A stretch of 64,000 bases of DNA from Leadbettera azotonutricia ZAS-9 (GTDB taxonomy: Bacteria; Spirochaetota; Spirochaetia; Treponematales; Breznakiellaceae), in contig NC_015577.1 in assembly GCF_000214355.1 (NCBI RefSeq), positions 620,001-684,000 of the forward strand, given 5' to 3'. Every line of letters starts with the position of its first letter. Within the stretch, counting starts at the first letter, position 1. Below the pieces are notes generated by a model that was not told the origin of the DNA, searched no databases, and saw only the letters and a program-made list of their open reading frames with translations. The position numbers were made by a program, and so were the translations under genes. Below are positions 1-64,000 of this stretch, one piece after another.

Positions 1-1686
1 GGTGGAGAATGCGCCGCGATAGTAGATATCCCCGTTGAGCAGTACGGGCAGGAAGATGCCGCCTGAGAAATCAGTGTTGGAAAGAACCGCAGTGATGCTG
101 CTCTCGTTCAGGGCAGAATGGTTTGCGGGAAGTATTATGACCCCCAGTTTATACATCCTGTCATTATGGTTATAGCTAAAAAGGAGGCGGCCTTCTGAAT
201 AGGAAAGCCCCCGCATATAACGCCAGATGTTTTCATTGTCATCAAGGGCCGAAACCAGGGTATAGGCCTGGCGGGTATCATAATTGAAAAGGCAGAGTTC
301 CCGCTTTCCTTTCTTTAGCGCAATGAACGCAATCCACTCGTCATCAATGGGGCTGGGGCGGGAATAGAGAAGCTCGGCATTCCCTTTGAGAAGTATCTCC
401 TCGCCTTTTTTCCCCGGCTTGCTGCGGTATACTAAATTGTTTGTATGCCGATCGGAGCTTATCCCTACCGCCCCTTCCCTAAAAAAACGCCCATGGTAAA
501 GACCGGGCCAGGTTCTGCCTGTTTTATTGCCATTGCCGCTGTACTCGGTAACCATGGCCTGGGAAAGATTCCCCCCATAACGGTAGGAGGAAATTAAAAA
601 GCTGCCGTTGTTCGTCGCATCAATATCGTAAGCCGAACTGTCTATGGAGGCCAGCTTTTTAATAGCCCCTGGACTTCCGCCGGAACCCCCTGCGGATGTA
701 GGATTATATTTCAGCACTTTTTCTGCGACACTATCAATGAATATAACACTATTACTGTCGGAAGTGACAGCATTTATAATAACTTTGTCTTTTTGATTCC
801 CGCCGTATACAAATCCATCATTATTTTTTTTGATGCCTTCAAGGCGCCAGCTTTCCTTAAAGACATTCCAGGCTTCTTCAAAACTCAATCCATAAATTTT
901 TTTGAATGAGTAATAAAAGCCGTTGTTGTAAAACCAAAAGGAAAAGTGATAACCCGTTCCCATGTCCTTCCAGAGTCCGGCATACTTTTCCATGCCGTAG
1001 GTTTTCTGAAGCCATGCGGAAAAGAGGCCGCCATAATCGTAATAGGCATTCCCCTGGGGCGGGTATTCATATATGCCCGAAGCCTGGAAGCCGGTAAGGA
1101 AATTATCTTCGTGCACGGCCTGAGAGAGCTTTTCTTTGATGAGGGGATCGTTGGCCCTGCCAAAACCTTCCAAGCTTTCAAAGCTTACCGTAACCCCCTC
1201 GACCATGAACATGGGGGCTGTAAGCCCTGTGGGGTATACCCAGCCGCCGAAAATAGTGTGAAGAACCTGGAAGCCCTTGCCCCTGGAACTCAGGGAAATT
1301 GCATGAGTCAGCTCATGGAAGAAAAGGCTCTCCAGGGAATTTTCGTAGGCTGTCCATTCAGGATCCATGGGGGTGTCGAAGAGGACTATGTGCGGGTAGG
1401 GCAGGGGGTTCATATATCCGTTGAACTCGTCTGTGTGCGGGGTGATGGCAACCGGGATCCTGTCCTTCACGGTTATGCCTAAAAGCTTTGACGCTTTCTT
1501 ATAGCTTTGATCCGCAAAGAGGGAAAGAGCCCGTGCGGTTGCTTCAGATTCAGCGGGGTAAATGATTTCAAAATGTTCGGTTTTTATTGCACGAAGCAAG
1601 ATGAAAGGCTTGAAATTCTGGGCGCTGACAGACACTGCCCCCAGGAGGCAAAGGGACAGGCTTATGAGCAGGCGGCGCAGATACAT
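1..1686 (-). CDS. Secreted zinc metallopeptidase with beta-propeller-like region (3' end beyond window)
   Basis: Reading the minus strand from ATG 1686 gives an open frame to position 1 with no stop, so the C-terminus lies outside the window. It begins with a signal peptide (MYLRRLLISLSLCLLGAVSVSA). The early part carries the gluzincin-type motif FFHELTHAI, followed some 40 residues later by FMVEGVTVSFE, which could supply the third zinc ligand. Downstream, repeated short beta-strand and serine/aspartate-rich stretches (for example YDIDATNNGSFLISS and SPIDDEWIAFIALKKG) resemble TolB/WD40-type blades. I infer an exported peptidase fused to a propeller. The substrate is unknown. It is divergent from murA with only 36 bp between the two starts. 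Confidence 0.75.
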   Translation of the reverse strand, partial: MYLRRLLISLSLCLLGAVSVSAQNFKPFILLRAIKTEHFEIIYPAESEATARALSLFADQSYKKASKLLGITVKDRIPVAITPHTDEFNGYMNPLPYPHIVLFDTPMDPEWTAYENSLESLFFHELTHAISLSSRGKGFQVLHTIFGGWVYPTGLTAPMFMVEGVTVSFESLEGFGRANDPLIKEKLSQAVHEDNFLTGFQASGIYEYPPQGNAYYDYGGLFSAWLQKTYGMEKYAGLWKDMGTGYHFSFWFYNNGFYYSFKKIYGLSFEEAWNVFKESWRLEGIKKNNDGFVYGGNQKDKVIINAVTSDSNSVIFIDSVAEKVLKYNPTSAGGSGGSPGAIKKLASIDSSAYDIDATNNGSFLISSYRYGGNLSQAMVTEYSGNGNKTGRTWPGLYHGRFFREGAVGISSDRHTNNLVYRSKPGKKGEEILLKGNAELLYSRPSPIDDEWIAFIALKKGKRELCLFNYDTRQAYTLVSALDDNENIWRYMRGLSYSEGRLLFSYNHNDRMYKLGVIILPANHSALNESSITAVLSNTDFSGGIFLPVLLNGDIYYRGAFST

Positions 1687-1699
1687 TGTTCAAGATTAG

Positions 1700-1705
1700 T
1701 ATAAT
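1700..1705 (+). promoter_or_regulatory. Candidate -10 element of murA
   Basis: A TATAAT hexamer lies 17 bp upstream of the murA ATG in the short divergent gap. No clear -35 and no Shine-Dalgarno are visible, so the transcript would have a very short leader. Confidence 0.4.
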
Positions 1706-1722
1706 GGTTTAAAGTCTTCAAT

Positions 1723-2997
1723 ATGAATCAGTATCTTATTGAGGGCGGCAGCCCCATCTCCGGGACCATCAGGGCCAGCGGCAACAAAAACGCTGCCCTG
1801 CCCTGCATTGCAGCAGCCCTTTTAACCGGAGCGCCGGTGGTTCTGCGCAATATCCCCGATATCGAAGATGTTCAGGTCATGTTTGAAGTGTACCGTTCCC
1901 TTGGGGGCGAGACTGAACCCCTGGGGCCCAATGCCTGGAAGATGAAGCTGGGAGATATAAAAAATTCCGAGATCCCCCAGGAGCAGGCAAGGAAGATACG
2001 GGCCTCCATACTTTTCGCAGGCCCCTTGCTGGCAAGAACCGGCAAGGCCGTGCTTCCCCCTCCCGGCGGGGACGTCATTGGCCGGCGGCGGCTCGACACC
2101 CACTTTCTTGCCCTTACGGAGCTGGGGGCAAAAGTCAGGATAAAGGACGCATACATATTTACCGCGCCCCATCTCAAGGGGGCCGACATTTTCCTTGACG
2201 AAGCTTCGGTCACTGCAACGGAAAACGCCATCATGGCGGCAGTGCTTGCCAAGGGCGAAACCATACTTACCAATGCGGCAAGCGAACCCCATGTGCAGGA
2301 TCTTTGCCGCATGCTTTCGTCCATGGGCGCCATCATCAACGGCATAGGTTCAAATATCCTCACCATAAAAGGTGTGGAAAAACTTGGGGGCTGCGACTTT
2401 GAAATCGGGGCCGACTTTATGGAAGTTGGCTCGTTCATTGGGCTTGCGGCAGCTACCCGGGGCGAACTTACCATCGAAGGGGCAAGGCCCAAAGATCTCA
2501 GGCCCGCGAAGATAGCATTCAGCAAACTTGGCATTGTTTGGGAAATCGAAGGGAATACCATCCATGTCCCCGCAAAGCAGGCCATGGAAGTAAATTGCGA
2601 TTTGGGGGGCATGATACCTAAGATCGACGACGCACCCTGGCCGGGATTTCCGCCGGACCTCACCAGTATTGTTACTGTTGTTGCAACCCAGGTGAAGGGC
2701 ACGGTGCTTATCCACGAGAAGATGTTCGAGTCCCGAATGTTTTTTGTGGACAAGCTTATCGGCATGGGCGCCCGTATCGTGCTCTGCGATCCCCACCGGG
2801 CGGTGGTTACCGGGCCTTCAAAACTTGCAGGCTCTGAGCTTCACAGCCCCGATGTACGCGCAGGCATGGCCATGGTCATAGCCGCCATGGCCGCCGAGGG
2901 CAGCAGTGTCATCAACAATATCTACCAGATTGAACGGGGATATGAACACCTGACCGAGCGGCTTTCCTCCCTGGGAGGAAAAATAAACAGGGCTTAA
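1723..2997 (+). CDS. murA: UDP-N-acetylglucosamine 1-carboxyvinyltransferase
   Basis: This 424-residue protein has the normal family length and catalyses the first committed step of peptidoglycan synthesis, transfer of enolpyruvate from PEP to UDP-GlcNAc in the cytoplasm. The N-terminal SGNKNAALP motif and the repeated EPSP-synthase-like fold blocks are clear. In the active-site loop ([10 protein letters not shown], residues 113-122) residue 117 is Asp where most bacteria have Cys. The Asp form is known from mycobacteria, Chlamydia and Borrelia, and is insensitive to fosfomycin. The start ATG 1723 fits the canonical N-terminus although no ribosome site is obvious. Confidence 0.95.
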
Positions 2998-3028
2998 TTA
3001 AATAGTTGGCATATTTGTCGGGGTACGC

Positions 3029-3253
3029 TTGTCCAATGGACTGTTAGGCGAAATGCCTACTTGTAATAATAATAATATCTTTGAATGGATGAAAAACAAT
3101 AAACCAAAATATGAACAGGCAAAACATGAATTTGAAAATATTTTATTTAAACTTAATAGAGACACACGGTTTAGCAATGACAAATCGCCATACAATACTG
3201 TGCCTAACATTATTCGCCTAAAATGGGAAATACGCTCAACTGCGCACTTTTAA
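3029..3253 (+). pseudogene. Degenerate fragment resembling DUF2461
   Basis: A 74-codon frame whose middle reads NRDTRFSNDKSPYNT, very like the conserved core of DUF2461 proteins (RDTRFSKDKSPYKT). It is preceded by a stretch (MKNNKPKYEQAKHEFENIL) resembling that family's N-terminus. The two parts are joined too closely, so an internal deletion is likely. The frame ends inside the hairpin repeat at 3231-3275, so the last residues (RSTAHF) are repeat-encoded. I regard it as a remnant cut by the repeat, not as a working gene. Family assignment is from memory of the motif. Confidence 0.5.
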
Positions 3254-3275
3254 AAAAAATGCGCAGTTGAGCGTA
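3231..3275. repeat. 45-bp hairpin repeat, perfect copy (copy 0)
   Basis: TACGCTCAACTGCGCA and its exact reverse complement flank a 13-nt A/T-rich loop. The same left arm, loop length and near-identical right arm recur at 33562, 34857 and 36362, each time upstream of an XRE gene. Here no XRE gene follows. Downstream lies a toxin-antitoxin pair. Confidence 0.9.
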
Positions 3276-3359
3276 GTCGAGAATATTCAATAAATTAGCC
3301 AAAAAAAAGGATGATCTGCGGACGTACTCCCCATTCTATCCAAAGTTTAAGCTGTCTTG

Positions 3360-3500
3360 ATGAATGTAAATCATTATCAAAATATAATGGACGCTTTGAA
3401 TTTACTGAAAATAGTATCTATTGGCGAAAATGATATAAAAAATGGGGAAATATTTACTGAAGAAGAAATGGTCAAAAAAATAGAAAAAATATTAGGCTGA
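3360..3500 (+). CDS. Small antitoxin of a ParE/RelE-type pair
   Basis: A 46-residue AT-rich frame starting at ATG 3360 and ending in TGA three bases before the toxin start. Its C-terminal half (LLKIVSIGENDIKNGEIFTEEEMVKKIEKIL) has the short acidic-then-amphipathic look of antitoxins that sit directly upstream of ParE/RelE toxins. I assign the role mostly from position and size. It would bind the toxin and repress its own operon. Low G+C compared with murA points to horizontal origin. Confidence 0.6.
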   Translation: MNVNHYQNIMDALNLLKIVSIGENDIKNGEIFTEEEMVKKIEKILG

Positions 3501-3503
3501 AAA

Positions 3504-3839
3504 ATGAAATATAAAATCAGTTGGTCAAAGGATGCAGGGGAGGAATTAATTGAAATTATCTCATGGTATAAATATAATGTAGGCATAAACGTTGCACGAA
3601 AAATATCTACAAAAATAAATTCCCAAGTAAAAAAATTAAAGGATATGCCAAGAATTGGAAGGCAGGTATCATTGTTGAAAGATATGGGAATAAATGAATA
3701 TTTACAAGTAGCGATAGAACATTGGATAGTATATTATAGAATTGAAAAGGATATTATAAATATTATTTCAGTAATTGACGAAAGAAGAGACTTAGAAGAA
3801 ATATTATATAAAAAGATTATAGATGGAAAAATTAAATGA
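3504..3839 (+). CDS. ParE/RelE-family toxin
   Basis: A 111-residue basic protein of the RelE/ParE superfamily. It has the typical opening YKISWSKDAGEELIEIISWY, a central arginine-rich strand (MPRIGRQVSLL) and the late strand VYYRIEKDIINIISVIDERRD. The late strand carries residues that in this fold interact with the ribosome or gyrase. It starts 3 bp after the antitoxin stop, so the two are translationally coupled. The strongly AT-rich codon use differs from the flanking core genes. Whether it acts on mRNA (RelE-like) or gyrase (ParE-like) cannot be told from the sequence. Confidence 0.75.
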   Translation: MKYKISWSKDAGEELIEIISWYKYNVGINVARKISTKINSQVKKLKDMPRIGRQVSLLKDMGINEYLQVAIEHWIVYYRIEKDIINIISVIDERRDLEEILYKKIIDGKIK

Positions 3840-4271
3840 ATAAAGTACGGCGGTACTTCGTCTCAATAGAATTGTATACAATCAATACGTTAAACGAATA
3901 GCTTGCTGGTACAGCAGCAAATTATTACCATTATTCGCGGGAATATATGCATTGAAAAGGGAAATTAAAAATGCAACAACCATAGGACATAAACCATGGA
4001 TAACGCTGAATACCGGAAAGTTGTATTACTTGCCGTCCTCATGTCCGGATAGATCTATTTGAAAATAGTACCAAGGTAACTCTTTCGCTCTCACGAAGAA
4101 AAACTTTGGTCCTGTTGTATGCATGCCTGTCTTAAACAGGTCAGTAATGAACAGATGACCAATATCTCCGAAACCGCCCTTACAGATCCCAAAACGGGCG
4201 AATGAGCTGACCAAGACTGAGGCAGGCAAAATGCATGATTGCGCTCGCCTGAGCTGTAAAGGGGCTTTGTG
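3840..4271. other. Intergenic stretch ending in a plus-strand terminator; no gene recognised
   Basis: About 430 bp separate the toxin from the RRM gene. No convincing protein frame is present. The plus-strand terminator at 4272 implies that some plus-strand RNA ends here. It could be read-through of the toxin operon, a decayed gene or a small RNA. A short plus-strand frame around 4155-4205 (MTNISETALTDPKTGE) is protein-like but only 16 codons long. Confidence 0.4.
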
Positions 4272-4299
4272 AGGGCTGGAATCATTCCAGCCCTTTTTC
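4272..4299 (+). terminator. Rho-independent terminator, plus strand
   Basis: AGGGCTGGAAT and its perfect reverse complement are separated by one base and followed by TTTTTC. The minus strand has no T run after the stem, so the direction is plus. It has no obvious upstream plus-strand gene closer than the toxin at 3839. Confidence 0.8.
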
Positions 4300-4315
4300 A
4301 ATTAGAAAGCAAGGC

Positions 4316-4350
4316 ATCCCCGGAGTGGGGCCCAAGGGCTCTCCGGGGAT
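4316..4350 (-). terminator. Stem-loop downstream of the RRM gene
   Basis: ATCCCCGGAG and CTCCGGGGAT form a 10-bp GC-rich stem with a 15-nt loop, just beyond the minus-strand stop of the RRM protein gene. The following minus-strand bases are only moderately T-rich, so it may be a weak terminator or 3' stabiliser. Confidence 0.5.
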
Positions 4351-4361
4351 TAGACTGCAGA

Positions 4362-4664
4362 TTACCAGCCGCCGTTGCCGCCGTATCCACCGCCATTGCC
4401 GCCGCGGTCACGGCGGGGTTTGTCCATCGCTTCGTTTACCCGGAGCTGGCGGCCTTCGAATTCGTGGCCGTTGGTGCCGGTAATTGCGGCGGCGGCTTCT
4501 TCGTCAGTGCTCATTTCGATAAATCCAAAACCCTTGGAGCTGCCTGATTCGCGATCGAAGATGATCTTGGAGGAGGTGACATTGCCGAATTGCGAAAACA
4601 GATTGCGAAGTCCGTCTTCTGTGGTCTGATACGAGAGATTTCCGACATACAGTTTCTTAGCCAT
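4362..4664 (-). CDS. Single-RRM glycine-rich RNA-binding protein
   Basis: The 100-residue protein is one RNA-recognition motif with a Gly/Arg tail. RNP2 is LYVGNL (residues 5-10) and RNP1 is KGFGFIEM around residues 44-51, with an auxiliary tail rich in GGNGGGYGG. Such proteins in cyanobacteria and spirochaetes bind RNA and are often cold-induced. It sits alone, with its own leader containing two small hairpins just upstream of a GAAGGA ribosome site. I am sure of the domain. The physiological role is inferred. Confidence 0.92.
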   Translation of the reverse strand: MAKKLYVGNLSYQTTEDGLRNLFSQFGNVTSSKIIFDRESGSSKGFGFIEMSTDEEAAAAITGTNGHEFEGRQLRVNEAMDKPRRDRGGNGGGYGGNGGW

Positions 4665-4977
4665 TGAGAAAATTCCTTCACCCGCTTTTGGCGGGTTCTT
4701 TGGACTTTTTACAGTCCGATTGTATTCACGCCCATCAACATGGACGACTCCACCCTTCCCGGAAAGCCGGGAGAGACAGGGGATGCATAATAATATCTAA
4801 GGATTGATTGAAAGAAACAACCGGACGAGAAGAGCAGAATCCCTAAACTTTTTAAAACCAGCGGTTCCCTAAAGGAAGCGCCAAAACACAAAATACTCAA
4901 ACAAAATTCCTATGCTTACTTATAATAGGCCGGTTTCGAATGACCGTCAAGAGCTATTTCTTTTTTATCGGAGAATT
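4665..4977 (-). promoter_or_regulatory. Leader and upstream region of the RRM gene
   Basis: About 310 bp without a gene. On the minus strand, just before the RRM start, GGACT-N6-AGTCC and ACCCGC-N5-GCGGGT form two compact stems. GAAGGA then lies about 7 nt from the ATG. A structured leader fits a temperature- or RNA-regulated gene, but this is inference. Nothing else is recognised in the stretch. Confidence 0.4.
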
Positions 4978-6354
4978 TCAGGAAAAAACGCTCTTTATTG
5001 CAGATTTTATGTCATGGACGCCCATATATCCCGTCCCTGACTCATTGGGGGCTGGCCCCAGGAAGGAATCGAAGCCCAGGTTCCTGGCTGCCTTGACCCT
5101 GCCGGGCTGGCGCCTCAGGGGGCGCACTTCGCCTGCCAGGGACAATTCGCCCGCTATGGCAGTCTTGGCGGGCAGGGGAATGCTGGTTCTGGCAGAATAG
5201 ATGGCGCAGGCCAGGGCCAGCTCCACGCCCACCTCGGCAATCCGTATGCCCCCGGCCACGTTGATGTAGAGGTCCTGGTCCGAAAGCCTGAGGCCCAGGT
5301 GCTTTTCGATGGTTGCAGCCACCCGCGAAACCCTTGCGCTGTCGATGCGGTCCGAAAAGACCCGGCTCATGGCGCCTTTGGCGGGGACTGTGAGCGCCTG
5401 AATTTCGACCAATAAGGTCCGGGAGCCCTCGAGCACTGCGGCGGTGGCGACCCCGGGGGGCAGCTCGCCCTCCCTGCGGACCAGGAAGAGGAGGGAAGGA
5501 TCTTCCACGATGGAGAGGCCCTTTTCGCCCATGGTGAAGATGCCGATTTCGTCCACCGAGCCGAAGCGGTTCTTCGCAGCCCTGAGGAAACGGCAGTCGC
5601 CGTCGCTGGCAGCCGAGGAGGCGCCTTCAAAATAAAGGACTGTGTCCACCATGTGCTCCAGCGACTTCGGGCCCGAGATGAGCCCGTCTTTGGTAACATG
5701 GGCCACAAGGAAAAGGGCGGCGTCATGTTCCTTGACCCACGAAATGAGATCCCAGGAGCAGTATTTCATCTGATTTATGGTGCCAGGCACCAATCCAGCC
5801 TCTGAGCTGAAAAGGGTCTGGGCTGAATCCACGATGATAAGCACCGGTTTTGATGCTTCCAGAATGGTCTGTATTTCTTCGAGGTTCCCGGAGCAGAAGA
5901 TTTCGATTCTTTCCCCTTTTGTCCCGGCGCCCATAATGCCCAGCCTGTCGGCCCTCATCCTGATTTGGCCTGCGGATTCTTCCCCCGAGATATAGAGTAT
6001 CCTGCCCTTTGTGTCTGCCGCCGCGGCTGCCTGGAGGAGCAGGGTGGATTTGCCTATTCCCGGTTCGCCCCCCACGAGTATGGCGGAACTTTTCATGATG
6101 CCCCCGCCCAATACGCGGTCAAGCTCGCCTATGCCGGAGGCTATGCGGCTTCCCTCAAGGGGGTCCACCGACGACAGGGGGAAGGATTGGGGGAGGGCTC
6201 GGCTGCTGCCGGACGCTTTGGCTGTGCCCCGCCCGGTGATGGGGGTTTCGGTGAGGGTGTTCCATTCGCCGCACTCGGGGCAGCGGCCCAGCCACTTGGG
6301 CTCTTCGTGGCCGCAGGATGAGCACTTAAAGATGAAGGTTCTCTGCTTTTTCAT
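4978..6354 (-). CDS. radA: DNA repair protein RadA (branch-migration ATPase)
   Basis: At 458 residues this has the full three-part RadA layout. A zinc ribbon lies at the N-terminus (C11, C14, C25, C28). A RecA-like ATPase core follows, with Walker A GGEPGIGKST near residue 95 and the RadA signature KNRFG near residue 260. The C-terminal domain is Lon-like, containing GGIRIAEVGVELA. RadA processes recombination intermediates as a DnaB-like branch-migration motor. The gene is monocistronic and divergent from ade with 44 bp between starts. Confidence 0.96.
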   Translation of the reverse strand: MKKQRTFIFKCSSCGHEEPKWLGRCPECGEWNTLTETPITGRGTAKASGSSRALPQSFPLSSVDPLEGSRIASGIGELDRVLGGGIMKSSAILVGGEPGIGKSTLLLQAAAAADTKGRILYISGEESAGQIRMRADRLGIMGAGTKGERIEIFCSGNLEEIQTILEASKPVLIIVDSAQTLFSSEAGLVPGTINQMKYCSWDLISWVKEHDAALFLVAHVTKDGLISGPKSLEHMVDTVLYFEGASSAASDGDCRFLRAAKNRFGSVDEIGIFTMGEKGLSIVEDPSLLFLVRREGELPPGVATAAVLEGSRTLLVEIQALTVPAKGAMSRVFSDRIDSARVSRVAATIEKHLGLRLSDQDLYINVAGGIRIAEVGVELALACAIYSARTSIPLPAKTAIAGELSLAGEVRPLRRQPGRVKAARNLGFDSFLGPAPNESGTGYMGVHDIKSAIKSVFS

Positions 6355-6398
6355 CGGTTATCAATATACATCCCAATCGCCTGATTTTATAGTATGCT

Positions 6399-8156
6399 AT
6401 GGATATGTTTATGGGAAAAAACGAACTGCAAAAGTTGATGGACACTGCCGCAGGCAGACGGCCTGCGGATCTTTTGATAAAAAACGCCCGGATAGCCGAT
6501 GTTTATTCGGGTGTTTTTTTCCAGGGGGACGCGGCTGTCTCGGGGGAATATATCGCGGGCATTGTCCCCGGCGAGGGCGGCTATGAGGCCCTTGCGGTTG
6601 TTGATGCGGCTGGGGCTTACCTCCTTCCCGGCTTTATCGACAGCCACATCCATATAGAGAGTTCCTACCTTTGCCCCGAAGAATTTGGCCGCCTTTTGGT
6701 TCCCCTCGGCACCACTACAATCATCACCGACCCCCACGAGATCGTCAATATCGCGGGCCTCTCCGGCCTTGCATATATGCTGGGGGCCGCAGAGCAAAGC
6801 GCCCTGGATATAAAATTCATGCTCCCCTCCTGTGTGCCTGCCACACCCTTTGACCATGCGGGGGCACGCATTGATGCCCAGGATATGGCAAAGCCCCTTG
6901 AAGACGGACGCATTCTGGGGCTTGGGGAATTTATGGATTTCCCTGATTTGATTGGCGGAAAGGATGCTGTCCTGGACAAAGTGATCCTTGCCAGGAAGGC
7001 AGGCAAATTGATTGATGGCCATGCGCCTCTTTTGACCGGCAAAGATCTCAACGCGTATACTGCTTCGGGGATTCATACTGATCATGAGTGCACCACTGTG
7101 GAGGAGATGCAGGAAAAGATAAGCCGTGGCATGTATGCGATGCTCCGCCAGGGTTCTGCCTGCGATGATCTTGCGGTTCTGGTGAAGGGGGTGACGGACA
7201 AAAACAATCGCCGCTGCCTCCTTTGTTCCGACGATCTGCAGCCAAGGACCATTCGGGAAAGGGGGCACATGAACGCCCTGCTTAAAAACTGCGTTGAGGC
7301 GGGATTGGCGCCTATGGCTGCCATCAGGATGGCCACGCTTAATGCCGCGGAATGTTTCCGTCTCCACGACAGGGGCGCCATTGCGCCGGGCCTCAGGGCG
7401 GATATGGTTCTGGTGCATGATCTTGAAAATTTCCATGCGGAAAAAGTGTTCATCGCAGGGAAATTGATCTCCGAAAACAACCGCTACCTGCCGCAAATAA
7501 TTCGCCATGACGATTCTGCGGTGCGCGGCACTTTTCATGTCAGGGATTTTTCAAAAGAAAGGCTTAAGCTCCGGCTTAATAGCGATACTGTTTATGTTAT
7601 TGATGTAAGCGCAGGTTCCCTTATTACCGGCAAAGGAAAGGCAAAGGTTAAGCGGGATAGCGAAGGCTGCTTTGTGCATGAAAGCGGTGTTGATATTGCA
7701 AAGATAGCGGTAGTGGAACGGCACCATAATACGGGGAATATCGGCCTTGCCCTTCTCAGGGGCTTCGGCATTAAGCGCGGCGCAATTGCCATCTCCATAT
7801 CCCACGATTCCCATAACATTATTACTGCGGGTGTTTCTGATGATGACATTGTTTTTGCAGTAGAAGAATTGCTGCGCCAGAACGGCGGCATGGCGCTTGT
7901 GCAGGGCGGGAAGCTCCTTGCAGGCATGAGCCTCCCTTTGGGAGGGATTATGAGCGATCAAAGCGGAGAATGGGTAGAAAAGAAGCTTTCTGCAATTTAC
8001 GAATGCGCCCGCCGGGATCTTGGCATAAAAGAAGAGATAGACCCTGTTTCAATTTTTGCATTTATGTCCCTGGCGGTTATCCCCGAACTGAAACTCACCG
8101 ACATGGGCCTCTTCGATTTTGCGTCCCGGAAGATTATCCCCCTTGAGGCAGAATGA
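6399..8156 (+). CDS. ade: Adenine deaminase
   Basis: The 585-residue amidohydrolase converts adenine to hypoxanthine for purine salvage. The metal-binding DSHIHIESS (His83, His85) follows a first beta-sandwich. The family block TTTIITDPHEIVNI and the C-terminal adenine-deaminase domain (GGMALVQGGKLLAGMSLPLGG) are intact. The start could be ATG 6399 or the ATG 12 bp later. A TATAGT lies a few bases upstream and no ribosome site is seen, so the transcript may be nearly leaderless. The 3' end overlaps the convergent cobA-hemD gene by 23 bp. Confidence 0.95.
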   Translation: MDMFMGKNELQKLMDTAAGRRPADLLIKNARIADVYSGVFFQGDAAVSGEYIAGIVPGEGGYEALAVVDAAGAYLLPGFIDSHIHIESSYLCPEEFGRLLVPLGTTTIITDPHEIVNIAGLSGLAYMLGAAEQSALDIKFMLPSCVPATPFDHAGARIDAQDMAKPLEDGRILGLGEFMDFPDLIGGKDAVLDKVILARKAGKLIDGHAPLLTGKDLNAYTASGIHTDHECTTVEEMQEKISRGMYAMLRQGSACDDLAVLVKGVTDKNNRRCLLCSDDLQPRTIRERGHMNALLKNCVEAGLAPMAAIRMATLNAAECFRLHDRGAIAPGLRADMVLVHDLENFHAEKVFIAGKLISENNRYLPQIIRHDDSAVRGTFHVRDFSKERLKLRLNSDTVYVIDVSAGSLITGKGKAKVKRDSEGCFVHESGVDIAKIAVVERHHNTGNIGLALLRGFGIKRGAIAISISHDSHNIITAGVSDDDIVFAVEELLRQNGGMALVQGGKLLAGMSLPLGGIMSDQSGEWVEKKLSAIYECARRDLGIKEEIDPVSIFAFMSLAVIPELKLTDMGLFDFASRKIIPLEAE

Positions 8157-9669
8157 TTCCTCCGGCAAGCTCAAGCAGCGCTTCAGACGAGGCTTCGCGG
8201 GCGATGAGGGGGTTCATGCCGAATTCGCGGGCACGGCAGGCAGTTGGCTCTCCGATGCAAAGGGCTTTGAGCCTGGCAAAGTCCAGGCTGGGGAATGATG
8301 CGGCAAAAGAATCAACAATGGATGGGCTTGAAAAGATCGCGAGGTCGAAGCGGCCTTGTTGGATGATTTTTTTCGCGTACCTGTTGCCCTCGGCCGGGAT
8401 TGCATCGTAAAGGGGGAATTCCCCGAACCCCACTCCATGCTCATTCAGTATTGCCGGCAATTCAGAGGCGCCCTGGCCGGATCGGGCCAGGAGGACTTTT
8501 TCGCCGGGTTTTGCTTTTTCCGCGAGCCCTTCGCCCAGGCTCCGGCTGTTATACGCATCGGGCATGTAGTCGGGAATGAAGCCCTGCCTTGCAAGGGCTT
8601 CTGCGGTGGCTTTTCCTATTACGGCGAAACGGCAGGCGCTGAAGGCTCTGAAGTCTATGGCTTCGTTCCGGCAGGCGCCGAAGAATATTTCCACTCCTGT
8701 TGCGCTGGTGAATACAATCCATTGGTATGATATTGCACGTTTGATAGTTTCGCTGTTCAAAGTCCGGGAGGGGATTATCTTAATGCAGGGGAAGGGTATG
8801 GGGGTTCCGCCCAGTTCCCTGATGCGGGCGCAGAGTTCGGCATTTTTTGGTTCGGGCCTGGTTACCAGGATGCGGAGGCCCCCGAGGGGAAGGTGGCCGA
8901 TGACTGCTCCAGCGTTTGTTCCGGGGGTATGAGAAAGTCGATCGCTTAAGGAACAAGCTTCGCCCACAACTACCAGAACCGGAGGGGTTAAGGCCGCGCC
9001 CGGCTTTTGCGCAAAGATTGCGAGTTCTTCCAGGGTGAGCTTTGTTGTTTTTTGGCGCGGCATAGCGCCGCTTTCTATTATTGCCGCAGGAATATGGGGG
9101 GCGAAACCTTCCTTCATAAGCGCTCGTCCGATTTCTGCAAGGTGGGAAGCCCCCATGAGAATAGCCAGAGAGCCGCCGGCCTTTGCCAGAGCTTCAAGTT
9201 TTTCGGATGATGGCGAAAGGCCATCCTTGTCGTGCCAGGTGATGATATGGAGGCTTGAGCTAATGCCCCGGTGGGTGAGGGGTATGCCGGCAAGAGCCGG
9301 GATAGCCAGGGCTGAACTTAAGCCTGGGATAATTTCCCATGCTATGCCTGCTGCCGTGAGAGCCAGGGCTTCTTCTCCGCCCCGCCCGAAAATATAGGGA
9401 TCGCCGCCTTTGAGGCGGACAACCTGTTTGCCCTGACGGGCTTCTTCTATCAATATATGGTTGATTTCTTCCTGGGGTATGGGGTGGTTTCCCTGTTCTT
9501 TGCCTACATCTATGAGTTTTGCTTCAGCTTTTATGCCAAGAAGCAGATCCTCGGAAACCAGGCGGTCGTGCACAACCACATCGGCTGTGTCGAGCGCTTC
9601 TTTTGCCCGGAGAGTCAAAAACGTGGGATCGCCGGGGCCTGCGCCAACGATCCGGACTTTGCCGTTCAT
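8134..9669 (-). CDS. cobA-hemD: Fused uroporphyrinogen-III C-methyltransferase / uroporphyrinogen-III synthase
   Basis: This 511-residue fusion has an N-terminal SUMT domain with IVGAGPGDP at residues 6-14 and the RLKGGDPYIFGRGGEE block. From about residue 265 a HemD-type domain follows, beginning LRILVTRPEPKNAELCARI. HemD closes and inverts ring D of hydroxymethylbilane. CobA then methylates uroporphyrinogen III twice to precorrin-2. The gene overlaps hemC by 4 bp and is last in the operon running down from the ThiS-like gene. Its product can feed siroheme for the sulfite reductase at 19926. Fusions of this type are common in Firmicutes and spirochaetes. Confidence 0.95.
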   Translation of the reverse strand: MNGKVRIVGAGPGDPTFLTLRAKEALDTADVVVHDRLVSEDLLLGIKAEAKLIDVGKEQGNHPIPQEEINHILIEEARQGKQVVRLKGGDPYIFGRGGEEALALTAAGIAWEIIPGLSSALAIPALAGIPLTHRGISSSLHIITWHDKDGLSPSSEKLEALAKAGGSLAILMGASHLAEIGRALMKEGFAPHIPAAIIESGAMPRQKTTKLTLEELAIFAQKPGAALTPPVLVVVGEACSLSDRLSHTPGTNAGAVIGHLPLGGLRILVTRPEPKNAELCARIRELGGTPIPFPCIKIIPSRTLNSETIKRAISYQWIVFTSATGVEIFFGACRNEAIDFRAFSACRFAVIGKATAEALARQGFIPDYMPDAYNSRSLGEGLAEKAKPGEKVLLARSGQGASELPAILNEHGVGFGEFPLYDAIPAEGNRYAKKIIQQGRFDLAIFSSPSIVDSFAASFPSLDFARLKALCIGEPTACRAREFGMNPLIAREASSEALLELAGGIILPQGG

Positions 9670-10616
9670 GCATGCCCTGCAATCTTGAGGAGCCGGGAAG
9701 CCAATTCCTCTGCCAGTTTTTGGCTTTCTTCACGGGGCCCGGAAATTTCATCACGGAAAAATGCCGCGCCTGGTTTAATTTCGCTGTGTGCGGCCAGGAG
9801 CGCCTGAATATGTATTTCGCTCCCGGTGATCCGTGCATAGGCGGCGGCAGGGGAACCGCAGCCGCCGCCTGCTGCTTTGATAAAGGCCCGTTCAGCCAAC
9901 GCTTCTTCCGCGGTGACAGGATCGTTTATATCTTTGAGGAAGCTGTACTCGTCATCCTTTCGCCCCTGAACCGCAAGCACGCCCTGGCCTGCGGCGGGGA
10001 TCATTTTTTCTACCGGAAATATGTAGGCAGCCCTCGGGAGGAGGCCGAGCCGTTCAAGGCCCGCGGCCGCCAGGATCAAAAGGCCGTATTGCCCGCTGTC
10101 AAGCTTGTTGATCCTGGTGGGCACGTTCCCCCTGATAGGGGAGAAGTCCGGGGCAGATGCCAGGGCGCGGAACTGAATCTGCCGCCTCAAGCTGGAACAG
10201 CCTGCGGGCGGGGGAACTTTCCCGTTATGCTGATTAGCATAATTGCGGTTCAGGTTTTCAAAACCTTCAAAGGGTTCATCCTTGGGGAGTATGAGGCAGT
10301 CCCTTGGATCGCCCCGCTTTGCCAGGGCCACAATAGGCAAATCCTTTGGGGTATCTGCAGCCATGTCCTTGAGGCTGTGGACGCAGAGGTCAACTTCATT
10401 CCTGGCAAGGGCGTCTTCCAATGCACCAGTAAAGATGGCTTTGCCGTTCCCGGTATTTTCCAAAGCGAGATTGGGTTTTAGATCCCCCAAGGTCTTCATG
10501 GTTACCAATTCAAGTTTGAGTTCGGGGTGGGAACGGGCAATGGCATCCATGACGATTCGGGTTTGGGCAATTGCCAGGGCGCTTTCCCTGCTGCCTATGC
10601 GAATCAGATTCTTCAT
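9666..10616 (-). CDS. hemC: Porphobilinogen deaminase (hydroxymethylbilane synthase)
   Basis: The 316-residue enzyme polymerises four porphobilinogen units. The catalytic Asp is in HSLKD (Asp84), and Cys253 in AGGGCGSP is the dipyrromethane cofactor attachment site. The SLRRQIQ and IRGNVPTRINKL substrate-binding blocks are present. It overlaps both neighbours by about 4 bp, so translation is coupled through the cluster. hemA, hemL and hemB, needed to make porphobilinogen, are not in the window. Confidence 0.95.
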   Translation of the reverse strand: MKNLIRIGSRESALAIAQTRIVMDAIARSHPELKLELVTMKTLGDLKPNLALENTGNGKAIFTGALEDALARNEVDLCVHSLKDMAADTPKDLPIVALAKRGDPRDCLILPKDEPFEGFENLNRNYANQHNGKVPPPAGCSSLRRQIQFRALASAPDFSPIRGNVPTRINKLDSGQYGLLILAAAGLERLGLLPRAAYIFPVEKMIPAAGQGVLAVQGRKDDEYSFLKDINDPVTAEEALAERAFIKAAGGGCGSPAAAYARITGSEIHIQALLAAHSEIKPGAAFFRDEISGPREESQKLAEELASRLLKIAGHA

Positions 10617-11194
10617 GGTATTTTTTCGCCCCTCAGCATGCGGGTTATGAGCTCATCAATAACGGGAAGGGTTTTTTCCGGACCCTGGGCTTTCCTGAGC
10701 CTTCGCCTTTCTTCGCCCAAGAATTGCAATTCTTCTGCCCAGTCCTCGGGCCACTCTTCTTCAAGCTCTTCTTTGAGGCGGGCAGTGAAACGGGGGCAAT
10801 GGCCTGAACTGCTTAAGCCTGTCACCAGATCCCCCCGGCGCACTATGGCAGGAAAGAAGAAGGTGCAGGCCGAAGGATCGTCGGCAACATTCACGGGAAT
10901 ACCCAGAGCTTGGGCATCTGTTGAAACGCGATGGTTTATCACTTTGTCGCTGGTGGCGGCGATGACGAGCCTCATGCCGCGTATATCTTCAGGGCCGGAA
11001 TAGGGCCGCTTTAAAACTGTTACCGCGTCTTCCAGTGCCAGGGCTTCCAGGAGATCCGAAGCGTCGCTGGCTATGGCTATGACCGTTGCGCCGAAATCGA
11101 GGAGGGTTTGAATTTTGCGGACCGCGACAGGGCCGCCGCCTATAACTGCGCAAGGGAGCTTTTCAAGATTGATAAAAAGGGGAAAATGAGCCAC
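10613..11194 (-). CDS. Precorrin-2 dehydrogenase / sirohydrochlorin ferrochelatase (CysG N-terminal type)
   Basis: This is a 193-residue Rossmann protein with the NAD motif AVIGGGPVAVRKI at residues 16-28, plus the CysG/Met8 blocks NVADDPSACTFFFPAIVRRGDLVTGLSSSGHCP. It oxidises precorrin-2 to sirohydrochlorin and in many homologues also inserts Fe to give siroheme. The methyltransferase half of CysG is absent because it is supplied by the CobA domain encoded two genes downstream. The gene lies between the JAMM protease gene (6 bp upstream) and hemC. Confidence 0.92.
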   Translation of the reverse strand: MAHFPLFINLEKLPCAVIGGGPVAVRKIQTLLDFGATVIAIASDASDLLEALALEDAVTVLKRPYSGPEDIRGMRLVIAATSDKVINHRVSTDAQALGIPVNVADDPSACTFFFPAIVRRGDLVTGLSSSGHCPRFTARLKEELEEEWPEDWAEELQFLGEERRRLRKAQGPEKTLPVIDELITRMLRGEKIP

Positions 11195-11200
11195 AGGCTA

Positions 11201-11605
11201 TTATTGCCCTATGGCTTCTTCTGCCGCAAGCCCTTTGGAAATCAAAAAACTTTTGAGCACCGGCTCTGCTGTTGCAAGGGAAACTATGACATAGCTGAGG
11301 GAAGGGTCGAAGGCAAGGCGTATATCTTCATTCGAGGGGCGGGAGGGCGTGGAAGGATGGCTGTGGAAGTTGCCGAGGAGGGCCCAGCCTTTTTTGCGTA
11401 TCTCCTGAATCGCCTTGAACTGATCCTCCGGGGCCATGGAAAAATGCTCGGGGCTCTGATCCAGGTTTTTGAGGCAGTATACCCCCAGGACGGTTTTTTC
11501 ATCCCCCTGCGCCAGGCCGGCCAAAAGGCCGCAGGCTTCGTTGGGCAAGCCTGATCGGGCATGGGCCAAAATTTGATCCTGAGCGGCTTTGGGAAGAATC
11601 AGCAT
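11201..11605 (-). CDS. JAMM/MPN+ metalloprotease of a sulfur-carrier pathway
   Basis: The 134-residue JAMM protein has catalytic Glu23 in NEACGLL and the zinc motif HSHPSTPSRPSNED (His81, His83, Asp94). Small bacterial JAMM proteases of this kind (Mec+, QbsD, HcyD) trim ThiS-like sulfur carriers or release an amino acid made on them. It overlaps the ThiS-like gene by 7 bp, and that carrier ends GGGSC, so removing a C-terminal extension is the obvious role. Function is inferred from family and context. The active-site residues are seen directly. Confidence 0.88.
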   Translation of the reverse strand: MLILPKAAQDQILAHARSGLPNEACGLLAGLAQGDEKTVLGVYCLKNLDQSPEHFSMAPEDQFKAIQEIRKKGWALLGNFHSHPSTPSRPSNEDIRLAFDPSLSYVIVSLATAEPVLKSFLISKGLAAEEAIGQ

Positions 11606-11808
11606 GAACCGCCGCCCATATAATAGAGGAATTCCAGCACCGCACCCTCTTTTACGATAGTGGTATCGAAATTCGCCCTGAGGAGCATCTCGTCATTGAG
11701 CTGGACGCTCACATATTCGGGCTGCTCAACCTTGATTTCCCCCAGGAGTTTTGAGACGCTCATTTCCCCGGGGATTTCCACCGGTTTTCCGTTGGCTGTG
11801 ATTTTCAC
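11599..11808 (-). CDS. ThiS/MoaD-like sulfur carrier protein with masked C-terminus
   Basis: The 69-residue ubiquitin-fold protein (MKITANGKPVEIPGEMSVSK at the start) begins with GTG 11808 behind AAGGA. It ends YYMGGGSC instead of a bare Gly-Gly. A pair of residues after the glycines would block adenylation until removed, which fits the adjacent JAMM protease. Family precedents are QbsE and Wolinella HcyS, which need proteolytic unmasking, activation by an E1-like enzyme and thiocarboxylation. The activating enzyme is probably the product of 18836-19660. It could instead serve thiazole synthesis, but no thi genes are nearby. Confidence 0.85.
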   Translation of the reverse strand: MKITANGKPVEIPGEMSVSKLLGEIKVEQPEYVSVQLNDEMLLRANFDTTIVKEGAVLEFLYYMGGGSC

Positions 11809-11826
11809 TCTATTGTCCTTATATCA

Positions 11827-11848
11827 TACTAAAACTAGAGGCATTATA
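11827..11848 (-). promoter_or_regulatory. Shared sulfur-operon motif, ThiS-like operon promoter
   Basis: On the minus strand TATAATGCCT, three bases, then GTTTTAGTA lie upstream of the GTG start. The same 22-bp arrangement occurs before the sulfite reductase operon (20804-20825) and, less exactly, before the sulfate operon (11931-11952). TATAAT is a plausible -10. The downstream GTTTTAGTA would lie about the transcription start and could be an operator. Confidence 0.6.
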
Positions 11849-11920
11849 TATATCGGGGGGAATTTTAACAAGAGCCATTTCAGTGATTTTTTTCATTAGC
11901 CACTTGACTAAACCGATAGA

Positions 11921-11940
11921 GTAAATTATATATAATTTAC
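11921..11940. promoter_or_regulatory. Perfect 20-bp palindrome in the divergent promoter region
   Basis: GTAAATTATA is followed directly by its reverse complement. It lies downstream of a TTGACT (-35 candidate, 11904-11909) and covers the -10 region of the sulfate operon. A dimeric repressor or activator site is likely, but the low sequence complexity leaves some doubt. Confidence 0.55.
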
Positions 11941-11952
11941 ATCGTTTTACTA
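11931..11952 (+). promoter_or_regulatory. Shared sulfur-operon motif, sulfate operon promoter
   Basis: TATAAT, seven bases, then GTTTTACTA, with the same spacing as in the two minus-strand sulfur operons. A further TAAAAC follows and makes an inverted pair with GTTTTA. The start codon of the sulfate-binding protein is 33 bp downstream. Confidence 0.6.
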
Positions 11953-11984
11953 GGATATACTATAAAACGTGAAAAGGAGTATGT

Positions 11985-13055
11985 ATGAAAAAAGAGATTT
12001 TGAAGAAACTGCCGGTATTGGCATTTCTCCTGTTTGCCGGGACCCTCTATGCGGCCGGGGGAGGGGATGCTCCTGTCGCAGCCCCGTCCGGGGCTGCTGC
12101 CAAGGCAGCGAAGGAAATCACCATCCTCAATGTGTCCTACGACCCCACCAGGGAGTTGTACCAGGATTATAACGAAGTTTTTTCAAAGTATTATAAAGAA
12201 AAAACCGGCGACACCGTGATAGTTCACCAGTCCCATGGCGGTTCGGGCGGGCAAGCCCGGGGTGTCATCGAGGGCAACGAGGCTGATGTGGTGACCTTGG
12301 CTCTGGCCTACGATGTCATGCAGATTGGCGACAAGGCCAACCTCATCGACGCAAATTGGCAGACCCGGCTTCCCCGCAACAGTTCGCCTTATACCTCGAC
12401 CATTGTCTTCCTGGTGAGGGCAGGGAATCCCAAGAACATCAAGGACTGGGACGATCTTGTGAAGAGCGGCGTCCAGGTTATTACTCCTGACCCGAAAACT
12501 TCAGGGGGCGCCCAGTGGAACTTCCTGGCGGCCTGGGCTTTTGCCAAGGAAAAATACGGCAGCGATGCGCGGGCCAGGGATTTTGTCAAACAGCTTTACG
12601 CCAATGTCCCGATTCTGGATTCAGGCGCCAGGGGCTCTACCAATACCTTTGTGCAGCGCGGCCTTGGGGATGTGCTCCTTGCCTGGGAGAATGAAGCTTT
12701 CCTTTCCATTAATGAACTTGGTCCCGGGAAGTATGATATTGTGGTTCCTTCTTTGAGTATCCTTGCGGAGCCTACGGTTTCCTGGGTAGACGGAATTACT
12801 TCGCGCCGTGGCACTTTGGATGTGGCCAAAGAGTACCTTACGTATCTTTACTCTCCTGTAGGCCAGCGCCTCGCAGGGAAGCATTATTACCGCCCCACTG
12901 ATCCTGAAATCGCGAAAGAATTTGCATCCCAGTTCCCTGTCCTTAGGCTTGTTACAATTGATGAATACTTTGGCGGCTGGAGAAAGGTTCACGATGAGTA
13001 TTTTGGGGACAATGCAATATTTGACAAGATTATTACCGAGCTGAATAAAAAATAG
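11985..13055 (+). CDS. sbp: Sulfate/thiosulfate-binding periplasmic protein
   Basis: This 356-residue exported protein begins with a signal peptide (LPVLAFLLFAGTLYA) and an Ala-rich linker. Family blocks NVSYDPTRELY, HQSHGGSGGQARGV and the late GGWRKVHDEYFGDNAIFD place it in the Sbp/CysP family that delivers sulfate or thiosulfate to CysTWA. AAAAGGAG lies just upstream of ATG 11985. It is the first gene of the operon and 12-18 bp from cysT. It is likely induced by sulfur limitation through the elements at 11921-11952 (inference). Confidence 0.93.
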   Translation: MKKEILKKLPVLAFLLFAGTLYAAGGGDAPVAAPSGAAAKAAKEITILNVSYDPTRELYQDYNEVFSKYYKEKTGDTVIVHQSHGGSGGQARGVIEGNEADVVTLALAYDVMQIGDKANLIDANWQTRLPRNSSPYTSTIVFLVRAGNPKNIKDWDDLVKSGVQVITPDPKTSGGAQWNFLAAWAFAKEKYGSDARARDFVKQLYANVPILDSGARGSTNTFVQRGLGDVLLAWENEAFLSINELGPGKYDIVVPSLSILAEPTVSWVDGITSRRGTLDVAKEYLTYLYSPVGQRLAGKHYYRPTDPEIAKEFASQFPVLRLVTIDEYFGGWRKVHDEYFGDNAIFDKIITELNKK

Positions 13056-13066
13056 GATTTAAAGGA

Positions 13067-13927
13067 ATGTTTATGGGAATAAAAATTACAGCCGCCAAAA
13101 AGCCCCGTTCCCGGGGAACAGGGCTGCCGGGTTTTGGTTTAACCCTGGGGCTTTCCATGACCTATATGGCTTTGCTGATTTTTATTCCCTTGAGCGCCCT
13201 TATTTTGTATTCAGCCCGCATTGGCCCCCGGGAATTCTGGGTTCTGATCAGCGACGAGCGGGTAATGGCGGCTTTTAAGATTTCGTTTTTGTCTGCCTTT
13301 ATCGCGGCGCTTTTTAATTTTATTTTTGGCCTCGTTATTGCGTGGGTTTTGACCCGGTATACTTTCCCGGGAAAAAGGATCATTGATGCTTTGATTGATC
13401 TCCCTTTTGCGATCCCCACAGCAGTGGCAGGCATTGCCCTGGCTTTTATCTTTTCCCCTAATGGAATCATGGGGGTCTTTTTAAAAAATTTCGGCCTTGA
13501 GCTTGCCTATTCCCGGAAGGGGATTGTCCTGGCATTGGTTTTTATCGGCCTCCCCTTTGTGGTGAGGACAGTGCAGCCGGTTATCCAGGAACTGGACAAG
13601 GAGCTTGAAGAAGCTGCTGCGAGCCTGGGCGCGGATTTTTACCAAATTTTTGGGAGGGTTATTTTTCCCTCCCTCTTTCCTGCCCTGCTTACCGGTTTTG
13701 CCCTGGCCTTTGCCCGGGGCCTGGGGGAATATGGTTCGATTATTTTTATATCCAGTAACCAGCCCTATCACACAGAAATTGTACCACTGCTAATTGTAAA
13801 AAAGTTATTGCAGTTTGATTACCGGGGCGCGTCTGTTATCGGCGTTACCATGCTGGTCTGTGCTTTTGTACTATTGCTGTTGATCAATTTTCTCGAAGCC
13901 TTTGCCGCGCGGGGAAAAAGCAGATGA
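13067..13927 (+). CDS. cysT: Sulfate ABC transporter permease CysT
   Basis: The 286-residue inner-membrane protein has about six transmembrane helices and the permease EAA loop EEAAASLGADFYQIFGRVIFP. It carries the CysT-type blocks ALIDLPFAIPTAVAGIAL and ARGLGEYGSIIFIS. It pairs with CysW to form the translocation pore for sulfate. Translation may start at ATG 13067 or ATG 13073. It overlaps cysW by 4 bp. Confidence 0.93.
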   Translation: MFMGIKITAAKKPRSRGTGLPGFGLTLGLSMTYMALLIFIPLSALILYSARIGPREFWVLISDERVMAAFKISFLSAFIAALFNFIFGLVIAWVLTRYTFPGKRIIDALIDLPFAIPTAVAGIALAFIFSPNGIMGVFLKNFGLELAYSRKGIVLALVFIGLPFVVRTVQPVIQELDKELEEAAASLGADFYQIFGRVIFPSLFPALLTGFALAFARGLGEYGSIIFISSNQPYHTEIVPLLIVKKLLQFDYRGASVIGVTMLVCAFVLLLLINFLEAFAARGKSR

Positions 13928-14754
13928 TTGTCCCGGCGATAAACAAAGAACCCCGGTGGATAAAGCCGGTACTCCTTTTCCTTGCCCTTGTCTTTCTGGC
14001 AGTATTTATTTTTATTCCTCTTTTTACCATTTTTCATCAGGCCCTGGGCTCGGGGCTAAAGGTTTATTTTAAAAACCTTATGGAGCCTGATATTTTCGCG
14101 GCTATCAAGCTGACGCTTGTTGTTGCCCTGGTCTGCGTCCCGGTGAATACCTTCTTTGGAATTTTATTGGCCTGGGTAGTTACCAAGTTCGAATTTAAGG
14201 GAAAGAACATACTTATTACCTTGATTGAAGTCCCCTTTGCCATAAGCCCGGTTATCGCAGGGCTGCTTTTTATATTTTTGTTTGGATCTTTCGGATGGTT
14301 CGGGCAATGGCTTATTGCCCATCACCTCAAAGTCGTCTTTGCCCTTCCTGGAATTTTCCTTGCCACTGCCTTTGTTACCTTCCCCTTTGTCGCCCGGGAA
14401 CTCATTCCCCTGATGCAGGAGCTTGGCAGGGACGATGAAGAGGCAGCCATGACTCTGGGCGCCAAGGGATTTCAGATTTTTTTCCGCATCACATTGCCCA
14501 ATATCAAGTGGGGGCTCATCTACGGTGTTGTATTGACCAATGCCCGGTCCATGGGGGAATTCGGCGCTGTAGCTGTGGTGTCGGGCCTTATCCGGGGGGT
14601 TACTACCACCATGCCCCTTTATATCGATATTCTTTACAATGAATACCGCTATGCTGCTGCCTTTGGGGTGGCCTCGCTCCTTACCCTCCTGGCCCTGGCT
14701 ACATTGATTGTGAAAACCATAGTCGAACATTTTAATTCGGTGAGGAAAATATGA
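13924..14754 (+). CDS. cysW: Sulfate ABC transporter permease CysW
   Basis: This 276-residue permease shows the CysW blocks [15 protein letters not shown], the EAA loop [23 protein letters not shown] and [15 protein letters not shown]. Several hydrophobic helices span the membrane. It overlaps cysT and cysA by the ATGA arrangement, so the three transporter genes are translationally coupled. Together with Sbp and CysA it imports sulfate. Confidence 0.93.
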
Positions 14755-15824
14755 GCATAGAAATTTCCCATATTAGTAAAAAGTTCGGCGCTTTTACGGC
14801 CCTGGAGGATATCAACCTAACGATCCCAAGCGGCGAGATCACTGCCCTCCTGGGGCCTTCCGGTTCGGGAAAGACCACCTTGCTGCGGATTATTGCGGGC
14901 CTTGAAATGCCCGATTTAGGCAGCATCAGCCTTTTTGGAGAAGATTCGACTTTTAAGCAGACCAGGGATCGCAAGGTAGGTTTTGTGTTTCAGCATTATG
15001 CTTTATTTAAGCATATGAGTGTCTTTGAAAATATCGCCTTCGGCCTTAGGATACGGCCAAGAAAGTTTAGGCCGTCGAAAGAAGAAATAAGAGAAAAAGT
15101 GCTAAAACTGCTTTCCCTGGTACAGCTTGAATCCCTGGCAAACCGTCTTCCCAATGAATTGTCCGGCGGTCAGAAACAGCGTGTTGCCCTGGCAAGGGCC
15201 CTTGCCATTGAACCCAGGGTGTTGCTCCTTGATGAGCCTTTCGGCGCCCTTGATGCCAAGGTGCGCCAGGAACTGCGGCGCTGGCTCCGCTTTCTTCATG
15301 ATGAGATACACATTACCAGCGTATTTGTTACACATGACCAGGAGGAGGCCCTTGAAGTTTCTGACAATATCGTCATACTTAACAAGGGCAAGGTAGAACA
15401 GGTAGGTTCTCCCGAGGATGTTTATGACAGGCCCGCTAATCCTTTTGTGTATGGCTTCCTGGGCAATGTCAATCTTTTCCATGCCCGTCTGGACAAGGGT
15501 GTGCTGAACCTTGAAGGTAATGGAGCCCTTCAGGAAGAAGTTTCCCCGGAGGTTTCATTCTTTGTCCGCCCCCAGGATGTGTCAATTTCCCTTTCCAATA
15601 GCGATGGCAAAGGCATAGAAGCGAGGATTACGGATCACAGGGTTTTGGGCGGCAGGGTGAGGGTAAATCTAAAGACCTTCACCGGGGGCAAAGAAATTGA
15701 AGCGGATATCGAAAAGAAACAGTGGAGCCTCATAGCGAAGGAAAATCGTGAGACTGTGTTCCTGTTCTTTTCGGGCGCCAAAATTTATACCAAAGATGAG
15801 ACATGGAGCGATTATGCCATCTAG
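14751..15824 (+). CDS. cysA: Sulfate ABC transporter ATP-binding protein CysA
   Basis: The 357-residue ATPase has Walker [10 protein letters not shown], the Q loop FVFQHYALF, the signature [15 protein letters not shown] and Walker [14 protein letters not shown]-terminal TOBE-like region ([17 protein letters not shown]) is as in CysA/MalK-type importers. It energises CysTW at the inner face of the membrane. The gene overlaps cysH by 11 bp if cysH starts at 15814. Confidence 0.94.
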
Positions 15825-16512
15825 CGAAACCAGGGTTGAAGTATTGGCAAAAATAATGAGGAGCATTAGCGGCCCTGTTGCCCTCGCCTATAGTTGCCAG
15901 CGGGAGGATACTGCTGCTTTGCACCTCCTTCTCCAGGCGTATGCCGGCGGCGATGGACCAGGAAATTTGGAAGTTTTTACCCTGAATACCCATAAACTTT
16001 TTCCTGAAACTGAAGAATACCAGAGGGATGTAGAAGTTTTTTTTGGCATTGCTATTACAAAATATTCCCCCGATCCGGCTGAAGAAAAAGATTTGGAAGC
16101 CAAGTTAGGCGAATGGGGCATGAGGGAAAGCCTTGAGCACCGCCATTTCTGTTGTGACATACGCAAGGTGAAGCCTCTGGGGGAAATTCTTAAAAATAAA
16201 AGCGCATGGGTAACAGGATTGAGGGCATCCCAATCGGTTACCAGGCAGGATTTAAAAATTCTCGAATACGATGAGAAATTCGGGCTTATCAAAATAAACC
16301 CTCTTTATGACTGGACTGATGAAGAGCTTGAAGCGTATACCCAAAAATTCAGTCTCCCCGAAAATCCGTTGTACTCCAAAGGATATAAGAGCATAGGCTG
16401 CGCCCCTTGTACGCGGCCGGTGAAGGAGGGCGAGGACATCAGGGCTGGCCGCTGGTGGTGGGAAAACCCTGAACACAAGGAATGTGGCCTCCATGTAAAG
16501 CAGGGAGCATAA
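15814..16512 (+). CDS. cysH: Adenylylsulfate (APS) reductase, iron-sulfur type
   Basis: I choose ATG 15814, which has GGAG five bases upstream, giving 232 residues. An in-frame start further up (15748) would run deep into cysA. The protein reduces APS to sulfite using thioredoxin or glutaredoxin. The Cys pairs FCCDI and GCAPC mark the [4Fe-4S] APS-reductase subclass, and the C-terminal KECGLH holds the catalytic Cys. No APS kinase (cysC) is seen in the window, which agrees with direct use of APS. Confidence 0.93.
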
Positions 16513-16519
16513 GGAAAAT

Positions 16520-17422
16520 ATGAGTGATGCAAAAACCGGAAGACTGAGCAAACTGGACAAACTTGAATCCCAGAGTGTTTTTATCATAAGAGAAGCGTAT
16601 AAATCGTTTAAGAATATCGGTATGCTTTGGTCCATAGGCAAGGATAGCACTGTATTGCTGTGGCTTGCGAAAAAGGCTTTTTTCGGCCATGTGCCTTTTG
16701 AATTAATCCACATAGACACAAGCTTCAAGATCCCCGAGATGATCGCATACCGCGACAGGCTCGCAAAAGAGCTCAAACTGCGCCTTGTTGTAGGGCAAAA
16801 CATCAAAGCAATTGCAGAAAAACGTACTTTTCCTGACGGTCTGGACCGCATCAGCTGCTGCAAGGAATTAAAGACAATTCCTCTTAGGCAGACTTTGGAC
16901 GGCACAGGCCCCCGCAGGGTTTATGATCCCAATAAAGACGCTTGGGAAGAACTGGAAAGGGCCGAGCCGTATAACGCAGTAATAGTGGGGGTCCGCAGCG
17001 ACGAGGAGGGGAGCCGTTCCAAGGAACGGGTTTTTTCCGCCAGAGACGAAAAGAACGAATGGGATGCCAGCGCCCAGCCTCCGGAACTTTGGAACCTCTA
17101 TAAAACCGAATTTGCTCCGGGAACCCATGTGCGGGTGCATCCCCTTTTGGACTGGACTGAACTCAATGTCTGGGAATATATAGAAAGGGAAAAGATACCT
17201 ACCATTTCGGTTTACTATAACCAGGGAGACGGTAAGCGTTACCGGTCTTTAGGCTGCTACCCCTGCACCAATCCGGTGGACTCCGACGCCCATAACCCAA
17301 AAGAAATCATCGAAGAACTTATCAGCGGGAAATTCAGGAATATTGCAGAACGTTCAGGCCGGGCCCAGGATAAGGACGGTGGCGGCACTTTGGAAACCTT
17401 GCGCAAAGAGGGATACATGTAA
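16520..17422 (+). CDS. cysD: Sulfate adenylyltransferase subunit 2 (ATP sulfurylase small subunit)
   Basis: The 300-residue PP-loop protein carries the nucleotide motif [14 protein letters not shown] and family blocks [16 protein letters not shown] and [13 protein letters not shown]. With CysN it activates sulfate to APS at the cost of GTP hydrolysis. AAGGAAA precedes ATG 16520, and the stop overlaps the cysN start by 1 bp (TAATG). Confidence 0.95.
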
Positions 17423-18783
17423 TGGACGATTTGCATGAAAGGATGAATATTGTCATTACAGGCCATGTGGATCACGGCAAGAGTACCTTGGTGGGCCGTC
17501 TTTTGGCAGATACCCTTACCCTACCCGAGGGCAAGCTGCAAGCGGTAAAAGATTCGTGCAAGAAAAACGGCAGGGTCTTTGAATATGCCTTTTTGCTTGA
17601 CGCCCTTGAAGACGAGCAGAAACAGGGCATTACCATAGACAGTGCCCGTATTTTTTTTAAAAGCAAAAAACGTGAATATATTATCATTGATGCGCCGGGG
17701 CATATTGAGTTTTTGCGAAATATGCTGAGCGGCGCTTCCCGTGCCGAGGCCGCAGTATTGGTAATTGACGCAGTCGAAGGGGTGGCGGAAAATTCCAAGC
17801 GTCATGGTCTCCTTCTTTCCCTTCTGGGTATTTCCCAGGTTCTCGTAGCAGTAAACAAACTTGACGCCGTGAATTACGACGAACAGGTATTTGAACGTAT
17901 CAAAAATGAATATACCGCGTACCTTGAAACCCTCAAGGTAAAACCCCTGGCTTTTGTGCCGGTGAGCGCCAGGGAGGGCAAGAACATTACCGAACCAGCC
18001 TCCGAAATGCCCTGGTACACCGGGAGCACGGTACTGGAAATACTCGATAGTTTTAAGCGTCTTTCTACTAACGAAAACAGTTTTTTTGCCATGCCTGTGC
18101 AGGATGTCTACCGTTTTAGCAACGATAATGACGATAGGCGCATTTATGCGGGAACCGTGGTAAGCGGTGAAATTTTCGTAGGCGATTCTGTAACCTTCCT
18201 GCCTTCAAAAAAAACTGCCCATGTCAAAAATATCGAAGTCTGGAATGCCCCGCCGAGGTCAAGCATTAGCACCGGAGAGGCTGCGGGCCTGACTCTTGAG
18301 GAAGAGATCTATATCAAAAGCGGCGAGGTGATGGTTAAGTCCCTGGAAAAATCCCTTGTAGAAACCAGTACCCGGGTTAGGGCCAATGTAATTTGGCTGG
18401 GGATGAGACCTTTAGGCTTCAACAAAACCTACCTCCTAAAACTCGGCTGCGCCAGGGTAGAGGCAAGACTCGAAAAAATCGAAAGCTTCCTTGGCGACGA
18501 CCGGGAAGAATACGATGAACTCCGCCGCCATGAGTGCGGCAGCGTGATACTCGGCTTTGCCCGGCCTACAGCGATCTCCAGTTTTTATGACAACGCCGAT
18601 CTGGGCCGCTTTGTGTTGGTGGATGGTTACGATGCTTCAGGGGGCGGCATTATCCTGGAAAACCTGAGCGCAAAGAAATCCTGGGAAAGCCTCAACAGTT
18701 TTGAGGGCCTTGCCGGCAAAGACAACTTTGAAGAAGAGCTTTTTGCTCTGCTAAAGAAGTATTTTCCTCAGCGGTTCGAGTAG
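17422..18783 (+). CDS. cysN: Sulfate adenylyltransferase subunit 1 (GTPase)
   Basis: This 453-residue translational-GTPase relative has G1 [13 protein letters not shown]2-region [10 protein letters not shown]3 DAPGHIEF and G4 NKLD, plus EF-Tu-like beta-barrel domains. It drives APS synthesis by CysD. There is no fused CysC kinase domain (the C-terminus ends shortly after [23 protein letters not shown]). It is the last gene of the seven-gene sulfate operon and converges on the E1-like gene with 52 bp between. Confidence 0.95.
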
Positions 18784-18835
18784 CATTTCTGCGTTAACAA
18801 AGGCTGTTGTGGTTAATGATTAAAGCGCCTGCTTA

Positions 18836-19660
18836 TTACCCGTTATGATACTCCTTCAGATCGCACACCGCCTGTTCATAATCAATCAGCGTTTTAATTG
18901 TCGGATGTTCACCGCAGACCTGGCAATCGGGGTTGTGCGAAAGCTTGACCTTGCGGAAATCCATAGTTAGGGCGTTATAGGTCAAAAGGTATCCGTTGAG
19001 AAGGCCCTCCATACCCAAAAGATATTTGAGGGCTTCAGTGGCCTGGAGGGTACCGATGACCCCGCCCATGACTCCGAGCACGCCGGCCTGGCGGCAGGTT
19101 GGGACTGCGTCGGCAGGCGGCGGGTTTTGGAACACGCAGCGGTAGCAGGGGCCTTTACCCGGAATGTAGGTCAAAAGCTGGCCCTGGAAGCGTATTATCC
19201 CTGCGTGGGAAAAGGGCTTGCCCAGCATGACACAGGCATCGTTGATCAAAAATTTGATGGGAAAGTTATCAGTACCATCAATAATAAAATCGTAATCCCT
19301 GTCTTTTATAATATCAGTGATATTGCTCGAATTGATCCATTCATGGTAGGTGACCACTTCGACATCGGGATTCATGGCGTTCATGGTCTCTTTTGCCGAG
19401 ATGACCTTGGGCTTTCCCACATCCGGAGTGGAGTGGATGATCTGGCGCTGGAGGTTGGAGAGGTCCACAACATCTGCGTCGGCTATGCCTATGGTTCCCA
19501 TGCCGGCGGCCGCAAGGTACATGGCTGCTGGCGCGCCCAGGCCGCCCGCGCCTATGATGAGGACTTTGCCCCCCATGATGCGCTTCTGGCCTTTGACGCC
19601 AACTTCCTTCAATATAATATGGCGTGAATAGCGTTCAAGCTGTTCATCGGAAAAGGCCAT
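18836..19660 (-). CDS. E1-like activating enzyme (ThiF/MoeB/HesA family)
   Basis: The 274-residue protein has the ATP-binding glycine loop VLIIGAGGLGAPAAMYLA, zinc Cys pairs PCYRC and DCQVC, and a probable catalytic Cys in VPTCRQAG. Such enzymes adenylate the C-terminal glycine of a ThiS/MoaD-like carrier and help convert it to a thiocarboxylate. Its stop-start junction with the TusA-like gene overlaps by 1 bp, and it is cotranscribed with sulfite reductase. The natural partner is probably the carrier at 11599-11808. Thiazole or molybdopterin roles cannot be excluded. Confidence 0.9.
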   Translation of the reverse strand: MAFSDEQLERYSRHIILKEVGVKGQKRIMGGKVLIIGAGGLGAPAAMYLAAAGMGTIGIADADVVDLSNLQRQIIHSTPDVGKPKVISAKETMNAMNPDVEVVTYHEWINSSNITDIIKDRDYDFIIDGTDNFPIKFLINDACVMLGKPFSHAGIIRFQGQLLTYIPGKGPCYRCVFQNPPPADAVPTCRQAGVLGVMGGVIGTLQATEALKYLLGMEGLLNGYLLTYNALTMDFRKVKLSHNPDCQVCGEHPTIKTLIDYEQAVCDLKEYHNG

Positions 19661-19929
19661 CAGTTAACTCCTGCGGAGGAAGAAAGTCCCCCCTTGACCA
19701 CCGTGAGGAGAAAGGTGCCGTCCTCCGATTGTGTGACATTTGTCACCTTGTGGCCCTCGTCTTTAAGGCTGCGGGGAACATTCTGAATGGGCTCGCCTGC
19801 ATTGAGGCGGACTTCGAGCACCTGTCCATCGTCCAGTTCTTCAAGGGCAACTTTGGTTTTTACAAAGGTAACAGGGCACACTACAGTGGTGATATCCACC
19901 TTTGCGTCTATATGCTGGGCGTCGCTCAT
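19660..19929 (-). CDS. TusA/SirA-like sulfur-transfer protein
   Basis: An 89-residue TusA-fold protein with the persulfide-carrying Cys18 in VVCPVTFVKTKVALEEL. It likely relays sulfur between the sulfite reductase product and the carrier or E1 enzyme encoded next to it. The C-terminal tail (KGGLSSSAGVN) is flexible. It overlaps sulfite reductase by 4 bp. The role in this pathway is inferred from context. The fold call is secure. Confidence 0.9.
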   Translation of the reverse strand: MSDAQHIDAKVDITTVVCPVTFVKTKVALEELDDGQVLEVRLNAGEPIQNVPRSLKDEGHKVTNVTQSEDGTFLLTVVKGGLSSSAGVN

Positions 19930-20792
19930 GCAAGGGCCTCCTCTAAATCTTTTTTAAGAACGTCGGCGCCTATACGGGCTATGGTTTTTCCCAGGCGTTC
20001 TGAGGGCTTGCCATGGGCTTTGTAAAATTTGATGACCCCGTCGGCAGCCTTAAAAACCTGGGGTTTTTCAAAGATCAGGGGAAGGAGGCGGAGTCCTTCT
20101 TTTATGTCATTGCCGAACATACCGCCGAATGAGAGCACATAGCCGCTCTTGCCCTTCCAGGCTTCTGTGGGGCAGCTTTTGACGCACTTGCCGCAATAGA
20201 CGCAGCCCTTTTCATCAAAGGCTAGATCTTTTTTATCTTTATCAACCTTGACGACGTTCACGGGGCACACTGCTTCGCAGACTCCGCAGAAGGTACAGGC
20301 TGGTTTTTCCCAGACCGGGAAGATGCCGCCCTTGATGCCGAAGTCGTTTTCCTCGGCCTTGAGGCAATTGTTCTTGCAGCCTGTGATCCCAATCTTGAAT
20401 TTGTGGGGCAGTTCGAGGCCGAAGTAGCGCTGGTCGAGCTCTTTTGCCAGATCGCTGGTTTCTATAGACCCCGAAGGGCAGACTGTTTTGCCCTGACAGG
20501 CCGTCACTGTCCTGACCCTGGGGCCGCAGACCCCGATCAGCACATTCGCCGAGGCCAGATCCTGCTTCACTTTTTCGATATCCGCAAGATCAATGAAGGG
20601 GATTTCGACCCCCTGGCGGGAGGTGAAGTGCACATAGCCCTTGCCGTATTTCCTGGCAACCTCGCTGATCTTGTCAAGCTGGGCTGAACCTATCTGCCCG
20701 CCTATAACTTTGAGCCGCATGGAGAATTTGTCTTTTTGAACCTGCCGCATGAATCCGTCCTTTTTTAGGGCGGCATAATCTGTTTCAGCCAT
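19926..20792 (-). CDS. Compact siroheme sulfite reductase with two ferredoxin-type clusters
   Basis: The 288-residue protein joins a nitrite/sulfite reductase core to an inserted 2x[4Fe-4S] ferredoxin segment. Siroheme-cluster ligands are C99-X5-C105 and C139-X3-C143. Ferredoxin motifs are C166xxCxxCxxxC176 and C197xxCxxCxxxC207. It is far shorter than CysI and resembles AsrC-like or small assimilatory reductases of anaerobes. It would reduce sulfite from CysH to sulfide, using siroheme from the 8.1-11.2 kb operon. AAGGAG sits 7 nt before ATG 20792. Confidence 0.88.
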   Translation of the reverse strand: MAETDYAALKKDGFMRQVQKDKFSMRLKVIGGQIGSAQLDKISEVARKYGKGYVHFTSRQGVEIPFIDLADIEKVKQDLASANVLIGVCGPRVRTVTACQGKTVCPSGSIETSDLAKELDQRYFGLELPHKFKIGITGCKNNCLKAEENDFGIKGGIFPVWEKPACTFCGVCEAVCPVNVVKVDKDKKDLAFDEKGCVYCGKCVKSCPTEAWKGKSGYVLSFGGMFGNDIKEGLRLLPLIFEKPQVFKAADGVIKFYKAHGKPSERLGKTIARIGADVLKKDLEEALA

Positions 20793-20803
20793 TCATAACT
20801 CCT

Positions 20804-20825
20804 TACTAAAACACTAGGCATTATA
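20804..20825 (-). promoter_or_regulatory. Shared sulfur-operon motif, sulfite reductase operon promoter
   Basis: TATAATGCCT, three bases, then GTTTTAGTA on the minus strand, identical at 19 of 22 positions to the site before the ThiS-like operon. It lies just upstream of the ribosome site of the sulfite reductase gene. Confidence 0.6.
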
Positions 20826-20850
20826 AGATAACATGAAAATAGGTAATGGG

Positions 20851-22227
20851 TCAAGTTTGCGCGTTGTTCGGCGCTGCTGCGGGCTCTTCCTTGAGCTGCC
20901 TCAGCACCCGGTTTGCAAGAGGGATTGCCAGGATGAAAGCCATGAGATCCGCCACAGGCAGGGCTAGCTGTATCCCGAAAAGGCCAAGAAGAGGGGTAAG
21001 TATGAAGAGGCCGGGGAGGAGAAAAAGCCCTTGTCTTGACATGGACAATATAGAAGCCTCCAGAGCCTTGCCCATGGTCTGGGTCATCATGTTGCTCATT
21101 ACCACCCAGGCTGAGAAGGGGAGGCTGATGCAGTAGAGCCTGAGCCCCAGGGTACCTATGCGTATAACTTCGGGATCATCTTCGCGGAAGAAGGCGATGA
21201 TCACAGGCGCAAAGATAGCAAGCAAAACAGCAGCCGCAAAAAGGACGCAGGTCGAGAGGCGCACGCAGAACCAGAAGGCCTTTTTCAAGCGCTTGTAGAG
21301 TTTGGCCCCGTAGTTAAAGCCGCAGACAGGCTGGAAGCCTTGGCCGAAGCCGAGCATTAAGGAGCCTGCGAACATGTAGACCCTGTTGACAATGGAGATG
21401 GCCGCAATGCCCGCATCCCCATGTATGCCCGCCATGTGGTTGATGATCACTGTCGCAATGCTCATGAGGCCCTGGCGAAGCAGGGCGGGGAGGCCGCCTT
21501 TTATCATTTCGCGGTATATCGAGAAGCTTGGGGAAAAATGGCTGAACTTAATGGGGATGTTCTCTTTCTTTTTGCAGCAGCTCCAGAGTATGAGGAAACT
21601 CACCATCTGGCTTATCATGGTGGCAATCGCAGCCCCTTTTATCCCCATGCTAAAAACAAAGATGAAGAGGGGATCCAAAAAGATATTGAGGATTGCCCCC
21701 GAAACCATGCCGACCAGGGCCATGGAAGCGCTGCCCTGAAAGCGGAGCTGCTGGTTCAGCACCATTGAGGAGGTCATCCATGGACCGGCCAGTAATATAT
21801 AGAAGAGATATTCTGTAGCGTAGGGGAGTATAGTCGGTGTTGAACCCAGGGCCAATGCCAGAGGCCCTCTGAAGATAAGGCCAAGGACGCAGAGTATGGC
21901 TACGAAGACAAAGGCAGAGATAAAACCCGTGGCGGCCATGCAGGAGGCCTTTTCTGTTTCCCTGGCGCCCAGCACTCTGGACATGTAGTTCCCCGATCCC
22001 TGGCCGAAAAAAAAGCCCATAGCCTGTATGATGGCCATGAGGGGAAATGACACGCCTACCGCCGCAACCGCGCTTGTTCCCAGAGAACCCACAAAGTAGG
22101 TATCTGCCATATTATACAGAGCGGAAATGAGCATGATCACGATGCTGGGAACCGCCAGTCTCAGCACCAAGCCTATTACCGGCGCGGTAGTCATCTGGAT
22201 AAATCGCTCACTCTTCTGTTCAGGCAT
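20851..22227 (-). CDS. MATE-family multidrug/organic-cation exporter
   Basis: A 458-residue membrane protein of the MATE fold with about twelve helices. N-terminal blocks are APVIGLVLRLAVPSIVIMLISALYNMADTYFVG, and the second half has FGQGFQPVCGFNYGAKLYKR. It probably uses an Na+ or H+ gradient to export small molecules, with the substrate unknown. It is monocistronic and lies between the sulfite reductase operon and metK, divergent from metK. A second, unrelated-looking MATE gene is at 56453. Confidence 0.93.
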   Translation of the reverse strand: MPEQKSERFIQMTTAPVIGLVLRLAVPSIVIMLISALYNMADTYFVGSLGTSAVAAVGVSFPLMAIIQAMGFFFGQGSGNYMSRVLGARETEKASCMAATGFISAFVFVAILCVLGLIFRGPLALALGSTPTILPYATEYLFYILLAGPWMTSSMVLNQQLRFQGSASMALVGMVSGAILNIFLDPLFIFVFSMGIKGAAIATMISQMVSFLILWSCCKKKENIPIKFSHFSPSFSIYREMIKGGLPALLRQGLMSIATVIINHMAGIHGDAGIAAISIVNRVYMFAGSLMLGFGQGFQPVCGFNYGAKLYKRLKKAFWFCVRLSTCVLFAAAVLLAIFAPVIIAFFREDDPEVIRIGTLGLRLYCISLPFSAWVVMSNMMTQTMGKALEASILSMSRQGLFLLPGLFILTPLLGLFGIQLALPVADLMAFILAIPLANRVLRQLKEEPAAAPNNAQT

Positions 22228-22275
22228 TATTTTCCTTCTTTTTTTTCGATTTTACAGGAAAAACTTAAAAAAGTA

Positions 22276-22304
22276 TTGACAAGATCTTATAAATCTTATT
22301 AAAT
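22276..22304 (+). promoter_or_regulatory. Candidate sigma70-type promoter of metK and the nitrogenase-like operon
   Basis: TTGACA (22276-22281), 17 bp, then TTAAAT (22299-22304). The leader of about 60 nt contains short inverted pairs such as AATAC-N4-GTATT but no recognisable SAM riboswitch. The shared sulfur motif seen in the other operons is not found here. GGGAGG precedes ATG 22364. Confidence 0.55.
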
Positions 22305-22363
22305 ACCTATGTATTATATCCTATAAAAGTGATCGGAATTATAAGAATTTTAGGGAGGCCCAA

Positions 22364-23539
22364 ATGGCACGGCTTTTTACATCAGAATCGGTAACCGAAG
22401 GTCATCCGGACAAACTCTGCGATCAGATCTCGGATTCGATTCTGGATGCCCTTCTCAAAGAAGATCCGGAGTCCCGTGTAGCGTGTGAAACCCTGGCCAC
22501 TACCGGGCTGGTGCTGGTGGCCGGGGAAATTTCAACCAAAGCATACGTGGATATACCTAATGTGGTCAGGAAGACTATTGCCGAAATCGGCTATACGGAT
22601 AATTCGGGGGGCTTCGATGCAAAAACATGCGCAGTCCTGGTAGCCTTGGATGAACAGTCCCCGGATATTGCCCAGGGAGTGAACAAGGCTCTTGAGGCAA
22701 GGGAGGGCAAGGATGATCAGGAAACTGGCGCGGGGGATCAGGGCATGGTATTTGGCTATGCTTCCGACGAAACCCCGGTGTATCTTCCGGCGCCCATATT
22801 CTATGCCCACGCCCTTACCCGAAAACTGGCGGAGGTTCGGAAAAATGGAACCTTACCGTACTTGAGGCCCGATGGCAAATCCCAGGTGACCGTTGAGTAT
22901 GACGACGCAGGGAAAGTTAAGCGTATTCATACTATTGTGCTCTCGGCCCAGCATGACGCCGAGGTGAGCCAGGAAACCCTAAGGGAAGGGATAATCCAAA
23001 AGGTGATAAAAGCAGCCCTGCCCGGGGAGCTTTTGGATGCCCAGACCAGGTATCTGATAAACCCGACTGGCCGTTTTCATGTGGGTGGACCCCAGGGAGA
23101 TTCGGGGCTCACAGGCAGAAAAATTGTGGTCGATACCTACGGAGGGGTAGGCCGCCACGGAGGCGGCGCTTTTTCCGGCAAGGATCCGACCAAGGTGGAC
23201 AGATCCGCAGCTTATGCAGCCCGGTGGATTGCCAAGAACCTTGTGGCAGCCGGTTTTGCAAAACGCCTTGAAGTGGAGATCGCTTATGCAATCGGGGTTG
23301 CCCGGCCTGTTTCTATCGCGGTGGATACCTTCGGCACAGGAAAACTGCCTGAAGAAAAAATCGTGGCAATCATAGAAAAAGAATTTGATCTGCGCCCCGA
23401 TGGGATTATCAAGCAGTTCAATCTGCGCAGGCCCATCTACAGGCAGACTGCAGCGTATGGCCATTTTGGCAGGGCGGACATCGATCTCCCCTGGGAAAAA
23501 TTGGATAAAGTCGAAGTTCTTAAAAGGAGTATTTCATGA
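22364..23539 (+). CDS. metK: S-adenosylmethionine synthetase
   Basis: This 391-residue enzyme makes SAM from methionine and ATP. All main blocks are present: [28 protein letters not shown] and [19 protein letters not shown]. It overlaps the radical SAM gene by ATGA and heads a run of eight same-strand genes through to 31114. The placement suggests SAM supply for the radical SAM enzyme or product methylation. Whether it is the cell's only MetK or a dedicated extra copy cannot be told here. Confidence 0.96.
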
Positions 23540-24756
23540 GCATTTATGGAGAAGTTAAGAAATCAAAACTGTTGGATGAGATTTACCTGAAAAACCGTAT
23601 CCTGGTTGAAGGCCTCTCTTTTGAACCCGGGATTTTCAAAAACCTGGATCTGGGGAACAGGTTCATCGAACAGGTGAATGTGCTTTTTGCGGTTGATAAG
23701 CATGCCCACAATTCAGTGGAATTTCCCGGATGCTTTCTCACCCCCCTGGGAAATTACCGCACCCAGATACGGTGGAACCAGCAGAGCCCCCTTTCCCTGG
23801 TGTACGAGGATGGACAGTTCAACATTCGGGATCAGGGCAAGCCGGTTATAGAAAAGGTCAAGTTTGCAAAACGGCCTGACTATTACCGGCGCAAGACTTC
23901 TGACGGGACAGACATGCGGACTGTAGCCACGGATAACGGGAACGGGGCGATGTTTGTTTCATACAGCAACGAATGCTCTCTAAAAGAGAAGGGCCTGGAT
24001 TGCCGCTTTTGCAATATCAATGCGACCAAATCCATTTATGGCGATTCCCAGAACATTAAATGGAAGACCCCTCAGCAGGTGGGCGAAACCATTGCGGCAG
24101 GCTACAACGAAGGCTTTGACCATGTGACAATCAGTGGAGGATTTATTTCCGAGCGCCGTGAAGTGGAATACTACATCGATGTGGCAGAGGCGATTCAGGA
24201 ACATACAGGGCTTCAGGATTTTAACGGTACCGGCGTTATCGGGGCGCCTTTGGATCTGGATGTTTTTGAAAAATACAAGGAAGCGGGCTATCGTACTATG
24301 GCGACAAATATAGAACTCTGGAACGAAAAGATGTTCGATGTGATTTGTCCCGGGAAAGCCCAGCTTTGCGGGGGCCGGCAGAATTGGCTCAATGCCCTGG
24401 ATGAAGAAGTGAGGGTTTTTGGAAAATACAAGGTGCGTTCCACCATGGTGGCAGGCATTGAACCCAAAGAGTCCCTTCTTGAAGGGGTAGAATATCTGAT
24501 CGAACGGGGTGTCATTGCCCAGCCGAGCCAGTGGAACGTGAACGTGGGTTCACCCCTTGAGGGGCACAGGACTCCGAACCAGGACTGGCACTGGGATGTC
24601 TTTGAAAAGACCGTGACCCTCTATATCAAGCATGGGATCACCTGGGACGAACTGCGGGATTCAAATGCAGGAACCGATGCGGTCCCCTTTGACCTCTACC
24701 GTCTGGAACAGGGGATCGAGCTCAACGAAGCGGAAAAACTTAAATATACCGCATAA
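23536..24756 (+). CDS. Radical SAM enzyme with CX8CX2C motif, nitrogenase-like cluster
   Basis: The 406-residue protein has Cys147, Cys156 and Cys159 in the segment [19 protein letters not shown]. This is a CX8CX2C spacing instead of CX3CX2C. A glycine-rich HVTISGGF around residue 200 fits the SAM-binding strand, and the later part ([23 protein letters not shown]) looks like the second half of a TIM barrel. An N-terminal region of about 140 residues precedes the motif. I do not recognise a characterised family. Location suggests a cofactor-maturation or substrate-modifying role for the NifH/D/K-like proteins. AAAGGAG precedes the start. Confidence 0.85.
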
Positions 24757-24783
24757 ACAGTTTAATCAAAAGGAAGAAATTTT

Positions 24784-25806
24784 ATGAAAACAGTAAAGTT
24801 GCCATTAGTTGCAATAGTGTTAATAACGTCCCTCGTTCTCTTTAGTTGCTCTGGTAAAAAAGAAGCGGCAGCTCCTGCTGCCGGGTCTGCGGCTGTGGCA
24901 GAAAAACCCTTCGTCATAAGGGTCGGGGCCGACAGCGCCAATTTTTCCTACCAGTTCCGGGTTGCCCAGAAGGCGGGTATTTTTGATAAATACAATATCA
25001 AAGCTGAAATATTAACCTTCTCCTATGGCATTGATACCATAAATGCCGCCATCCTTGGTGAAACGGATTCAGCCGAAGCCATGGATTTTGCGGCGGCTTC
25101 CCGGTTCTCTGAGAGCAACAAGCTCAGGGTGTTGGCTACCATCACTACCTCGGTTCCCGGGGGGAGCCACCTTTATGTGCGGCACAATGACATCAAGACC
25201 CCGGCTGATCTTAAGGGGAAGCGCATTGGCGTACAGAAGGCTACTGCCAACGAGTATACCTGGGCCCGGCTTTTTGAAAAATATGGCCTCAAGAAAGAAG
25301 ATGTAAACCATGTGTACCTGGGTTCCAATGCGGAACTCCTGGCTGCTTATCAGTCCAACGAAATAGACGCCCTCTGGGTGGGCGCTGATATTGAAAAAGC
25401 CATACAGGAGATCCCTGCCAGCAGGAACCTGGGGGACAACTCCCTCTCGGGCTATCTGTCCCGGGGTTTCCTGCTCCTGGACGCGGATGTGATCGCCAAA
25501 GAGCCCGCCGGTGTGGAACGCTTCCTGAAAGCCCTGGACGAGGCGACTGCTTATATAAAGGGCCATCCCGATGAAACCGCCAAGATAGCTTACGATGATC
25601 TGAAGATACCCCTGGATGCAGCTCTTAAAAGCATCTCGGCAATAAATTACGAACTCAGGCTTACCCAGGAAGATCTGGATCAGATCACCAATGTGGCAAA
25701 TTGGTCGATTGACAACGGCCTTATCAGGAACCGTTACAACATCAACGATTTTGTGGATCTGAAGCCCTTGCGCAATGCCCTGCCTGATCGGGTAACTGTC
25801 CAATAA
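24784..25806 (+). CDS. ABC transporter substrate-binding lipoprotein, NMT1/SsuA/TauA class
   Basis: A 340-residue lipoprotein with lipobox LVLFSCS and an Ala-rich linker. The mature domain has the family pattern of a nitrate/sulfonate/taurine-type binding protein: FVIRVGADSANFSYQFRVAQKAGIFDKY, DLKGKRIGVQKATANEYTW and AYQSNEIDALWVG. It captures the ligand outside the membrane for the ATPase and permease encoded next. The ligand cannot be deduced. An organosulfur, nitrogenous or tetrapyrrole-like compound is possible. Ribosome site AAGGAAG is upstream. Confidence 0.9.
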   Translation: MKTVKLPLVAIVLITSLVLFSCSGKKEAAAPAAGSAAVAEKPFVIRVGADSANFSYQFRVAQKAGIFDKYNIKAEILTFSYGIDTINAAILGETDSAEAMDFAAASRFSESNKLRVLATITTSVPGGSHLYVRHNDIKTPADLKGKRIGVQKATANEYTWARLFEKYGLKKEDVNHVYLGSNAELLAAYQSNEIDALWVGADIEKAIQEIPASRNLGDNSLSGYLSRGFLLLDADVIAKEPAGVERFLKALDEATAYIKGHPDETAKIAYDDLKIPLDAALKSISAINYELRLTQEDLDQITNVANWSIDNGLIRNRYNINDFVDLKPLRNALPDRVTVQ

Positions 25807-25815
25807 GGAATAATT

Positions 25816-26664
25816 ATGTCGGAAGCAGCAGTGATTAATGATCTGCGTACCGCCATTAGGGACGAGGCTGCGGTGGGGCAGCCCGTCTACAGCGGCCCCC
25901 TGATCCGGATTAAGGATATGTCCCTGAGCTATCAGGGTGAAAAAAAGGAAGCCCCGGTCAATGTCCTTGCCGGGGTGAACCTCGAAATCCAAAAAGGCGA
26001 ATTCCATATACTCCTGGGTCCTTCTGGCTGTGGAAAATCCACTCTTCTCAATGTTATTGTAGGGTATCTTAAGAATTCCGGCGGGGAAGTAACCATTTAT
26101 GGAAAGAAGATCGAAAAGCCCGGCAGGGATCGGGGCATGGTTTTCCAGAATGCGGATTCGGCGATCTTCCCCTGGCTCACAGTACAGCAAAATGTGGAAT
26201 TCGGCCTCAAGATGAGGGGGGTTAATAAAAAGGAACGCCGTGTAACAGCCCTGCATTATATCGCATTGGTTGGCTTGAACGGTCATGAGAAGAAATTTCC
26301 CAACGAGCTTTCTGGGGGTATGAAACAGCGCACCCAGATTGCCAGGCTTCTCGCCAACGATTCGGATATCCTGGTAATGGATGAACCTTTCGGCGCCCTG
26401 GATGCCCAGACTCGTCGGATCATGCAGGGGGAATTGGCCAGGACCTGGCGGGAAACGAATAACACCATTGTTTTTGTCACCCATGATATTCAGGAAGCCA
26501 TCCTGCTGGGACAGCATATCCATATTATGTCCCGGGCGCCCAATGCGAAGATTTTTAAAACCTATGACACCGATCTGCCCTACCCCCGGAAAGAATCTGA
26601 TCCGAAATTCCAGGATCTCTTCAGCCGGATTCAGGGGCATTTTGATTTCGGCGGCGGCATTTAA
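25816..26664 (+). CDS. ABC transporter ATP-binding protein, NitT/TauT class
   Basis: The 282-residue ATPase has Walker A LGPSGCGKSTLLN, signature ELSGGMKQRTQIARLL and Walker [13 protein letters not shown]. An N-terminal extension of about 35 residues precedes the nucleotide domain. It starts 9 bp after the binding protein and 11 bp before the permease. It powers the importer for the nitrogenase-like system's presumed substrate. Confidence 0.93.
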   Translation: MSEAAVINDLRTAIRDEAAVGQPVYSGPLIRIKDMSLSYQGEKKEAPVNVLAGVNLEIQKGEFHILLGPSGCGKSTLLNVIVGYLKNSGGEVTIYGKKIEKPGRDRGMVFQNADSAIFPWLTVQQNVEFGLKMRGVNKKERRVTALHYIALVGLNGHEKKFPNELSGGMKQRTQIARLLANDSDILVMDEPFGALDAQTRRIMQGELARTWRETNNTIVFVTHDIQEAILLGQHIHIMSRAPNAKIFKTYDTDLPYPRKESDPKFQDLFSRIQGHFDFGGGI

Positions 26665-26675
26665 AAGGAGTTCCT

Positions 26676-27473
26676 ATGAGCGGCGTGAATTCTGCCCGGT
26701 TCCTGATCCGTTCGGGGATAGTTACCTGGGTATTGCTGATAGCTATTTGGTGGGTCTTTTCCCTCTTCTATTCTTCCACCTTCCTGCCCAGCCCGCTGGA
26801 AACCTTAATCGGGGCCAGGGAAATTATTCTGGATGGAACCCTTTTTAAATTTGCAGGGGTGAGCCTTTGGCGGGTAATCAAAGGGTGGCTCATCGGTTGT
26901 GCTGTAGCAGTCCCCATAGGCATACTCATAGGCCGCAACAGGATAGTTCGGCAGCTGGTGGAGCCGGTCATCGACTATTTCCGCTTTATTCCGGCTATTG
27001 CTTTTCTTACCCTTTTCATTATGTGGTTCGGGGTGGGCGAAAAATCCAAAACCATTCTGATTATGTACGCCACTTGTTTTACTGTCATTATCAATACCGC
27101 GAGTGGCGTCCTGAGCATCGATGAAAACCGTATTTTGGCTGCTCGTACTTTAGGTACCAGCGAGGCTCAAATCCTCTTCCATGTGATACTTCCCTCCTGC
27201 GTACCCTTCATCTTTACCGGTGTGCGCCTTGGCATGGGCGGCGCGTACACTTCGATAGTGGCTGCGGAAATGATTGCAGCCAAGGAAGGTCTCGGTTACC
27301 TCATCTTTACTTCCCGGCTTTATTTCCGCATAGACTGGATTCTTGCAGGCGTCATTGTGCTTGGTCTCATAGGCTTTCTCACGGATCAGGGCTTGCGGCT
27401 TTTGGGCAAGGGTATACTCAAGCGTTATGGCATCAACGATACCAAAGAATTTGATCAGGGCCGTACAGGATAA
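26676..27473 (+). CDS. ABC transporter permease, NitT/TauT class
   Basis: This 265-residue inner-membrane protein has about six helices and the family EAA loop RILAARTLGTSEAQILFHVILPSCVPFIFTGVRLG. The C-terminus ends GINDTKEFDQGRTG. AAAGGAG precedes ATG 26676, and the next gene begins 3 bp after the stop, so the transporter and the NifH-like protein are almost certainly coexpressed. Confidence 0.93.
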   Translation: MSGVNSARFLIRSGIVTWVLLIAIWWVFSLFYSSTFLPSPLETLIGAREIILDGTLFKFAGVSLWRVIKGWLIGCAVAVPIGILIGRNRIVRQLVEPVIDYFRFIPAIAFLTLFIMWFGVGEKSKTILIMYATCFTVIINTASGVLSIDENRILAARTLGTSEAQILFHVILPSCVPFIFTGVRLGMGGAYTSIVAAEMIAAKEGLGYLIFTSRLYFRIDWILAGVIVLGLIGFLTDQGLRLLGKGILKRYGINDTKEFDQGRTG

Positions 27474-27476
27474 ATC

Positions 27477-28352
27477 ATGGCTAATCAAAAGGCAAAACAT
27501 ATTGCGATCTACGGAAAGGGAGGCATCGGTAAATCCACTACCACCTCCAATATCAGCGCTTCCCTTGCCGAGGCAGGGTACAGGGTAATTCAGATAGGCT
27601 GCGATCCCAAAAGCGATTCTACCAATGTCTTGCGGGGCAATGAGTATCTGCCCACTGTCCTTGACAGCATGAGGGACGGCAGCAAGGTCCACCTTGAGGA
27701 TATTTCGCGGCTTGGCTTCGGCGGCGTACTCTGTATTGAGTCCGGCGGGCCTGTACCGGGGGTAGGGTGCGCCGGACGCGGAATAAATGCAGCAGTGACT
27801 TTATTGCAGGAGCTTCATCTTTTTGATGAATTCAAGCCCGACTTTGTTCTCTATGATGTGCTGGGAGACGTGGTCTGCGGCGGTTTCGCAGTGCCCATCA
27901 GGGATGGAATTACCGACAGGGCGTATGTGGTAAGCTCATCGGATTTTATGGCTATTTACGCAGCCAATAATCTTTTTAAGGCAATCAGCAAGTACGCCCC
28001 CACAGGCGGGGCAAAACTCGGCGGAGTTATAGGCAATGGCCTTTCGGCGGCATATTCCCAGGGTATCATCGACGATTTTGCCAAAAGAACCGGCGCCGGC
28101 GTGACAGGTTACATACCCCGATCGCTTACCGTGTCCCAAAGCGAACTCTACGGAAAGACGGTGATTGAAGCCAGTCCCGAATCGGAGCACGCCGGGCTCT
28201 ACAGGGAGCTTGCAAAAAAAGTATCGGAAAACGAGGATCTGGTCATCCCGAACCCCCTGGCTGCAGCGGATCTCCGTTCCTGGGCAAAAGATTGGGGGGA
28301 TAAAATCTTCAAGCTGGAACTCGGCGTAGTAGAAGGGCGAGAGGGAATATAA
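27477..28352 (+). CDS. NifH-like reductase (nitrogenase-like iron protein)
   Basis: The 291-residue P-loop ATPase has Walker A YGKGGIGKSTTTSN (from residue 12), DPKSD (43-47) and both [4Fe-4S] ligands, Cys98 (GVGCAGRG) and Cys134 (VVCGGF). It would hydrolyse ATP and pass single electrons to the D/K-like partner. It is not accompanied by nifEN, nifB, nifV or other nitrogen-fixation genes, so a non-fixing nitrogenase-like role is more likely. In the same superfamily are BchL, BchX, CfbC and the methylthio-alkane reductase iron protein. Which of these it is nearest needs a tree. Confidence 0.92.
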   Translation: MANQKAKHIAIYGKGGIGKSTTTSNISASLAEAGYRVIQIGCDPKSDSTNVLRGNEYLPTVLDSMRDGSKVHLEDISRLGFGGVLCIESGGPVPGVGCAGRGINAAVTLLQELHLFDEFKPDFVLYDVLGDVVCGGFAVPIRDGITDRAYVVSSSDFMAIYAANNLFKAISKYAPTGGAKLGGVIGNGLSAAYSQGIIDDFAKRTGAGVTGYIPRSLTVSQSELYGKTVIEASPESEHAGLYRELAKKVSENEDLVIPNPLAAADLRSWAKDWGDKIFKLELGVVEGREGI

Positions 28353-29774
28353 ATGCCCCTATTTGATACGAGAAGAGCCCTGACCAGGGAAAAACGCAGC
28401 GGCGCTTTAAGCCATTATCACGGCACTTTGGTTTCCATTTTGGAAGACAGTTCGGGCACTGAAATTCCCCAGCGTGTTCGTACCTTAAGCCAAAGTTCGC
28501 CGGGCGAGGTTTTGTATGCCCTTAACGCAGTAAGCGGTATAACAGGTTCGGCAGCGGTAATACATGGCGGCATAGGCTGTTCAGCTTCAAGCTTCGCATT
28601 GGGAAAAAATTCATCTTATAATTTCTATACTACCAATCTCAACGAAAGCGACACCATTCTGGGGGGAGATGAAAAACTTCGTACAGCCGTTGTCAGGGCT
28701 TATAAGGAAAACCATCCATCGGTTATTTTTATTATCGGGACCCCCATCAATGCAATTAATAACGATGATGTAGATTCGGTAATACTGGAACTTGAGGACG
28801 AGCTTGGCTGCAAAATCATTTATATCGATGTAAACGGATTCAGAACCAAGAACGCCCTTTCAGGTTATGATCAAGTGTACCATTCTTTTTTAAAATATCT
28901 GGTTGAACCAGTGCAGGATGCAAATACCCGGTTCATAAATTTGATAAGCCTTTCTGAAAACCCGGAAAATGTTTTTGTAATAGCGGAACTGCTTAAGCGC
29001 CTGGATATACCCTGCAATATTATTCCGCATTTTTCCGGAATCCGGGGAATTCAAAAGGCTTCCGGTGCTTTGTTCAGCATTTCCCTTGACGATGGCGAGA
29101 ATGAATATTTTCTCCAGGGCCTTGAAGAAAACTTCAGCGTACCCTGGATTAAAACAAACCCTCCTATAGGTTCAGCCCAAACTTCAGACTTTATAAGAAA
29201 GATTGCTCAAGTCTTTGGCAGCGGGGAAAAGGCCGAAAAATTGATAGCAGAAGAAGAAAAGGGTATTGCTGCCAGTATCGGCAATAAACCCCTTGGCGGG
29301 AAAAAGGTCTTCCTCAATATGGATCTGCATAGGGCTGTAAGTTTTGCGGCCCTGGTTGAAGAATTCGGCGGGGAAGTACTGGGCCTTGCCGTTCCCCATT
29401 TGGACAAGGGAAATGAATTTCTGTTAAAGGAACTTTCCGGCCTGCCCAGGACTCTCCCGTTTATTATAGCCAAAGGCCAGCAGTTTGAACTTGCCAATGC
29501 GCTTTCGAAACATCCTGCGGATTTTTATATTGGCGACAGCGATAGCTCCGCCACAGCCGCGCGTTTTGGCGCCCAAGCTCTTTCCCTGGATAGTATAAGC
29601 TATTACGGATATAGCGGACTAGAAAAATTATCCTCTGAATTGCAAAAAATTTCCGCAGCCGGCATATTCCCCGTCGGCATCTCCCCGACCGAAGACGGTA
29701 AAACCGCTTCACTCTACTCCGAAAGCTGGCTCAAACGGAGCGGCAACTGGTATGTCAAGGTCGAGGTGAAGTAA
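28353..29774 (+). CDS. NifD/K-like subunit A of nitrogenase-like reductase, Cys-poor
   Basis: A 473-residue protein of the nitrogenase component-1 fold, with GGIGCSASSFA (Cys76) matching the central P-cluster Cys block and GTPINAINNDDV matching the nitrogenase CPxGxIGDDI block with Thr in place of Cys. No Cys occurs near the N-terminal position (SQSSPGEVL). Only one of the three usual ligands is thus present. No clear counterpart of the FeMo-cofactor Cys/His is seen. It begins at the base after the NifH-like stop. I infer an electron-transfer/catalytic heteromer with subunit B. Confidence 0.85.
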   Translation: MPLFDTRRALTREKRSGALSHYHGTLVSILEDSSGTEIPQRVRTLSQSSPGEVLYALNAVSGITGSAAVIHGGIGCSASSFALGKNSSYNFYTTNLNESDTILGGDEKLRTAVVRAYKENHPSVIFIIGTPINAINNDDVDSVILELEDELGCKIIYIDVNGFRTKNALSGYDQVYHSFLKYLVEPVQDANTRFINLISLSENPENVFVIAELLKRLDIPCNIIPHFSGIRGIQKASGALFSISLDDGENEYFLQGLEENFSVPWIKTNPPIGSAQTSDFIRKIAQVFGSGEKAEKLIAEEEKGIAASIGNKPLGGKKVFLNMDLHRAVSFAALVEEFGGEVLGLAVPHLDKGNEFLLKELSGLPRTLPFIIAKGQQFELANALSKHPADFYIGDSDSSATAARFGAQALSLDSISYYGYSGLEKLSSELQKISAAGIFPVGISPTEDGKTASLYSESWLKRSGNWYVKVEVK

Positions 29775-31114
29775 TGCACAGCATATTGAAGAACCCCCGC
29801 CATGGCTGCGAACTTCATGGCGCTCTTAAAACACTGGAAGAGATATCCGGGACGGTTCCCATTGTGCATGCAAATGCAGGCTGCGTGTATCAGCACTATA
29901 ATTTTGACAGGGCCGGGGTTTTGGCAGCAGGGGGAATATCCGGCCCCGAGATCCCCGCCACAGAAGTAATAGAAAAGCAGATAGTATTCGGCGGCGCATC
30001 CCGGCTCAGGGAAGAAATTAAGAATGCCGCGAAAGTAATCGAAGGCCGGCTCTACGTGATCCTGGGGAGCTGCGAAGCAGCCATGGTCGGCGATGATTTG
30101 GCAGCCATGGCAAAGGAAGCCAGGGATATTTCCCTGCCTGCGCTTTGCTATCCCGCAACAGGGTTCAGGGGCGGGAGCCATAACGGCTACGCGAATGTAT
30201 TGCAATCCGTACTGCAGCAGCTTCCCGAAATTAAAAAGCTTAATACCGAAAAAACAAAGGGCCTTGTCAATATTCTGGGCATTCTTCCCAAAACCGATGT
30301 TTTTTATAAAGGCGACCTCGAAGAAATCAGGCGGCTTGTCGAAGCGGCCGGCCTTAAGGCAAATATTTTTTTCGGAACCCCTGATGGGGTAGGGGATCTG
30401 GAGCGGAGCGTGCAAGCCGGGCATACCCTGGTTTTTTCCCACTGGGGCATTGCCCCTGCAGAGCAGCTCAAATCCAAATACGGAATCCCCTATACCGTAT
30501 TTGACAGCCTTCCCCTTGGAATAGACGAGGCAAAAGAATTTTTTGCGGCCCTTTCTGCAATTCCCGGAGCCGACCGGGAAAAAGCGAAAGCATTTATCGA
30601 AAATGAAGAACAACAGTATCAGTTCTATTTTCGCAGTATCAGCACTGTCTTTTTTTTAGAAGCCCTTGCGCGCAATGTAGTGCTTGCCGGCGACACCAGC
30701 AGCGTAAACAGGATAGGCAAGTTCCTGGAGAAAAAGCTCGGGGCGTCCGTCAAAGCCGCCATACTCACCGACCGCTATGGCAAGGACGAAAACAAGCCGC
30801 CCCTTCCCGAGGGCCTGGGCGAAAAGATCATTGAAAGTTCCGACAGCGGCGAAATAGAAGAAATAATACGCGGCTCCGGCGCTGAATTCATCCTTGGAAG
30901 CGCATGGGAAACCCGGATTGCCAAAGCCCTTGGAATACAAAGCCTTGTCATTTCTGCCCCGAATAGCGACAGGCTGTTGCTGCACAAAACCTATGCCGGC
31001 ATCAGGGGCGCCTATTTCCTTGCCGAGGATTATATAAGCGCCATTTTGCAGCATAAAACAGAAAAGGAGGCGGAACAGCGCCGCCTCCTCGAATCGTTAA
31101 GCGTCTCCCTCTAG
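29774..31114 (+). CDS. NifD/K-like subunit B of nitrogenase-like reductase, three cluster Cys
   Basis: This 446-residue component-1-fold protein retains three spaced cysteines, Cys12 (RHGCELHG), Cys37 (ANAGCVYQH) and Cys100 (LGSCEAAMVGDDL), with the following GDD. The spacing is like the cluster ligands of NifK or BchN. With Cys76 of subunit A this gives a 3+1 set suited to one intersubunit [4Fe-4S] cluster, not a full P-cluster. It overlaps subunit A by 1 bp (TAATG). Its 3' end contains the htpG terminator. Confidence 0.85.
   Translation: MHSILKNPRHGCELHGALKTLEEISGTVPIVHANAGCVYQHYNFDRAGVLAAGGISGPEIPATEVIEKQIVFGGASRLREEIKNAAKVIEGRLYVILGSCEAAMVGDDLAAMAKEARDISLPALCYPATGFRGGSHNGYANVLQSVLQQLPEIKKLNTEKTKGLVNILGILPKTDVFYKGDLEEIRRLVEAAGLKANIFFGTPDGVGDLERSVQAGHTLVFSHWGIAPAEQLKSKYGIPYTVFDSLPLGIDEAKEFFAALSAIPGADREKAKAFIENEEQQYQFYFRSISTVFFLEALARNVVLAGDTSSVNRIGKFLEKKLGASVKAAILTDRYGKDENKPPLPEGLGEKIIESSDSGEIEEIIRGSGAEFILGSAWETRIAKALGIQSLVISAPNSDRLLLHKTYAGIRGAYFLAEDYISAILQHKTEKEAEQRRLLESLSVSL
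31051..31088 (-). terminator. htpG terminator embedded in the opposing gene
   Basis: GGAGGCGG-N7-CCGCCTCC read on the minus strand is followed by TTTTCTGTTTT. It lies about 50 bp beyond the htpG stop, inside the coding 3' end of the nitrogenase-like subunit B gene on the plus strand. Confidence 0.7.
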
Positions 31115-31137
31115 TGAAAACAGGGTGAAGCCAGCCT

Positions 31138-33051
31138 CTATTTCGACAGCAGCCGGTTAAGCTTCTTCACAAAATCCGCAGGATCTTTGAGCTTAAGCCC
31201 CTCGACCAGCAGGGCCTGATCCAGCAGCACCCCCGCAATGTCCGCAATCTGCGCCTCGTCCTCAATCTCCTTGAGCCGGGCTACGATGGGATGATCGCCG
31301 TTCACTTCCAGAATAGGCTTTATCTCGGGCATTTCAGTCTGCCCCATAGCCTTCATCATCTGCGCCATCTGCATGGTGGGATCGTTCTCGTCAGCCACGA
31401 TGCAGGAAGGGGAATCGTGAAGCCTCCGCGACAGTTTTACATCTTTCACTTTCTCGCCCAGAGCCTTCTTGATTTTCTCGATAACCGGCTTGATTTCTTT
31501 TTCCGCCGCCTTGTCCTTCTTTTCCCCCAATTCCTCATCAGCCCCGGAACGGTTCACCGCCTTGAGTTCCCAGGTCTGGGCCTCGCTCTTGCCGTCGGCG
31601 CCGGGAGTCTCCTTGCGGTAACTGTGAAGCGAAGAAATCACGATGTCGTCGATCTCGTCAGCCATGACAAGGACCTCTATGCCCTTGGCGGTGTAGGCTT
31701 CGAGCAGGGGAGAAGCCTTGAGGGTTTTTTCATCCCCGCCGGTGATGTAGTAAATGTGCTTCTGATCCGCCTTCATCCGTGAAACGTATTCGGAAAAACT
31801 CGTCCAGCCTTCGGCGGAAGAACTCTTAAAACGCACCAGATCCTGCAGGGCCTCGCGGTTTGCATAATCCTGATAGAGCCCTTCCTTTAAGGGGCGGTTG
31901 TACTGGCCGATAAAAGTTTCCCATTTTTCCTTGTTGTTCTCGGACAAGGTTTTGAATTCCGCAAGCAGCTTTTTGACCGAAGCATTTTTTATGCTGAGAA
32001 GGATTTTATTCTGCTGCAAAATCTCGCGGCTCACATTGAGTGGCAGATCTTCGCTGTCAATCACGCCCCGCACAAAACGCAGCCATGCGGGCATAAGCTC
32101 CTTGTCGTCGTCGGTAATGAAAACCCGCTTGACATAGAGCTTGACCCCGGGCTTGTAATCCGCATAGTACATGTCGAAAGGCGCCTTTGCGGGAATGTAA
32201 AAGAGGGTAGCGTATTCCTGAGTCCCCTCCGCCCTGGTGTGCACATAAAAGAGGGGATCATCCATGTCATGGCCAAGCTGCTTGTAGAATTCCTTGTAGT
32301 CTTCTTCCTTGAGCTCAGACTTGGATCTTCGCCAAATGGCCGTCCCCGAATTGATGCGATCAGTCTTCGTCTTGCTCGACTTTTCCTTGCCCTTGTCGTC
32401 GTACTCTTTTTCGTCATAGGTCAGGTAGATGGGGAACGCCACATGGTTGGAGTACCGTTTGATAATATCTTCGATGGACCAGCGGTTGGCGTATTCCAGC
32501 CCTTCCTCGTTAAGATGGAGTATCACCGTAGTGCCCTGGCTGTCCCGGGCCGCAGGCTCAATATCGTAGCTCGCCTGGCCTTCCGACACCCACTTCCACG
32601 CCGCCTCTTCCCCCGCCTTGCGGCTGATCACTTCGATCTTGTCAGCCACCATAAAGGCGGAATAGAACCCCACCCCGAACTGCCCGATAAGGTTGGAATC
32701 CCTTTTCGCGTCCGCCGAGAGCTTTTCGAGGAAAGCCTTGGTCCCCGACCGGGCAATGGTCCCCAGCGATTCCACCAGGTCAGCCTCGTTCATGCCAATG
32801 CCGTTGTCCGCAATGGTGAGAGTCCCGGTCTTGGCGTCCGACCCCTCTTTATAGAAGGAAATATCGACCCTGGGCTCAAAGCTGATGGATTTATACGCAT
32901 CCTCTGCCACAGTCAGGTACTTGAGCTTGTCCAGTGCGTCGGACGCGTTGGAGACCAGCTCCCGCAGGAAGATCTCCTTGTTGGAATAGAGAGAATGGAT
33001 GATGAGGTGCAGCAGCTGGCTCACCTCGGTCTGAAATTGGTGTTGTGCCAT
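31138..33051 (-). CDS. htpG: Chaperone HtpG (Hsp90)
   Basis: The 637-residue Hsp90 has the GHKL ATP site: LRELVSNASDALDKLKY, DNGIGMNEADL and IGQFGVGFYSAFMVADKI. It has the middle-domain block RGVIDSEDLPLNVSREILQQ and a C-terminal dimerisation domain. It is a homodimeric ATP-dependent chaperone of the cytoplasm. AAAGGAG precedes the start. It is monocistronic and converges on the nitrogenase-like operon. Confidence 0.97.
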   Translation of the reverse strand: MAQHQFQTEVSQLLHLIIHSLYSNKEIFLRELVSNASDALDKLKYLTVAEDAYKSISFEPRVDISFYKEGSDAKTGTLTIADNGIGMNEADLVESLGTIARSGTKAFLEKLSADAKRDSNLIGQFGVGFYSAFMVADKIEVISRKAGEEAAWKWVSEGQASYDIEPAARDSQGTTVILHLNEEGLEYANRWSIEDIIKRYSNHVAFPIYLTYDEKEYDDKGKEKSSKTKTDRINSGTAIWRRSKSELKEEDYKEFYKQLGHDMDDPLFYVHTRAEGTQEYATLFYIPAKAPFDMYYADYKPGVKLYVKRVFITDDDKELMPAWLRFVRGVIDSEDLPLNVSREILQQNKILLSIKNASVKKLLAEFKTLSENNKEKWETFIGQYNRPLKEGLYQDYANREALQDLVRFKSSSAEGWTSFSEYVSRMKADQKHIYYITGGDEKTLKASPLLEAYTAKGIEVLVMADEIDDIVISSLHSYRKETPGADGKSEAQTWELKAVNRSGADEELGEKKDKAAEKEIKPVIEKIKKALGEKVKDVKLSRRLHDSPSCIVADENDPTMQMAQMMKAMGQTEMPEIKPILEVNGDHPIVARLKEIEDEAQIADIAGVLLDQALLVEGLKLKDPADFVKKLNRLLSK

Positions 33052-33084
33052 GATGACTCCTTTGGTGCTTAATGGTTTATATAT

Positions 33085-33113
33085 AAGATACTAAAAAAGA
33101 CGCAGCAGGGCAA
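33085..33113 (-). promoter_or_regulatory. Candidate htpG promoter
   Basis: On the minus strand TTGCCC, 17 bp, TATCTT precede the htpG start by about 30 bp. No CIRCE-type inverted repeat is visible, so heat regulation, if any, is by another route. Confidence 0.4.
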
Positions 33114-33480
33114 GCATTTTTTTTAGAAATTTTAAGAGGGGGCGCACCCCTGACTCCTGCTATGGGGAATGCGCAGGCTATATCGCGGGCCATTTCTACG
33201 CTGCTCCCCCACGCTGCGAAGTCCTCGCTCCGCTGCTTCGCAGCTCCGTTCCGGTCTTCTCCGCTTCCCCCGCATCATTTTTTATCAAGAGAACAACATA
33301 CTTCGTCCGCTCCGCGGCGAGGTTGTTGATTATAAGATGTAATAACCCCAAAGGACGCGAAGGGGAAGAGGAATGATTGCGGAAGAGCAGGAAAAAACCG
33401 CCAATTAAAAACGGGACACGTCGGGGTAGCCCTCTGATCCTTTACTCTTCCTTTGTGTCCATGGCGGTTAAATTCTTCAA
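33114..33480. repeat. Gene-free region with inverted repeat and island-edge repeat
   Basis: About 370 bp without a credible gene. It holds the hairpin GCTGCGAAG-N14-CTTCGCAGC at 33213-33244. At 33445-33478 are two blocks, CTCTTCCTTTGTGT and GGTTAAATTCTTC, that recur in the same order at 38948-38992 on the other side of the island. The blocks may mark the island edges or be a dispersed intergenic repeat. Confidence 0.5.
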
Positions 33481-33940
33481 ATTTAGCCCCAATAGCGCAT
33501 AACTCCTTATATCGCGTAAATAAATTTGCCTTTTTTGCAAAATATCAGTATATTGTCATAGTACGCTCAACTGCGCATATTTTGAAAAAGTGCGCAGTTA
33601 AGAGTAGTTTGAATTGGAGGGTTATTTATAGCACCATGAATGAAATAGAGTTTTTTTGGCAGCGCGTAAAACAGCTGATTAAAAAGAAAAAGGCAACCCA
33701 GGCGGAAGTGGCAAGGGTCTGCGGGTTTTCTCTCCGTACCTTTCAAGGCTGGATTGCCAAGGACGTATCGCCCACTGTTACCGAAGCCTATCGTTTAGCC
33801 AAGGTTCTGGGGGTCACTGTCGAATACCTGATGTCCGGGAAAGACAGGCGGATAAAAGATATTGAATCACGGATAAAAAGCGCTGAATCCCTTTTGGAAC
33901 AAGCCAAATTAAAATTAGATCAAACAGGGTGAGGGAAAAA
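33481..33940 (+). repeat. Hairpin-XRE repeat unit 1
   Basis: The unit runs from a TTAGCCC block through TTGCAA, the 45-bp hairpin at 33562-33606 (arms TACGCTCAACTGCGCA and TGCGCAGTTAAGAGTA, 13-nt loop), a GGAGG site and the XRE gene to just after its stop. It is almost identical to unit 2 over its whole length. The hairpin sits where the transcript would start, so it may be the operator of its own XRE protein. Confidence 0.85.
33636..33932 (+). CDS. XRE-family regulator, unit 1
   Basis: I start at ATG 33636 because GGAGG lies 15 bp upstream in the conserved leader. A longer in-frame start (33453) would run through the hairpin. The 98-residue protein has an HTH (KKKKATQAEVARVCGFSLRT followed by FQGWIAKDVSPTVTEAYRLA) and a C-terminal coiled coil (SRIKSAESLLEQAKLKLDQ). 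It differs from the unit 2 copy at only one residue. Probably a dimeric DNA-binding protein, perhaps controlling the hairpin promoter and the cargo downstream (a VapBC-type pair). Confidence 0.85.
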   Translation: MNEIEFFWQRVKQLIKKKKATQAEVARVCGFSLRTFQGWIAKDVSPTVTEAYRLAKVLGVTVEYLMSGKDRRIKDIESRIKSAESLLEQAKLKLDQTG

Positions 33941-34053
33941 CGGCAGTTGATATGATACTAGCAATGCCAGGAACCTTAGGTGGCGAAGCGTATACAATTT
34001 GTTAGATGCAATTTGGACTAAAATTTGTCGACAAAATCATACATAAAAAGCTC

Positions 34054-34082
34054 TTGCATTTAAAGGATCCATGTGCTATAAC
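34054..34082 (+). promoter_or_regulatory. Promoter of the VapBC-type pair
   Basis: TTGCAT, 17 bp, TATAAC, followed by a GGAGG ribosome site and ATG 34108. The pair therefore seems to have its own promoter, separate from the XRE unit. Confidence 0.55.
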
Positions 34083-34107
34083 GATATCATTCATTGGAGG
34101 TATAAAT

Positions 34108-34332
34108 ATGTATGCAATAAAAGCTGTTTATGATGGAAATTACTTCAAATTAGAAGAACCTGTTCCTGTTGAGGGCACATATGAGGTTGTAATAACCTTC
34201 ACAAAATCTCTAAAAAAACCTCAAGAAGAAATTCTAAAATATTTCAATAGCTGGGATGAAGATGACATGCACTGCATTACAGAAATCATAAACGAAAGGG
34301 ATAATTTTTCATTGGGAAGGACAGAAATATGA
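34108..34332 (+). CDS. Antitoxin of VapBC-type pair
   Basis: ATG 34108 follows GGAGG and gives 74 residues. The N-terminal half (MYAIKAVYDGNYFKLEEPVP) resembles small antitoxins that precede PIN toxins (DUF104/DUF2281-like). The C-terminal part is acidic (SWDEDDMHCITEIINERD) and probably wraps the toxin. It overlaps the toxin gene by 4 bp. Strongly AT-rich compared with the core genome. The family is a guess from fold-like pattern and context. The antitoxin role is well supported by the pairing. Confidence 0.7.
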   Translation: MYAIKAVYDGNYFKLEEPVPVEGTYEVVITFTKSLKKPQEEILKYFNSWDEDDMHCITEIINERDNFSLGRTEI

Positions 34333-34724
34333 TATTTCTTGACACAGATACTATATCATATTATTTTGCAGGTAATAATAAAATTAAAGAAAAAATAATT
34401 GAAACCATGGACACAGGAGAACAAATTTGTTTAACCGCAATAAATGTCTATGAAGTGTTAAAGGGTCTTAAATGGAGAAATAACAAAAACAAGGAAGAAC
34501 AATTTAATGAATTTTTGCAAAATATTAGAGTTTATACACTTGATGATGGATCTATTTCTAATGCCGCAGATATTTATGCTGATTTACGAAGAAATGGAAT
34601 AACAATAGGAGATGCAGATATATTAATTGCAGGAATCGTGATAAATAATAATGGAACACTAATCACAAATAATACACAACATTATCAAGGTATAAAGAAA
34701 TTAAGATTAAAAAATTGGATATAG
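34329..34724 (+). CDS. PIN-domain ribonuclease toxin (VapC-like)
   Basis: This 131-residue PIN protein opens with MIFLDTDTISYYF (acidic Asp5/Asp7) and has NVYEVLKG for the second acidic residue. GITIGDADILIAGIVINNNGTLITNN is the block holding the late Asp residues and the TNN strand. It would cleave RNA with Mg2+ or Mn2+ unless bound by the antitoxin. Its start overlaps the antitoxin stop. AT-rich composition and its position between two repeat units suggest cargo captured by the island. Confidence 0.88.
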   Translation: MIFLDTDTISYYFAGNNKIKEKIIETMDTGEQICLTAINVYEVLKGLKWRNNKNKEEQFNEFLQNIRVYTLDDGSISNAADIYADLRRNGITIGDADILIAGIVINNNGTLITNNTQHYQGIKKLRLKNWI

Positions 34725-34776
34725 ACTAAACCCCTTGTTTCTCATGCTATATTGTTTCTATAATAATTTACAAAGA

Positions 34777-35234
34777 TTTAGCCCAAACAGTGCATAACTC
34801 TTGATATCGGGCAAATAAATTTGCCTTTTTCGCAAAATATCAGTATATTGTCGTAGTACGCTCAACTGCGCATATTTTGAAAAAGTGCGCAGTTAAGAGT
34901 AGTTTGAATTGGAGGATTATTCATAGCACCATGAATGAAATAGAGTTTTTTTGGCAGCGCGTAAAACAGCTGATTAAAAAGAAAAAGGCAACCCAGGCAG
35001 AAGTGGCAAGGGTCTGCGGGTTTTCTCTCCGTACTTTTCAGGGCTGGATAGCCAAGGACGTGTCGCCCACTGTTACCGAAGCCTATCGTTTAGCCAGGGT
35101 TCTGGGGGTCACTGTCGAATACCTGATGTCCGGGAAAGACAGGCGGATAAAAGATATTGAATCACGGATAAAAAGCGCTGAATCCCTTTTGGAACAAGCC
35201 AAATTAAAATTGGATCAAACAGGGTGAGGGGAAA
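34777..35234 (+). repeat. Hairpin-XRE repeat unit 2
   Basis: Nearly identical to unit 1, including the TTAGCCC block, TTGCC run, hairpin at 34857-34901, leader and XRE gene. Similarity ends just after the XRE stop (GTGAGGG), exactly where a truncated serine hydrolase begins. Confidence 0.85.
34931..35227 (+). CDS. XRE-family regulator, unit 2
   Basis: ATG 34931 follows GGAGG. The 98-residue protein is the same as the unit 1 copy except Arg for Lys in YRLARVLG. HTH and coiled-coil tail are as there. Its stop overlaps a GTG that opens the broken hydrolase frame (GTGA), so any translation of that fragment would be coupled to it. Near identity of the two copies implies recent duplication or gene conversion. 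Confidence 0.85.
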   Translation: MNEIEFFWQRVKQLIKKKKATQAEVARVCGFSLRTFQGWIAKDVSPTVTEAYRLARVLGVTVEYLMSGKDRRIKDIESRIKSAESLLEQAKLKLDQTG

Positions 35235-36251
35235 TAATTATGTAAAAAATTATATTGGCGTAACAACACCCGGCGCAGCTATTGTCATTGTAAAAAACGA
35301 TAAAATTATTTTCTCAAAGGGTTATGGTTGTGCGGATTTAGAGAATAAAATTCCGGTTAACCCCCAACGCACCATTTTTGAATATGGTTCTATCAGTAAA
35401 CTGTTTGTCTGGACTTCAATTATGCAGCTAGTTGAACAAGGCAAATTGGATTTAGATACGGACGCGAGAAATTATTTACCTGAAGAAATCAATAAAACTC
35501 TGGTTAAATTCAAACATTCTTTTACTATACGGGAGTTAATGAATTATGTCGCTGGGTTGGTGATTTATTTGATTTTTTTACCTATTTTTCGTTATATAAA
35601 ATAACAAGTGAAAAAGACGGCCAAATCCAAATGAACATTGGAGGTGTATACAGGGGGAATTACATACAGACGGCAGATTATACGTATGCCCTTGCAACGG
35701 CGAATCATCCGATGTTTTATAATATATTTCCAAATCTTCATTTTAAGGCCGTTAATGGTAAAGTTGTACAGATCATGATTGGCAAGGGGCAGGATCTGTC
35801 AATTTTACCTGATAATCGTAATAGCGCGATTCTGATAACAAGTTTTATAATAGCTATTTTTTGTATTTTATATTTTGTTTGCGCACCGATTGTAAATTTG
35901 ATATACGCCACAAAGCACAGAGCAGTCCGCTCGAATCAAGCATCAGGGAATATCATCATTTGCCATTGGATAATGCTCTTAAGCGGTACAGTTGCGGTTA
36001 TCAATAATTTTGCGTGTCTTTTCAGGTTTTTGGCGATCAATATGTTCCGTTCGTATAATGAAATGAAGCTTCATATTATTGGCAATAATATTCTGTTTGC
36101 GGTATGTATTATTTCCATTGTGTTTTTTCTAGGTTTTTCAATACAGGAAAATGGTATTGTTAAGAATAAAAGATTTTTTGTTACCGTTTTATTTTCACTG
36201 CTTTTATTTACCTTGTTAATAGTATGGAATTTTTTGAAATTATTGGGTTAA
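35224..36251 (+). pseudogene. Broken serine hydrolase (beta-lactamase/PBP-like) with membrane tail
   Basis: The first part (35224-35604) reads like the start of a class C beta-lactamase-type domain: TTPGAAIVIVKNDKIIFSKGYG and the catalytic SxxK in FEYGSISKLF. It lacks any signal peptide and stops soon after IRELMNYVAGL. A second frame (from about 35583, through MNIGGVYRGNY at 35631 to 36251) encodes the family's C-terminal beta-domain-like segment and four or so membrane helices. An internal deletion of the catalytic middle plus a frameshift separates them. The N-terminus is cut exactly at the edge of repeat unit 2. Confidence 0.75.
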
Positions 36252-36299
36252 TGTTCTTTTGTCGATATTTACAGCAAAATTTTAGAATAAAATACATTT

Positions 36300-36625
36300 A
36301 ACTTCTGGCATCGCGTAGATAAATCCGCCTTTTTTCGCAAAATATCAGTATATTGTCATAGTACGCTCAACTGCGCATATTTTGAAAAAGTGCGCAGTTA
36401 AGAGTAGTTTGAATTGGAGGGTTATTCGTGGTATCATGAACGAAATAAAGTTTTTTGGCGGCGTTTAAAACAGCTGATTAAAAAAAGGCAATCCGGGCAG
36501 AAGTGGCAAGTGTCCTGCGGTTTTTCTCTCCGTACCTTTCAGGGTTGGATGGCCAAGGACGTGTCGCCCACTGTTACCGAAGCTTATTGTTTAGCCAAGG
36601 TTCTGGGGGTTGCTGTCGAATAACT
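36300..36625 (+). repeat. Hairpin-XRE repeat unit 3 (decayed)
   Basis: Carries the TTCGCAAAATATCAGTA block, the hairpin at 36362-36406 (same arms as units 1 and 2), the GAATTGGAGG leader and a damaged XRE gene. The upstream TTAGCCC part is hardly recognisable, and similarity ends at a premature stop. Confidence 0.8.
36436..36623 (+). pseudogene. XRE-family regulator, unit 3, frameshifted
   Basis: From the expected ATG 36436 the frame dies after ten codons because a T run near position 36450 is one base short (six instead of seven). A second indel follows in the A run. The HTH part reappears in another frame (GFSLRTFQGWMAKDVSPTVTEAY) and ends at a nonsense TAA where units 1 and 2 have TAC. 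The C-terminal coiled coil is lost. No working product is expected. Confidence 0.85.
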
Positions 36626-36726
36626 GCTGTATGTAATACGCTTTAAAATTATGTGAAAAATTTACTGAAGAGGACTTGAATAATTCAAAAATATCACGTA
36701 TTCTTCAGTATAAAGGATAAAGTTGA

Positions 36727-37281
36727 ATGATTGGTGAAGACATTATTAAAGAAACCATTAAAGTCAGAGAAGATGGGTTTGAAAAAGAAAAAGATCATTT
36801 CTCAATTACTCGTGATGTTTTTACATCACGGTTGGAAAGTTTTATTATTAGTACCAAAAGATATTTAGAATCGGCTATAATTGGTGAAATTGGCAATAAT
36901 ACTTTTGACCATAATTTTATGTTCGAGAATATGGACCAAAAAGGAGTTTATTGCAATTTTAATTTTTATGAAAAATATATAGTTTTAAGTGACTATGGAA
37001 GAGGAATAAAAGAATCATTATCACAGGTTATACCAAATATACAAACCGATATTGAAGCATTGGAAATTGCTTTTACAAAAAAGATTTCAGGGCGATCCCC
37101 GGAACAACGTGGTAATGGATTGAAATTTGTTTCAGAGACGGTCCAAAAAGACAATTGGAATTTGTTTTTTCAATCCGGTAATGGATATTGTCGTATAGAT
37201 AAAGAAGGCATAAAATTTGCAAAGAGTACCTTTTTTATATCAGGATGTTTGGCAATTCTTAATTTTGACGGGGGTAAGTGA
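36727..37281 (+). CDS. GHKL-type ATP-binding protein (anti-sigma-factor-kinase-like)
   Basis: The 184-residue protein has an N box IGEIGNNTFDHN, a G1 box LSDYGRGI and a G2 box EQRGNGLKFV, the layout of HATPase_c domains without a histidine-kinase dimerisation helix. It overlaps the next gene, a STAS-like protein, by 4 bp. This recalls SpoIIAB/RsbW-type ATPases with their STAS antagonists. It is AT-rich and sits directly behind decayed unit 3. The function is a guess: a phosphorylation-based partner switch. Confidence 0.78.
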   Translation: MIGEDIIKETIKVREDGFEKEKDHFSITRDVFTSRLESFIISTKRYLESAIIGEIGNNTFDHNFMFENMDQKGVYCNFNFYEKYIVLSDYGRGIKESLSQVIPNIQTDIEALEIAFTKKISGRSPEQRGNGLKFVSETVQKDNWNLFFQSGNGYCRIDKEGIKFAKSTFFISGCLAILNFDGGK

Positions 37282-37550
37282 TCATGAATATAAAAATACA
37301 GAATTTTGGAGAAAATCTGCTCAATAGGCCATCCGGGCGGGAAGCTTTTTTAATGGCAAAGGCATATATTTTTAAAGATATAAAACCGGGCGAAGAAATT
37401 GTGTTGGATTTTGAGGAGATAAAGGTTATGACCCCTTCCTGGCTGGATGAATTTATAACAGGAATAAAAACGGAATTTAATAATGAATTAAAATATATTA
37501 ACACCGAAAATCCATCAGTTAGTGCGTCATTAAAGACAGTATTGTCATAG
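37278..37550 (+). CDS. STAS-like (DUF4325-type) protein
   Basis: Starts at GTG 37278 (or ATG 37284) and encodes about 90 residues. The core GEEIVLDFEEIKVMTPSWLDEFITGI matches the STAS-like DUF4325 pattern, with Ser in the position that STAS antagonists use for phosphorylation. It is paired with the upstream GHKL ATPase. Its last codons (TVLS-stop) lie in sequence shared with the repeat leader (CAGTA..TTGTCATAG), so its natural C-terminus may have been cut when the fourth unit arrived. Confidence 0.7.
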   Translation: MIMNIKIQNFGENLLNRPSGREAFLMAKAYIFKDIKPGEEIVLDFEEIKVMTPSWLDEFITGIKTEFNNELKYINTENPSVSASLKTVLS

Positions 37551-37556
37551 TACGCG
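37537..37556 (+). repeat. Left remnant of hairpin-XRE unit 4
   Basis: CAGTATTGTCATAGTACGC matches the sequence just before and at the left arm of the hairpin in units 1-3. It is cut off by the left end of the IS256-type element. Confidence 0.65.
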
Positions 37557-38896
37557 GGCCTGTCCTGAGGTTTGTGTAAATGGCCAAAACATGGTAGAAA
37601 TACCAAGGAGACAAAATGGTCAGTACACGCAAACCGAAAGAGAAGGATTTGATCGACCAAATACTCGATCAGATAGACCTTCATGGAATGACTCAGGAAG
37701 AAATCTTGGGTCAAGAGGGATTATTAAAGCAGCTTACCGGGAAACTGTTGAGCCGGGTCATGAATGCCGAGATGGACGAACATTTGGGCTATGAAAAGAA
37801 TTCCAACGCCGGGGACAATTCGGGGGACAGCCGAAACGGGTACAGTGAAAAGACAGTCCTGACAGAGAATCAGAGTGCAGTGATACAGGTACCACGGGAC
37901 CGCAACGGAACGTTCGAGCCAAAGATACTGCCGAAACATCAAAGACGGCTCCCAATTTTTAATGACCAGGTCATTTCGATGTATTCCTTCGGGATGACTG
38001 ATCGTGATATTAAATCACACCTGGAAAAAATATATAACGTGGAAGTCTCCCCTGAATTGATAAGCCGTGTCACTGCAGCGGTGCTGGAAGAAGTGAAGGA
38101 GTGGCAAAACCGGCAACTGGAAAAATCCTATGCTATCGTGTATTTAGACGCCATGAGGGTAAAGACCAAACAAGACGGAAAAAGCTGCACCAAGAGCGTT
38201 TACGTGGCTCTGGGAGTTAATTTTGAAGGCCAGAAGGAAGTAATGGGCCTGTGGATAGCGGAGAACGAAGGGGCTAAGTTTTGGATGGGCGTCCTGAATG
38301 AAATAAAGAACCGTGGTGTGGAAGACATTCTTATTGCCTGCATGGATGGCCTTACCGGCTTCCCTGATGCGGTACGGGCAGTATACCCCAAAACCCGTGT
38401 CCAGTTGTGTATCGTCCACATGGTTCGTAATTCAACCAAATTCGTTTCGTACAAAGACCTGAAAAAAGTCTGCGCTGATCTCAAGGCCGTTTATTCGGCG
38501 GCCACCGAGGAAGCTGGTCGTGACGCATTGGAAGAATTCGCTAAAACATGGAATGCCAAATACCCAATGATATATCAGTCCTGGGACACCCACTGGGATG
38601 ACTTGAACGAATTTTTCAAATACCCGCCTGAAATCCGCAAAGCAATTTACACGACCAATGCTATTGAGTCATTAAATTACCAGCTACGGAAAGTAACAAA
38701 AAATCGCTCGACATTTCCAAACGATGATGCTATATTCAAGATATTATATTTGGCAATTAGGAATGCGTCAGAGAAATGGACAATGCCGGTATGGGATTGG
38801 GGGATGGCGCTCAACCAATTCGCCATTATTTTTGGCAATGAACGGGTTCCGTTCTAAATAATTCATTGCCATTTACACAAAAATTCTGACACGTCC
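37557..38896 (+). mobile_element. IS256-family insertion sequence, complete
   Basis: About 1.34 kb with imperfect terminal inverted repeats (left 37557-37584, right 38868-38896). Both share the inner stretch TTTGTGTAAATGGC and end in GG at the tip. The flanks TAGTACGCG (37548-37556) and TAGTAAGCG (38897-38905) form a 9-bp target duplication with one mismatch, fitting the 8-9 bp duplications of this family. One intact transposase gene is inside. Confidence 0.9.
37616..38857 (+). CDS. IS256-family transposase
   Basis: The 413-residue mutator-type transposase has the DDE-region blocks IVYLDAMRVKTKQDGK, ILIACMDGLTGFPDAVRAVYPKTRVQLCIVHMVRNS and YTTNAIESLNYQLRKVTKNR. AAGGAGA precedes ATG 37616. 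The frame is intact, so the element may still be active. G+C content is nearer to the core genome than to the AT-rich cargo around it. Confidence 0.96.
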   Translation: MVSTRKPKEKDLIDQILDQIDLHGMTQEEILGQEGLLKQLTGKLLSRVMNAEMDEHLGYEKNSNAGDNSGDSRNGYSEKTVLTENQSAVIQVPRDRNGTFEPKILPKHQRRLPIFNDQVISMYSFGMTDRDIKSHLEKIYNVEVSPELISRVTAAVLEEVKEWQNRQLEKSYAIVYLDAMRVKTKQDGKSCTKSVYVALGVNFEGQKEVMGLWIAENEGAKFWMGVLNEIKNRGVEDILIACMDGLTGFPDAVRAVYPKTRVQLCIVHMVRNSTKFVSYKDLKKVCADLKAVYSAATEEAGRDALEEFAKTWNAKYPMIYQSWDTHWDDLNEFFKYPPEIRKAIYTTNAIESLNYQLRKVTKNRSTFPNDDAIFKILYLAIRNASEKWTMPVWDWGMALNQFAIIFGNERVPF

Positions 38897-38942
38897 TAGT
38901 AAGCGGAAGTGGCAAGGGACGTGTCGGGTTTTCTCTCCGTAT
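38897..38942 (+). repeat. Right remnant of hairpin-XRE unit 4
   Basis: GCGGAAGTGGCAAGGG and GGTTTTCTCTCCGTA match the HTH-coding part of the XRE gene (as around 33700-33740). The pieces are contiguous with the IS right flank. Nothing of the rest of the gene remains. Confidence 0.7.
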
Positions 38943-39202
38943 TTTCCCTCTTCCTTTGTGTACCTTTGCGTCCCTTGGTGGTTAAATTCTTCCTGCTGCC
39001 TGTTGTGGGTCAAGTTTAGGGCTTGTTGCGGGGTTGTTGTTTACCCATAAAGCTGGGGGGTAGGACGCAACGAAGTGCGGCCGTAGGGGGGGCGGGCAAT
39101 GATGGTAAGCCCCCTGGCGGGGGCGGGCTGCGCAATGATGGTTTGGAAAACCGGCCCCCCTCTCCCTGTCTTTGCCTGTCCATTTTGGGGTATACTGAAT
39201 CT
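38943..39202. other. Island edge and upstream region of the macroglobulin gene
   Basis: No gene seen. At 38948-38992 the blocks CTCTTCCTTTGTGT and GGTTAAATTCTTC repeat those at 33445-33478. At 39086-39142 a G-rich unit (GGGGGCGGGC...CAATGATGGT) occurs twice. TATACT at 39191-39196 is a possible -10 only six bases before ATG 39203. Confidence 0.5.
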
Positions 39203-42200
39203 ATGAAAAATATACCTTCGGCAATTTATACCACCGGGGTGGTTCTTGCCATTCTGGTTGCCCTTTTTTCCATATCCTGCAAGAGGCAGAAGGCCGAGGA
39301 GGGCGCCGGGGGGGCTGCGGTTTTTTCCGGTTCCTATGTGTCCACGGGAAAGCCTGTGCAGGATCTTTCGGCTTACCGCATTGCGTATTACGAGGCTGCT
39401 CCTGATGCCGGGGGGGCGGGGGTTGCCGGGGCTGTTCAGGAAAGCGACGAGCCTTTCAGGATTGTGGATTATGGCCCGGTTGAGGAAATCCCCCAGGAAA
39501 TTAAAAAACCTTCTATATATGTGGTCTTTTCCCAGCCTGTGGTTCCCCTGGCGCAGCTTGGCGATCCGATTCGGGAAGACGCGGGGTTTTTTGCCATAGA
39601 CCCGCCCCTTAAGGGGGTGTACCGCTGGTACGGATCGCGGCTCCTTTCCTTTGAGCCTGACGCCGACAGCATGCCCCAGCATCAGTACACCATTACGGTT
39701 TCCGATAAAATCAAATCCCTCGGCGGGAAGACGCTTGAGGGGGCAAGGACTTTTGGCTTTGAAACTGAACGTCTTGGGGTGCTTGCCTGGAGTCTTGGGA
39801 CCGGCGATTATTGGGTGAGTTCCTGGAACGCCGATCCTGCGGATGCCAGGGTTATGAGCATTTACTTTTCCTATCCTGTGGATCTCAAGGAGATCGCCAA
39901 ATGGATTGAGATACGGGCGGGGGGCAGGACTTTCCCCTTTGCCCTTTCGCGTCTTCCAAAAATCGATGAGAAACGTTATAGCCCGGAGCAGGGTGTTCTT
40001 CTTACTGTTTCTGAGCCCCTCCCCCTGGATAGCCGTGTGGACCTTGCGATTTTGGAAGGGGCGAGATCCCAGCCGGGCTGGCTCGGTTCAAAAGAAGAGA
40101 AGGTGTACGATTTCCATACCCTCCTTCCTTTTGCGTTTAGGGGAGCGTCGGTGCGTTCGGCTGCCAGGCCGCGGACTGAAGAAGGGGACACTATTCCCAT
40201 TGCCCTGGAATTCAGCCAGCCGGTTGATCCTGAAAATGCCCCTTCGTTTTTTTCTGTCGAAGGCATTCCCGGGATTGGGAAAGAAAATTTCCATGTCTAC
40301 GGAAGCACTGTGGTTCTCAACAGGCTGCCTCTGGAATACGGGAAATCCTACACGGTGAAGATTTCCGGGAGAGTCAAGGATCTTTGGGGCAGGACTTTGG
40401 GGCAGGACATTACGGTGCGGGCTGATGTGGGCGAGGCCAATAGCTATGCCTATTTCCTCAACCGCGGCTCCCGCATGCTTGAGGCGGGTTTCCCGCCCAA
40501 GGTGGTGTGGGAGACCCAGAACCCGGTGGCTTTGAGATCCCTTGTCAAAGAAGCTGCGGGGCCTTATGAGCAGATCCCCCTGGCGAGCCTTAAGGATCAG
40601 GATATTTCCAAGCTGCCCAGGAATTCCAAGCGCTTTTTTATGGAGGATCTTGCCCCCTTCCTCGGTGCGGGAGGCAAGGGTTCTGCTGCCATGCGCTGGG
40701 AGTACCAGACTCGTTCCCAGTGGGAGAAGGGCCGCATAAATAAAGAAGATACCTGGCTTACCGTACAGGTTACGGACATCGGCCTTACGGTGCGTTATGC
40801 GTACAACAAGGTTCTGGTTTGGACGACTCATCTTTCCACAGGCGCACCTGTAGCGGGGGCCAAGGCTGAGCTTTTGGAAGGCACTAATACTGTTAAAACA
40901 ATTACTACCGATAGCCGGGGCCTTGCGGTTTTTGAATTTCCCGATGGCGATTTTGTTTCGCGCTTTACCAATCCTTCCTCGTCAATCGAAAACGGCAAGG
41001 TAGGCAAGGGCCTCCGCATACGGGTAAGCGAATCCGGCGGCGCCAAGGCAGGCGGGGATCAGGTTGAGTTTATTCCCAACGAGAGCCACAATCTCTGGCG
41101 TTTTTCCATTGAAGCAAGCGCTACGCCTTTTACTGTGGAACAGCAAAGGCCGGTGGTTTTCCTTTTTACCGACCGGGGGCTTTACCGGCCCGGCGAGACG
41201 GTGACATTCAGGGGCATAGATCGCAATCTTAACCGAGGCAAGTACGAAGCCTATTCGGGTTCTTATACGGTGGAGGCTTCCGCTGGTTACTACGATGGTC
41301 CTGTGGTGGCAAATCTTAAAGGGATGGCTACGAAAAACGGCGGGAGCTACGGCTCTTTTGCGCTGCCCGAAAAACTCGATCCCGGCCAGTATACCCTGCG
41401 TTATACCCGGGGCGAAGGCATTAAGGGCGGCCCTGATTCAAGGGCTGTTGTTCAGACTATTACTTTTACTGTTGCTAATTTTGAACGTCTCCGTTTTGAA
41501 TCTTCCCTTGCTTTTCCCGATATACCGGTATATTTGGGTGATAAAATTACCGGAAGCCTCAAGGCTTCTTATCTTGCGGGAGGCGCCCTCACCGGCGCGC
41601 CCTATACTTACTACTGGACCAGGGAGCCTGCGGGTTTCAATCCGGGGGGTAATTGGCAGAACTGGCGTTTCGGCCCCGAGCTGTATGACGGCAGGTATTA
41701 TATAAGCCAGGGCGAAGGGAACCTCGGCCCTGACGGCAGCTCTGACATCAGCCAGCTTGCGGCAGCCGACGGGGTTGAGGGCTCGGCCTATCGCTACCGG
41801 CTTGAAGCCTCGGTGCAGGACGCTGCACGGCAGGAAATTTCCGCCCATGGCGCTGCCCTTGTGCATCCGGCTGGGTTCTACATAGCCTCGCGGCTTGATA
41901 CGGGGACACTTAAGGCGGTTGATGCTTCCGCTTCGACACCTTCGGCCTGGTTCCTTTCCGAAGGGACGCCGGCAACATTGAGTTGGGCCTTGGTTGACCC
42001 TGAGGGCAGCGCCCCGGCGGCGACTCAGGGGCTTGAGGTAGCGGCCCAGCTTGTGCATTACGAGTGGAAACAGTCGCGGCAGCAGGGCGTGAACGGAAGG
42101 ATCAACCTTAACTGGGAGCGGGTTGAAGAAATCGTTGAAGAAAAAACCTTTAATCTTGAAAAGGGGGTATCCTCCGGCGTTCTGCCTTTTACCCCTGCAG

Positions 42201-45115
42201 GAAGCGGCCAGTGGGAAGTTCGGCTCAGGAGCAGGGATGTACAGGACAGAATCGCAGTAACGCGCTTTGGTTTTTACGTGAGCGGCGCGGGCTGGGTACG
42301 TTGGGGTTCTTCTGATGCCGACAGTATTACGCTTACCCCGGACAGATCAAAATATGCTCCTGGGGATACTGCGAAAATTCTGGTGCGTTCGCCCCTGCCT
42401 AAAGGGAAATACCTTCTTACTATCGAACGGGAAGGCATTATTTCGGAAAAAATACTGGAACTTGACGGCTCGGCCCGCACTATTGAAATCCCCGTCGAAG
42501 AAAATTGGGTGCCTATAGTATATGTGGCTATTGCCTCGTTTACGGTACGTCCGGGTGCTCCCGAAAATACCTACTACGAACCTGACCTTGACAAGCCCAA
42601 AGGCCTTTTTGGTCTTACGAGCCTCTATGTGGACAATGAAACCAGGCATTACAAGATAGAGATTGAGCCGGGCAAGGGCGCTTACGGTCCTGCTGAACAG
42701 GCTGATGTAAAACTCAAGGTGACTTTAAACGGGAAGCCTGCGGCAGGGGTGGAATTGAGCTTTATGGCAGTGGACAGGGGAGTAGTGGATCTTATCGACT
42801 ACCACGTGCCTGATCCCCTGGCTTATTTCTATAATCCGAGTAATTTCCCATTGGGTGTACGCGGTGCGGACAGCCGTTCCCTCCTTATAGATCCGGTAAC
42901 CTATGCGCTGACCGACCTCCAGGGTGGGGATGACGAGGATAATTCCAAGCTTGAAGAACGCAAGGACTTTAGGCCGACCGCAGTCTTTGAGCCGTATCTT
43001 GTTACCGGGGCTGACGGAACTGTGTCGGTCAAGTTTGGCTTGCCCGATTCCCTTACCACGTACCGCTGTACCGCAGTGGCTGTGGGCATGGACGATTTTG
43101 GCATACAGGAAAAGGATCTCAGGGTAAGCGCGCCTCTTACGGCGACTGCGGCCCTTCCCCGCAAACTGCGCTGGCGGGATACGGGAACTGTTTCCCTTGT
43201 TCTGACTAATCTTGAAAACGAAGCTGCTCAGGCGAAAGTTTCCCTGTTGATAGAGAAGGCCCCTTCTGAAAGCGAAAGCCTTTGGCCTTCTGTGCTTGAA
43301 GTTGACGGGGAAGCCGAACAGACCGTGGATATTGCTCCTGGGACAAGCAGGGAAGTTTCCTTCAGGGTAGCCGCTGTAGGCGCCGGGGATGCCCAGCTGA
43401 CTTTTACGCTGCGGTCGCCAAAAGTGAATGAACGCATAATCAAGCGTATTACTGTTGACAGGCCCGTGCTTTATGAGACTGTTACTGTTATTGGCAATCT
43501 TGGTAATGATAATGCTTTTATCGAGGAAGGCGTTGTGTTGCCTTCGCTTATTCCCGAAGGAACCGGGAGCCTTTCCGTTTCCCTTTCGGCTTCGAGGCTT
43601 GCCGCGCTAAAAGAGGCGGTGCGTTACCTTTTGGACTATCCCTATGGCTGCCTTGAGCAGAGAACAGGAAGGCTTCTTCCGCTTATTGCCTTTGGGGATC
43701 ATCTTGAGGCTTTTGATTTGGATAGCCCTGTGAAAGACCCCAAAAAAACAGTGGAGGATGAATTAAAGGATCTGTCCAAGAGCCAGCTCGGTGATGGTTC
43801 ATTCCCTTACTGGCCAGGGGGCAGGTACAGCAATGCTTTTGTTTCAATACGGGTAGCCCATGTTTTGGCCCTGGCGAAAAAGAAGGGCTACGATGTGCCT
43901 GCTGCCATCAATACCCAGGCCTTGCTCCGCTATATTGCCAACCTTGATAATAGCGAGCGGCTTTGGTTCCCGAAGGATCCTTTCGTCAAAGGCTATTCCC
44001 TCTGGATTAGAGCCATGCATGGGGAGAAAATCGGAACAGACATAACGGACTTCCTTAAGCGCGGGGATGAATTGGGGATTTCCGGCTGGAGTTTTGCAGG
44101 TCTTGCTGCCATGGAATTGGGCAGGAAGGATCTTGCTTCTTCTACCAGAGACAGGGTTAAGCGTTTTATACGTCCCGGGACCAGATCCCTCGATCTTACA
44201 GATACCTATGAGCGAAAAGGAAACTATTGGGGCTATGATGCGGATCGCTATGCCCTTGCCCTCATGCTCTACCAGTCCTTGAGCCCCGATGATGATATGA
44301 CCACCCGCCTGGCAACTTCCCTTATCGAACGCCAGCGCCGGGGGGTGTGGACCAATACCGCGTCCTCCTTCTGGGGTCTTCTGGCTTTCGGGATGGTGGG
44401 CGACTATGAGCGGCAGGAAGGAACTGATTTTGTTTCCCGTCTGAGCCTGGGCGGTGCAGACCTTGAAAATGCGGAATTCCATTCCTACGGCGGCGCGCCG
44501 GTTTCGCGTTCCTGGGCCCTGGCTGATCCGCCTGTCGGCGAACTTCAGCGTGACACCCTCCTTCCCCTGAGGATAGAAAGGGAAGGAACAGGCAGGCTCT
44601 ATTACACCGCAAGCCTTCGTTATGGGATTCCCTCAGAGCTTGCTTCGGCACGGGATGAGGGCCTCGGTGTCTTTGTTGAAACTTTTGATACCAACGGCAA
44701 TAAGATAAGCGATGGCAAACTTGTTCCCGGTAAAACCTATGTGCGCAAAGTTACTGTCTCTACTTCCCGGGATCGTACCTTTGTGGCTCTAAGAGCCCCT
44801 GTCCCTTCGGGGGCAGAAATCATAGACGTGGTTTTTGTCACCAGTTCTACTTCTGCGCCTGATTCAAAGCCTGTAGACACTGATGACTACTGGCAGAATC
44901 GGGAAGAGCCCCCCCTGCGTTTTGTTATGGATGACGAGATCCGTTTCCATTGGGACTTTTTTCCGGCAGGGAAAAAGGAAGTGGAATTCCGTTTCAGGGC
45001 TGTTATGCCCGGCGTGTACCCTGTGCCCCCTGCCTCTGCCGAATGCATGTACGAAGAGGAGATATTTGGCAGGGCTTCGGGCGAATTGATTCGTATACAA
45101 AATCTGACCCAATAA
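39203..45115 (+). CDS. Bacterial alpha-2-macroglobulin-like lipoprotein with thioester
   Basis: I start at ATG 39203 because the following MKNIPSAIYT...LFSISCKR is a lipoprotein signal with Cys26. Upstream in-frame codons look non-coding. The protein has about 1970 residues. Successive macroglobulin (MG) beta-domains are followed by the thioester motif YGCLEQ (Cys about residue 1483), an alpha-toroid region with repeated helix pairs and a receptor-like end domain. Bacterial A2M proteins trap invading proteases at the cell envelope. It lies in a row with an MscS channel and PBP1C. In E. coli the homologue YfhM is likewise paired with PbpC. Confidence 0.93.
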   Translation: MKNIPSAIYTTGVVLAILVALFSISCKRQKAEEGAGGAAVFSGSYVSTGKPVQDLSAYRIAYYEAAPDAGGAGVAGAVQESDEPFRIVDYGPVEEIPQEIKKPSIYVVFSQPVVPLAQLGDPIREDAGFFAIDPPLKGVYRWYGSRLLSFEPDADSMPQHQYTITVSDKIKSLGGKTLEGARTFGFETERLGVLAWSLGTGDYWVSSWNADPADARVMSIYFSYPVDLKEIAKWIEIRAGGRTFPFALSRLPKIDEKRYSPEQGVLLTVSEPLPLDSRVDLAILEGARSQPGWLGSKEEKVYDFHTLLPFAFRGASVRSAARPRTEEGDTIPIALEFSQPVDPENAPSFFSVEGIPGIGKENFHVYGSTVVLNRLPLEYGKSYTVKISGRVKDLWGRTLGQDITVRADVGEANSYAYFLNRGSRMLEAGFPPKVVWETQNPVALRSLVKEAAGPYEQIPLASLKDQDISKLPRNSKRFFMEDLAPFLGAGGKGSAAMRWEYQTRSQWEKGRINKEDTWLTVQVTDIGLTVRYAYNKVLVWTTHLSTGAPVAGAKAELLEGTNTVKTITTDSRGLAVFEFPDGDFVSRFTNPSSSIENGKVGKGLRIRVSESGGAKAGGDQVEFIPNESHNLWRFSIEASATPFTVEQQRPVVFLFTDRGLYRPGETVTFRGIDRNLNRGKYEAYSGSYTVEASAGYYDGPVVANLKGMATKNGGSYGSFALPEKLDPGQYTLRYTRGEGIKGGPDSRAVVQTITFTVANFERLRFESSLAFPDIPVYLGDKITGSLKASYLAGGALTGAPYTYYWTREPAGFNPGGNWQNWRFGPELYDGRYYISQGEGNLGPDGSSDISQLAAADGVEGSAYRYRLEASVQDAARQEISAHGAALVHPAGFYIASRLDTGTLKAVDASASTPSAWFLSEGTPATLSWALVDPEGSAPAATQGLEVAAQLVHYEWKQSRQQGVNGRINLNWERVEEIVEEKTFNLEKGVSSGVLPFTPAGSGQWEVRLRSRDVQDRIAVTRFGFYVSGAGWVRWGSSDADSITLTPDRSKYAPGDTAKILVRSPLPKGKYLLTIEREGIISEKILELDGSARTIEIPVEENWVPIVYVAIASFTVRPGAPENTYYEPDLDKPKGLFGLTSLYVDNETRHYKIEIEPGKGAYGPAEQADVKLKVTLNGKPAAGVELSFMAVDRGVVDLIDYHVPDPLAYFYNPSNFPLGVRGADSRSLLIDPVTYALTDLQGGDDEDNSKLEERKDFRPTAVFEPYLVTGADGTVSVKFGLPDSLTTYRCTAVAVGMDDFGIQEKDLRVSAPLTATAALPRKLRWRDTGTVSLVLTNLENEAAQAKVSLLIEKAPSESESLWPSVLEVDGEAEQTVDIAPGTSREVSFRVAAVGAGDAQLTFTLRSPKVNERIIKRITVDRPVLYETVTVIGNLGNDNAFIEEGVVLPSLIPEGTGSLSVSLSASRLAALKEAVRYLLDYPYGCLEQRTGRLLPLIAFGDHLEAFDLDSPVKDPKKTVEDELKDLSKSQLGDGSFPYWPGGRYSNAFVSIRVAHVLALAKKKGYDVPAAINTQALLRYIANLDNSERLWFPKDPFVKGYSLWIRAMHGEKIGTDITDFLKRGDELGISGWSFAGLAAMELGRKDLASSTRDRVKRFIRPGTRSLDLTDTYERKGNYWGYDADRYALALMLYQSLSPDDDMTTRLATSLIERQRRGVWTNTASSFWGLLAFGMVGDYERQEGTDFVSRLSLGGADLENAEFHSYGGAPVSRSWALADPPVGELQRDTLLPLRIEREGTGRLYYTASLRYGIPSELASARDEGLGVFVETFDTNGNKISDGKLVPGKTYVRKVTVSTSRDRTFVALRAPVPSGAEIIDVVFVTSSTSAPDSKPVDTDDYWQNREEPPLRFVMDDEIRFHWDFFPAGKKEVEFRFRAVMPGVYPVPPASAECMYEEEIFGRASGELIRIQNLTQ

Positions 45116-45132
45116 GAGGAGTGAATTTCAGT

Positions 45133-45954
45133 ATGAATAAGTGGATCTTTGAATTATGGGCTAATTATTCTGATGCGATCCTGGGGTTTGGCCGCAAGCT
45201 TTTAGTTGCCGCCATTATCATTGTGTTGAGGTGGCTGTTGATACGGTTGGGTGAACGGCTCATCCACAAGGCTACTACAGGCAAGATTCAGTTTGATGAG
45301 ACCCTTGCGTCTGCTTTGAAGCTCGTGATCAATTACGGTTCGGCGATTATTTGCATCATCATGATACTAGACCTTTTTGGGGTGAACACTGCAAGCCTTA
45401 TCGCCCTTCTCGGCGCCGCAGGGGTAGCCGTAGGTCTTGCTTTGAAAAATACCTTAAGCAATATCGCTGCAGGCATTATCCTTTTGGTTCAACGCTCTTT
45501 TAAAAAAGGGGATATTATCGAGTGCGGGGCTGTTTCCGGTATTGTGAGGGAAATGGATTTATTTACCACCAGGCTTGAAAATTCTGATGGGATTTTTATC
45601 AGTGTCCCCAATTCTGCATTATGGGGGCCGCCTCTTAAAAATTTTTCCCGCAACAACAAGCGGCGCATTGACTTTACAGTCACCGTGACTGCTCCCCAAT
45701 CGGCCGACGATGTCTTCGCTGTATTAAAGGATGCAGCCGCAGGGGAGAGCCGATTTCTCCCCCAGCATCACCCCCAGATTGTGGTGCAATCGATTGGAGA
45801 GAATTCGGTTACAGTGATGCTGCGGGCCTGGGTGTATAGCAGGGACTATGCTGCTGTATATGCCGATCAGGTTAAGAACATAAGGGAAAAATTTGAAGCC
45901 GCGGGCCTGGCTATACCATTCCCGCAGAGTACAATACAAGTTGTCAAAGACTAA
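45133..45954 (+). CDS. Small-conductance mechanosensitive channel (MscS family)
   Basis: ATG 45133 is 17 bp after the macroglobulin stop, with GAGGAG upstream, and gives 273 residues. Three N-terminal membrane helices end in the pore helix pattern LIALLGAAGVAVGLALKNTLSNIAAG. The MscS beta-domain follows (SFKKGDIIECGAVSGIVREMDLFTTRLENSDG, with VPNSALW). It releases osmolytes on hypo-osmotic shock. Its end overlaps the likely pbpC start by about 14 bp. Confidence 0.94.
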   Translation: MNKWIFELWANYSDAILGFGRKLLVAAIIIVLRWLLIRLGERLIHKATTGKIQFDETLASALKLVINYGSAIICIIMILDLFGVNTASLIALLGAAGVAVGLALKNTLSNIAAGIILLVQRSFKKGDIIECGAVSGIVREMDLFTTRLENSDGIFISVPNSALWGPPLKNFSRNNKRRIDFTVTVTAPQSADDVFAVLKDAAAGESRFLPQHHPQIVVQSIGENSVTVMLRAWVYSRDYAAVYADQVKNIREKFEAAGLAIPFPQSTIQVVKD

Positions 45955-48322
45955 AACGGGTTTTTCATCCCTGTTCAAAAAAAGAGATAGAAAAAGCGTA
46001 AAAGCAATCAGGATATTTGGCGCTTTAGCAGTATTAGTGCTATCATTTTATTCCATTTTATTGCTTCTTCCTTACCCTGAACTCAAAGCCTTCCAATCCA
46101 GATCCTATGGACTTGTCATCAATGACAGGAACGGAGCGGCTTTGAGGGTGATACCTGCTGCCGATGGGGTTAAGCGGGAATGGGCTTACCTTGAAGAGAT
46201 TCCCCAAGGCGCAATAAAAGTGTTTGTCAGGGCTGAGGACAGGCGTTTTTATTTTCATCCCGGCATAGATCCTGTTTCGATAATAAGAAGCGCCATGAAG
46301 AATGTGCAGGCGGGCAGGGTAGTATCGGGGGCCTCCACTATCACCATGCAGCTTGCCCGTCTGGTGCGTCCCCATAGCCAGGGTATCAAGGGAAAAATCG
46401 CCGAAGCCTGGGATGCCATAAGGCTTGAGGCTAAACTTTCCAAGAAGGAAATCCTTGAACTCTGGCTTAACGGCATACCCTTCGGCAGCAATATCGAGGG
46501 TTTGCCCGCCATGACGCGATCCCGTTTCGGGCATCCTGTAGCCGCCCTGGATGACAGCCGCGCCTGCCTCCTCGCGGTAGTTCCCCGGCGCCCCGGTCTT
46601 TACGATCCTGCCATAAATCCCGAGGCAGCTGCTTTTGCCGCATTTGCCCTTTCCCAAAACTGCAATTTGGGCTTAAGTGAATCGAGCCTTATGCATGCAG
46701 CGGCGGAAGCCGCCATCGGCAGTGTATCGGATCAGGCAAACCAAACGAATTCTGATAAAACCCCGTTCAGGGCTGTTCATTTCACTGACCGTGTTGCTGG
46801 CTTGTTTCCTCCGGGGACAGCCGCCTATTCGGTAACATCCACATTGGATTTCAACCTGCAGCGTTATGCCGAGGAGCAGTTGCTTTCAGAATTGGCATCG
46901 CTTCAAAATAACCGGGTTTCCAACGGCGCAATACTCGCGATAGAAAATGAAACCGGGGCGGTGCGTGTGTATGCAGGTTCGGCTTCATGGTTTGATGATG
47001 CTGCCTCGGGCAAAATAGACGGCGTAAAATCCCGGGCCCAGCCGGGTTCCTGCCTCAAGCCGTTTTTATATGCTATGGCTCTTGATTCAGATTTTAGCCC
47101 CGCAGTAATACTGCCGGATCTTCCCACGGTTTTCGGCAGCGCCGAAGCCTATGTTCCCGCCAATTTTAATCAACGTTTTAATGGGCCTGTACGCTTCAGA
47201 CTGGCGCTTGCGTCTTCCCTCAATGTGCCGGCTGTGTATCTTTTGGAACGTTTGGGGGTTTCTGCTTTTGAAGATTATCTTATAAACCTGGGTTTTGACT
47301 CCATTGCGGAAACCAGGGGCAGTCATGGAACGGGCTTGGCTTTGGGCAATGTCGAAGTGAGCCTCGAAGAATTGGTGAAGGGTTTTTCGAGCTTCCCCAG
47401 GGGCGGCGTTCCTGTAGAGTTGAAATGGATCGAGGGAGGGGAACATAGCCCTGTAGGTGTCAATCAGGGAACTGCCAATCCAAAGGCAGCCAAGCCGATT
47501 ATGTCGGCTTATGCAGCGTGGGCGATTGCGGATATACTCTCGGATCGGTCAAGCCGTTTTATTGGTTTTGGGCCTGCCCCTACGTTAGCGACGCCCTTTG
47601 CGTCCATGTTTAAAACCGGGACCGCCAATCAGTATCAGCATATATGGGCGCTTGGCGCAACCAAGCGTTTTACTGTGGGCGTATGGATGGGGAATTTTTC
47701 AGGAGAAACTGTAGTAGGGAAAACAGGCAGTTCGATCCCTGCCCGTATTGTTTCGCATATTCTTGCTGCTATGGAGCAGACTGGCGCCAACAGTGCCGGA
47801 AATTCCGGCGAAGCTCCCCTTGGAAGCGTTTCATCCAGCGGAGAAAACCTGAGCGGCACTGCCCCGGGTTCTGTTGCTGAAGTTCGAATCTGCGCGCTTT
47901 CGGGGATGTTGGCAGGACCTTACTGTACTGGCCTTGCTCAGGAATGGCTTGAGCGGAATAAAATGCCTGGGGTTTGCACCTGGCATACAGCATCGGGGCT
48001 CTTTTATCCTCCCGAATACCAGTCCTGGCTTGCCGAGCGATTCCGTGCCGGAAGAGTCCGCCAGAATGGGAACGGCAGCATACGCATGCCTGTTTCGGGT
48101 TCTGTGTTTTATGCTGATCCTGCTCTGCCGGTGGATGCCCAGGCTTTGCGCATTGAAGCCGCAGGCTTTGGTTCCGGTGCTTTTGTGTATCTGGACGGTG
48201 CGCTGCAGGGCAGCCTCAATTTTGCTGGAGTCCATGCACTGCCCCTTTATAAAGGGAAGCATACGGTTATTGTGGAGGATGAGAATGGGGCGGCGGCTTC
48301 GGTGGATTTTGAGGTACGATGA
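45941..48322 (+). CDS. pbpC: Penicillin-binding protein 1C (bifunctional peptidoglycan synthase)
   Basis: No ATG is available upstream of the membrane anchor. TTG 45941 (LSKTKTGFSS) is my choice, TTG 45893 the alternative. After one helix (GALAVLVLSFYSILLLL) comes a GT51 glycosyltransferase domain with EDRRFYFHPGIDP and ASTITMQLAR. A transpeptidase follows with SCLK (PGSCLKPFLYAM) and KTGT, then a C-terminal PbpC domain (RMPVSGSVFYADP). It polymerises and crosslinks glycan at the outer face of the membrane. Context with the A2M protein supports a repair or defence role after envelope breach. Confidence 0.94.
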   Translation: MSKTKTGFSSLFKKRDRKSVKAIRIFGALAVLVLSFYSILLLLPYPELKAFQSRSYGLVINDRNGAALRVIPAADGVKREWAYLEEIPQGAIKVFVRAEDRRFYFHPGIDPVSIIRSAMKNVQAGRVVSGASTITMQLARLVRPHSQGIKGKIAEAWDAIRLEAKLSKKEILELWLNGIPFGSNIEGLPAMTRSRFGHPVAALDDSRACLLAVVPRRPGLYDPAINPEAAAFAAFALSQNCNLGLSESSLMHAAAEAAIGSVSDQANQTNSDKTPFRAVHFTDRVAGLFPPGTAAYSVTSTLDFNLQRYAEEQLLSELASLQNNRVSNGAILAIENETGAVRVYAGSASWFDDAASGKIDGVKSRAQPGSCLKPFLYAMALDSDFSPAVILPDLPTVFGSAEAYVPANFNQRFNGPVRFRLALASSLNVPAVYLLERLGVSAFEDYLINLGFDSIAETRGSHGTGLALGNVEVSLEELVKGFSSFPRGGVPVELKWIEGGEHSPVGVNQGTANPKAAKPIMSAYAAWAIADILSDRSSRFIGFGPAPTLATPFASMFKTGTANQYQHIWALGATKRFTVGVWMGNFSGETVVGKTGSSIPARIVSHILAAMEQTGANSAGNSGEAPLGSVSSSGENLSGTAPGSVAEVRICALSGMLAGPYCTGLAQEWLERNKMPGVCTWHTASGLFYPPEYQSWLAERFRAGRVRQNGNGSIRMPVSGSVFYADPALPVDAQALRIEAAGFGSGAFVYLDGALQGSLNFAGVHALPLYKGKHTVIVEDENGAAASVDFEVR

Positions 48323-48346
48323 TTGGGAGTGTTGGTGAACATGTAT

Positions 48347-50581
48347 TCATTTCCATTCCGCAAGCCCTGATTGCCTCAGTTGCCTCCAGGTTTGTGCTGC
48401 GTTAAGTCCCGGTATACACTCCAGACCTTCATAAAATTTCTGAGTCTTGATACCCTCGCCGCAGGACGCAGTTTCGAGGAGATTTACAAGAGAATCGATG
48501 ATTTTAGCTCCATCTGCTGATGCTCCCGTATTCCTGGGCAGTTTAAGCTCATGATCCGCAAGTCTCCATCTCCATTTAAGTGTATTCCTCTCAACATTCA
48601 ACATAGGCTGAGATCCTAAAAATATAACCCTGGCCTTCCCGCTGTTTTCCGTAATATTTTCAGGCAAGGCTTCCCGTTCCATATTCCTGCCCAGGGCATA
48701 TTCATCCAATAGAGCCTGAACCAAATCAGGCGGGACAGAAGGCTTCTTCACCTTGAAGGGAAAGCCCGCCATTACCGGGCTTTGCGTATCAGAAGGATTA
48801 ATGCCATGCGCCATCCAGGAAGAAAGCAGACTGTCGAGGGGTTCAGAGTATTTGGCAAATTTATCTTCCCCTTCAAAGGAAAGATCGTTAAGCGCAAAGC
48901 GATTGGGGTATTCCTCATCTCCGGATATTTTAAGCTTAGGGTGAAGCCCCCGCTGTTTTTCGGCATAAATTCGGGAATGGCGGGTAAGGGTAAATTTATG
49001 CCAGAAAGCGGAATCCAAAAGCCCATTGGCAAAAAATTGGCGCAGTATTTCTGCTGAATCTATGATCTCCTGTTCATCCTCATCCCAATAGCCAAAAATG
49101 AGGTAGGCGTGGGTAAGTATCCCTGCTTCCTTGAATGCAGCGCAGGCTTTGACGATATCCTTCAGCTCTATCCCCTTGCCAAGCCGCCTGAGCCCAGCCT
49201 CTGTGGCGACTTCTATCCCTGCAGAAACCCCGGTGAGTCCGCCCAAGGCAAGCATAGCTGCAATATCGGGGGTAAAAGCTTTTTCGAACCGTATATTCCC
49301 CCAGAAATTGAGGGGAAGTCCTGCTTCCCTGTTAAGCAATGCCAGCTTAAGGAGGCTTTGAACAGGGGCGGCTTCATCTACCAGATGTACACCCCGTATC
49401 CCGGTATTATTGGCTTGATCAACAAGATGATGAAAAAGGGCCTCAACATCAACGGGAATAAAATGCTTTATATAATCCAAAGTTACATCGCAGAAGGAAC
49501 AGGAATGCCAGTAACAGCCGTGGGCAAGGTAAGCCTTGATCCAACGCCCGTCGGACCAGAGCCGGTGCATGGCGTTTGCATCGTCCACAGGGCAGAGGTA
49601 GCGGAAAAAATCGACACCGGTATAATCAGGGAACACTTTTGCCACGGCATCGTCATCAATACATTTAGTATTAGTACTAATAGTATTAATATCCAAACCT
49701 TTCATCACGGAAGACAAAAACCCATAGCCCCTGTCAATAGAAAGGCAGTCAAAATAATTGTAAAATCCTTTGACCTTCATAAAACGCAATTCTGTATTGA
49801 TATAACCGCCGCCGGCACAGGTAACCACTTTTTCCCCGAAACGCCGCTTTGCCGAAGCCGCACAAACCAGGGCTCCGGTAAGGCAGCCGGGGAATGGTAT
49901 GGTCAAGCCTAAGAGGAAAGGCTCTTCCAATTTGAGGCTGTCCCATTCTTCCTCCAAAAAGGGCAGATAAAAAGTTTGCATAATATAGCCGTCGAGGCTT
50001 TTTTCCACATTTTCAAAATGCGCAAATCCGGCTGCATAATTCTCGTTCAAAGTTGGAACATAGCGTATCAGGCTAAATCCCGGATCAAGCACTACGGTGA
50101 TAAAATCGGCCAAATCCTCAAGCAGCCTGCTTCCTAAAATTTTGGCAGCATCCGGCGGAACATCGCCTGAATATTCATCAATACAGGCGTCAAAACGCGG
50201 CCCGCCGGGAACGCTGCCATTGGCCAAAGCAAGAAGATGCCCCCACTCCCTGTCCCTTCCCTTGAGAAAATTGACAAGCCTGTCTATCGAGGCAATCCAA
50301 AGCTTTTCTTCCGACAAAAAGCGTTCAGCATTGTAACGGATCTGTTCATTGGAAAAGCGCCCTGGGATTTCCGCCGCATTCCTCGCATCCTCAAAGATCC
50401 TCTCCAATCCCTGCCTGCAAAAAATCCTTTCGAAAAGCCCAATGGAATGATCCTTCACTATTGGCTTGTACCCCTCTTTCTCCAAAAAAGCCCTGAGGTA
50501 ATAGAGGGCAGGGTAGGGGCTGTTAAGCTGGACAAAAGGGGGCTGAATCAGGACAGCCTCTTTTAAGGGATGGGAATTCAC
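48347..50581 (-). CDS. B12-binding-domain radical SAM protein
   Basis: The start is GTG 50581 (VNSHPLKEAVLIQPP), which overlaps the small upstream gene as GTGA and has AAGGAGGGCC close by. Longer frames would run through that gene. The 744-residue protein has an N-terminal Rossmann/B12-like region and the cluster motif HGCYWHSCSFCDV (CX4CX2C). A TIM-barrel half with GIEVATEAGLRRLGKGI and a C-terminal extension of about 200 residues follow. Substrate is unknown. Homologues of this layout modify lipids, RNA or peptides. It converges on pbpC with a 24-bp gap. Confidence 0.88.
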   Translation of the reverse strand: MNSHPLKEAVLIQPPFVQLNSPYPALYYLRAFLEKEGYKPIVKDHSIGLFERIFCRQGLERIFEDARNAAEIPGRFSNEQIRYNAERFLSEEKLWIASIDRLVNFLKGRDREWGHLLALANGSVPGGPRFDACIDEYSGDVPPDAAKILGSRLLEDLADFITVVLDPGFSLIRYVPTLNENYAAGFAHFENVEKSLDGYIMQTFYLPFLEEEWDSLKLEEPFLLGLTIPFPGCLTGALVCAASAKRRFGEKVVTCAGGGYINTELRFMKVKGFYNYFDCLSIDRGYGFLSSVMKGLDINTISTNTKCIDDDAVAKVFPDYTGVDFFRYLCPVDDANAMHRLWSDGRWIKAYLAHGCYWHSCSFCDVTLDYIKHFIPVDVEALFHHLVDQANNTGIRGVHLVDEAAPVQSLLKLALLNREAGLPLNFWGNIRFEKAFTPDIAAMLALGGLTGVSAGIEVATEAGLRRLGKGIELKDIVKACAAFKEAGILTHAYLIFGYWDEDEQEIIDSAEILRQFFANGLLDSAFWHKFTLTRHSRIYAEKQRGLHPKLKISGDEEYPNRFALNDLSFEGEDKFAKYSEPLDSLLSSWMAHGINPSDTQSPVMAGFPFKVKKPSVPPDLVQALLDEYALGRNMEREALPENITENSGKARVIFLGSQPMLNVERNTLKWRWRLADHELKLPRNTGASADGAKIIDSLVNLLETASCGEGIKTQKFYEGLECIPGLNAAQTWRQLRQSGLAEWK

Positions 50582-50787
50582 TTGAGGCCCTCCTTCAAAG
50601 CAAAGGAGAAGCAGTGACGGCCTGTGGAGAGTAAAACCTCCATGGAGGGCAGGTTCCGGCACTTGATGCCGAATACGGCGCAGGAGCGGGGGAAGGCGGG
50701 TTCCCAGGTGATTCGGAAGTGCCTGCACTTGAGGCAGTCAGGCGCCCTGTCGGGGATTTCGGGTTTTTCGTCTCCAATGTCGCTCAT
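50578..50787 (-). CDS. Small Cys-rich conserved protein
   Basis: This 69-residue protein has the spaced ligands DCLKCRHF, SCAVFGIKC and GRHC. It matches from memory a small spirochaete/clostridial family often mislabelled uracil-DNA glycosylase (PDCxxCxxFxxTWxxxFPRxCxxFGxK). The Cys/His pattern suggests a zinc or Fe-S site. It is translationally coupled to the B12-type radical SAM gene, so the two may act together. No function is known to me. Confidence 0.72.
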   Translation of the reverse strand: MSDIGDEKPEIPDRAPDCLKCRHFRITWEPAFPRSCAVFGIKCRNLPSMEVLLSTGRHCFSFALKEGLK

Positions 50788-50835
50788 GGGTTGTATTTGA
50801 CAGTTTACCGTTTTATAGAGTATTCTTCAATTACA

Positions 50836-52581
50836 ATGAAAACCCTCACCGGCGTGCCCGTATCGCCTGGAATTGTAATCGGAAAGGCATTCCTGTACGC
50901 AGAAAACGATTTCCCCGAAATTCCCCGATATGCTCTGCGCAAAACCCAGGTTGAGTCCGAGCTTAAGCGGCTTAATAATGCAAAAACTGCCGCAATGGAC
51001 GAAGTGAAGGCAGTTCACGAGCGGGCGGTCAAGGAGATGAGCAAGGATCAGGCGGATGTTTTTGCTGCCCATCTTATGATGCTGGAGGACCCTGATTTCC
51101 ATGATCAGATAGCAGCCCAGATCAAGGATAATCTCCGTAACGCCGAGTGGGCTGTTTGGGAGATTGCCCACAACTTAATGCAGAAAATGATGTCATCCCC
51201 TGATCCGGTTTTCCGCGAGCGGGCTGTGGACATTACCGATGTTTGCAAGCGGGTGCTGCTCCATCTTCTTTCTATTATAAGGGTCTCTTTATCGGAGCTG
51301 GACGAGGATGTTATCGTGGTAGCCCGGGATCTTCTGCCCTCGGAAACTCTCACCATGAATAAGGATCATGTAAAGGCTATTGCCATGGACATGGGAGGGC
51401 GTACTTCCCACACCGCCATACTTGCCAGGGCTTTCAATATCCCCGCAGTGTTGGGGCTTTCTGCTGCATCAAAAGAAATTGTTGATGGCGATATCCTGGT
51501 GCTGGATGGCACTGCGGGCCAGGTTTTTGTTAATCCGGACAAGAAGTATCTCGACAAATACCAGAAGGCTGATGATCTCTACCGCAAAAAGCTCGATGCC
51601 TTTATTAACCTAAAGGATCTTCCGGCAGAGACCAAGGATGGTTGCCGTGTAAGCCTCAAGGCGAATATCGAGATTCCCGAAGAGGTCGATCAGGTTTTGC
51701 TCTGCGGCGCTGAGGGCATAGGTCTTTACCGTTCAGAGTTCCTTTTTCTCACTCCCGGCAAGGCCGCGGAGGAAGAGTATCAGTTTGATTGTTACAGCAG
51801 GGTGCTTAAGGCAATGGGGGGCATGCCTGTTACCATACGGACCGTGGACATAGGGGGGGACAAAATACTCCCCAATTTCCAGTCCATTGACGAAAAGAAC
51901 CCCCTCCTGGGTTGGCGGGCTATACGGTTTTCCCTGGCGCTTCCAGCCTTGTTCAAGACCCAGCTTAGGGCCATACTCCGGGCCAGCGTTTTTGGCAATG
52001 TGCGCATTATGTTCCCCCTTATTTCGGGAATTGAAGAATTGGAGCAGGCTCTTGCTCTCCTTGAAGAAGCCAAGGAAGAATGCCGCAAGAAGCGCCAGGC
52101 CTTTGCCGGGGATATTGAAGTGGGTACCATGATAGAAGTCCCTTCTGCAGCAGTTACCTCGGATATTTTGGCGGAGAAATCCGATTTTTTCTCCATTGGC
52201 ACTAATGATCTTATTCAATACTCCCTTGCAGTGGACAGGGGAAATGAAAAGGTGAGCTATCTCGCACGGCCTTTGCATCCCGCAGTATTACGCTTGCTCA
52301 AAATGATTATTGACAACGCACATGCAAAGGGAATCAAGGCTGCCATGTGCGGTGAAATGGCAGGCGATCCTTTGGGAACCGCATTGCTCCTTGGGATGGG
52401 GCTTGATGAATTCTCCATGTCCGCTTCGGCTATCCCCCAGATAAAAAACATCGTACGGGGAGTAACTATAGAAGAATGCCGGGCTCTGTATGAAAAAGCA
52501 AAACAGAGCGCTTCTATCCAGGAGAATACGGTTTTGGTCAAATCCTGGATGGCTGAACGCCTCCCCTCGGTGATAATTTGA
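50836..52581 (+). CDS. ptsI: Phosphoenolpyruvate-protein phosphotransferase (PTS enzyme I)
   Basis: I start at ATG 50836 (MKTLTGVPVSPGIVIGKAF), which matches the family N-terminus. The longer frame to 50719 crosses the opposing gene. The 581-residue enzyme carries the phosphorylated His192 in GGRTSHTAILAR, the PEP-binding RTVDIGGDK and the catalytic Cys in AMCGEMAGDP. It transfers phosphate from PEP to HPr. No HPr or EII genes are adjacent, so it may serve sugar uptake elsewhere or only regulatory phosphotransfer. It overlaps der by 4 bp. Confidence 0.95.
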   Translation: MKTLTGVPVSPGIVIGKAFLYAENDFPEIPRYALRKTQVESELKRLNNAKTAAMDEVKAVHERAVKEMSKDQADVFAAHLMMLEDPDFHDQIAAQIKDNLRNAEWAVWEIAHNLMQKMMSSPDPVFRERAVDITDVCKRVLLHLLSIIRVSLSELDEDVIVVARDLLPSETLTMNKDHVKAIAMDMGGRTSHTAILARAFNIPAVLGLSAASKEIVDGDILVLDGTAGQVFVNPDKKYLDKYQKADDLYRKKLDAFINLKDLPAETKDGCRVSLKANIEIPEEVDQVLLCGAEGIGLYRSEFLFLTPGKAAEEEYQFDCYSRVLKAMGGMPVTIRTVDIGGDKILPNFQSIDEKNPLLGWRAIRFSLALPALFKTQLRAILRASVFGNVRIMFPLISGIEELEQALALLEEAKEECRKKRQAFAGDIEVGTMIEVPSAAVTSDILAEKSDFFSIGTNDLIQYSLAVDRGNEKVSYLARPLHPAVLRLLKMIIDNAHAKGIKAAMCGEMAGDPLGTALLLGMGLDEFSMSASAIPQIKNIVRGVTIEECRALYEKAKQSASIQENTVLVKSWMAERLPSVII

Positions 52582-53945
52582 AGCTCCCCACAGTAGTCCT
52601 TGCAGGCAGGCCCAATGTAGGCAAGTCCACCCTTTTTAACCGTCTCCTCCATAAACGGCGGGCCATCACCGATCCTACTCCCGGTGTTACCCGTGATCCT
52701 GTTGCCATGGATACCTTTATTCTGGGGAAGAAGCTGAAGCTCATCGATACCGGGGGCTTCAAGCTCGATCGCGAGACCGACAGCCCCGAAGGGGATCTTG
52801 ATACCCTGGTAGTAGAGAAAACGCTTGGCACCTTAAAAACCGCGGATATTATCATTCTGATTCTTGAAGCCGGGGATCTGACCCCCGAGGATGAAGAATT
52901 TATAGAACTCATGCGGCCTTATCAGAAGCGCCTCCTTGTGGCGGTGAATAAGACCGAGGGCGGGCGCAGGGAAGCTGATGCCTGGAATTTGCTTTCCTAT
53001 GGATTCGAAAAAGTTTTTATGATATCCGCAGAGCATGGTGATAACGTAGGGGATCTTGAAGAAGCCATTGTATCACGGATTAACACTAATACTGCTAGTG
53101 ATGACAGTAATACTACCGATACCCCTATACGTATAGCCCTTTTGGGAAAACCCAATACCGGGAAATCAACTTTGTCCAACAGGCTAACCGCTTCTTCAGC
53201 CTCTATCGTGAGCGATATACCCGGTACTACCCGGGATGTGGTAGAAGGCAGCTTTACCTGGAAGAACCGTAGCTTCCAGGTGCTGGATACTGCCGGCATA
53301 AGGCGGCGCAGCAAGGTCAGCGAAAATGTCGAATATTATTCAGTGAACAGGGCAATTAAAACCATTGACGACGCGGATATTGTTTTTCTCCTTATTGACG
53401 CACAGGAAGGTCTTACGGAGCAGGATAAAAAAATCGCCGGCCTTGCCCACGATAAGGGCAGGGGGATTATTTTGGTGCTCAACAAATGGGACACCATGCC
53501 CAAGATAAAAAATACCTTCCAGGCAGCCCAGGACAGGATTCATTTCCTTTTTGGGCAAATGGAATACGCCCCCATTATCGGGGTAAGCGGCCTTGACGGG
53601 GAGGGCGTGGATACCCTCCTCAACACCGCAATACGCATGTACGGGCAGCTCAATAAGCATATTGAAACCGCCGCCCTGAACGAAAAGCTGGCCCGCTGGC
53701 TCGAAGAAAACCCGCCGCCCATTGGCCCTCAAACAAGGTTCAAGGTGAAGTATGCGGTACAGGTTTCGGACAATCCGGTAAAGTTTGTTTTCTTTGTGTC
53801 CAGGAAGCAGGCAGTGAGCGAGCCCTATGTTGCTTTCCTCCGCAACAAGATACGCAAGGATCTGGGTTTTTCCCTTATACCCGTAGTGATTGAACTGCGT
53901 TCCTCTGCAGGGCCGTCAGAAAGGCCGAAAAAAAACAGGAGATGA
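52578..53945 (+). CDS. der: Ribosome-associated double GTPase Der (EngA)
   Basis: This begins at TTG 52578 (TTGA overlap with ptsI) and encodes 455 residues. Two G domains in tandem are seen, with G1 motifs AGRPNVGKST and LGKPNTGKST, G3 DTGGF and DTAGI, and G4 NKTE and NKWD. The C-terminal KH-like domain ends in a basic tail (ERPKKNRR). Der is needed for 50S subunit maturation. The second-domain linker is short but intact. Confidence 0.95.
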   Translation: MKLPTVVLAGRPNVGKSTLFNRLLHKRRAITDPTPGVTRDPVAMDTFILGKKLKLIDTGGFKLDRETDSPEGDLDTLVVEKTLGTLKTADIIILILEAGDLTPEDEEFIELMRPYQKRLLVAVNKTEGGRREADAWNLLSYGFEKVFMISAEHGDNVGDLEEAIVSRINTNTASDDSNTTDTPIRIALLGKPNTGKSTLSNRLTASSASIVSDIPGTTRDVVEGSFTWKNRSFQVLDTAGIRRRSKVSENVEYYSVNRAIKTIDDADIVFLLIDAQEGLTEQDKKIAGLAHDKGRGIILVLNKWDTMPKIKNTFQAAQDRIHFLFGQMEYAPIIGVSGLDGEGVDTLLNTAIRMYGQLNKHIETAALNEKLARWLEENPPPIGPQTRFKVKYAVQVSDNPVKFVFFVSRKQAVSEPYVAFLRNKIRKDLGFSLIPVVIELRSSAGPSERPKKNRR

Positions 53946-53946
53946 G

Positions 53947-54300
53947 GTGGCTTCCTATACCATTGCCGATGCCCAAAGGCTCCTCAAAGTCAAAGCCCAT
54001 GTGATACGTTACTGGGAGCAGGAAGTCCCCTTGCTGCAGCCGGAAAAAGATACAAACGGCAGGAAATTGTATTCCTCACGGGATCTGCAAATACTTTTAC
54101 GCTTAAAATACCTTCTCTACGAGCGCCGTTTTACCCTTGAGGGCGCCAAAGAGCAGATCTACTGTGAGCTTGCAGGGGATCATCAGGATCTGCGGGCAAG
54201 CATTTCGTTTTTAAGGTCGGAATTGCTGGATTTGTATTTTACAGCAGCCCCGGCGCCGCAAACCAGTGAAACTCAAGGCGATGGCAATGGATCTCTTTAA
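53947..54300 (+). CDS. MerR-family transcriptional regulator
   Basis: GTG 53947 follows AGGAGATGAG and gives 117 residues. An upstream ATG (53890) lies inside der and would add an unrelated basic stretch. The HTH reads YTIADAQRLLKVKAHVIRYWEQEVPLLQPEKDTNGRKLYSSRDLQ, typical of MerR (RYWE). No Cys effector motif follows, so metal sensing is unlikely. The target is unknown. The 3' end overlaps the Rsm22-like gene by 35 bp. Confidence 0.85.
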   Translation: MASYTIADAQRLLKVKAHVIRYWEQEVPLLQPEKDTNGRKLYSSRDLQILLRLKYLLYERRFTLEGAKEQIYCELAGDHQDLRASISFLRSELLDLYFTAAPAPQTSETQGDGNGSL

Positions 54301-55510
54301 GCCTTTACCGGCCGAGGCCCGCCGGGATCTTGATGGTCTCCTTTCGTGCATTGACAAGGTCCTCCCTCTGCCCCGGCGCTTCAGGCTGGGCCTGCCCAGG
54401 GATGTGGCTGATCTTTCCCGGCTGCTTACCTCTGAACGGGGGGATCTGAGCGCTTCGTATCTAGGCAAACCCAATCTGCTCTCGGCTTATCACCGCTATT
54501 TTTTGCCATGGAATGTGTACCGTCTTTGCAAGCTGCTCCCCGGTTTGCCTCTGGTTTTTTCTGATGGGGATATCATCACGGATCTTGGTTCAGGCCCTTT
54601 CACGTTGGTTTTGGCCCTTTGGATATGCAGACCTGATCTGCGGAAATTCAAACTGGAATTCCGTTGCCTTGACCGTACCGGGGCAGTACTCGAATCGGGG
54701 AAGAAACTTTTTGATGCTTTGGTCCAGGCAGACAAGAATGTAAATCCCTGCCCCTGGGTCATCAAAACAATGAGAAGCGAGATTCGCAGGAACGGTACTC
54801 TTTCTGCGCAGATCCATGGGGAGAAAGCGAAACTCGTTACGGCAATCAATGTATACAACGAGCTTTTCCAGGATCTTTCCCCTGTTGACGCGGAAGGGCT
54901 GATTCGGCTTACAGGGCAGCATGCCAAGCTTCTCTCTTCCCTTGCACGTGATGATGGGGAAATACTTGTCATGGAGCCGGGGATTCCCCGTTCAGGCGAA
55001 TTTATCGCGGTGCTTAGAAAAGCCCTGCTGGGCGAAGGCTTTGCGCCTGTTTCGCCCTGCACCCATACTGAAGCCTGCCCTTTGCCCGGCGGTCGTGTCG
55101 CAACAGGGAAAGGCGGCGGCAAAGCCAAATGGTGCCATTTCGCATTCGAAACCGGCGACGCTCCCGGGGATTTGCACAAACTTTCTGCGGCGGCGGGTAT
55201 ACCCAAAGAGAGGGCGGTTTTGAGCTTTATCCTTGCAGGAAAGACAACTGACAGTAATGCTGCGCCTGACATTAAAACTACGGAAATTGTCCCTGAAATC
55301 AGAATCCGGATTATTTCCGATGCCTTCCCTTTGCCCAATTACCGTTACGGGCGGTACGGGTGCAGCGTAAAGGGACTTACCCTAGTATCCGGAGCCAAAG
55401 CAAGCCTGGACAAAAATGAGTCCGGCGCTTTATTGGATGCGAAGCTGTCCGGAAAAGAAGGCAGGGATGAAAAAAGCGGGGCATTGGCAATCAATATAGG
55501 GAATTCTTAA
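54266..55510 (+). CDS. Rsm22-like SAM-dependent methyltransferase
   Basis: The 414-residue protein has a class I methyltransferase core with IITDLGSGPFTLVLAL for SAM binding. The Cys-rich segment CTHTEACPLPGG...KWCHFAF is characteristic of Rsm22 proteins, where it binds an Fe-S or zinc site. Rsm22 homologues act on ribosome small-subunit assembly. The last 60 residues (from about KGLTLVSGAKA) are variable. The start could be ATG 54266 or the ATGs 12-18 bp later. A terminator follows. Confidence 0.78.
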   Translation: MKLKAMAMDLFKPLPAEARRDLDGLLSCIDKVLPLPRRFRLGLPRDVADLSRLLTSERGDLSASYLGKPNLLSAYHRYFLPWNVYRLCKLLPGLPLVFSDGDIITDLGSGPFTLVLALWICRPDLRKFKLEFRCLDRTGAVLESGKKLFDALVQADKNVNPCPWVIKTMRSEIRRNGTLSAQIHGEKAKLVTAINVYNELFQDLSPVDAEGLIRLTGQHAKLLSSLARDDGEILVMEPGIPRSGEFIAVLRKALLGEGFAPVSPCTHTEACPLPGGRVATGKGGGKAKWCHFAFETGDAPGDLHKLSAAAGIPKERAVLSFILAGKTTDSNAAPDIKTTEIVPEIRIRIISDAFPLPNYRYGRYGCSVKGLTLVSGAKASLDKNESGALLDAKLSGKEGRDEKSGALAINIGNS

Positions 55511-55542
55511 CCTGGGTTTTTCAAACCCTTGGATTTTTTTTT
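55511..55542 (+). terminator. Rho-independent terminator after the Rsm22-like gene
   Basis: CC-GGGTTT, TTC loop, AAACCC-GG stem followed by a run of nine T. It closes the ptsI-der-merR-rsm22 run on the plus strand. Confidence 0.85.
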
Positions 55543-55564
55543 GCCCTTGCATTATAGTTAATCC

Positions 55565-56452
55565 ATGTTGAATATTTTCAAAAAAACACTTTTGCTTTTT
55601 TTTGTTTTATTGTATTTTTCTTCCTGCTCCAAAAGGGCCTCCAAGATATCCGAAAGCCCTGATGTGCCCGGAGGCGCAGCAACATCTGTGTCAAACGATG
55701 CCCCTGGTGATGCTTCTGTGGGGGCAGCCGATGCAGATCGTGAAGCCTTTATCGAAGACTTTTGGCGATGGTCTTTCGGCGATGCCGGGCTGCCTGAAGA
55801 ACTCTCCCGTAAGGTTGCAGACTCGGCAGCCCAGGGGCCCGACTTCATTATGGATCTTCTTGCAGTGCTCGAAACCGATTCTTCCCTCTACAAATTGGTG
55901 GACAAGACCCATGCCCTGTCCAACGGCTATGCCCCTTCGGATCTTGTTGAACTTACAGGCGGCTCTTACCGTATAACCCGCAGGGATCTTATGCTCCGCA
56001 AAGCTGCCGCTTCTTCTCTTGAGGAAATGGCAGCGGCTGCCAAGGCCGACGGCGTTACCCTTACTGTGGGCTCAAGTTACCGTTCACAGCAATACCAGGT
56101 GGAAGTGTACAACCGCAATGTGCGGGAGATGGGCCAGGAAGCCGCCGACAGGGAATCCGCAAAGCCCGGTTACAGTCAGCACCAGACAGGATTGGTGGTG
56201 GATTTCTCCCCAATTGATGACAGCTTTGCGGATACTGCCGCAGGCAAGTGGGTTCTCGCGCATGCGGGCCGCTTCGGCTGGTCCATCTCCTTCCCTGACG
56301 GATATGAAAAAGCCACGGGCTATCGCTGGGAAAGCTGGCATTACCGCTATGTAGGCAAGGAGCTGGTGTATTTTATCGACACCCACTTTGGGGGCATACA
56401 GCAGTATGCCCTTCAGTTTATCGAAGCCTGGATTGCAAGCTCAGGGGAATAG
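55565..56452 (+). CDS. D-alanyl-D-alanine carboxypeptidase lipoprotein (VanY/M15B)
   Basis: The 295-residue lipoprotein has signal LLLFFVLLYFSSCS. Its M15B peptidase domain has SSYRSQQYQVEVYN, the zinc block GYSQHQTGLVVDFSP (His, Asp) and WESWHYRYVG (catalytic Glu and His). It trims D-Ala from peptidoglycan stem peptides at the outer face of the cytoplasmic membrane. No vancomycin resistance genes are nearby, so a cell-wall maintenance role is more likely. It meets the convergent MATE gene with no gap. Confidence 0.93.
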   Translation: MLNIFKKTLLLFFVLLYFSSCSKRASKISESPDVPGGAATSVSNDAPGDASVGAADADREAFIEDFWRWSFGDAGLPEELSRKVADSAAQGPDFIMDLLAVLETDSSLYKLVDKTHALSNGYAPSDLVELTGGSYRITRRDLMLRKAAASSLEEMAAAAKADGVTLTVGSSYRSQQYQVEVYNRNVREMGQEAADRESAKPGYSQHQTGLVVDFSPIDDSFADTAAGKWVLAHAGRFGWSISFPDGYEKATGYRWESWHYRYVGKELVYFIDTHFGGIQQYALQFIEAWIASSGE

Positions 56453-57889
56453 CTATGCAGCCAGCTCTTTCATTTCTTTTTTTTGCCTGTTCAATTTTTT
56501 CAATTCAAAGATTATAAGGCCGCCGGTGAGGAAGAACGCAATGCCGTCCGAAACCGGCGCTGCCGCCACCACACCGTGAAGCTGCCAGATTTTTCCGAAG
56601 ATGAGGAGGCAGGGTATGAGTATTATAAACTGCCTCAGCAGGGAAAGCACGATTGAAATTTTCGGGCGCCCGGTCACCACAAAAAGATTTGATGACACAA
56701 TTGAGAATCCGTTGAGGGGCAGCATGAGCATTGCAACCCTCATGGCCCAGGGCGCAAACGAGAGGAGCGCGGCGCTGCCGTCAGGGGCAAAAAGCCTTAT
56801 CAGTACCAGGGGTATGCTCTCGGTAACGATGAAGCCGACAATGCAGATCGCGGTGGCTGCGGTGATTGCCCTGAGGTATGCGCTCATGACGCGGTCGAAC
56901 TTTTTCGCCCCGTAGTTGTAGCCCAGTATGGGCTGCGCCCCCTGGTTGATGCCAAAGACGGGCATGAAGATCAGCATGGAGATGGAATTGACGATGTTCA
57001 TGCCCGAAAGGGCAATGTCCCCGCCGTTGGCAACCCCCAGGGTAATGGCGCCGTACCAACCCATGCTGGTGTTGTAGAGAAGCTGCACTCCGGACATGAC
57101 AAACTGCAGCAGGAACTGTGCCGACCCAAAGGACATAATGTCAATGATGATACGCAGCGACGGCTTGAAAGCTCCGAGCTTGAGTCGTATCACAGGCTTC
57201 TTGCCTGAGTTGAACGAGATGATCCAAATTGCCGAGGCCAGTTGGGAAATGATGGTTGCCCAGGCAGCCCCTTCAACTCCCCATTTAAGAACAAAGATGA
57301 AAAGGGGGTCGAGTATGGTGTTGAGTACAGCCCCCAAAAGCATGCTGATCATGGTAATAGTGGGGAAGCCCTGTGCCCTGGTGCAGTGAGAAAACCCGAA
57401 TCCGACCATGCCAAAAACCGATCCGTACAGGATGATACGGTAATAGCGCCGGGCATAGTCCAGGGCTTCGCTGCCATCCTGGGCTCCCAAAATAGAAAGT
57501 ATGGGGTCTATGAAAATAATGCCCGCAGCCATGATTACAAGGCCTGTAACAAGGAGTAGTATCAGGCAGTGGTTTAGGGCATTTTCCGCATCCTGCCTCC
57601 TGCCCTGGCCAAGCCGCATGGAGATCATGTTGGCCGAACCGATTCCGAATAACATGGCAAAAGCCATGGTTATGGTCATGAGGGGCATCACCAGGGAGAG
57701 GCCGCCCAGGGCAACTTCGTTAACCCCCCGGCCTACGAAGATCCTGTCCACCACATTGTAGAGGGCGTTTACCAGCATGCCTGTAATGGCTGGCACCGAG
57801 AACCTGAGGAGAAGTTTCCCGACGCTTTCAGTCCCCAGGCGGTCTGCCGCGTCTACAGTTTTGGGTTTTGGAGATGCACTATCTGACAA
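56453..57889 (-). CDS. MATE-family efflux transporter
   Basis: A 478-residue membrane protein with about twelve helices and MATE blocks LLLRFSVPAITGMLVNALYNVVDRIFVGRGV and FMPVFGINQGAQPILGYNYGAKKFDR. It probably exports cationic drugs or metabolites with an ion gradient. A basic tail (LNRQKKEMKE) ends the protein. It is monocistronic, divergent from the ArsR operon with about 180 bp between. Confidence 0.93.
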   Translation of the reverse strand: MSDSASPKPKTVDAADRLGTESVGKLLLRFSVPAITGMLVNALYNVVDRIFVGRGVNEVALGGLSLVMPLMTITMAFAMLFGIGSANMISMRLGQGRRQDAENALNHCLILLLVTGLVIMAAGIIFIDPILSILGAQDGSEALDYARRYYRIILYGSVFGMVGFGFSHCTRAQGFPTITMISMLLGAVLNTILDPLFIFVLKWGVEGAAWATIISQLASAIWIISFNSGKKPVIRLKLGAFKPSLRIIIDIMSFGSAQFLLQFVMSGVQLLYNTSMGWYGAITLGVANGGDIALSGMNIVNSISMLIFMPVFGINQGAQPILGYNYGAKKFDRVMSAYLRAITAATAICIVGFIVTESIPLVLIRLFAPDGSAALLSFAPWAMRVAMLMLPLNGFSIVSSNLFVVTGRPKISIVLSLLRQFIILIPCLLIFGKIWQLHGVVAAAPVSDGIAFFLTGGLIIFELKKLNRQKKEMKELAA

Positions 57890-57973
57890 GTAAGGCTCCT
57901 TTGTTTGAACCTAGAGTATATAAAAAAATCACAGAAAAATCTGCAAAAACCCATAAAAAAAATCGTAAAAAAC

Positions 57974-58042
57974 TTGACAAATCATTCCATGAGGGCTATA
58001 TTCTTAATAGTTGAATGATTGTTCAAATGAACATATATTCAA
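57974..58042 (+). promoter_or_regulatory. Promoter and ArsR/SmtB-type operator
   Basis: TTGACA (57974), 17 bp, TATATT (57997-58002). Just downstream TGTTCA-AA-TGAACA (58020-58033) sits inside the wider pair TTGAAT...ATTCAA (58011-58042). Palindromes with a TGAACA/TGTTCA core are typical for SmtB/CzrA-type repressors, so zinc-responsive autoregulation of 58069-60405 is likely. Confidence 0.7.
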
Positions 58043-58068
58043 GTATATATAGATAGAATGGAGAAAAT

Positions 58069-58419
58069 ATGAATGCAGAGCAAAAAATCATTGTTTTTCA
58101 TCAGGATATGGTGGATCAGGCGGTAGAGACCCTTCCGCCTCAGAAGAACCTGGAAAACCTGGGCGAATTCTTCAAAGTTTTGACCGATGCCTCGAGGCTC
58201 AAGATACTTTATGCCCTCGGCGCCGGGGAGCTTTGTGTCTTTGACCTTTCCGTGACCATTGGAGCCAGCGTTTCCTCGGTAAGCCACCATTTGGCAGCCC
58301 TCAAAAGAGTACGGCTCGTCAAAGGGCGCAGGGACGGCCGGATTATTTACTATTCATTGGACGACGATCATGTCAAATCCATCATCAGATATGCCCGTGA
58401 ACACCTGGAGGAACGTTAA
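58069..58419 (+). CDS. ArsR/SmtB-family metal-responsive repressor
   Basis: The 116-residue winged-helix protein has recognition helix GASVSSVSHHLAALKRVRLV. Before it is ELCVFDLS, reminiscent of CadC/SmtB alpha3N-type Cys. The C-terminal helix carries DDDHVKSIIRYAREHLEE, the D-x-H...H-x-x-E set used for zinc at the alpha5 site. It would release DNA on binding Zn, Cd or Pb and derepress the ATPase starting 1 bp after its stop. GGAG precedes ATG 58069. Confidence 0.92.
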   Translation: MNAEQKIIVFHQDMVDQAVETLPPQKNLENLGEFFKVLTDASRLKILYALGAGELCVFDLSVTIGASVSSVSHHLAALKRVRLVKGRRDGRIIYYSLDDDHVKSIIRYAREHLEER

Positions 58420-60405
58420 ATGAGTAACAGTTGCAGCAGTCATGGTTGTAGTTGCTGTCATGAAGAGCATGAAGAAGAAAGCCTTCCGCGGAAGGGAATA
58501 AAAACCTTTATCATAGCTTTTCTGCTTTGGGGCCTGGGCTTGCTTGTTGCCTGGCAAAAGCCCCTGGCAAATATGCAGCTAGGCCCTTTCCTGGTAGGGC
58601 CTTTTCTGCCCCTCATCCCCTTTCTCGGGTCCTACTTTTTTGCGGGTCTTCCGGTTTTGAGGAATGCCTTCCTTAACCTTAAGCGGGGCCATGCGCTGGA
58701 CGAGAATTTCCTCATGTCCATTGCCACTATAGGCGCTTTTGCCATTGGCGAGTGGGAAGAGGCCGCAGGGGTAATGATCTTCTATATGATAGGGGAGCTT
58801 ATTCAGGAAGCGGCGGTGAATCGCTCGCGGTCTTCCATCAATGCCCTTTTGGCGCTGAAGCCGGATAAGGCAAGGATACAGGATGGCGAAGGCTGGGCAG
58901 AGGTTTCCCCTGCCGATGTGGCGCCTGGCACCCTTGTACTGGTAAGGCCTGGCGAGCGCTTCCCCCTGGACGGGGTTGTGGAGGACGGCGCCGGTTCCAT
59001 TGATGCTTCCATGCTCACCGGGGAAGCGCGGCCTGTGGCAAGGGAAGCGGGGGAAGAGGTCAGGTCGGGCACCCTCTCGGTGGATGGTGTTTTCCGGATT
59101 CGGACGACAAGGACGGCGGATGACTCGTCAGCTGCCAGAATCATCAAGCTTGTGGAGTCGGCCAAAGAGGCCAAAGCCAAGCCGGAGCGTTTTATCACAG
59201 CCTTTGCCCGCTGGTATACCCCCATAGTGGTGGGCTTCGCTGTCCTGCTTTCGGTTGTCCCGCCCCTCGTCATTCCCGGAGCCCGTTTTTCCGAATGGTT
59301 CTACAGGGCCCTTATCCTGCTGGTCATTTCATGCCCATGCGCCCTGGTGGTGAGTGTTCCCCTGGGTTACTTTGCGGGCATAGGGGGTATGTCCCGGCGG
59401 GGCATAATGGTAAAGGGGGCAGTGCACCTGGATATGCTGAACCGGACGCAGAATGTGGCTTTCGACAAGACCGGGACACTCACCAGGGGCAAGTTCTCGG
59501 TAATTGCCCTGGAGCCTGCGCCTGGGACAGATGAGGAGGATCTCCTGGCAGCCGCAATCTGGGCGGAGCAGGAATCCAATCACCCTATAGCTGAGGCCAT
59601 ACGGGTTCATGGGAAGAGTGTTGCCGGAGGGGAACCCCGGCCTTTGGTCTCGGCGGAGGGTTCTGCCGGGAGTTTCGAGAAAACAGCTTCCCGCAGGGAG
59701 ATAGCGGGCCAGGGCCTGGAAATTGAGGCTGGGACTGAGGTTTTCCTCGCCGGAAACCGGCGCCTCCTGGAATCCAGGGGTGTATTATCCTCCCAAACCG
59801 CAAGTTCTGTGGACGAGGACATCAATACAGCGGTGTACCTTGCTCGTTCAGGCAAGTATATGGGCCGCATCCTCATTGGGGATACCCTTAAGCTGGGAGC
59901 AGTGGAGGCAATCAGGGAATTAAAGCAGATGGGCATACGCAATACAGTGATGTTCACCGGGGATAACCGGGGGGCTGCCATGGAAACTGCTTCAAAACTG
60001 GGGATTACGTCCGTGGAGGCCGGGCTTCTCCCGGAAGATAAGCTTTTCCAGGTCGAGAAGCTGACCAAAACCGGGACAACTGTCTTTGTAGGCGACGGGA
60101 TCAATGATGCGCCGGTATTGGCGCGCTCCCATGTGGGCATTGCTATGGGTTCGGGAGCCGATGCCGCAGTAGAGGCAGCGGATATTATCGTTATGACCGA
60201 CGATCCCAGGCGGGTTCCCGAGGCTATAGAGCGGGCAAGGAGGACCCACCGCATCATTCTGCAGAATGTGGTCTTTGCCCTTGGGGCAAAAGGCATGTTC
60301 ATCACCCTGGCAGTTATGGGAGAGGCCAATATGTGGCTTGCCCTTATCGCCGATGTAGGCGTTGCCCTGATAGCTATACTCAATTCGGCCAGGGCATTGC
60401 GCTAG
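58420..60405 (+). CDS. Zn/Cd/Pb-type P1B ATPase exporter
   Basis: The 661-residue pump lacks a full HMA domain. Instead the first 25 residues hold a Cys/His cluster (CSSHGCSCCHEEHEEE). It has the metal-path motif SCPCALVVS, phosphorylation DKTGTLTRG, the TGEAR actuator loop (here MLTGEARPV) and the hinge GDGINDAPVL. It exports divalent soft metals from the cytoplasm under control of the adjacent ArsR-type repressor. Several membrane helices precede the actuator domain. The exact metal is inferred from the P1B-2 CPC class. Confidence 0.93.
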   Translation: MSNSCSSHGCSCCHEEHEEESLPRKGIKTFIIAFLLWGLGLLVAWQKPLANMQLGPFLVGPFLPLIPFLGSYFFAGLPVLRNAFLNLKRGHALDENFLMSIATIGAFAIGEWEEAAGVMIFYMIGELIQEAAVNRSRSSINALLALKPDKARIQDGEGWAEVSPADVAPGTLVLVRPGERFPLDGVVEDGAGSIDASMLTGEARPVAREAGEEVRSGTLSVDGVFRIRTTRTADDSSAARIIKLVESAKEAKAKPERFITAFARWYTPIVVGFAVLLSVVPPLVIPGARFSEWFYRALILLVISCPCALVVSVPLGYFAGIGGMSRRGIMVKGAVHLDMLNRTQNVAFDKTGTLTRGKFSVIALEPAPGTDEEDLLAAAIWAEQESNHPIAEAIRVHGKSVAGGEPRPLVSAEGSAGSFEKTASRREIAGQGLEIEAGTEVFLAGNRRLLESRGVLSSQTASSVDEDINTAVYLARSGKYMGRILIGDTLKLGAVEAIRELKQMGIRNTVMFTGDNRGAAMETASKLGITSVEAGLLPEDKLFQVEKLTKTGTTVFVGDGINDAPVLARSHVGIAMGSGADAAVEAADIIVMTDDPRRVPEAIERARRTHRIILQNVVFALGAKGMFITLAVMGEANMWLALIADVGVALIAILNSARALR

Positions 60406-60502
60406 GCAAAAATTCGTCGAAAATTTGAATTTTATGTTCCATTTTTTGAAAAGGTGTGTTATTATAGGTAAAGTCAATCACATCCATATCAAGGAGTTGC
60501 AT

Positions 60503-61153
60503 ATGAAGCGTCTCGTTCTCTCTTTATTGGTAATGGGCATGGCAGTGTCCCTCTTTGCACAGGTTCAGCTTCCTGAATATCACTTTGCGTCAGGAAGTTG
60601 GGGTTTCCAAGGTCCCAGGCTCTATCAGAATGATGCCAAGGCCCGGTTGGCCAAGGTGAATCTCAGGATACCCCAAAGCGGCCCCATGATTTATGAATTC
60701 AACGCCCGTTACGAAGATGGGGTACAGGATGGCCATGGCGGTTTCGGCATCCATATTTTTGGCGATAGCGCTTACAACGGTGCCTCCTGGGGTGCTGGTA
60801 AGTCCTATCTCCTCTGGCTCAACTACGATGAAAAACCCCTCACCAGGGACATACCCGCTGGCTTCTCAGCCCAGGTTTACAGGAGCACTACCAATTCCCG
60901 GATGGAACTGGTGCAGAGCGTCTCCCTTAACCAGTACCTGCCCCTCCTTACCTGGGATAACCTGTCATACTCAATCCCCTTCAGAATCTGGGTAAACGGC
61001 GATACCGGCGAAGTGCGGGTCTATGACCCTTCAGATCCCAATCTGGCGAACTATTATTATTTCTATATTGATAGGAAGGATCTGCCGCTCCGGGGCAACT
61101 GGGCGGCGCTCAGAACCAACGGCATTAAGCTTTCCTTCGGCCTGGGACTCTAA
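60503..61153 (+). CDS. Secreted protein of unknown function
   Basis: ATG 60503 follows AAGGAG and gives 216 residues with signal peptide MKRLVLSLLVMGMAVSLFAQ. The mature part is rich in aromatic and beta-strand segments (GSWGFQGPRLYQND, YEDGVQDGHGGFGIHIFG, SYLLWLNYDEKPL), suggesting a secreted or periplasmic beta-sandwich. I do not recognise a family. It stands alone between the metal pump and the URO-D gene, and similar exported proteins are common in treponemes. Confidence 0.75.
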   Translation: MKRLVLSLLVMGMAVSLFAQVQLPEYHFASGSWGFQGPRLYQNDAKARLAKVNLRIPQSGPMIYEFNARYEDGVQDGHGGFGIHIFGDSAYNGASWGAGKSYLLWLNYDEKPLTRDIPAGFSAQVYRSTTNSRMELVQSVSLNQYLPLLTWDNLSYSIPFRIWVNGDTGEVRVYDPSDPNLANYYYFYIDRKDLPLRGNWAALRTNGIKLSFGLGL

Positions 61154-61255
61154 AAATAGCGGGGGCAGGGGCGGGCATCCGCTCTTTCCCCCCATTTCCT
61201 TTTATGAAAATTCCTCCTCTTTGTCCTTGTCTGTTTGTGTTTATAGGAATGTTGT

Positions 61256-62269
61256 ATGAATAAACGTGACTTAGTATGGCGAGCCTTTCATAATGAGAGC
61301 GTAGAACGCATTCCTGTAGGTTTCTGGTTTCACTTCGCCAAGGACGAGCTTGAGGATGTTTTTAAGAACCCAGGGCTTAGGGAAATCAATATTCAGGGGC
61401 ATAAGAAATTTTATGAAGCCTTTGATCCTGATTTCCTCAAGATTATGACGGATGGGTATTTTTGCTATCCCAACGAAATTTTTGCCTCCGCGAAAGATGT
61501 ATCCGAATTAAAGAAAATCAAGCCCATAGGCTCAGATCACCCATGGATACGGGAACAGGTAAAGTTGGCCCAGGCTGTAACCGGCGCTTATGGCAAGAAT
61601 GTCCTGACCTTTTACAACATTTTCGCCCCTGCCACTATTTTCAAATTCGCAAGGCAGGGTAAAAACGCGGACTCTATGCTGGCTGATTTTATGCTCCGCG
61701 ATAAGGCCGTGGTAACCCGCGCCCTGAATGTTGTGGCCGAAGATACAGCCGCCCTCGCAAAGGCGGTTGTTTCGGAAGGTGGCGCTGACGGGATTTATTA
61801 CAGCACCCAGGATGTTTCAGATTCCCGGATCTCCACTGAACTCCAAAAAGAATGCATTGCACCATCTGACTTTGCTGTCCTTGATAGCGCCAATTCCGCG
61901 AAAGGGCTTAACATACTCCACATTTGCAGTTACGCAGGGCATCATAATAAAATATCCCATTACACTGATTACCCAGTCCAAATCATCAACTGGGCCGCGC
62001 ATCTGGAAAAAGTCTCCCTGGGCTCGGGCAAGAAACTCTTTGGGGGAAAGCCTGTGATTGGGGGCTTTGACAATACTCCTGCGGGGGTGTTGTATAAAGG
62101 AAGCAAAGCCGAGATTGAAGCCGAGACGGATCGCCTCATAAATGAAGCTAAAAATCAGGGCGCAGTAAAAGGCTTGGCCCTTGGCGCAGACTGCACCCTT
62201 CCAAGGGACATAAACGTGGAACGCTTAAAATGGGTAAGGGACAGGGCAGCTATTAAACAGCATGAATAA
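61256..62269 (+). CDS. Uroporphyrinogen decarboxylase (URO-D) family protein
   Basis: The 337-residue protein has the URO-D TIM-barrel layout: RDLVWRAFHNESVERIPVGFW at the start, HICSYAGHHNKI in the middle and GGFDNTPAGVLYKGSKAEIEAE late. Proteins like this include methylcobamide:CoM methyltransferases (MtaA/CmuA) as well as true HemE. The absence of the HemE N-terminal RQAGR signature argues for a corrinoid-methyl-transfer relative. AGGAAT precedes ATG 61256. Substrate unknown. Confidence 0.82.
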   Translation: MNKRDLVWRAFHNESVERIPVGFWFHFAKDELEDVFKNPGLREINIQGHKKFYEAFDPDFLKIMTDGYFCYPNEIFASAKDVSELKKIKPIGSDHPWIREQVKLAQAVTGAYGKNVLTFYNIFAPATIFKFARQGKNADSMLADFMLRDKAVVTRALNVVAEDTAALAKAVVSEGGADGIYYSTQDVSDSRISTELQKECIAPSDFAVLDSANSAKGLNILHICSYAGHHNKISHYTDYPVQIINWAAHLEKVSLGSGKKLFGGKPVIGGFDNTPAGVLYKGSKAEIEAETDRLINEAKNQGAVKGLALGADCTLPRDINVERLKWVRDRAAIKQHE

Positions 62270-62640
62270 TTGGGATGCTGGAACACTGGAACTCATAACC
62301 GGACACCACCGCATCGAAGCGGCCCGGCCAGTCAATAGTATACGATATTTTTAATTTCAGGTTCGGATTCGGTCCACATGACAGAGCAATCCTGCATCAT
62401 GTCCCTGGCAGCGTCGAACTTGAGCTGCTCGTTTGCATCGCTGGCACTTAAAAAACCAGCGTTTTAATCTGATACATCAGTGCCTCTCTAAAACTCTGTT
62501 TCAATACAGAATAGCCTGCTTGTCTTTTCTGCTTAATATCGATTGCTTACTATGAATAACATAAGGTATACTGTATATAGGAATTGTCTTTCCATGGCGG
62601 AAAAAACAAAGGACATTCATGAATGGACGAGAGGAATATA
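62270..62640. other. Gene-poor gap with possible gene remnant
   Basis: About 370 bp. On the minus strand 62332-62463 is open and ends in a protein-like tail (NEQLKFDAARDMMQD...EIKNIVYY-stop), probably a decayed 3' end. A 15-codon frame at 62594 (MAEKTKDIHEW...) ends at TAATG on the start of the next gene and may aid its translation. Confidence 0.4.
62332..62463 (-). pseudogene. Possible 3' fragment of a lost gene
   Basis: A 43-codon minus-strand frame closed by a stop at both ends, without start or ribosome site. Its composition (LSASDANEQLKFDAARDMM, then QDCSVMWTESEPEIKN) looks coding. I do not recognise the family. Confidence 0.3.
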
Positions 62641-64000
62641 ATGATCACAGTAACGCTAATCAGCCAAATCGCTATCGCATTGATCCTTTTTGGAGGCTTT
62701 TTTTACTTTCTTTATAAGCCGGGAAAAGGTGTTTCAAAAGAGGTTCCACGGATAGTATTTTTTTCTATGGTTTTCTTTGCAGGACTTATACTTAACTGGT
62801 TGGGGAATAGCCGCATCTATAACGAAGGCCATAATCCAAGAGAAATCATAAAGGTCGGTTCAGCAGTTATCACCACTTTACAAATGTTTGTTCTTAATGC
62901 GGGAATGGATAAAATTGAATCTCTGTCCATGGAAAATACTTTTTACGGTATTGCCTTCATTATTTGTTATATCGCCGCAGTGATATGTACCGTGGTATTT
63001 GCGGTGCATATATTTTTTAAAAGCTTTTGGAATGTCATATCTTTATTCTTCGTTAAGCTCTTATCAAAGAAAATATGGATCATTGTCGGGAAAGGTATTC
63101 ATCAAGAAACACTCCTCAAAAGTCTTACTGCAGAGCAAAAAGGTAATACTATCATTATTCAAAATGAGAATAATGTAGAAGGGAAAAAGAAGTTAATGGA
63201 TCAAGGTTTTCTTGCTATCAATGGGGAATTTAGCATAGGAATTCTTAAAAAACCAAGATTCGTTAAGTCAAAAGAAATAACCCTTATCGCTATTTCCGAT
63301 GACGATGTTGAAAATCTTGAAATAGCAAGAATTATAACAGAAAGTTTATCAGTGTTTTCTGGCAGTAATCCTAAAAAATTGAAGTTTTCTGCCCACATTA
63401 TGTATACCAATATTGAAAGGGTGGAGCATTTTAAATTAAGTGATAATGCAGATGGAAAAATACAGTTTTTTAATCCCTATGAAATAACTGTGCGTTCCTT
63501 TTTATTTGATAACCCTATTACAAAATTTATTCCTCGTGAATATATAGATACTGAAAATGCCTGTTTAAAAAGAAAATTTGATTTTCTGCATGTATTTATA
63601 GGCTTTGGTAAGATAAATCGTGAATTTCTTAAACAAAGCATTGCTGCAAACCAGGTTTTAGGTATGGATTATCAAGCCCTGGTGATTGACAAGGATATAC
63701 AAGATAGTCAAAGTGCCTTTATGAACTATTCCCGTGGAGTTTTCGCAAAAGAAGGAGAATGGAGCAGTAAAAAGTATTTTTCGATGCCGCAGGAAAAATA
63801 CAGAATTGATTTTGTAGAACGTAACGCTCTTTCAAAAGAAATGTATGATTTGGTTATAGAACGAATTAAGAAGGTTGACGCCTCAGTGGTGATTGTTGCT
63901 TTAGGGGATGTTCAGTTAAGTGCGGAAACCGCCATGGAGTTTCGTCAGCAGTGCAACAGAGAGAATGTAAAGAAAGGCATAAACATTTTTGTCCATGCAA
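62641..64000 (+). CDS. Membrane protein with cytoplasmic Rossmann-like segment (3' end beyond window)
   Basis: ATG 62641 follows AGAGGA and the frame stays open to the window end (453 codons). Three hydrophobic helices fill the first 140 residues (IALILFGGFFYFLYK, VFFSMVFFAGLILNWL, FIICYIAAVICTVVFAVHIFF). A large soluble part follows with IWIIVGKGIHQETLL and, about 190 residues on, FLHVFIGFGKINREFLKQ...ALVIDKD. The latter resembles a TrkA-N-type nucleotide-binding strand-loop-helix. It could be a ligand-gated channel or conflict-system effector. It is AT-rich compared with the genes to its left. Not recognised with certainty. Confidence 0.7.
   Translation, partial: MITVTLISQIAIALILFGGFFYFLYKPGKGVSKEVPRIVFFSMVFFAGLILNWLGNSRIYNEGHNPREIIKVGSAVITTLQMFVLNAGMDKIESLSMENTFYGIAFIICYIAAVICTVVFAVHIFFKSFWNVISLFFVKLLSKKIWIIVGKGIHQETLLKSLTAEQKGNTIIIQNENNVEGKKKLMDQGFLAINGEFSIGILKKPRFVKSKEITLIAISDDDVENLEIARIITESLSVFSGSNPKKLKFSAHIMYTNIERVEHFKLSDNADGKIQFFNPYEITVRSFLFDNPITKFIPREYIDTENACLKRKFDFLHVFIGFGKINREFLKQSIAANQVLGMDYQALVIDKDIQDSQSAFMNYSRGVFAKEGEWSSKKYFSMPQEKYRIDFVERNALSKEMYDLVIERIKKVDASVVIVALGDVQLSAETAMEFRQQCNRENVKKGINIFVHA

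Follow-up and report, generated by a model that had tools for sequence, protein, structure and literature searches.

A probable isethionate-reductase-type nitrogenase-like enzyme with a linked SAM synthetase gene in Leadbettera azotonutricia

What reaction is served by a pair of nitrogenase-like subunits, one of which has kept three cysteines of the cluster site and the other only one? Such a pair, subunits A and B, is encoded in a 64,000-nucleotide stretch (the window) of the complete, 3,855,671-bp genome of Leadbettera azotonutricia ZAS-9. An earlier note, made from the sequence alone, had drawn attention to these cysteines. Here the pair is placed in its operon, compared with its relatives and weighed against known nitrogenase-like enzymes.

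The operon and its sulfur-assimilation setting

Subunits A and B are the last products of eight plus-strand genes (22364-31114), which overlap or are separated by at most 27 bp. The order is metK2, a radical SAM gene, an SsuA/SsuB/SsuC-type transporter, a NifH-type gene, subunit A and subunit B (Table 1).

Table 1. Genes of the isr operon and of the adjoining sulfur-assimilation locus, in window coordinates
Feature	Position	Strand	Remarks
Siroheme supply: cobA-hemD fusion, hemC, cysG N-terminal type	8134..11194	-	Context, outside the operon
Sulfate uptake and activation: sulfate-binding protein, two permeases, cysA, cysH, cysD, cysN	11985..18783	+	Context
Siroheme sulfite reductase, AsrC-like	19926..20792	-	Context; expected consumer of freed sulfite
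metK2	22364..23539	+	Opens the operon; one of two S-adenosylmethionine synthetases in the genome; TIGR01034 593.6 bits; catalytic motifs intact
isrB-like radical SAM protein	23536..24756	+	NF045502 450 bits
SsuA-like sulfonate-binding lipoprotein	24784..25806	+	TIGR01728 E 3e-28, below family cut-off
SsuB/TauB-type ABC ATPase	25816..26664	+	
SsuC/TauC-type ABC permease	26676..27473	+	TauC and SsuC models; TauC fits best
isrH-like, NifH-type Fe protein	27477..28352	+	TIGR01287 364 bits, below cut-off 394
isrD-like D-type catalytic subunit (subunit A), 473 aa	28353..29774	+	PF00148 E 8e-60
isrK-like K-type catalytic subunit (subunit B), 446 aa	29774..31114	+	PF00148 E 1e-59

Both catalytic subunits cover PF00148 nearly end to end. 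Subunit A is of the D type (against its family profile MarD scores 229 bits and MarK 55), and subunit B is of the K type (320 bits for MarK versus 81 for MarD). No viral relatives of subunit B were found, and the plasmid homologues of subunit A are distant ones, nifE and other nitrogenase component 1, with identities of about 25% or less. Alignment identifies Cys98 and Cys134 of the isrH-like protein as [4Fe-4S] ligands, both invariant (21/21). The isrB-like gene overlaps metK2 by 4 bp, and its product has a variant CX8CX2C motif, Cys147/156/159. Profile searches found no NifB match for this protein, nor any NifB-type gene in the operon.

Upstream lies a complete sulfate/sulfite-assimilation locus, from which the operon is separated by about 1.6 kb. 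Similar neighbourhoods are found in relatives: in the genome G038, isrHDK directly follows cysH-cysD-cysN, with a sulfite reductase gene 1.1 kb beyond on the other strand, and in another (G455) a sulfite reductase gene lies about 3 kb from isrD. Sulfite as the product of the enzyme fits these sulfite reductase and sulfate-assimilation neighbours. The isrHDK genes of G038 have no adjoining isrB, ssu or metK; the IsrB-like radical SAM genes of that genome form two groups of three (C1:2077108-2081852 and 3637336-3641264) apart from isrHDK, and their products are 37-43% identical to IsrB of the window (42% for the best matches).

Conserved cysteines and class assignment

Besides the window, one scan of bacterial genomes and two scans of spirochaete relatives yielded 21 loci with Isr-type proteins, from Spirochaetota and Bacillota; two of these loci are the same contig. 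The Isr-type proteins were compared with 31 non-Isr D proteins (MarD, NifD, NifE and 28 other group IV proteins) and 33 non-Isr K proteins. In the D tree as well as in the K tree, the Isr-type proteins, with their Bacillota and Spirochaetota members, form one group, to the exclusion of Mar, other group IV and Nif proteins, with an SH-aLRT of 100 for each tree.

The earlier note had read subunit B as keeping three cluster cysteines (12, 37 and 100) and subunit A as keeping only Cys76, with none in the first block, and the alignments bear this out. Cys12 and Cys37 are present in 22/22 Isr-type K proteins and Cys100 in 19/19; all three positions are also kept in the non-Isr set (33/33, as against 19/19 Isr). 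In subunit A, no Cys lies N-terminal to Cys76, which stands in the second block, is the only one of the three P-cluster positions to be kept, and is the sole conserved Cys of the subunit (22/22). The remaining cysteines are lineage-specific (Cys153 and Cys221, 5/22 each). The first-block Cys of NifD and NifE aligns to Arg43, which is invariant (22/22). At the third-block position the note had placed a Thr; alignment to MarD, NifD and NifE instead puts there Pro131, likewise invariant (22/22), and Thr130 is its neighbour. A third-block Cys occurs in 31/31 non-Isr D proteins versus 0/22 Isr-type ones, and the same counts apply to the cofactor-anchor Cys (Cys275/Cys270 position), where Asp, Asn or Ser stands in the Isr-type proteins. 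No His is aligned with MarD His429 in the Isr-type D proteins. Since four cysteines are invariant and the others of subunit A lineage-specific, the pattern is not due to chance.

This lopsided pattern has already been described for Rhodobacter capsulatus (Morimoto 2024, PMC11423573). There, IsrD has a single Cys74, equivalent to NifD Cys88, with Arg at the first and Pro or Ser at the third lost Cys position, and IsrK has Cys12, Cys37 and Cys99. IsrD is without equivalents of Cys275 and His442, FeMo-co was judged unlikely, and a [4Fe-4S] cluster held by Cys74 of IsrD and Cys12/37/99 of IsrK was suggested (PMC11423573). All four isrBHDK genes and the ssuCAB transporter are required for anaerobic growth on isethionate, and isethionate lyase substitutes for Isr function, sulfite release being shown by this complementation; IsrDK copurified, with Fe-S absorption reducible by dithionite, and Spirochaeta is among the isr carriers (PMC11423573).

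The published features are matched one by one in the window, from the residues of both subunits, including the missing FeMo-co ligands (22/22), to the linked non-NifB radical SAM gene and SsuABC-type transporter (23536-27473), so that the window most likely holds a member of the Isr class. The same gene set, together with the adjoining sulfur-assimilation locus, points most likely to an isethionate-reductase-type enzyme, which would free sulfite from a small sulfonate. Judging by residue features, clade, operon and context, subunits A and B are probably IsrD and IsrK of an IsrBHDK-type enzyme.

One [4Fe-4S] cluster between the subunits, with 3+1 Cys ligands and without a FeMo-type cofactor, appears to be the best reading of the conserved residues, its geometry following from homologous positions. 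It also agrees with the proposal for IsrDK (PMC11423573). The earlier note had predicted such a cluster, and this part is partly supported, although the note neither identified the enzyme nor saw that the polarity is reversed relative to DPOR. Single-chain models of both subunits match Mar subunits best (for D, Foldseek rank 1 is 9fmg_A; for K, Z is 36.5 to 9d9u_D, with BchB next at about 33); they have low pLDDT in the stretches near Cys76 (D) and Cys37 (K). A cluster that differs from this plain form, by a non-Cys ligand or a substrate-bound iron site, is conceivable in that one DPOR ligand is an Asp and that the Isr authors leave a non-Cys ligand possible (PMC11423573); with four Cys invariant across the set, at homologous cluster positions, it seems improbable.

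Putative reaction and the linked metK

From the above we infer the substrate in Leadbettera azotonutricia, the type of cluster, and what IsrB and MetK2 do, as follows. The SsuABC-type transporter would import a small sulfonate, and IsrH, an ATP-driven Fe protein, would deliver electrons to the IsrDK heterotetramer, where they would pass via a single [4Fe-4S] cluster in each DK half, with Cys12/37/100 of K and Cys76 of D as its ligands. IsrDK, with its radical SAM partner IsrB, would cleave the C-S bond and free sulfite, to be converted by the nearby siroheme sulfite reductase to sulfide for biosynthesis. MetK2 probably provides SAM to IsrB.

The same enzyme class and mechanism may serve a small sulfonate other than isethionate, for example a taurine-derived one or 2,3-dihydroxypropane sulfonate. 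The substrate-binding protein falls short of the SsuA family cut-off, TauC is the best fit for the permease, and transporter types vary between isr loci. Moreover, R. capsulatus is the only species with isr genetics and its list of isethionate-induced genes does not include metK (PMC11423573), so the form found in Treponema and Clostridia could act on another sulfonate. Against this, isethionate is the substrate of the sole member tested, and isr mutants of its host can still use taurine (PMC11423573); on balance we regard a different natural substrate as possible but rather unlikely.

The genome has two metK genes, of which one opens the isr operon. In other genomes metK is found at 13 of 18 isr loci, one of these genes being a partial copy; its position varies, as it may precede isrH, follow isrK or stand at the far 5' end. 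The linkage was noted for metK2 of the window and at L046-L048, L050-L059 and L074. Counts of metK loci in 13 genomes gave two or three for each of the 10 that have an isr-linked one; where the linked gene is missing, two genomes (G038 and G503) have one copy each and a third (G497) a fragment only. MetK2 is closer to isr-linked copies from Bacillota (66-71% identity) than to the housekeeping MetK of the same genome (60%). Of 13 isr-linked MetK proteins, twelve form one clade across two phyla (support 96/92); the thirteenth, from Clostridium chromiireducens, has no firm placement, and a single clade of all 13 is not rejected (AU p 0.41). Genes resembling MTA/SAH nucleosidase lie near three isr loci (L047:15678-16388, L056:7329-8078 and L058:6951-7649), and the one that was scanned passes the TIGR01704 cut-off.

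The MetK clade and the occasional nucleosidase suggest that the radical SAM partner uses up SAM, and the linkage is most simply read as a supply of SAM to IsrB, together with the clearing of its SAM by-products. It is also possible that metK and isr merely cluster within a sulfur regulon, with no mechanistic tie. More tentatively, and with considerable doubt, Isr in Spirochaetota and Bacillota may be a co-inherited module with its own MetK lineage, and at some loci a nucleosidase, in which IsrB would spend SAM during, or repeatedly around, C-S cleavage rather than in a one-time maturation, the reductase being coupled to a SAM-regenerating cycle.

Two other ideas about metK were rejected. SAM-riboswitch control is not indicated by any match at gathering score in 18 loci, nor by any Rfam match up to E 1 at 7000-33500 of the window; an altered substrate pocket in MetK2 is at odds with its canonical catalytic motifs, the differences being at peripheral positions only.

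The main text of PMC11423573 does not mention metK, and our literature search, in open-licence papers, found no report of a metK-isr link. So far as we found, then, a spare SAM-making enzyme within an isr operon is unreported, and the cysteine pattern itself has been known since 2024 (PMC11423573). The dedicated metK offers a testable clue to the role of the radical SAM partner in the Isr class. With its reductase beside sulfite-assimilation genes, a Treponema of the termite-gut type joins the organisms that may draw sulfur from sulfonates without oxygen.

Comparison with known nitrogenase-like systems

Among solved structures MarBHDK (PDB 9fmg, 9d9u) comes nearest in both sequence and fold, and it shares the HDK architecture, C-S cleavage and the three K cluster cysteines. 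A Mar-like enzyme freeing methanethiol for methionine and SAM synthesis would make the adjoining metK the end of the pathway, and would accord with the nucleosidase genes at three loci. However, MarD holds a P-cluster via Cys66/91/158 and [Fe8S9C] via Cys270/His429 (PMC12552129), of which Isr-type D proteins keep only the Cys91 equivalent. Mar has six P-cluster cysteines, three per subunit, whereas two of the three are missing from D here; the operon has no counterpart of the NifB-like MarB, the transporter is of the sulfonate type, and in the same genome an O-acetylhomoserine sulfhydrylase gene is directly followed by a separate Mar-like DK pair (L043:4100-8235; C1 about 888100-892235). With P-cluster and cofactor ligands lost, a Mar-like function for subunits A and B was rejected, and we consider it very unlikely. 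NifDK likewise differs from the isethionate-reductase-type pair, in having P-cluster cysteines on both subunits and Cys275 for FeMo-co; a separate nif-type D/K/E/N set is found elsewhere in the genome.

Two more nitrogenase-like loci were observed in this genome. At one (L041:527-13801; C1 about 896500-909800), a DK set is accompanied by a NifB homologue, NifH, a corrinoid protein and an MtaA-type methyltransferase; its D protein retains the third-block Cys and the cofactor Cys, and the set is possibly a methyl-transfer-linked reductase. The other (L042:3758-7253; C1 about 83757-87252) encodes NifH fused to a D-like domain (731 aa) and a K-like protein, next to genes resembling those of cobalamin synthesis and metal uptake.

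DPOR (BchLNB) is similar to the predicted Isr-type arrangement in that one subunit provides three ligands of its [4Fe-4S] cluster and the other subunit the fourth, and in lacking a FeMo-type cofactor. The polarity is reversed: DPOR uses three Cys of BchN and an Asp of BchB, whereas the Isr type has three Cys on the K-type subunit and one Cys on the D-type. COR (BchXYZ) has an all-Cys 3+1 set, three from BchY and one from BchZ. Its polarity, too, is reversed relative to the Isr type if BchY is D-type, and its substrate is a tetrapyrrole. The closest parallel is IsrBHDK of R. capsulatus, with one second-block Cys in D, Arg and Pro where the other two D cysteines have been lost, three Cys in K, no FeMo-co anchors, a radical SAM partner, an Ssu-type transporter and a sulfur-assimilation setting; the operon described here differs in that it also holds a dedicated metK and adjoins sulfate-assimilation genes.
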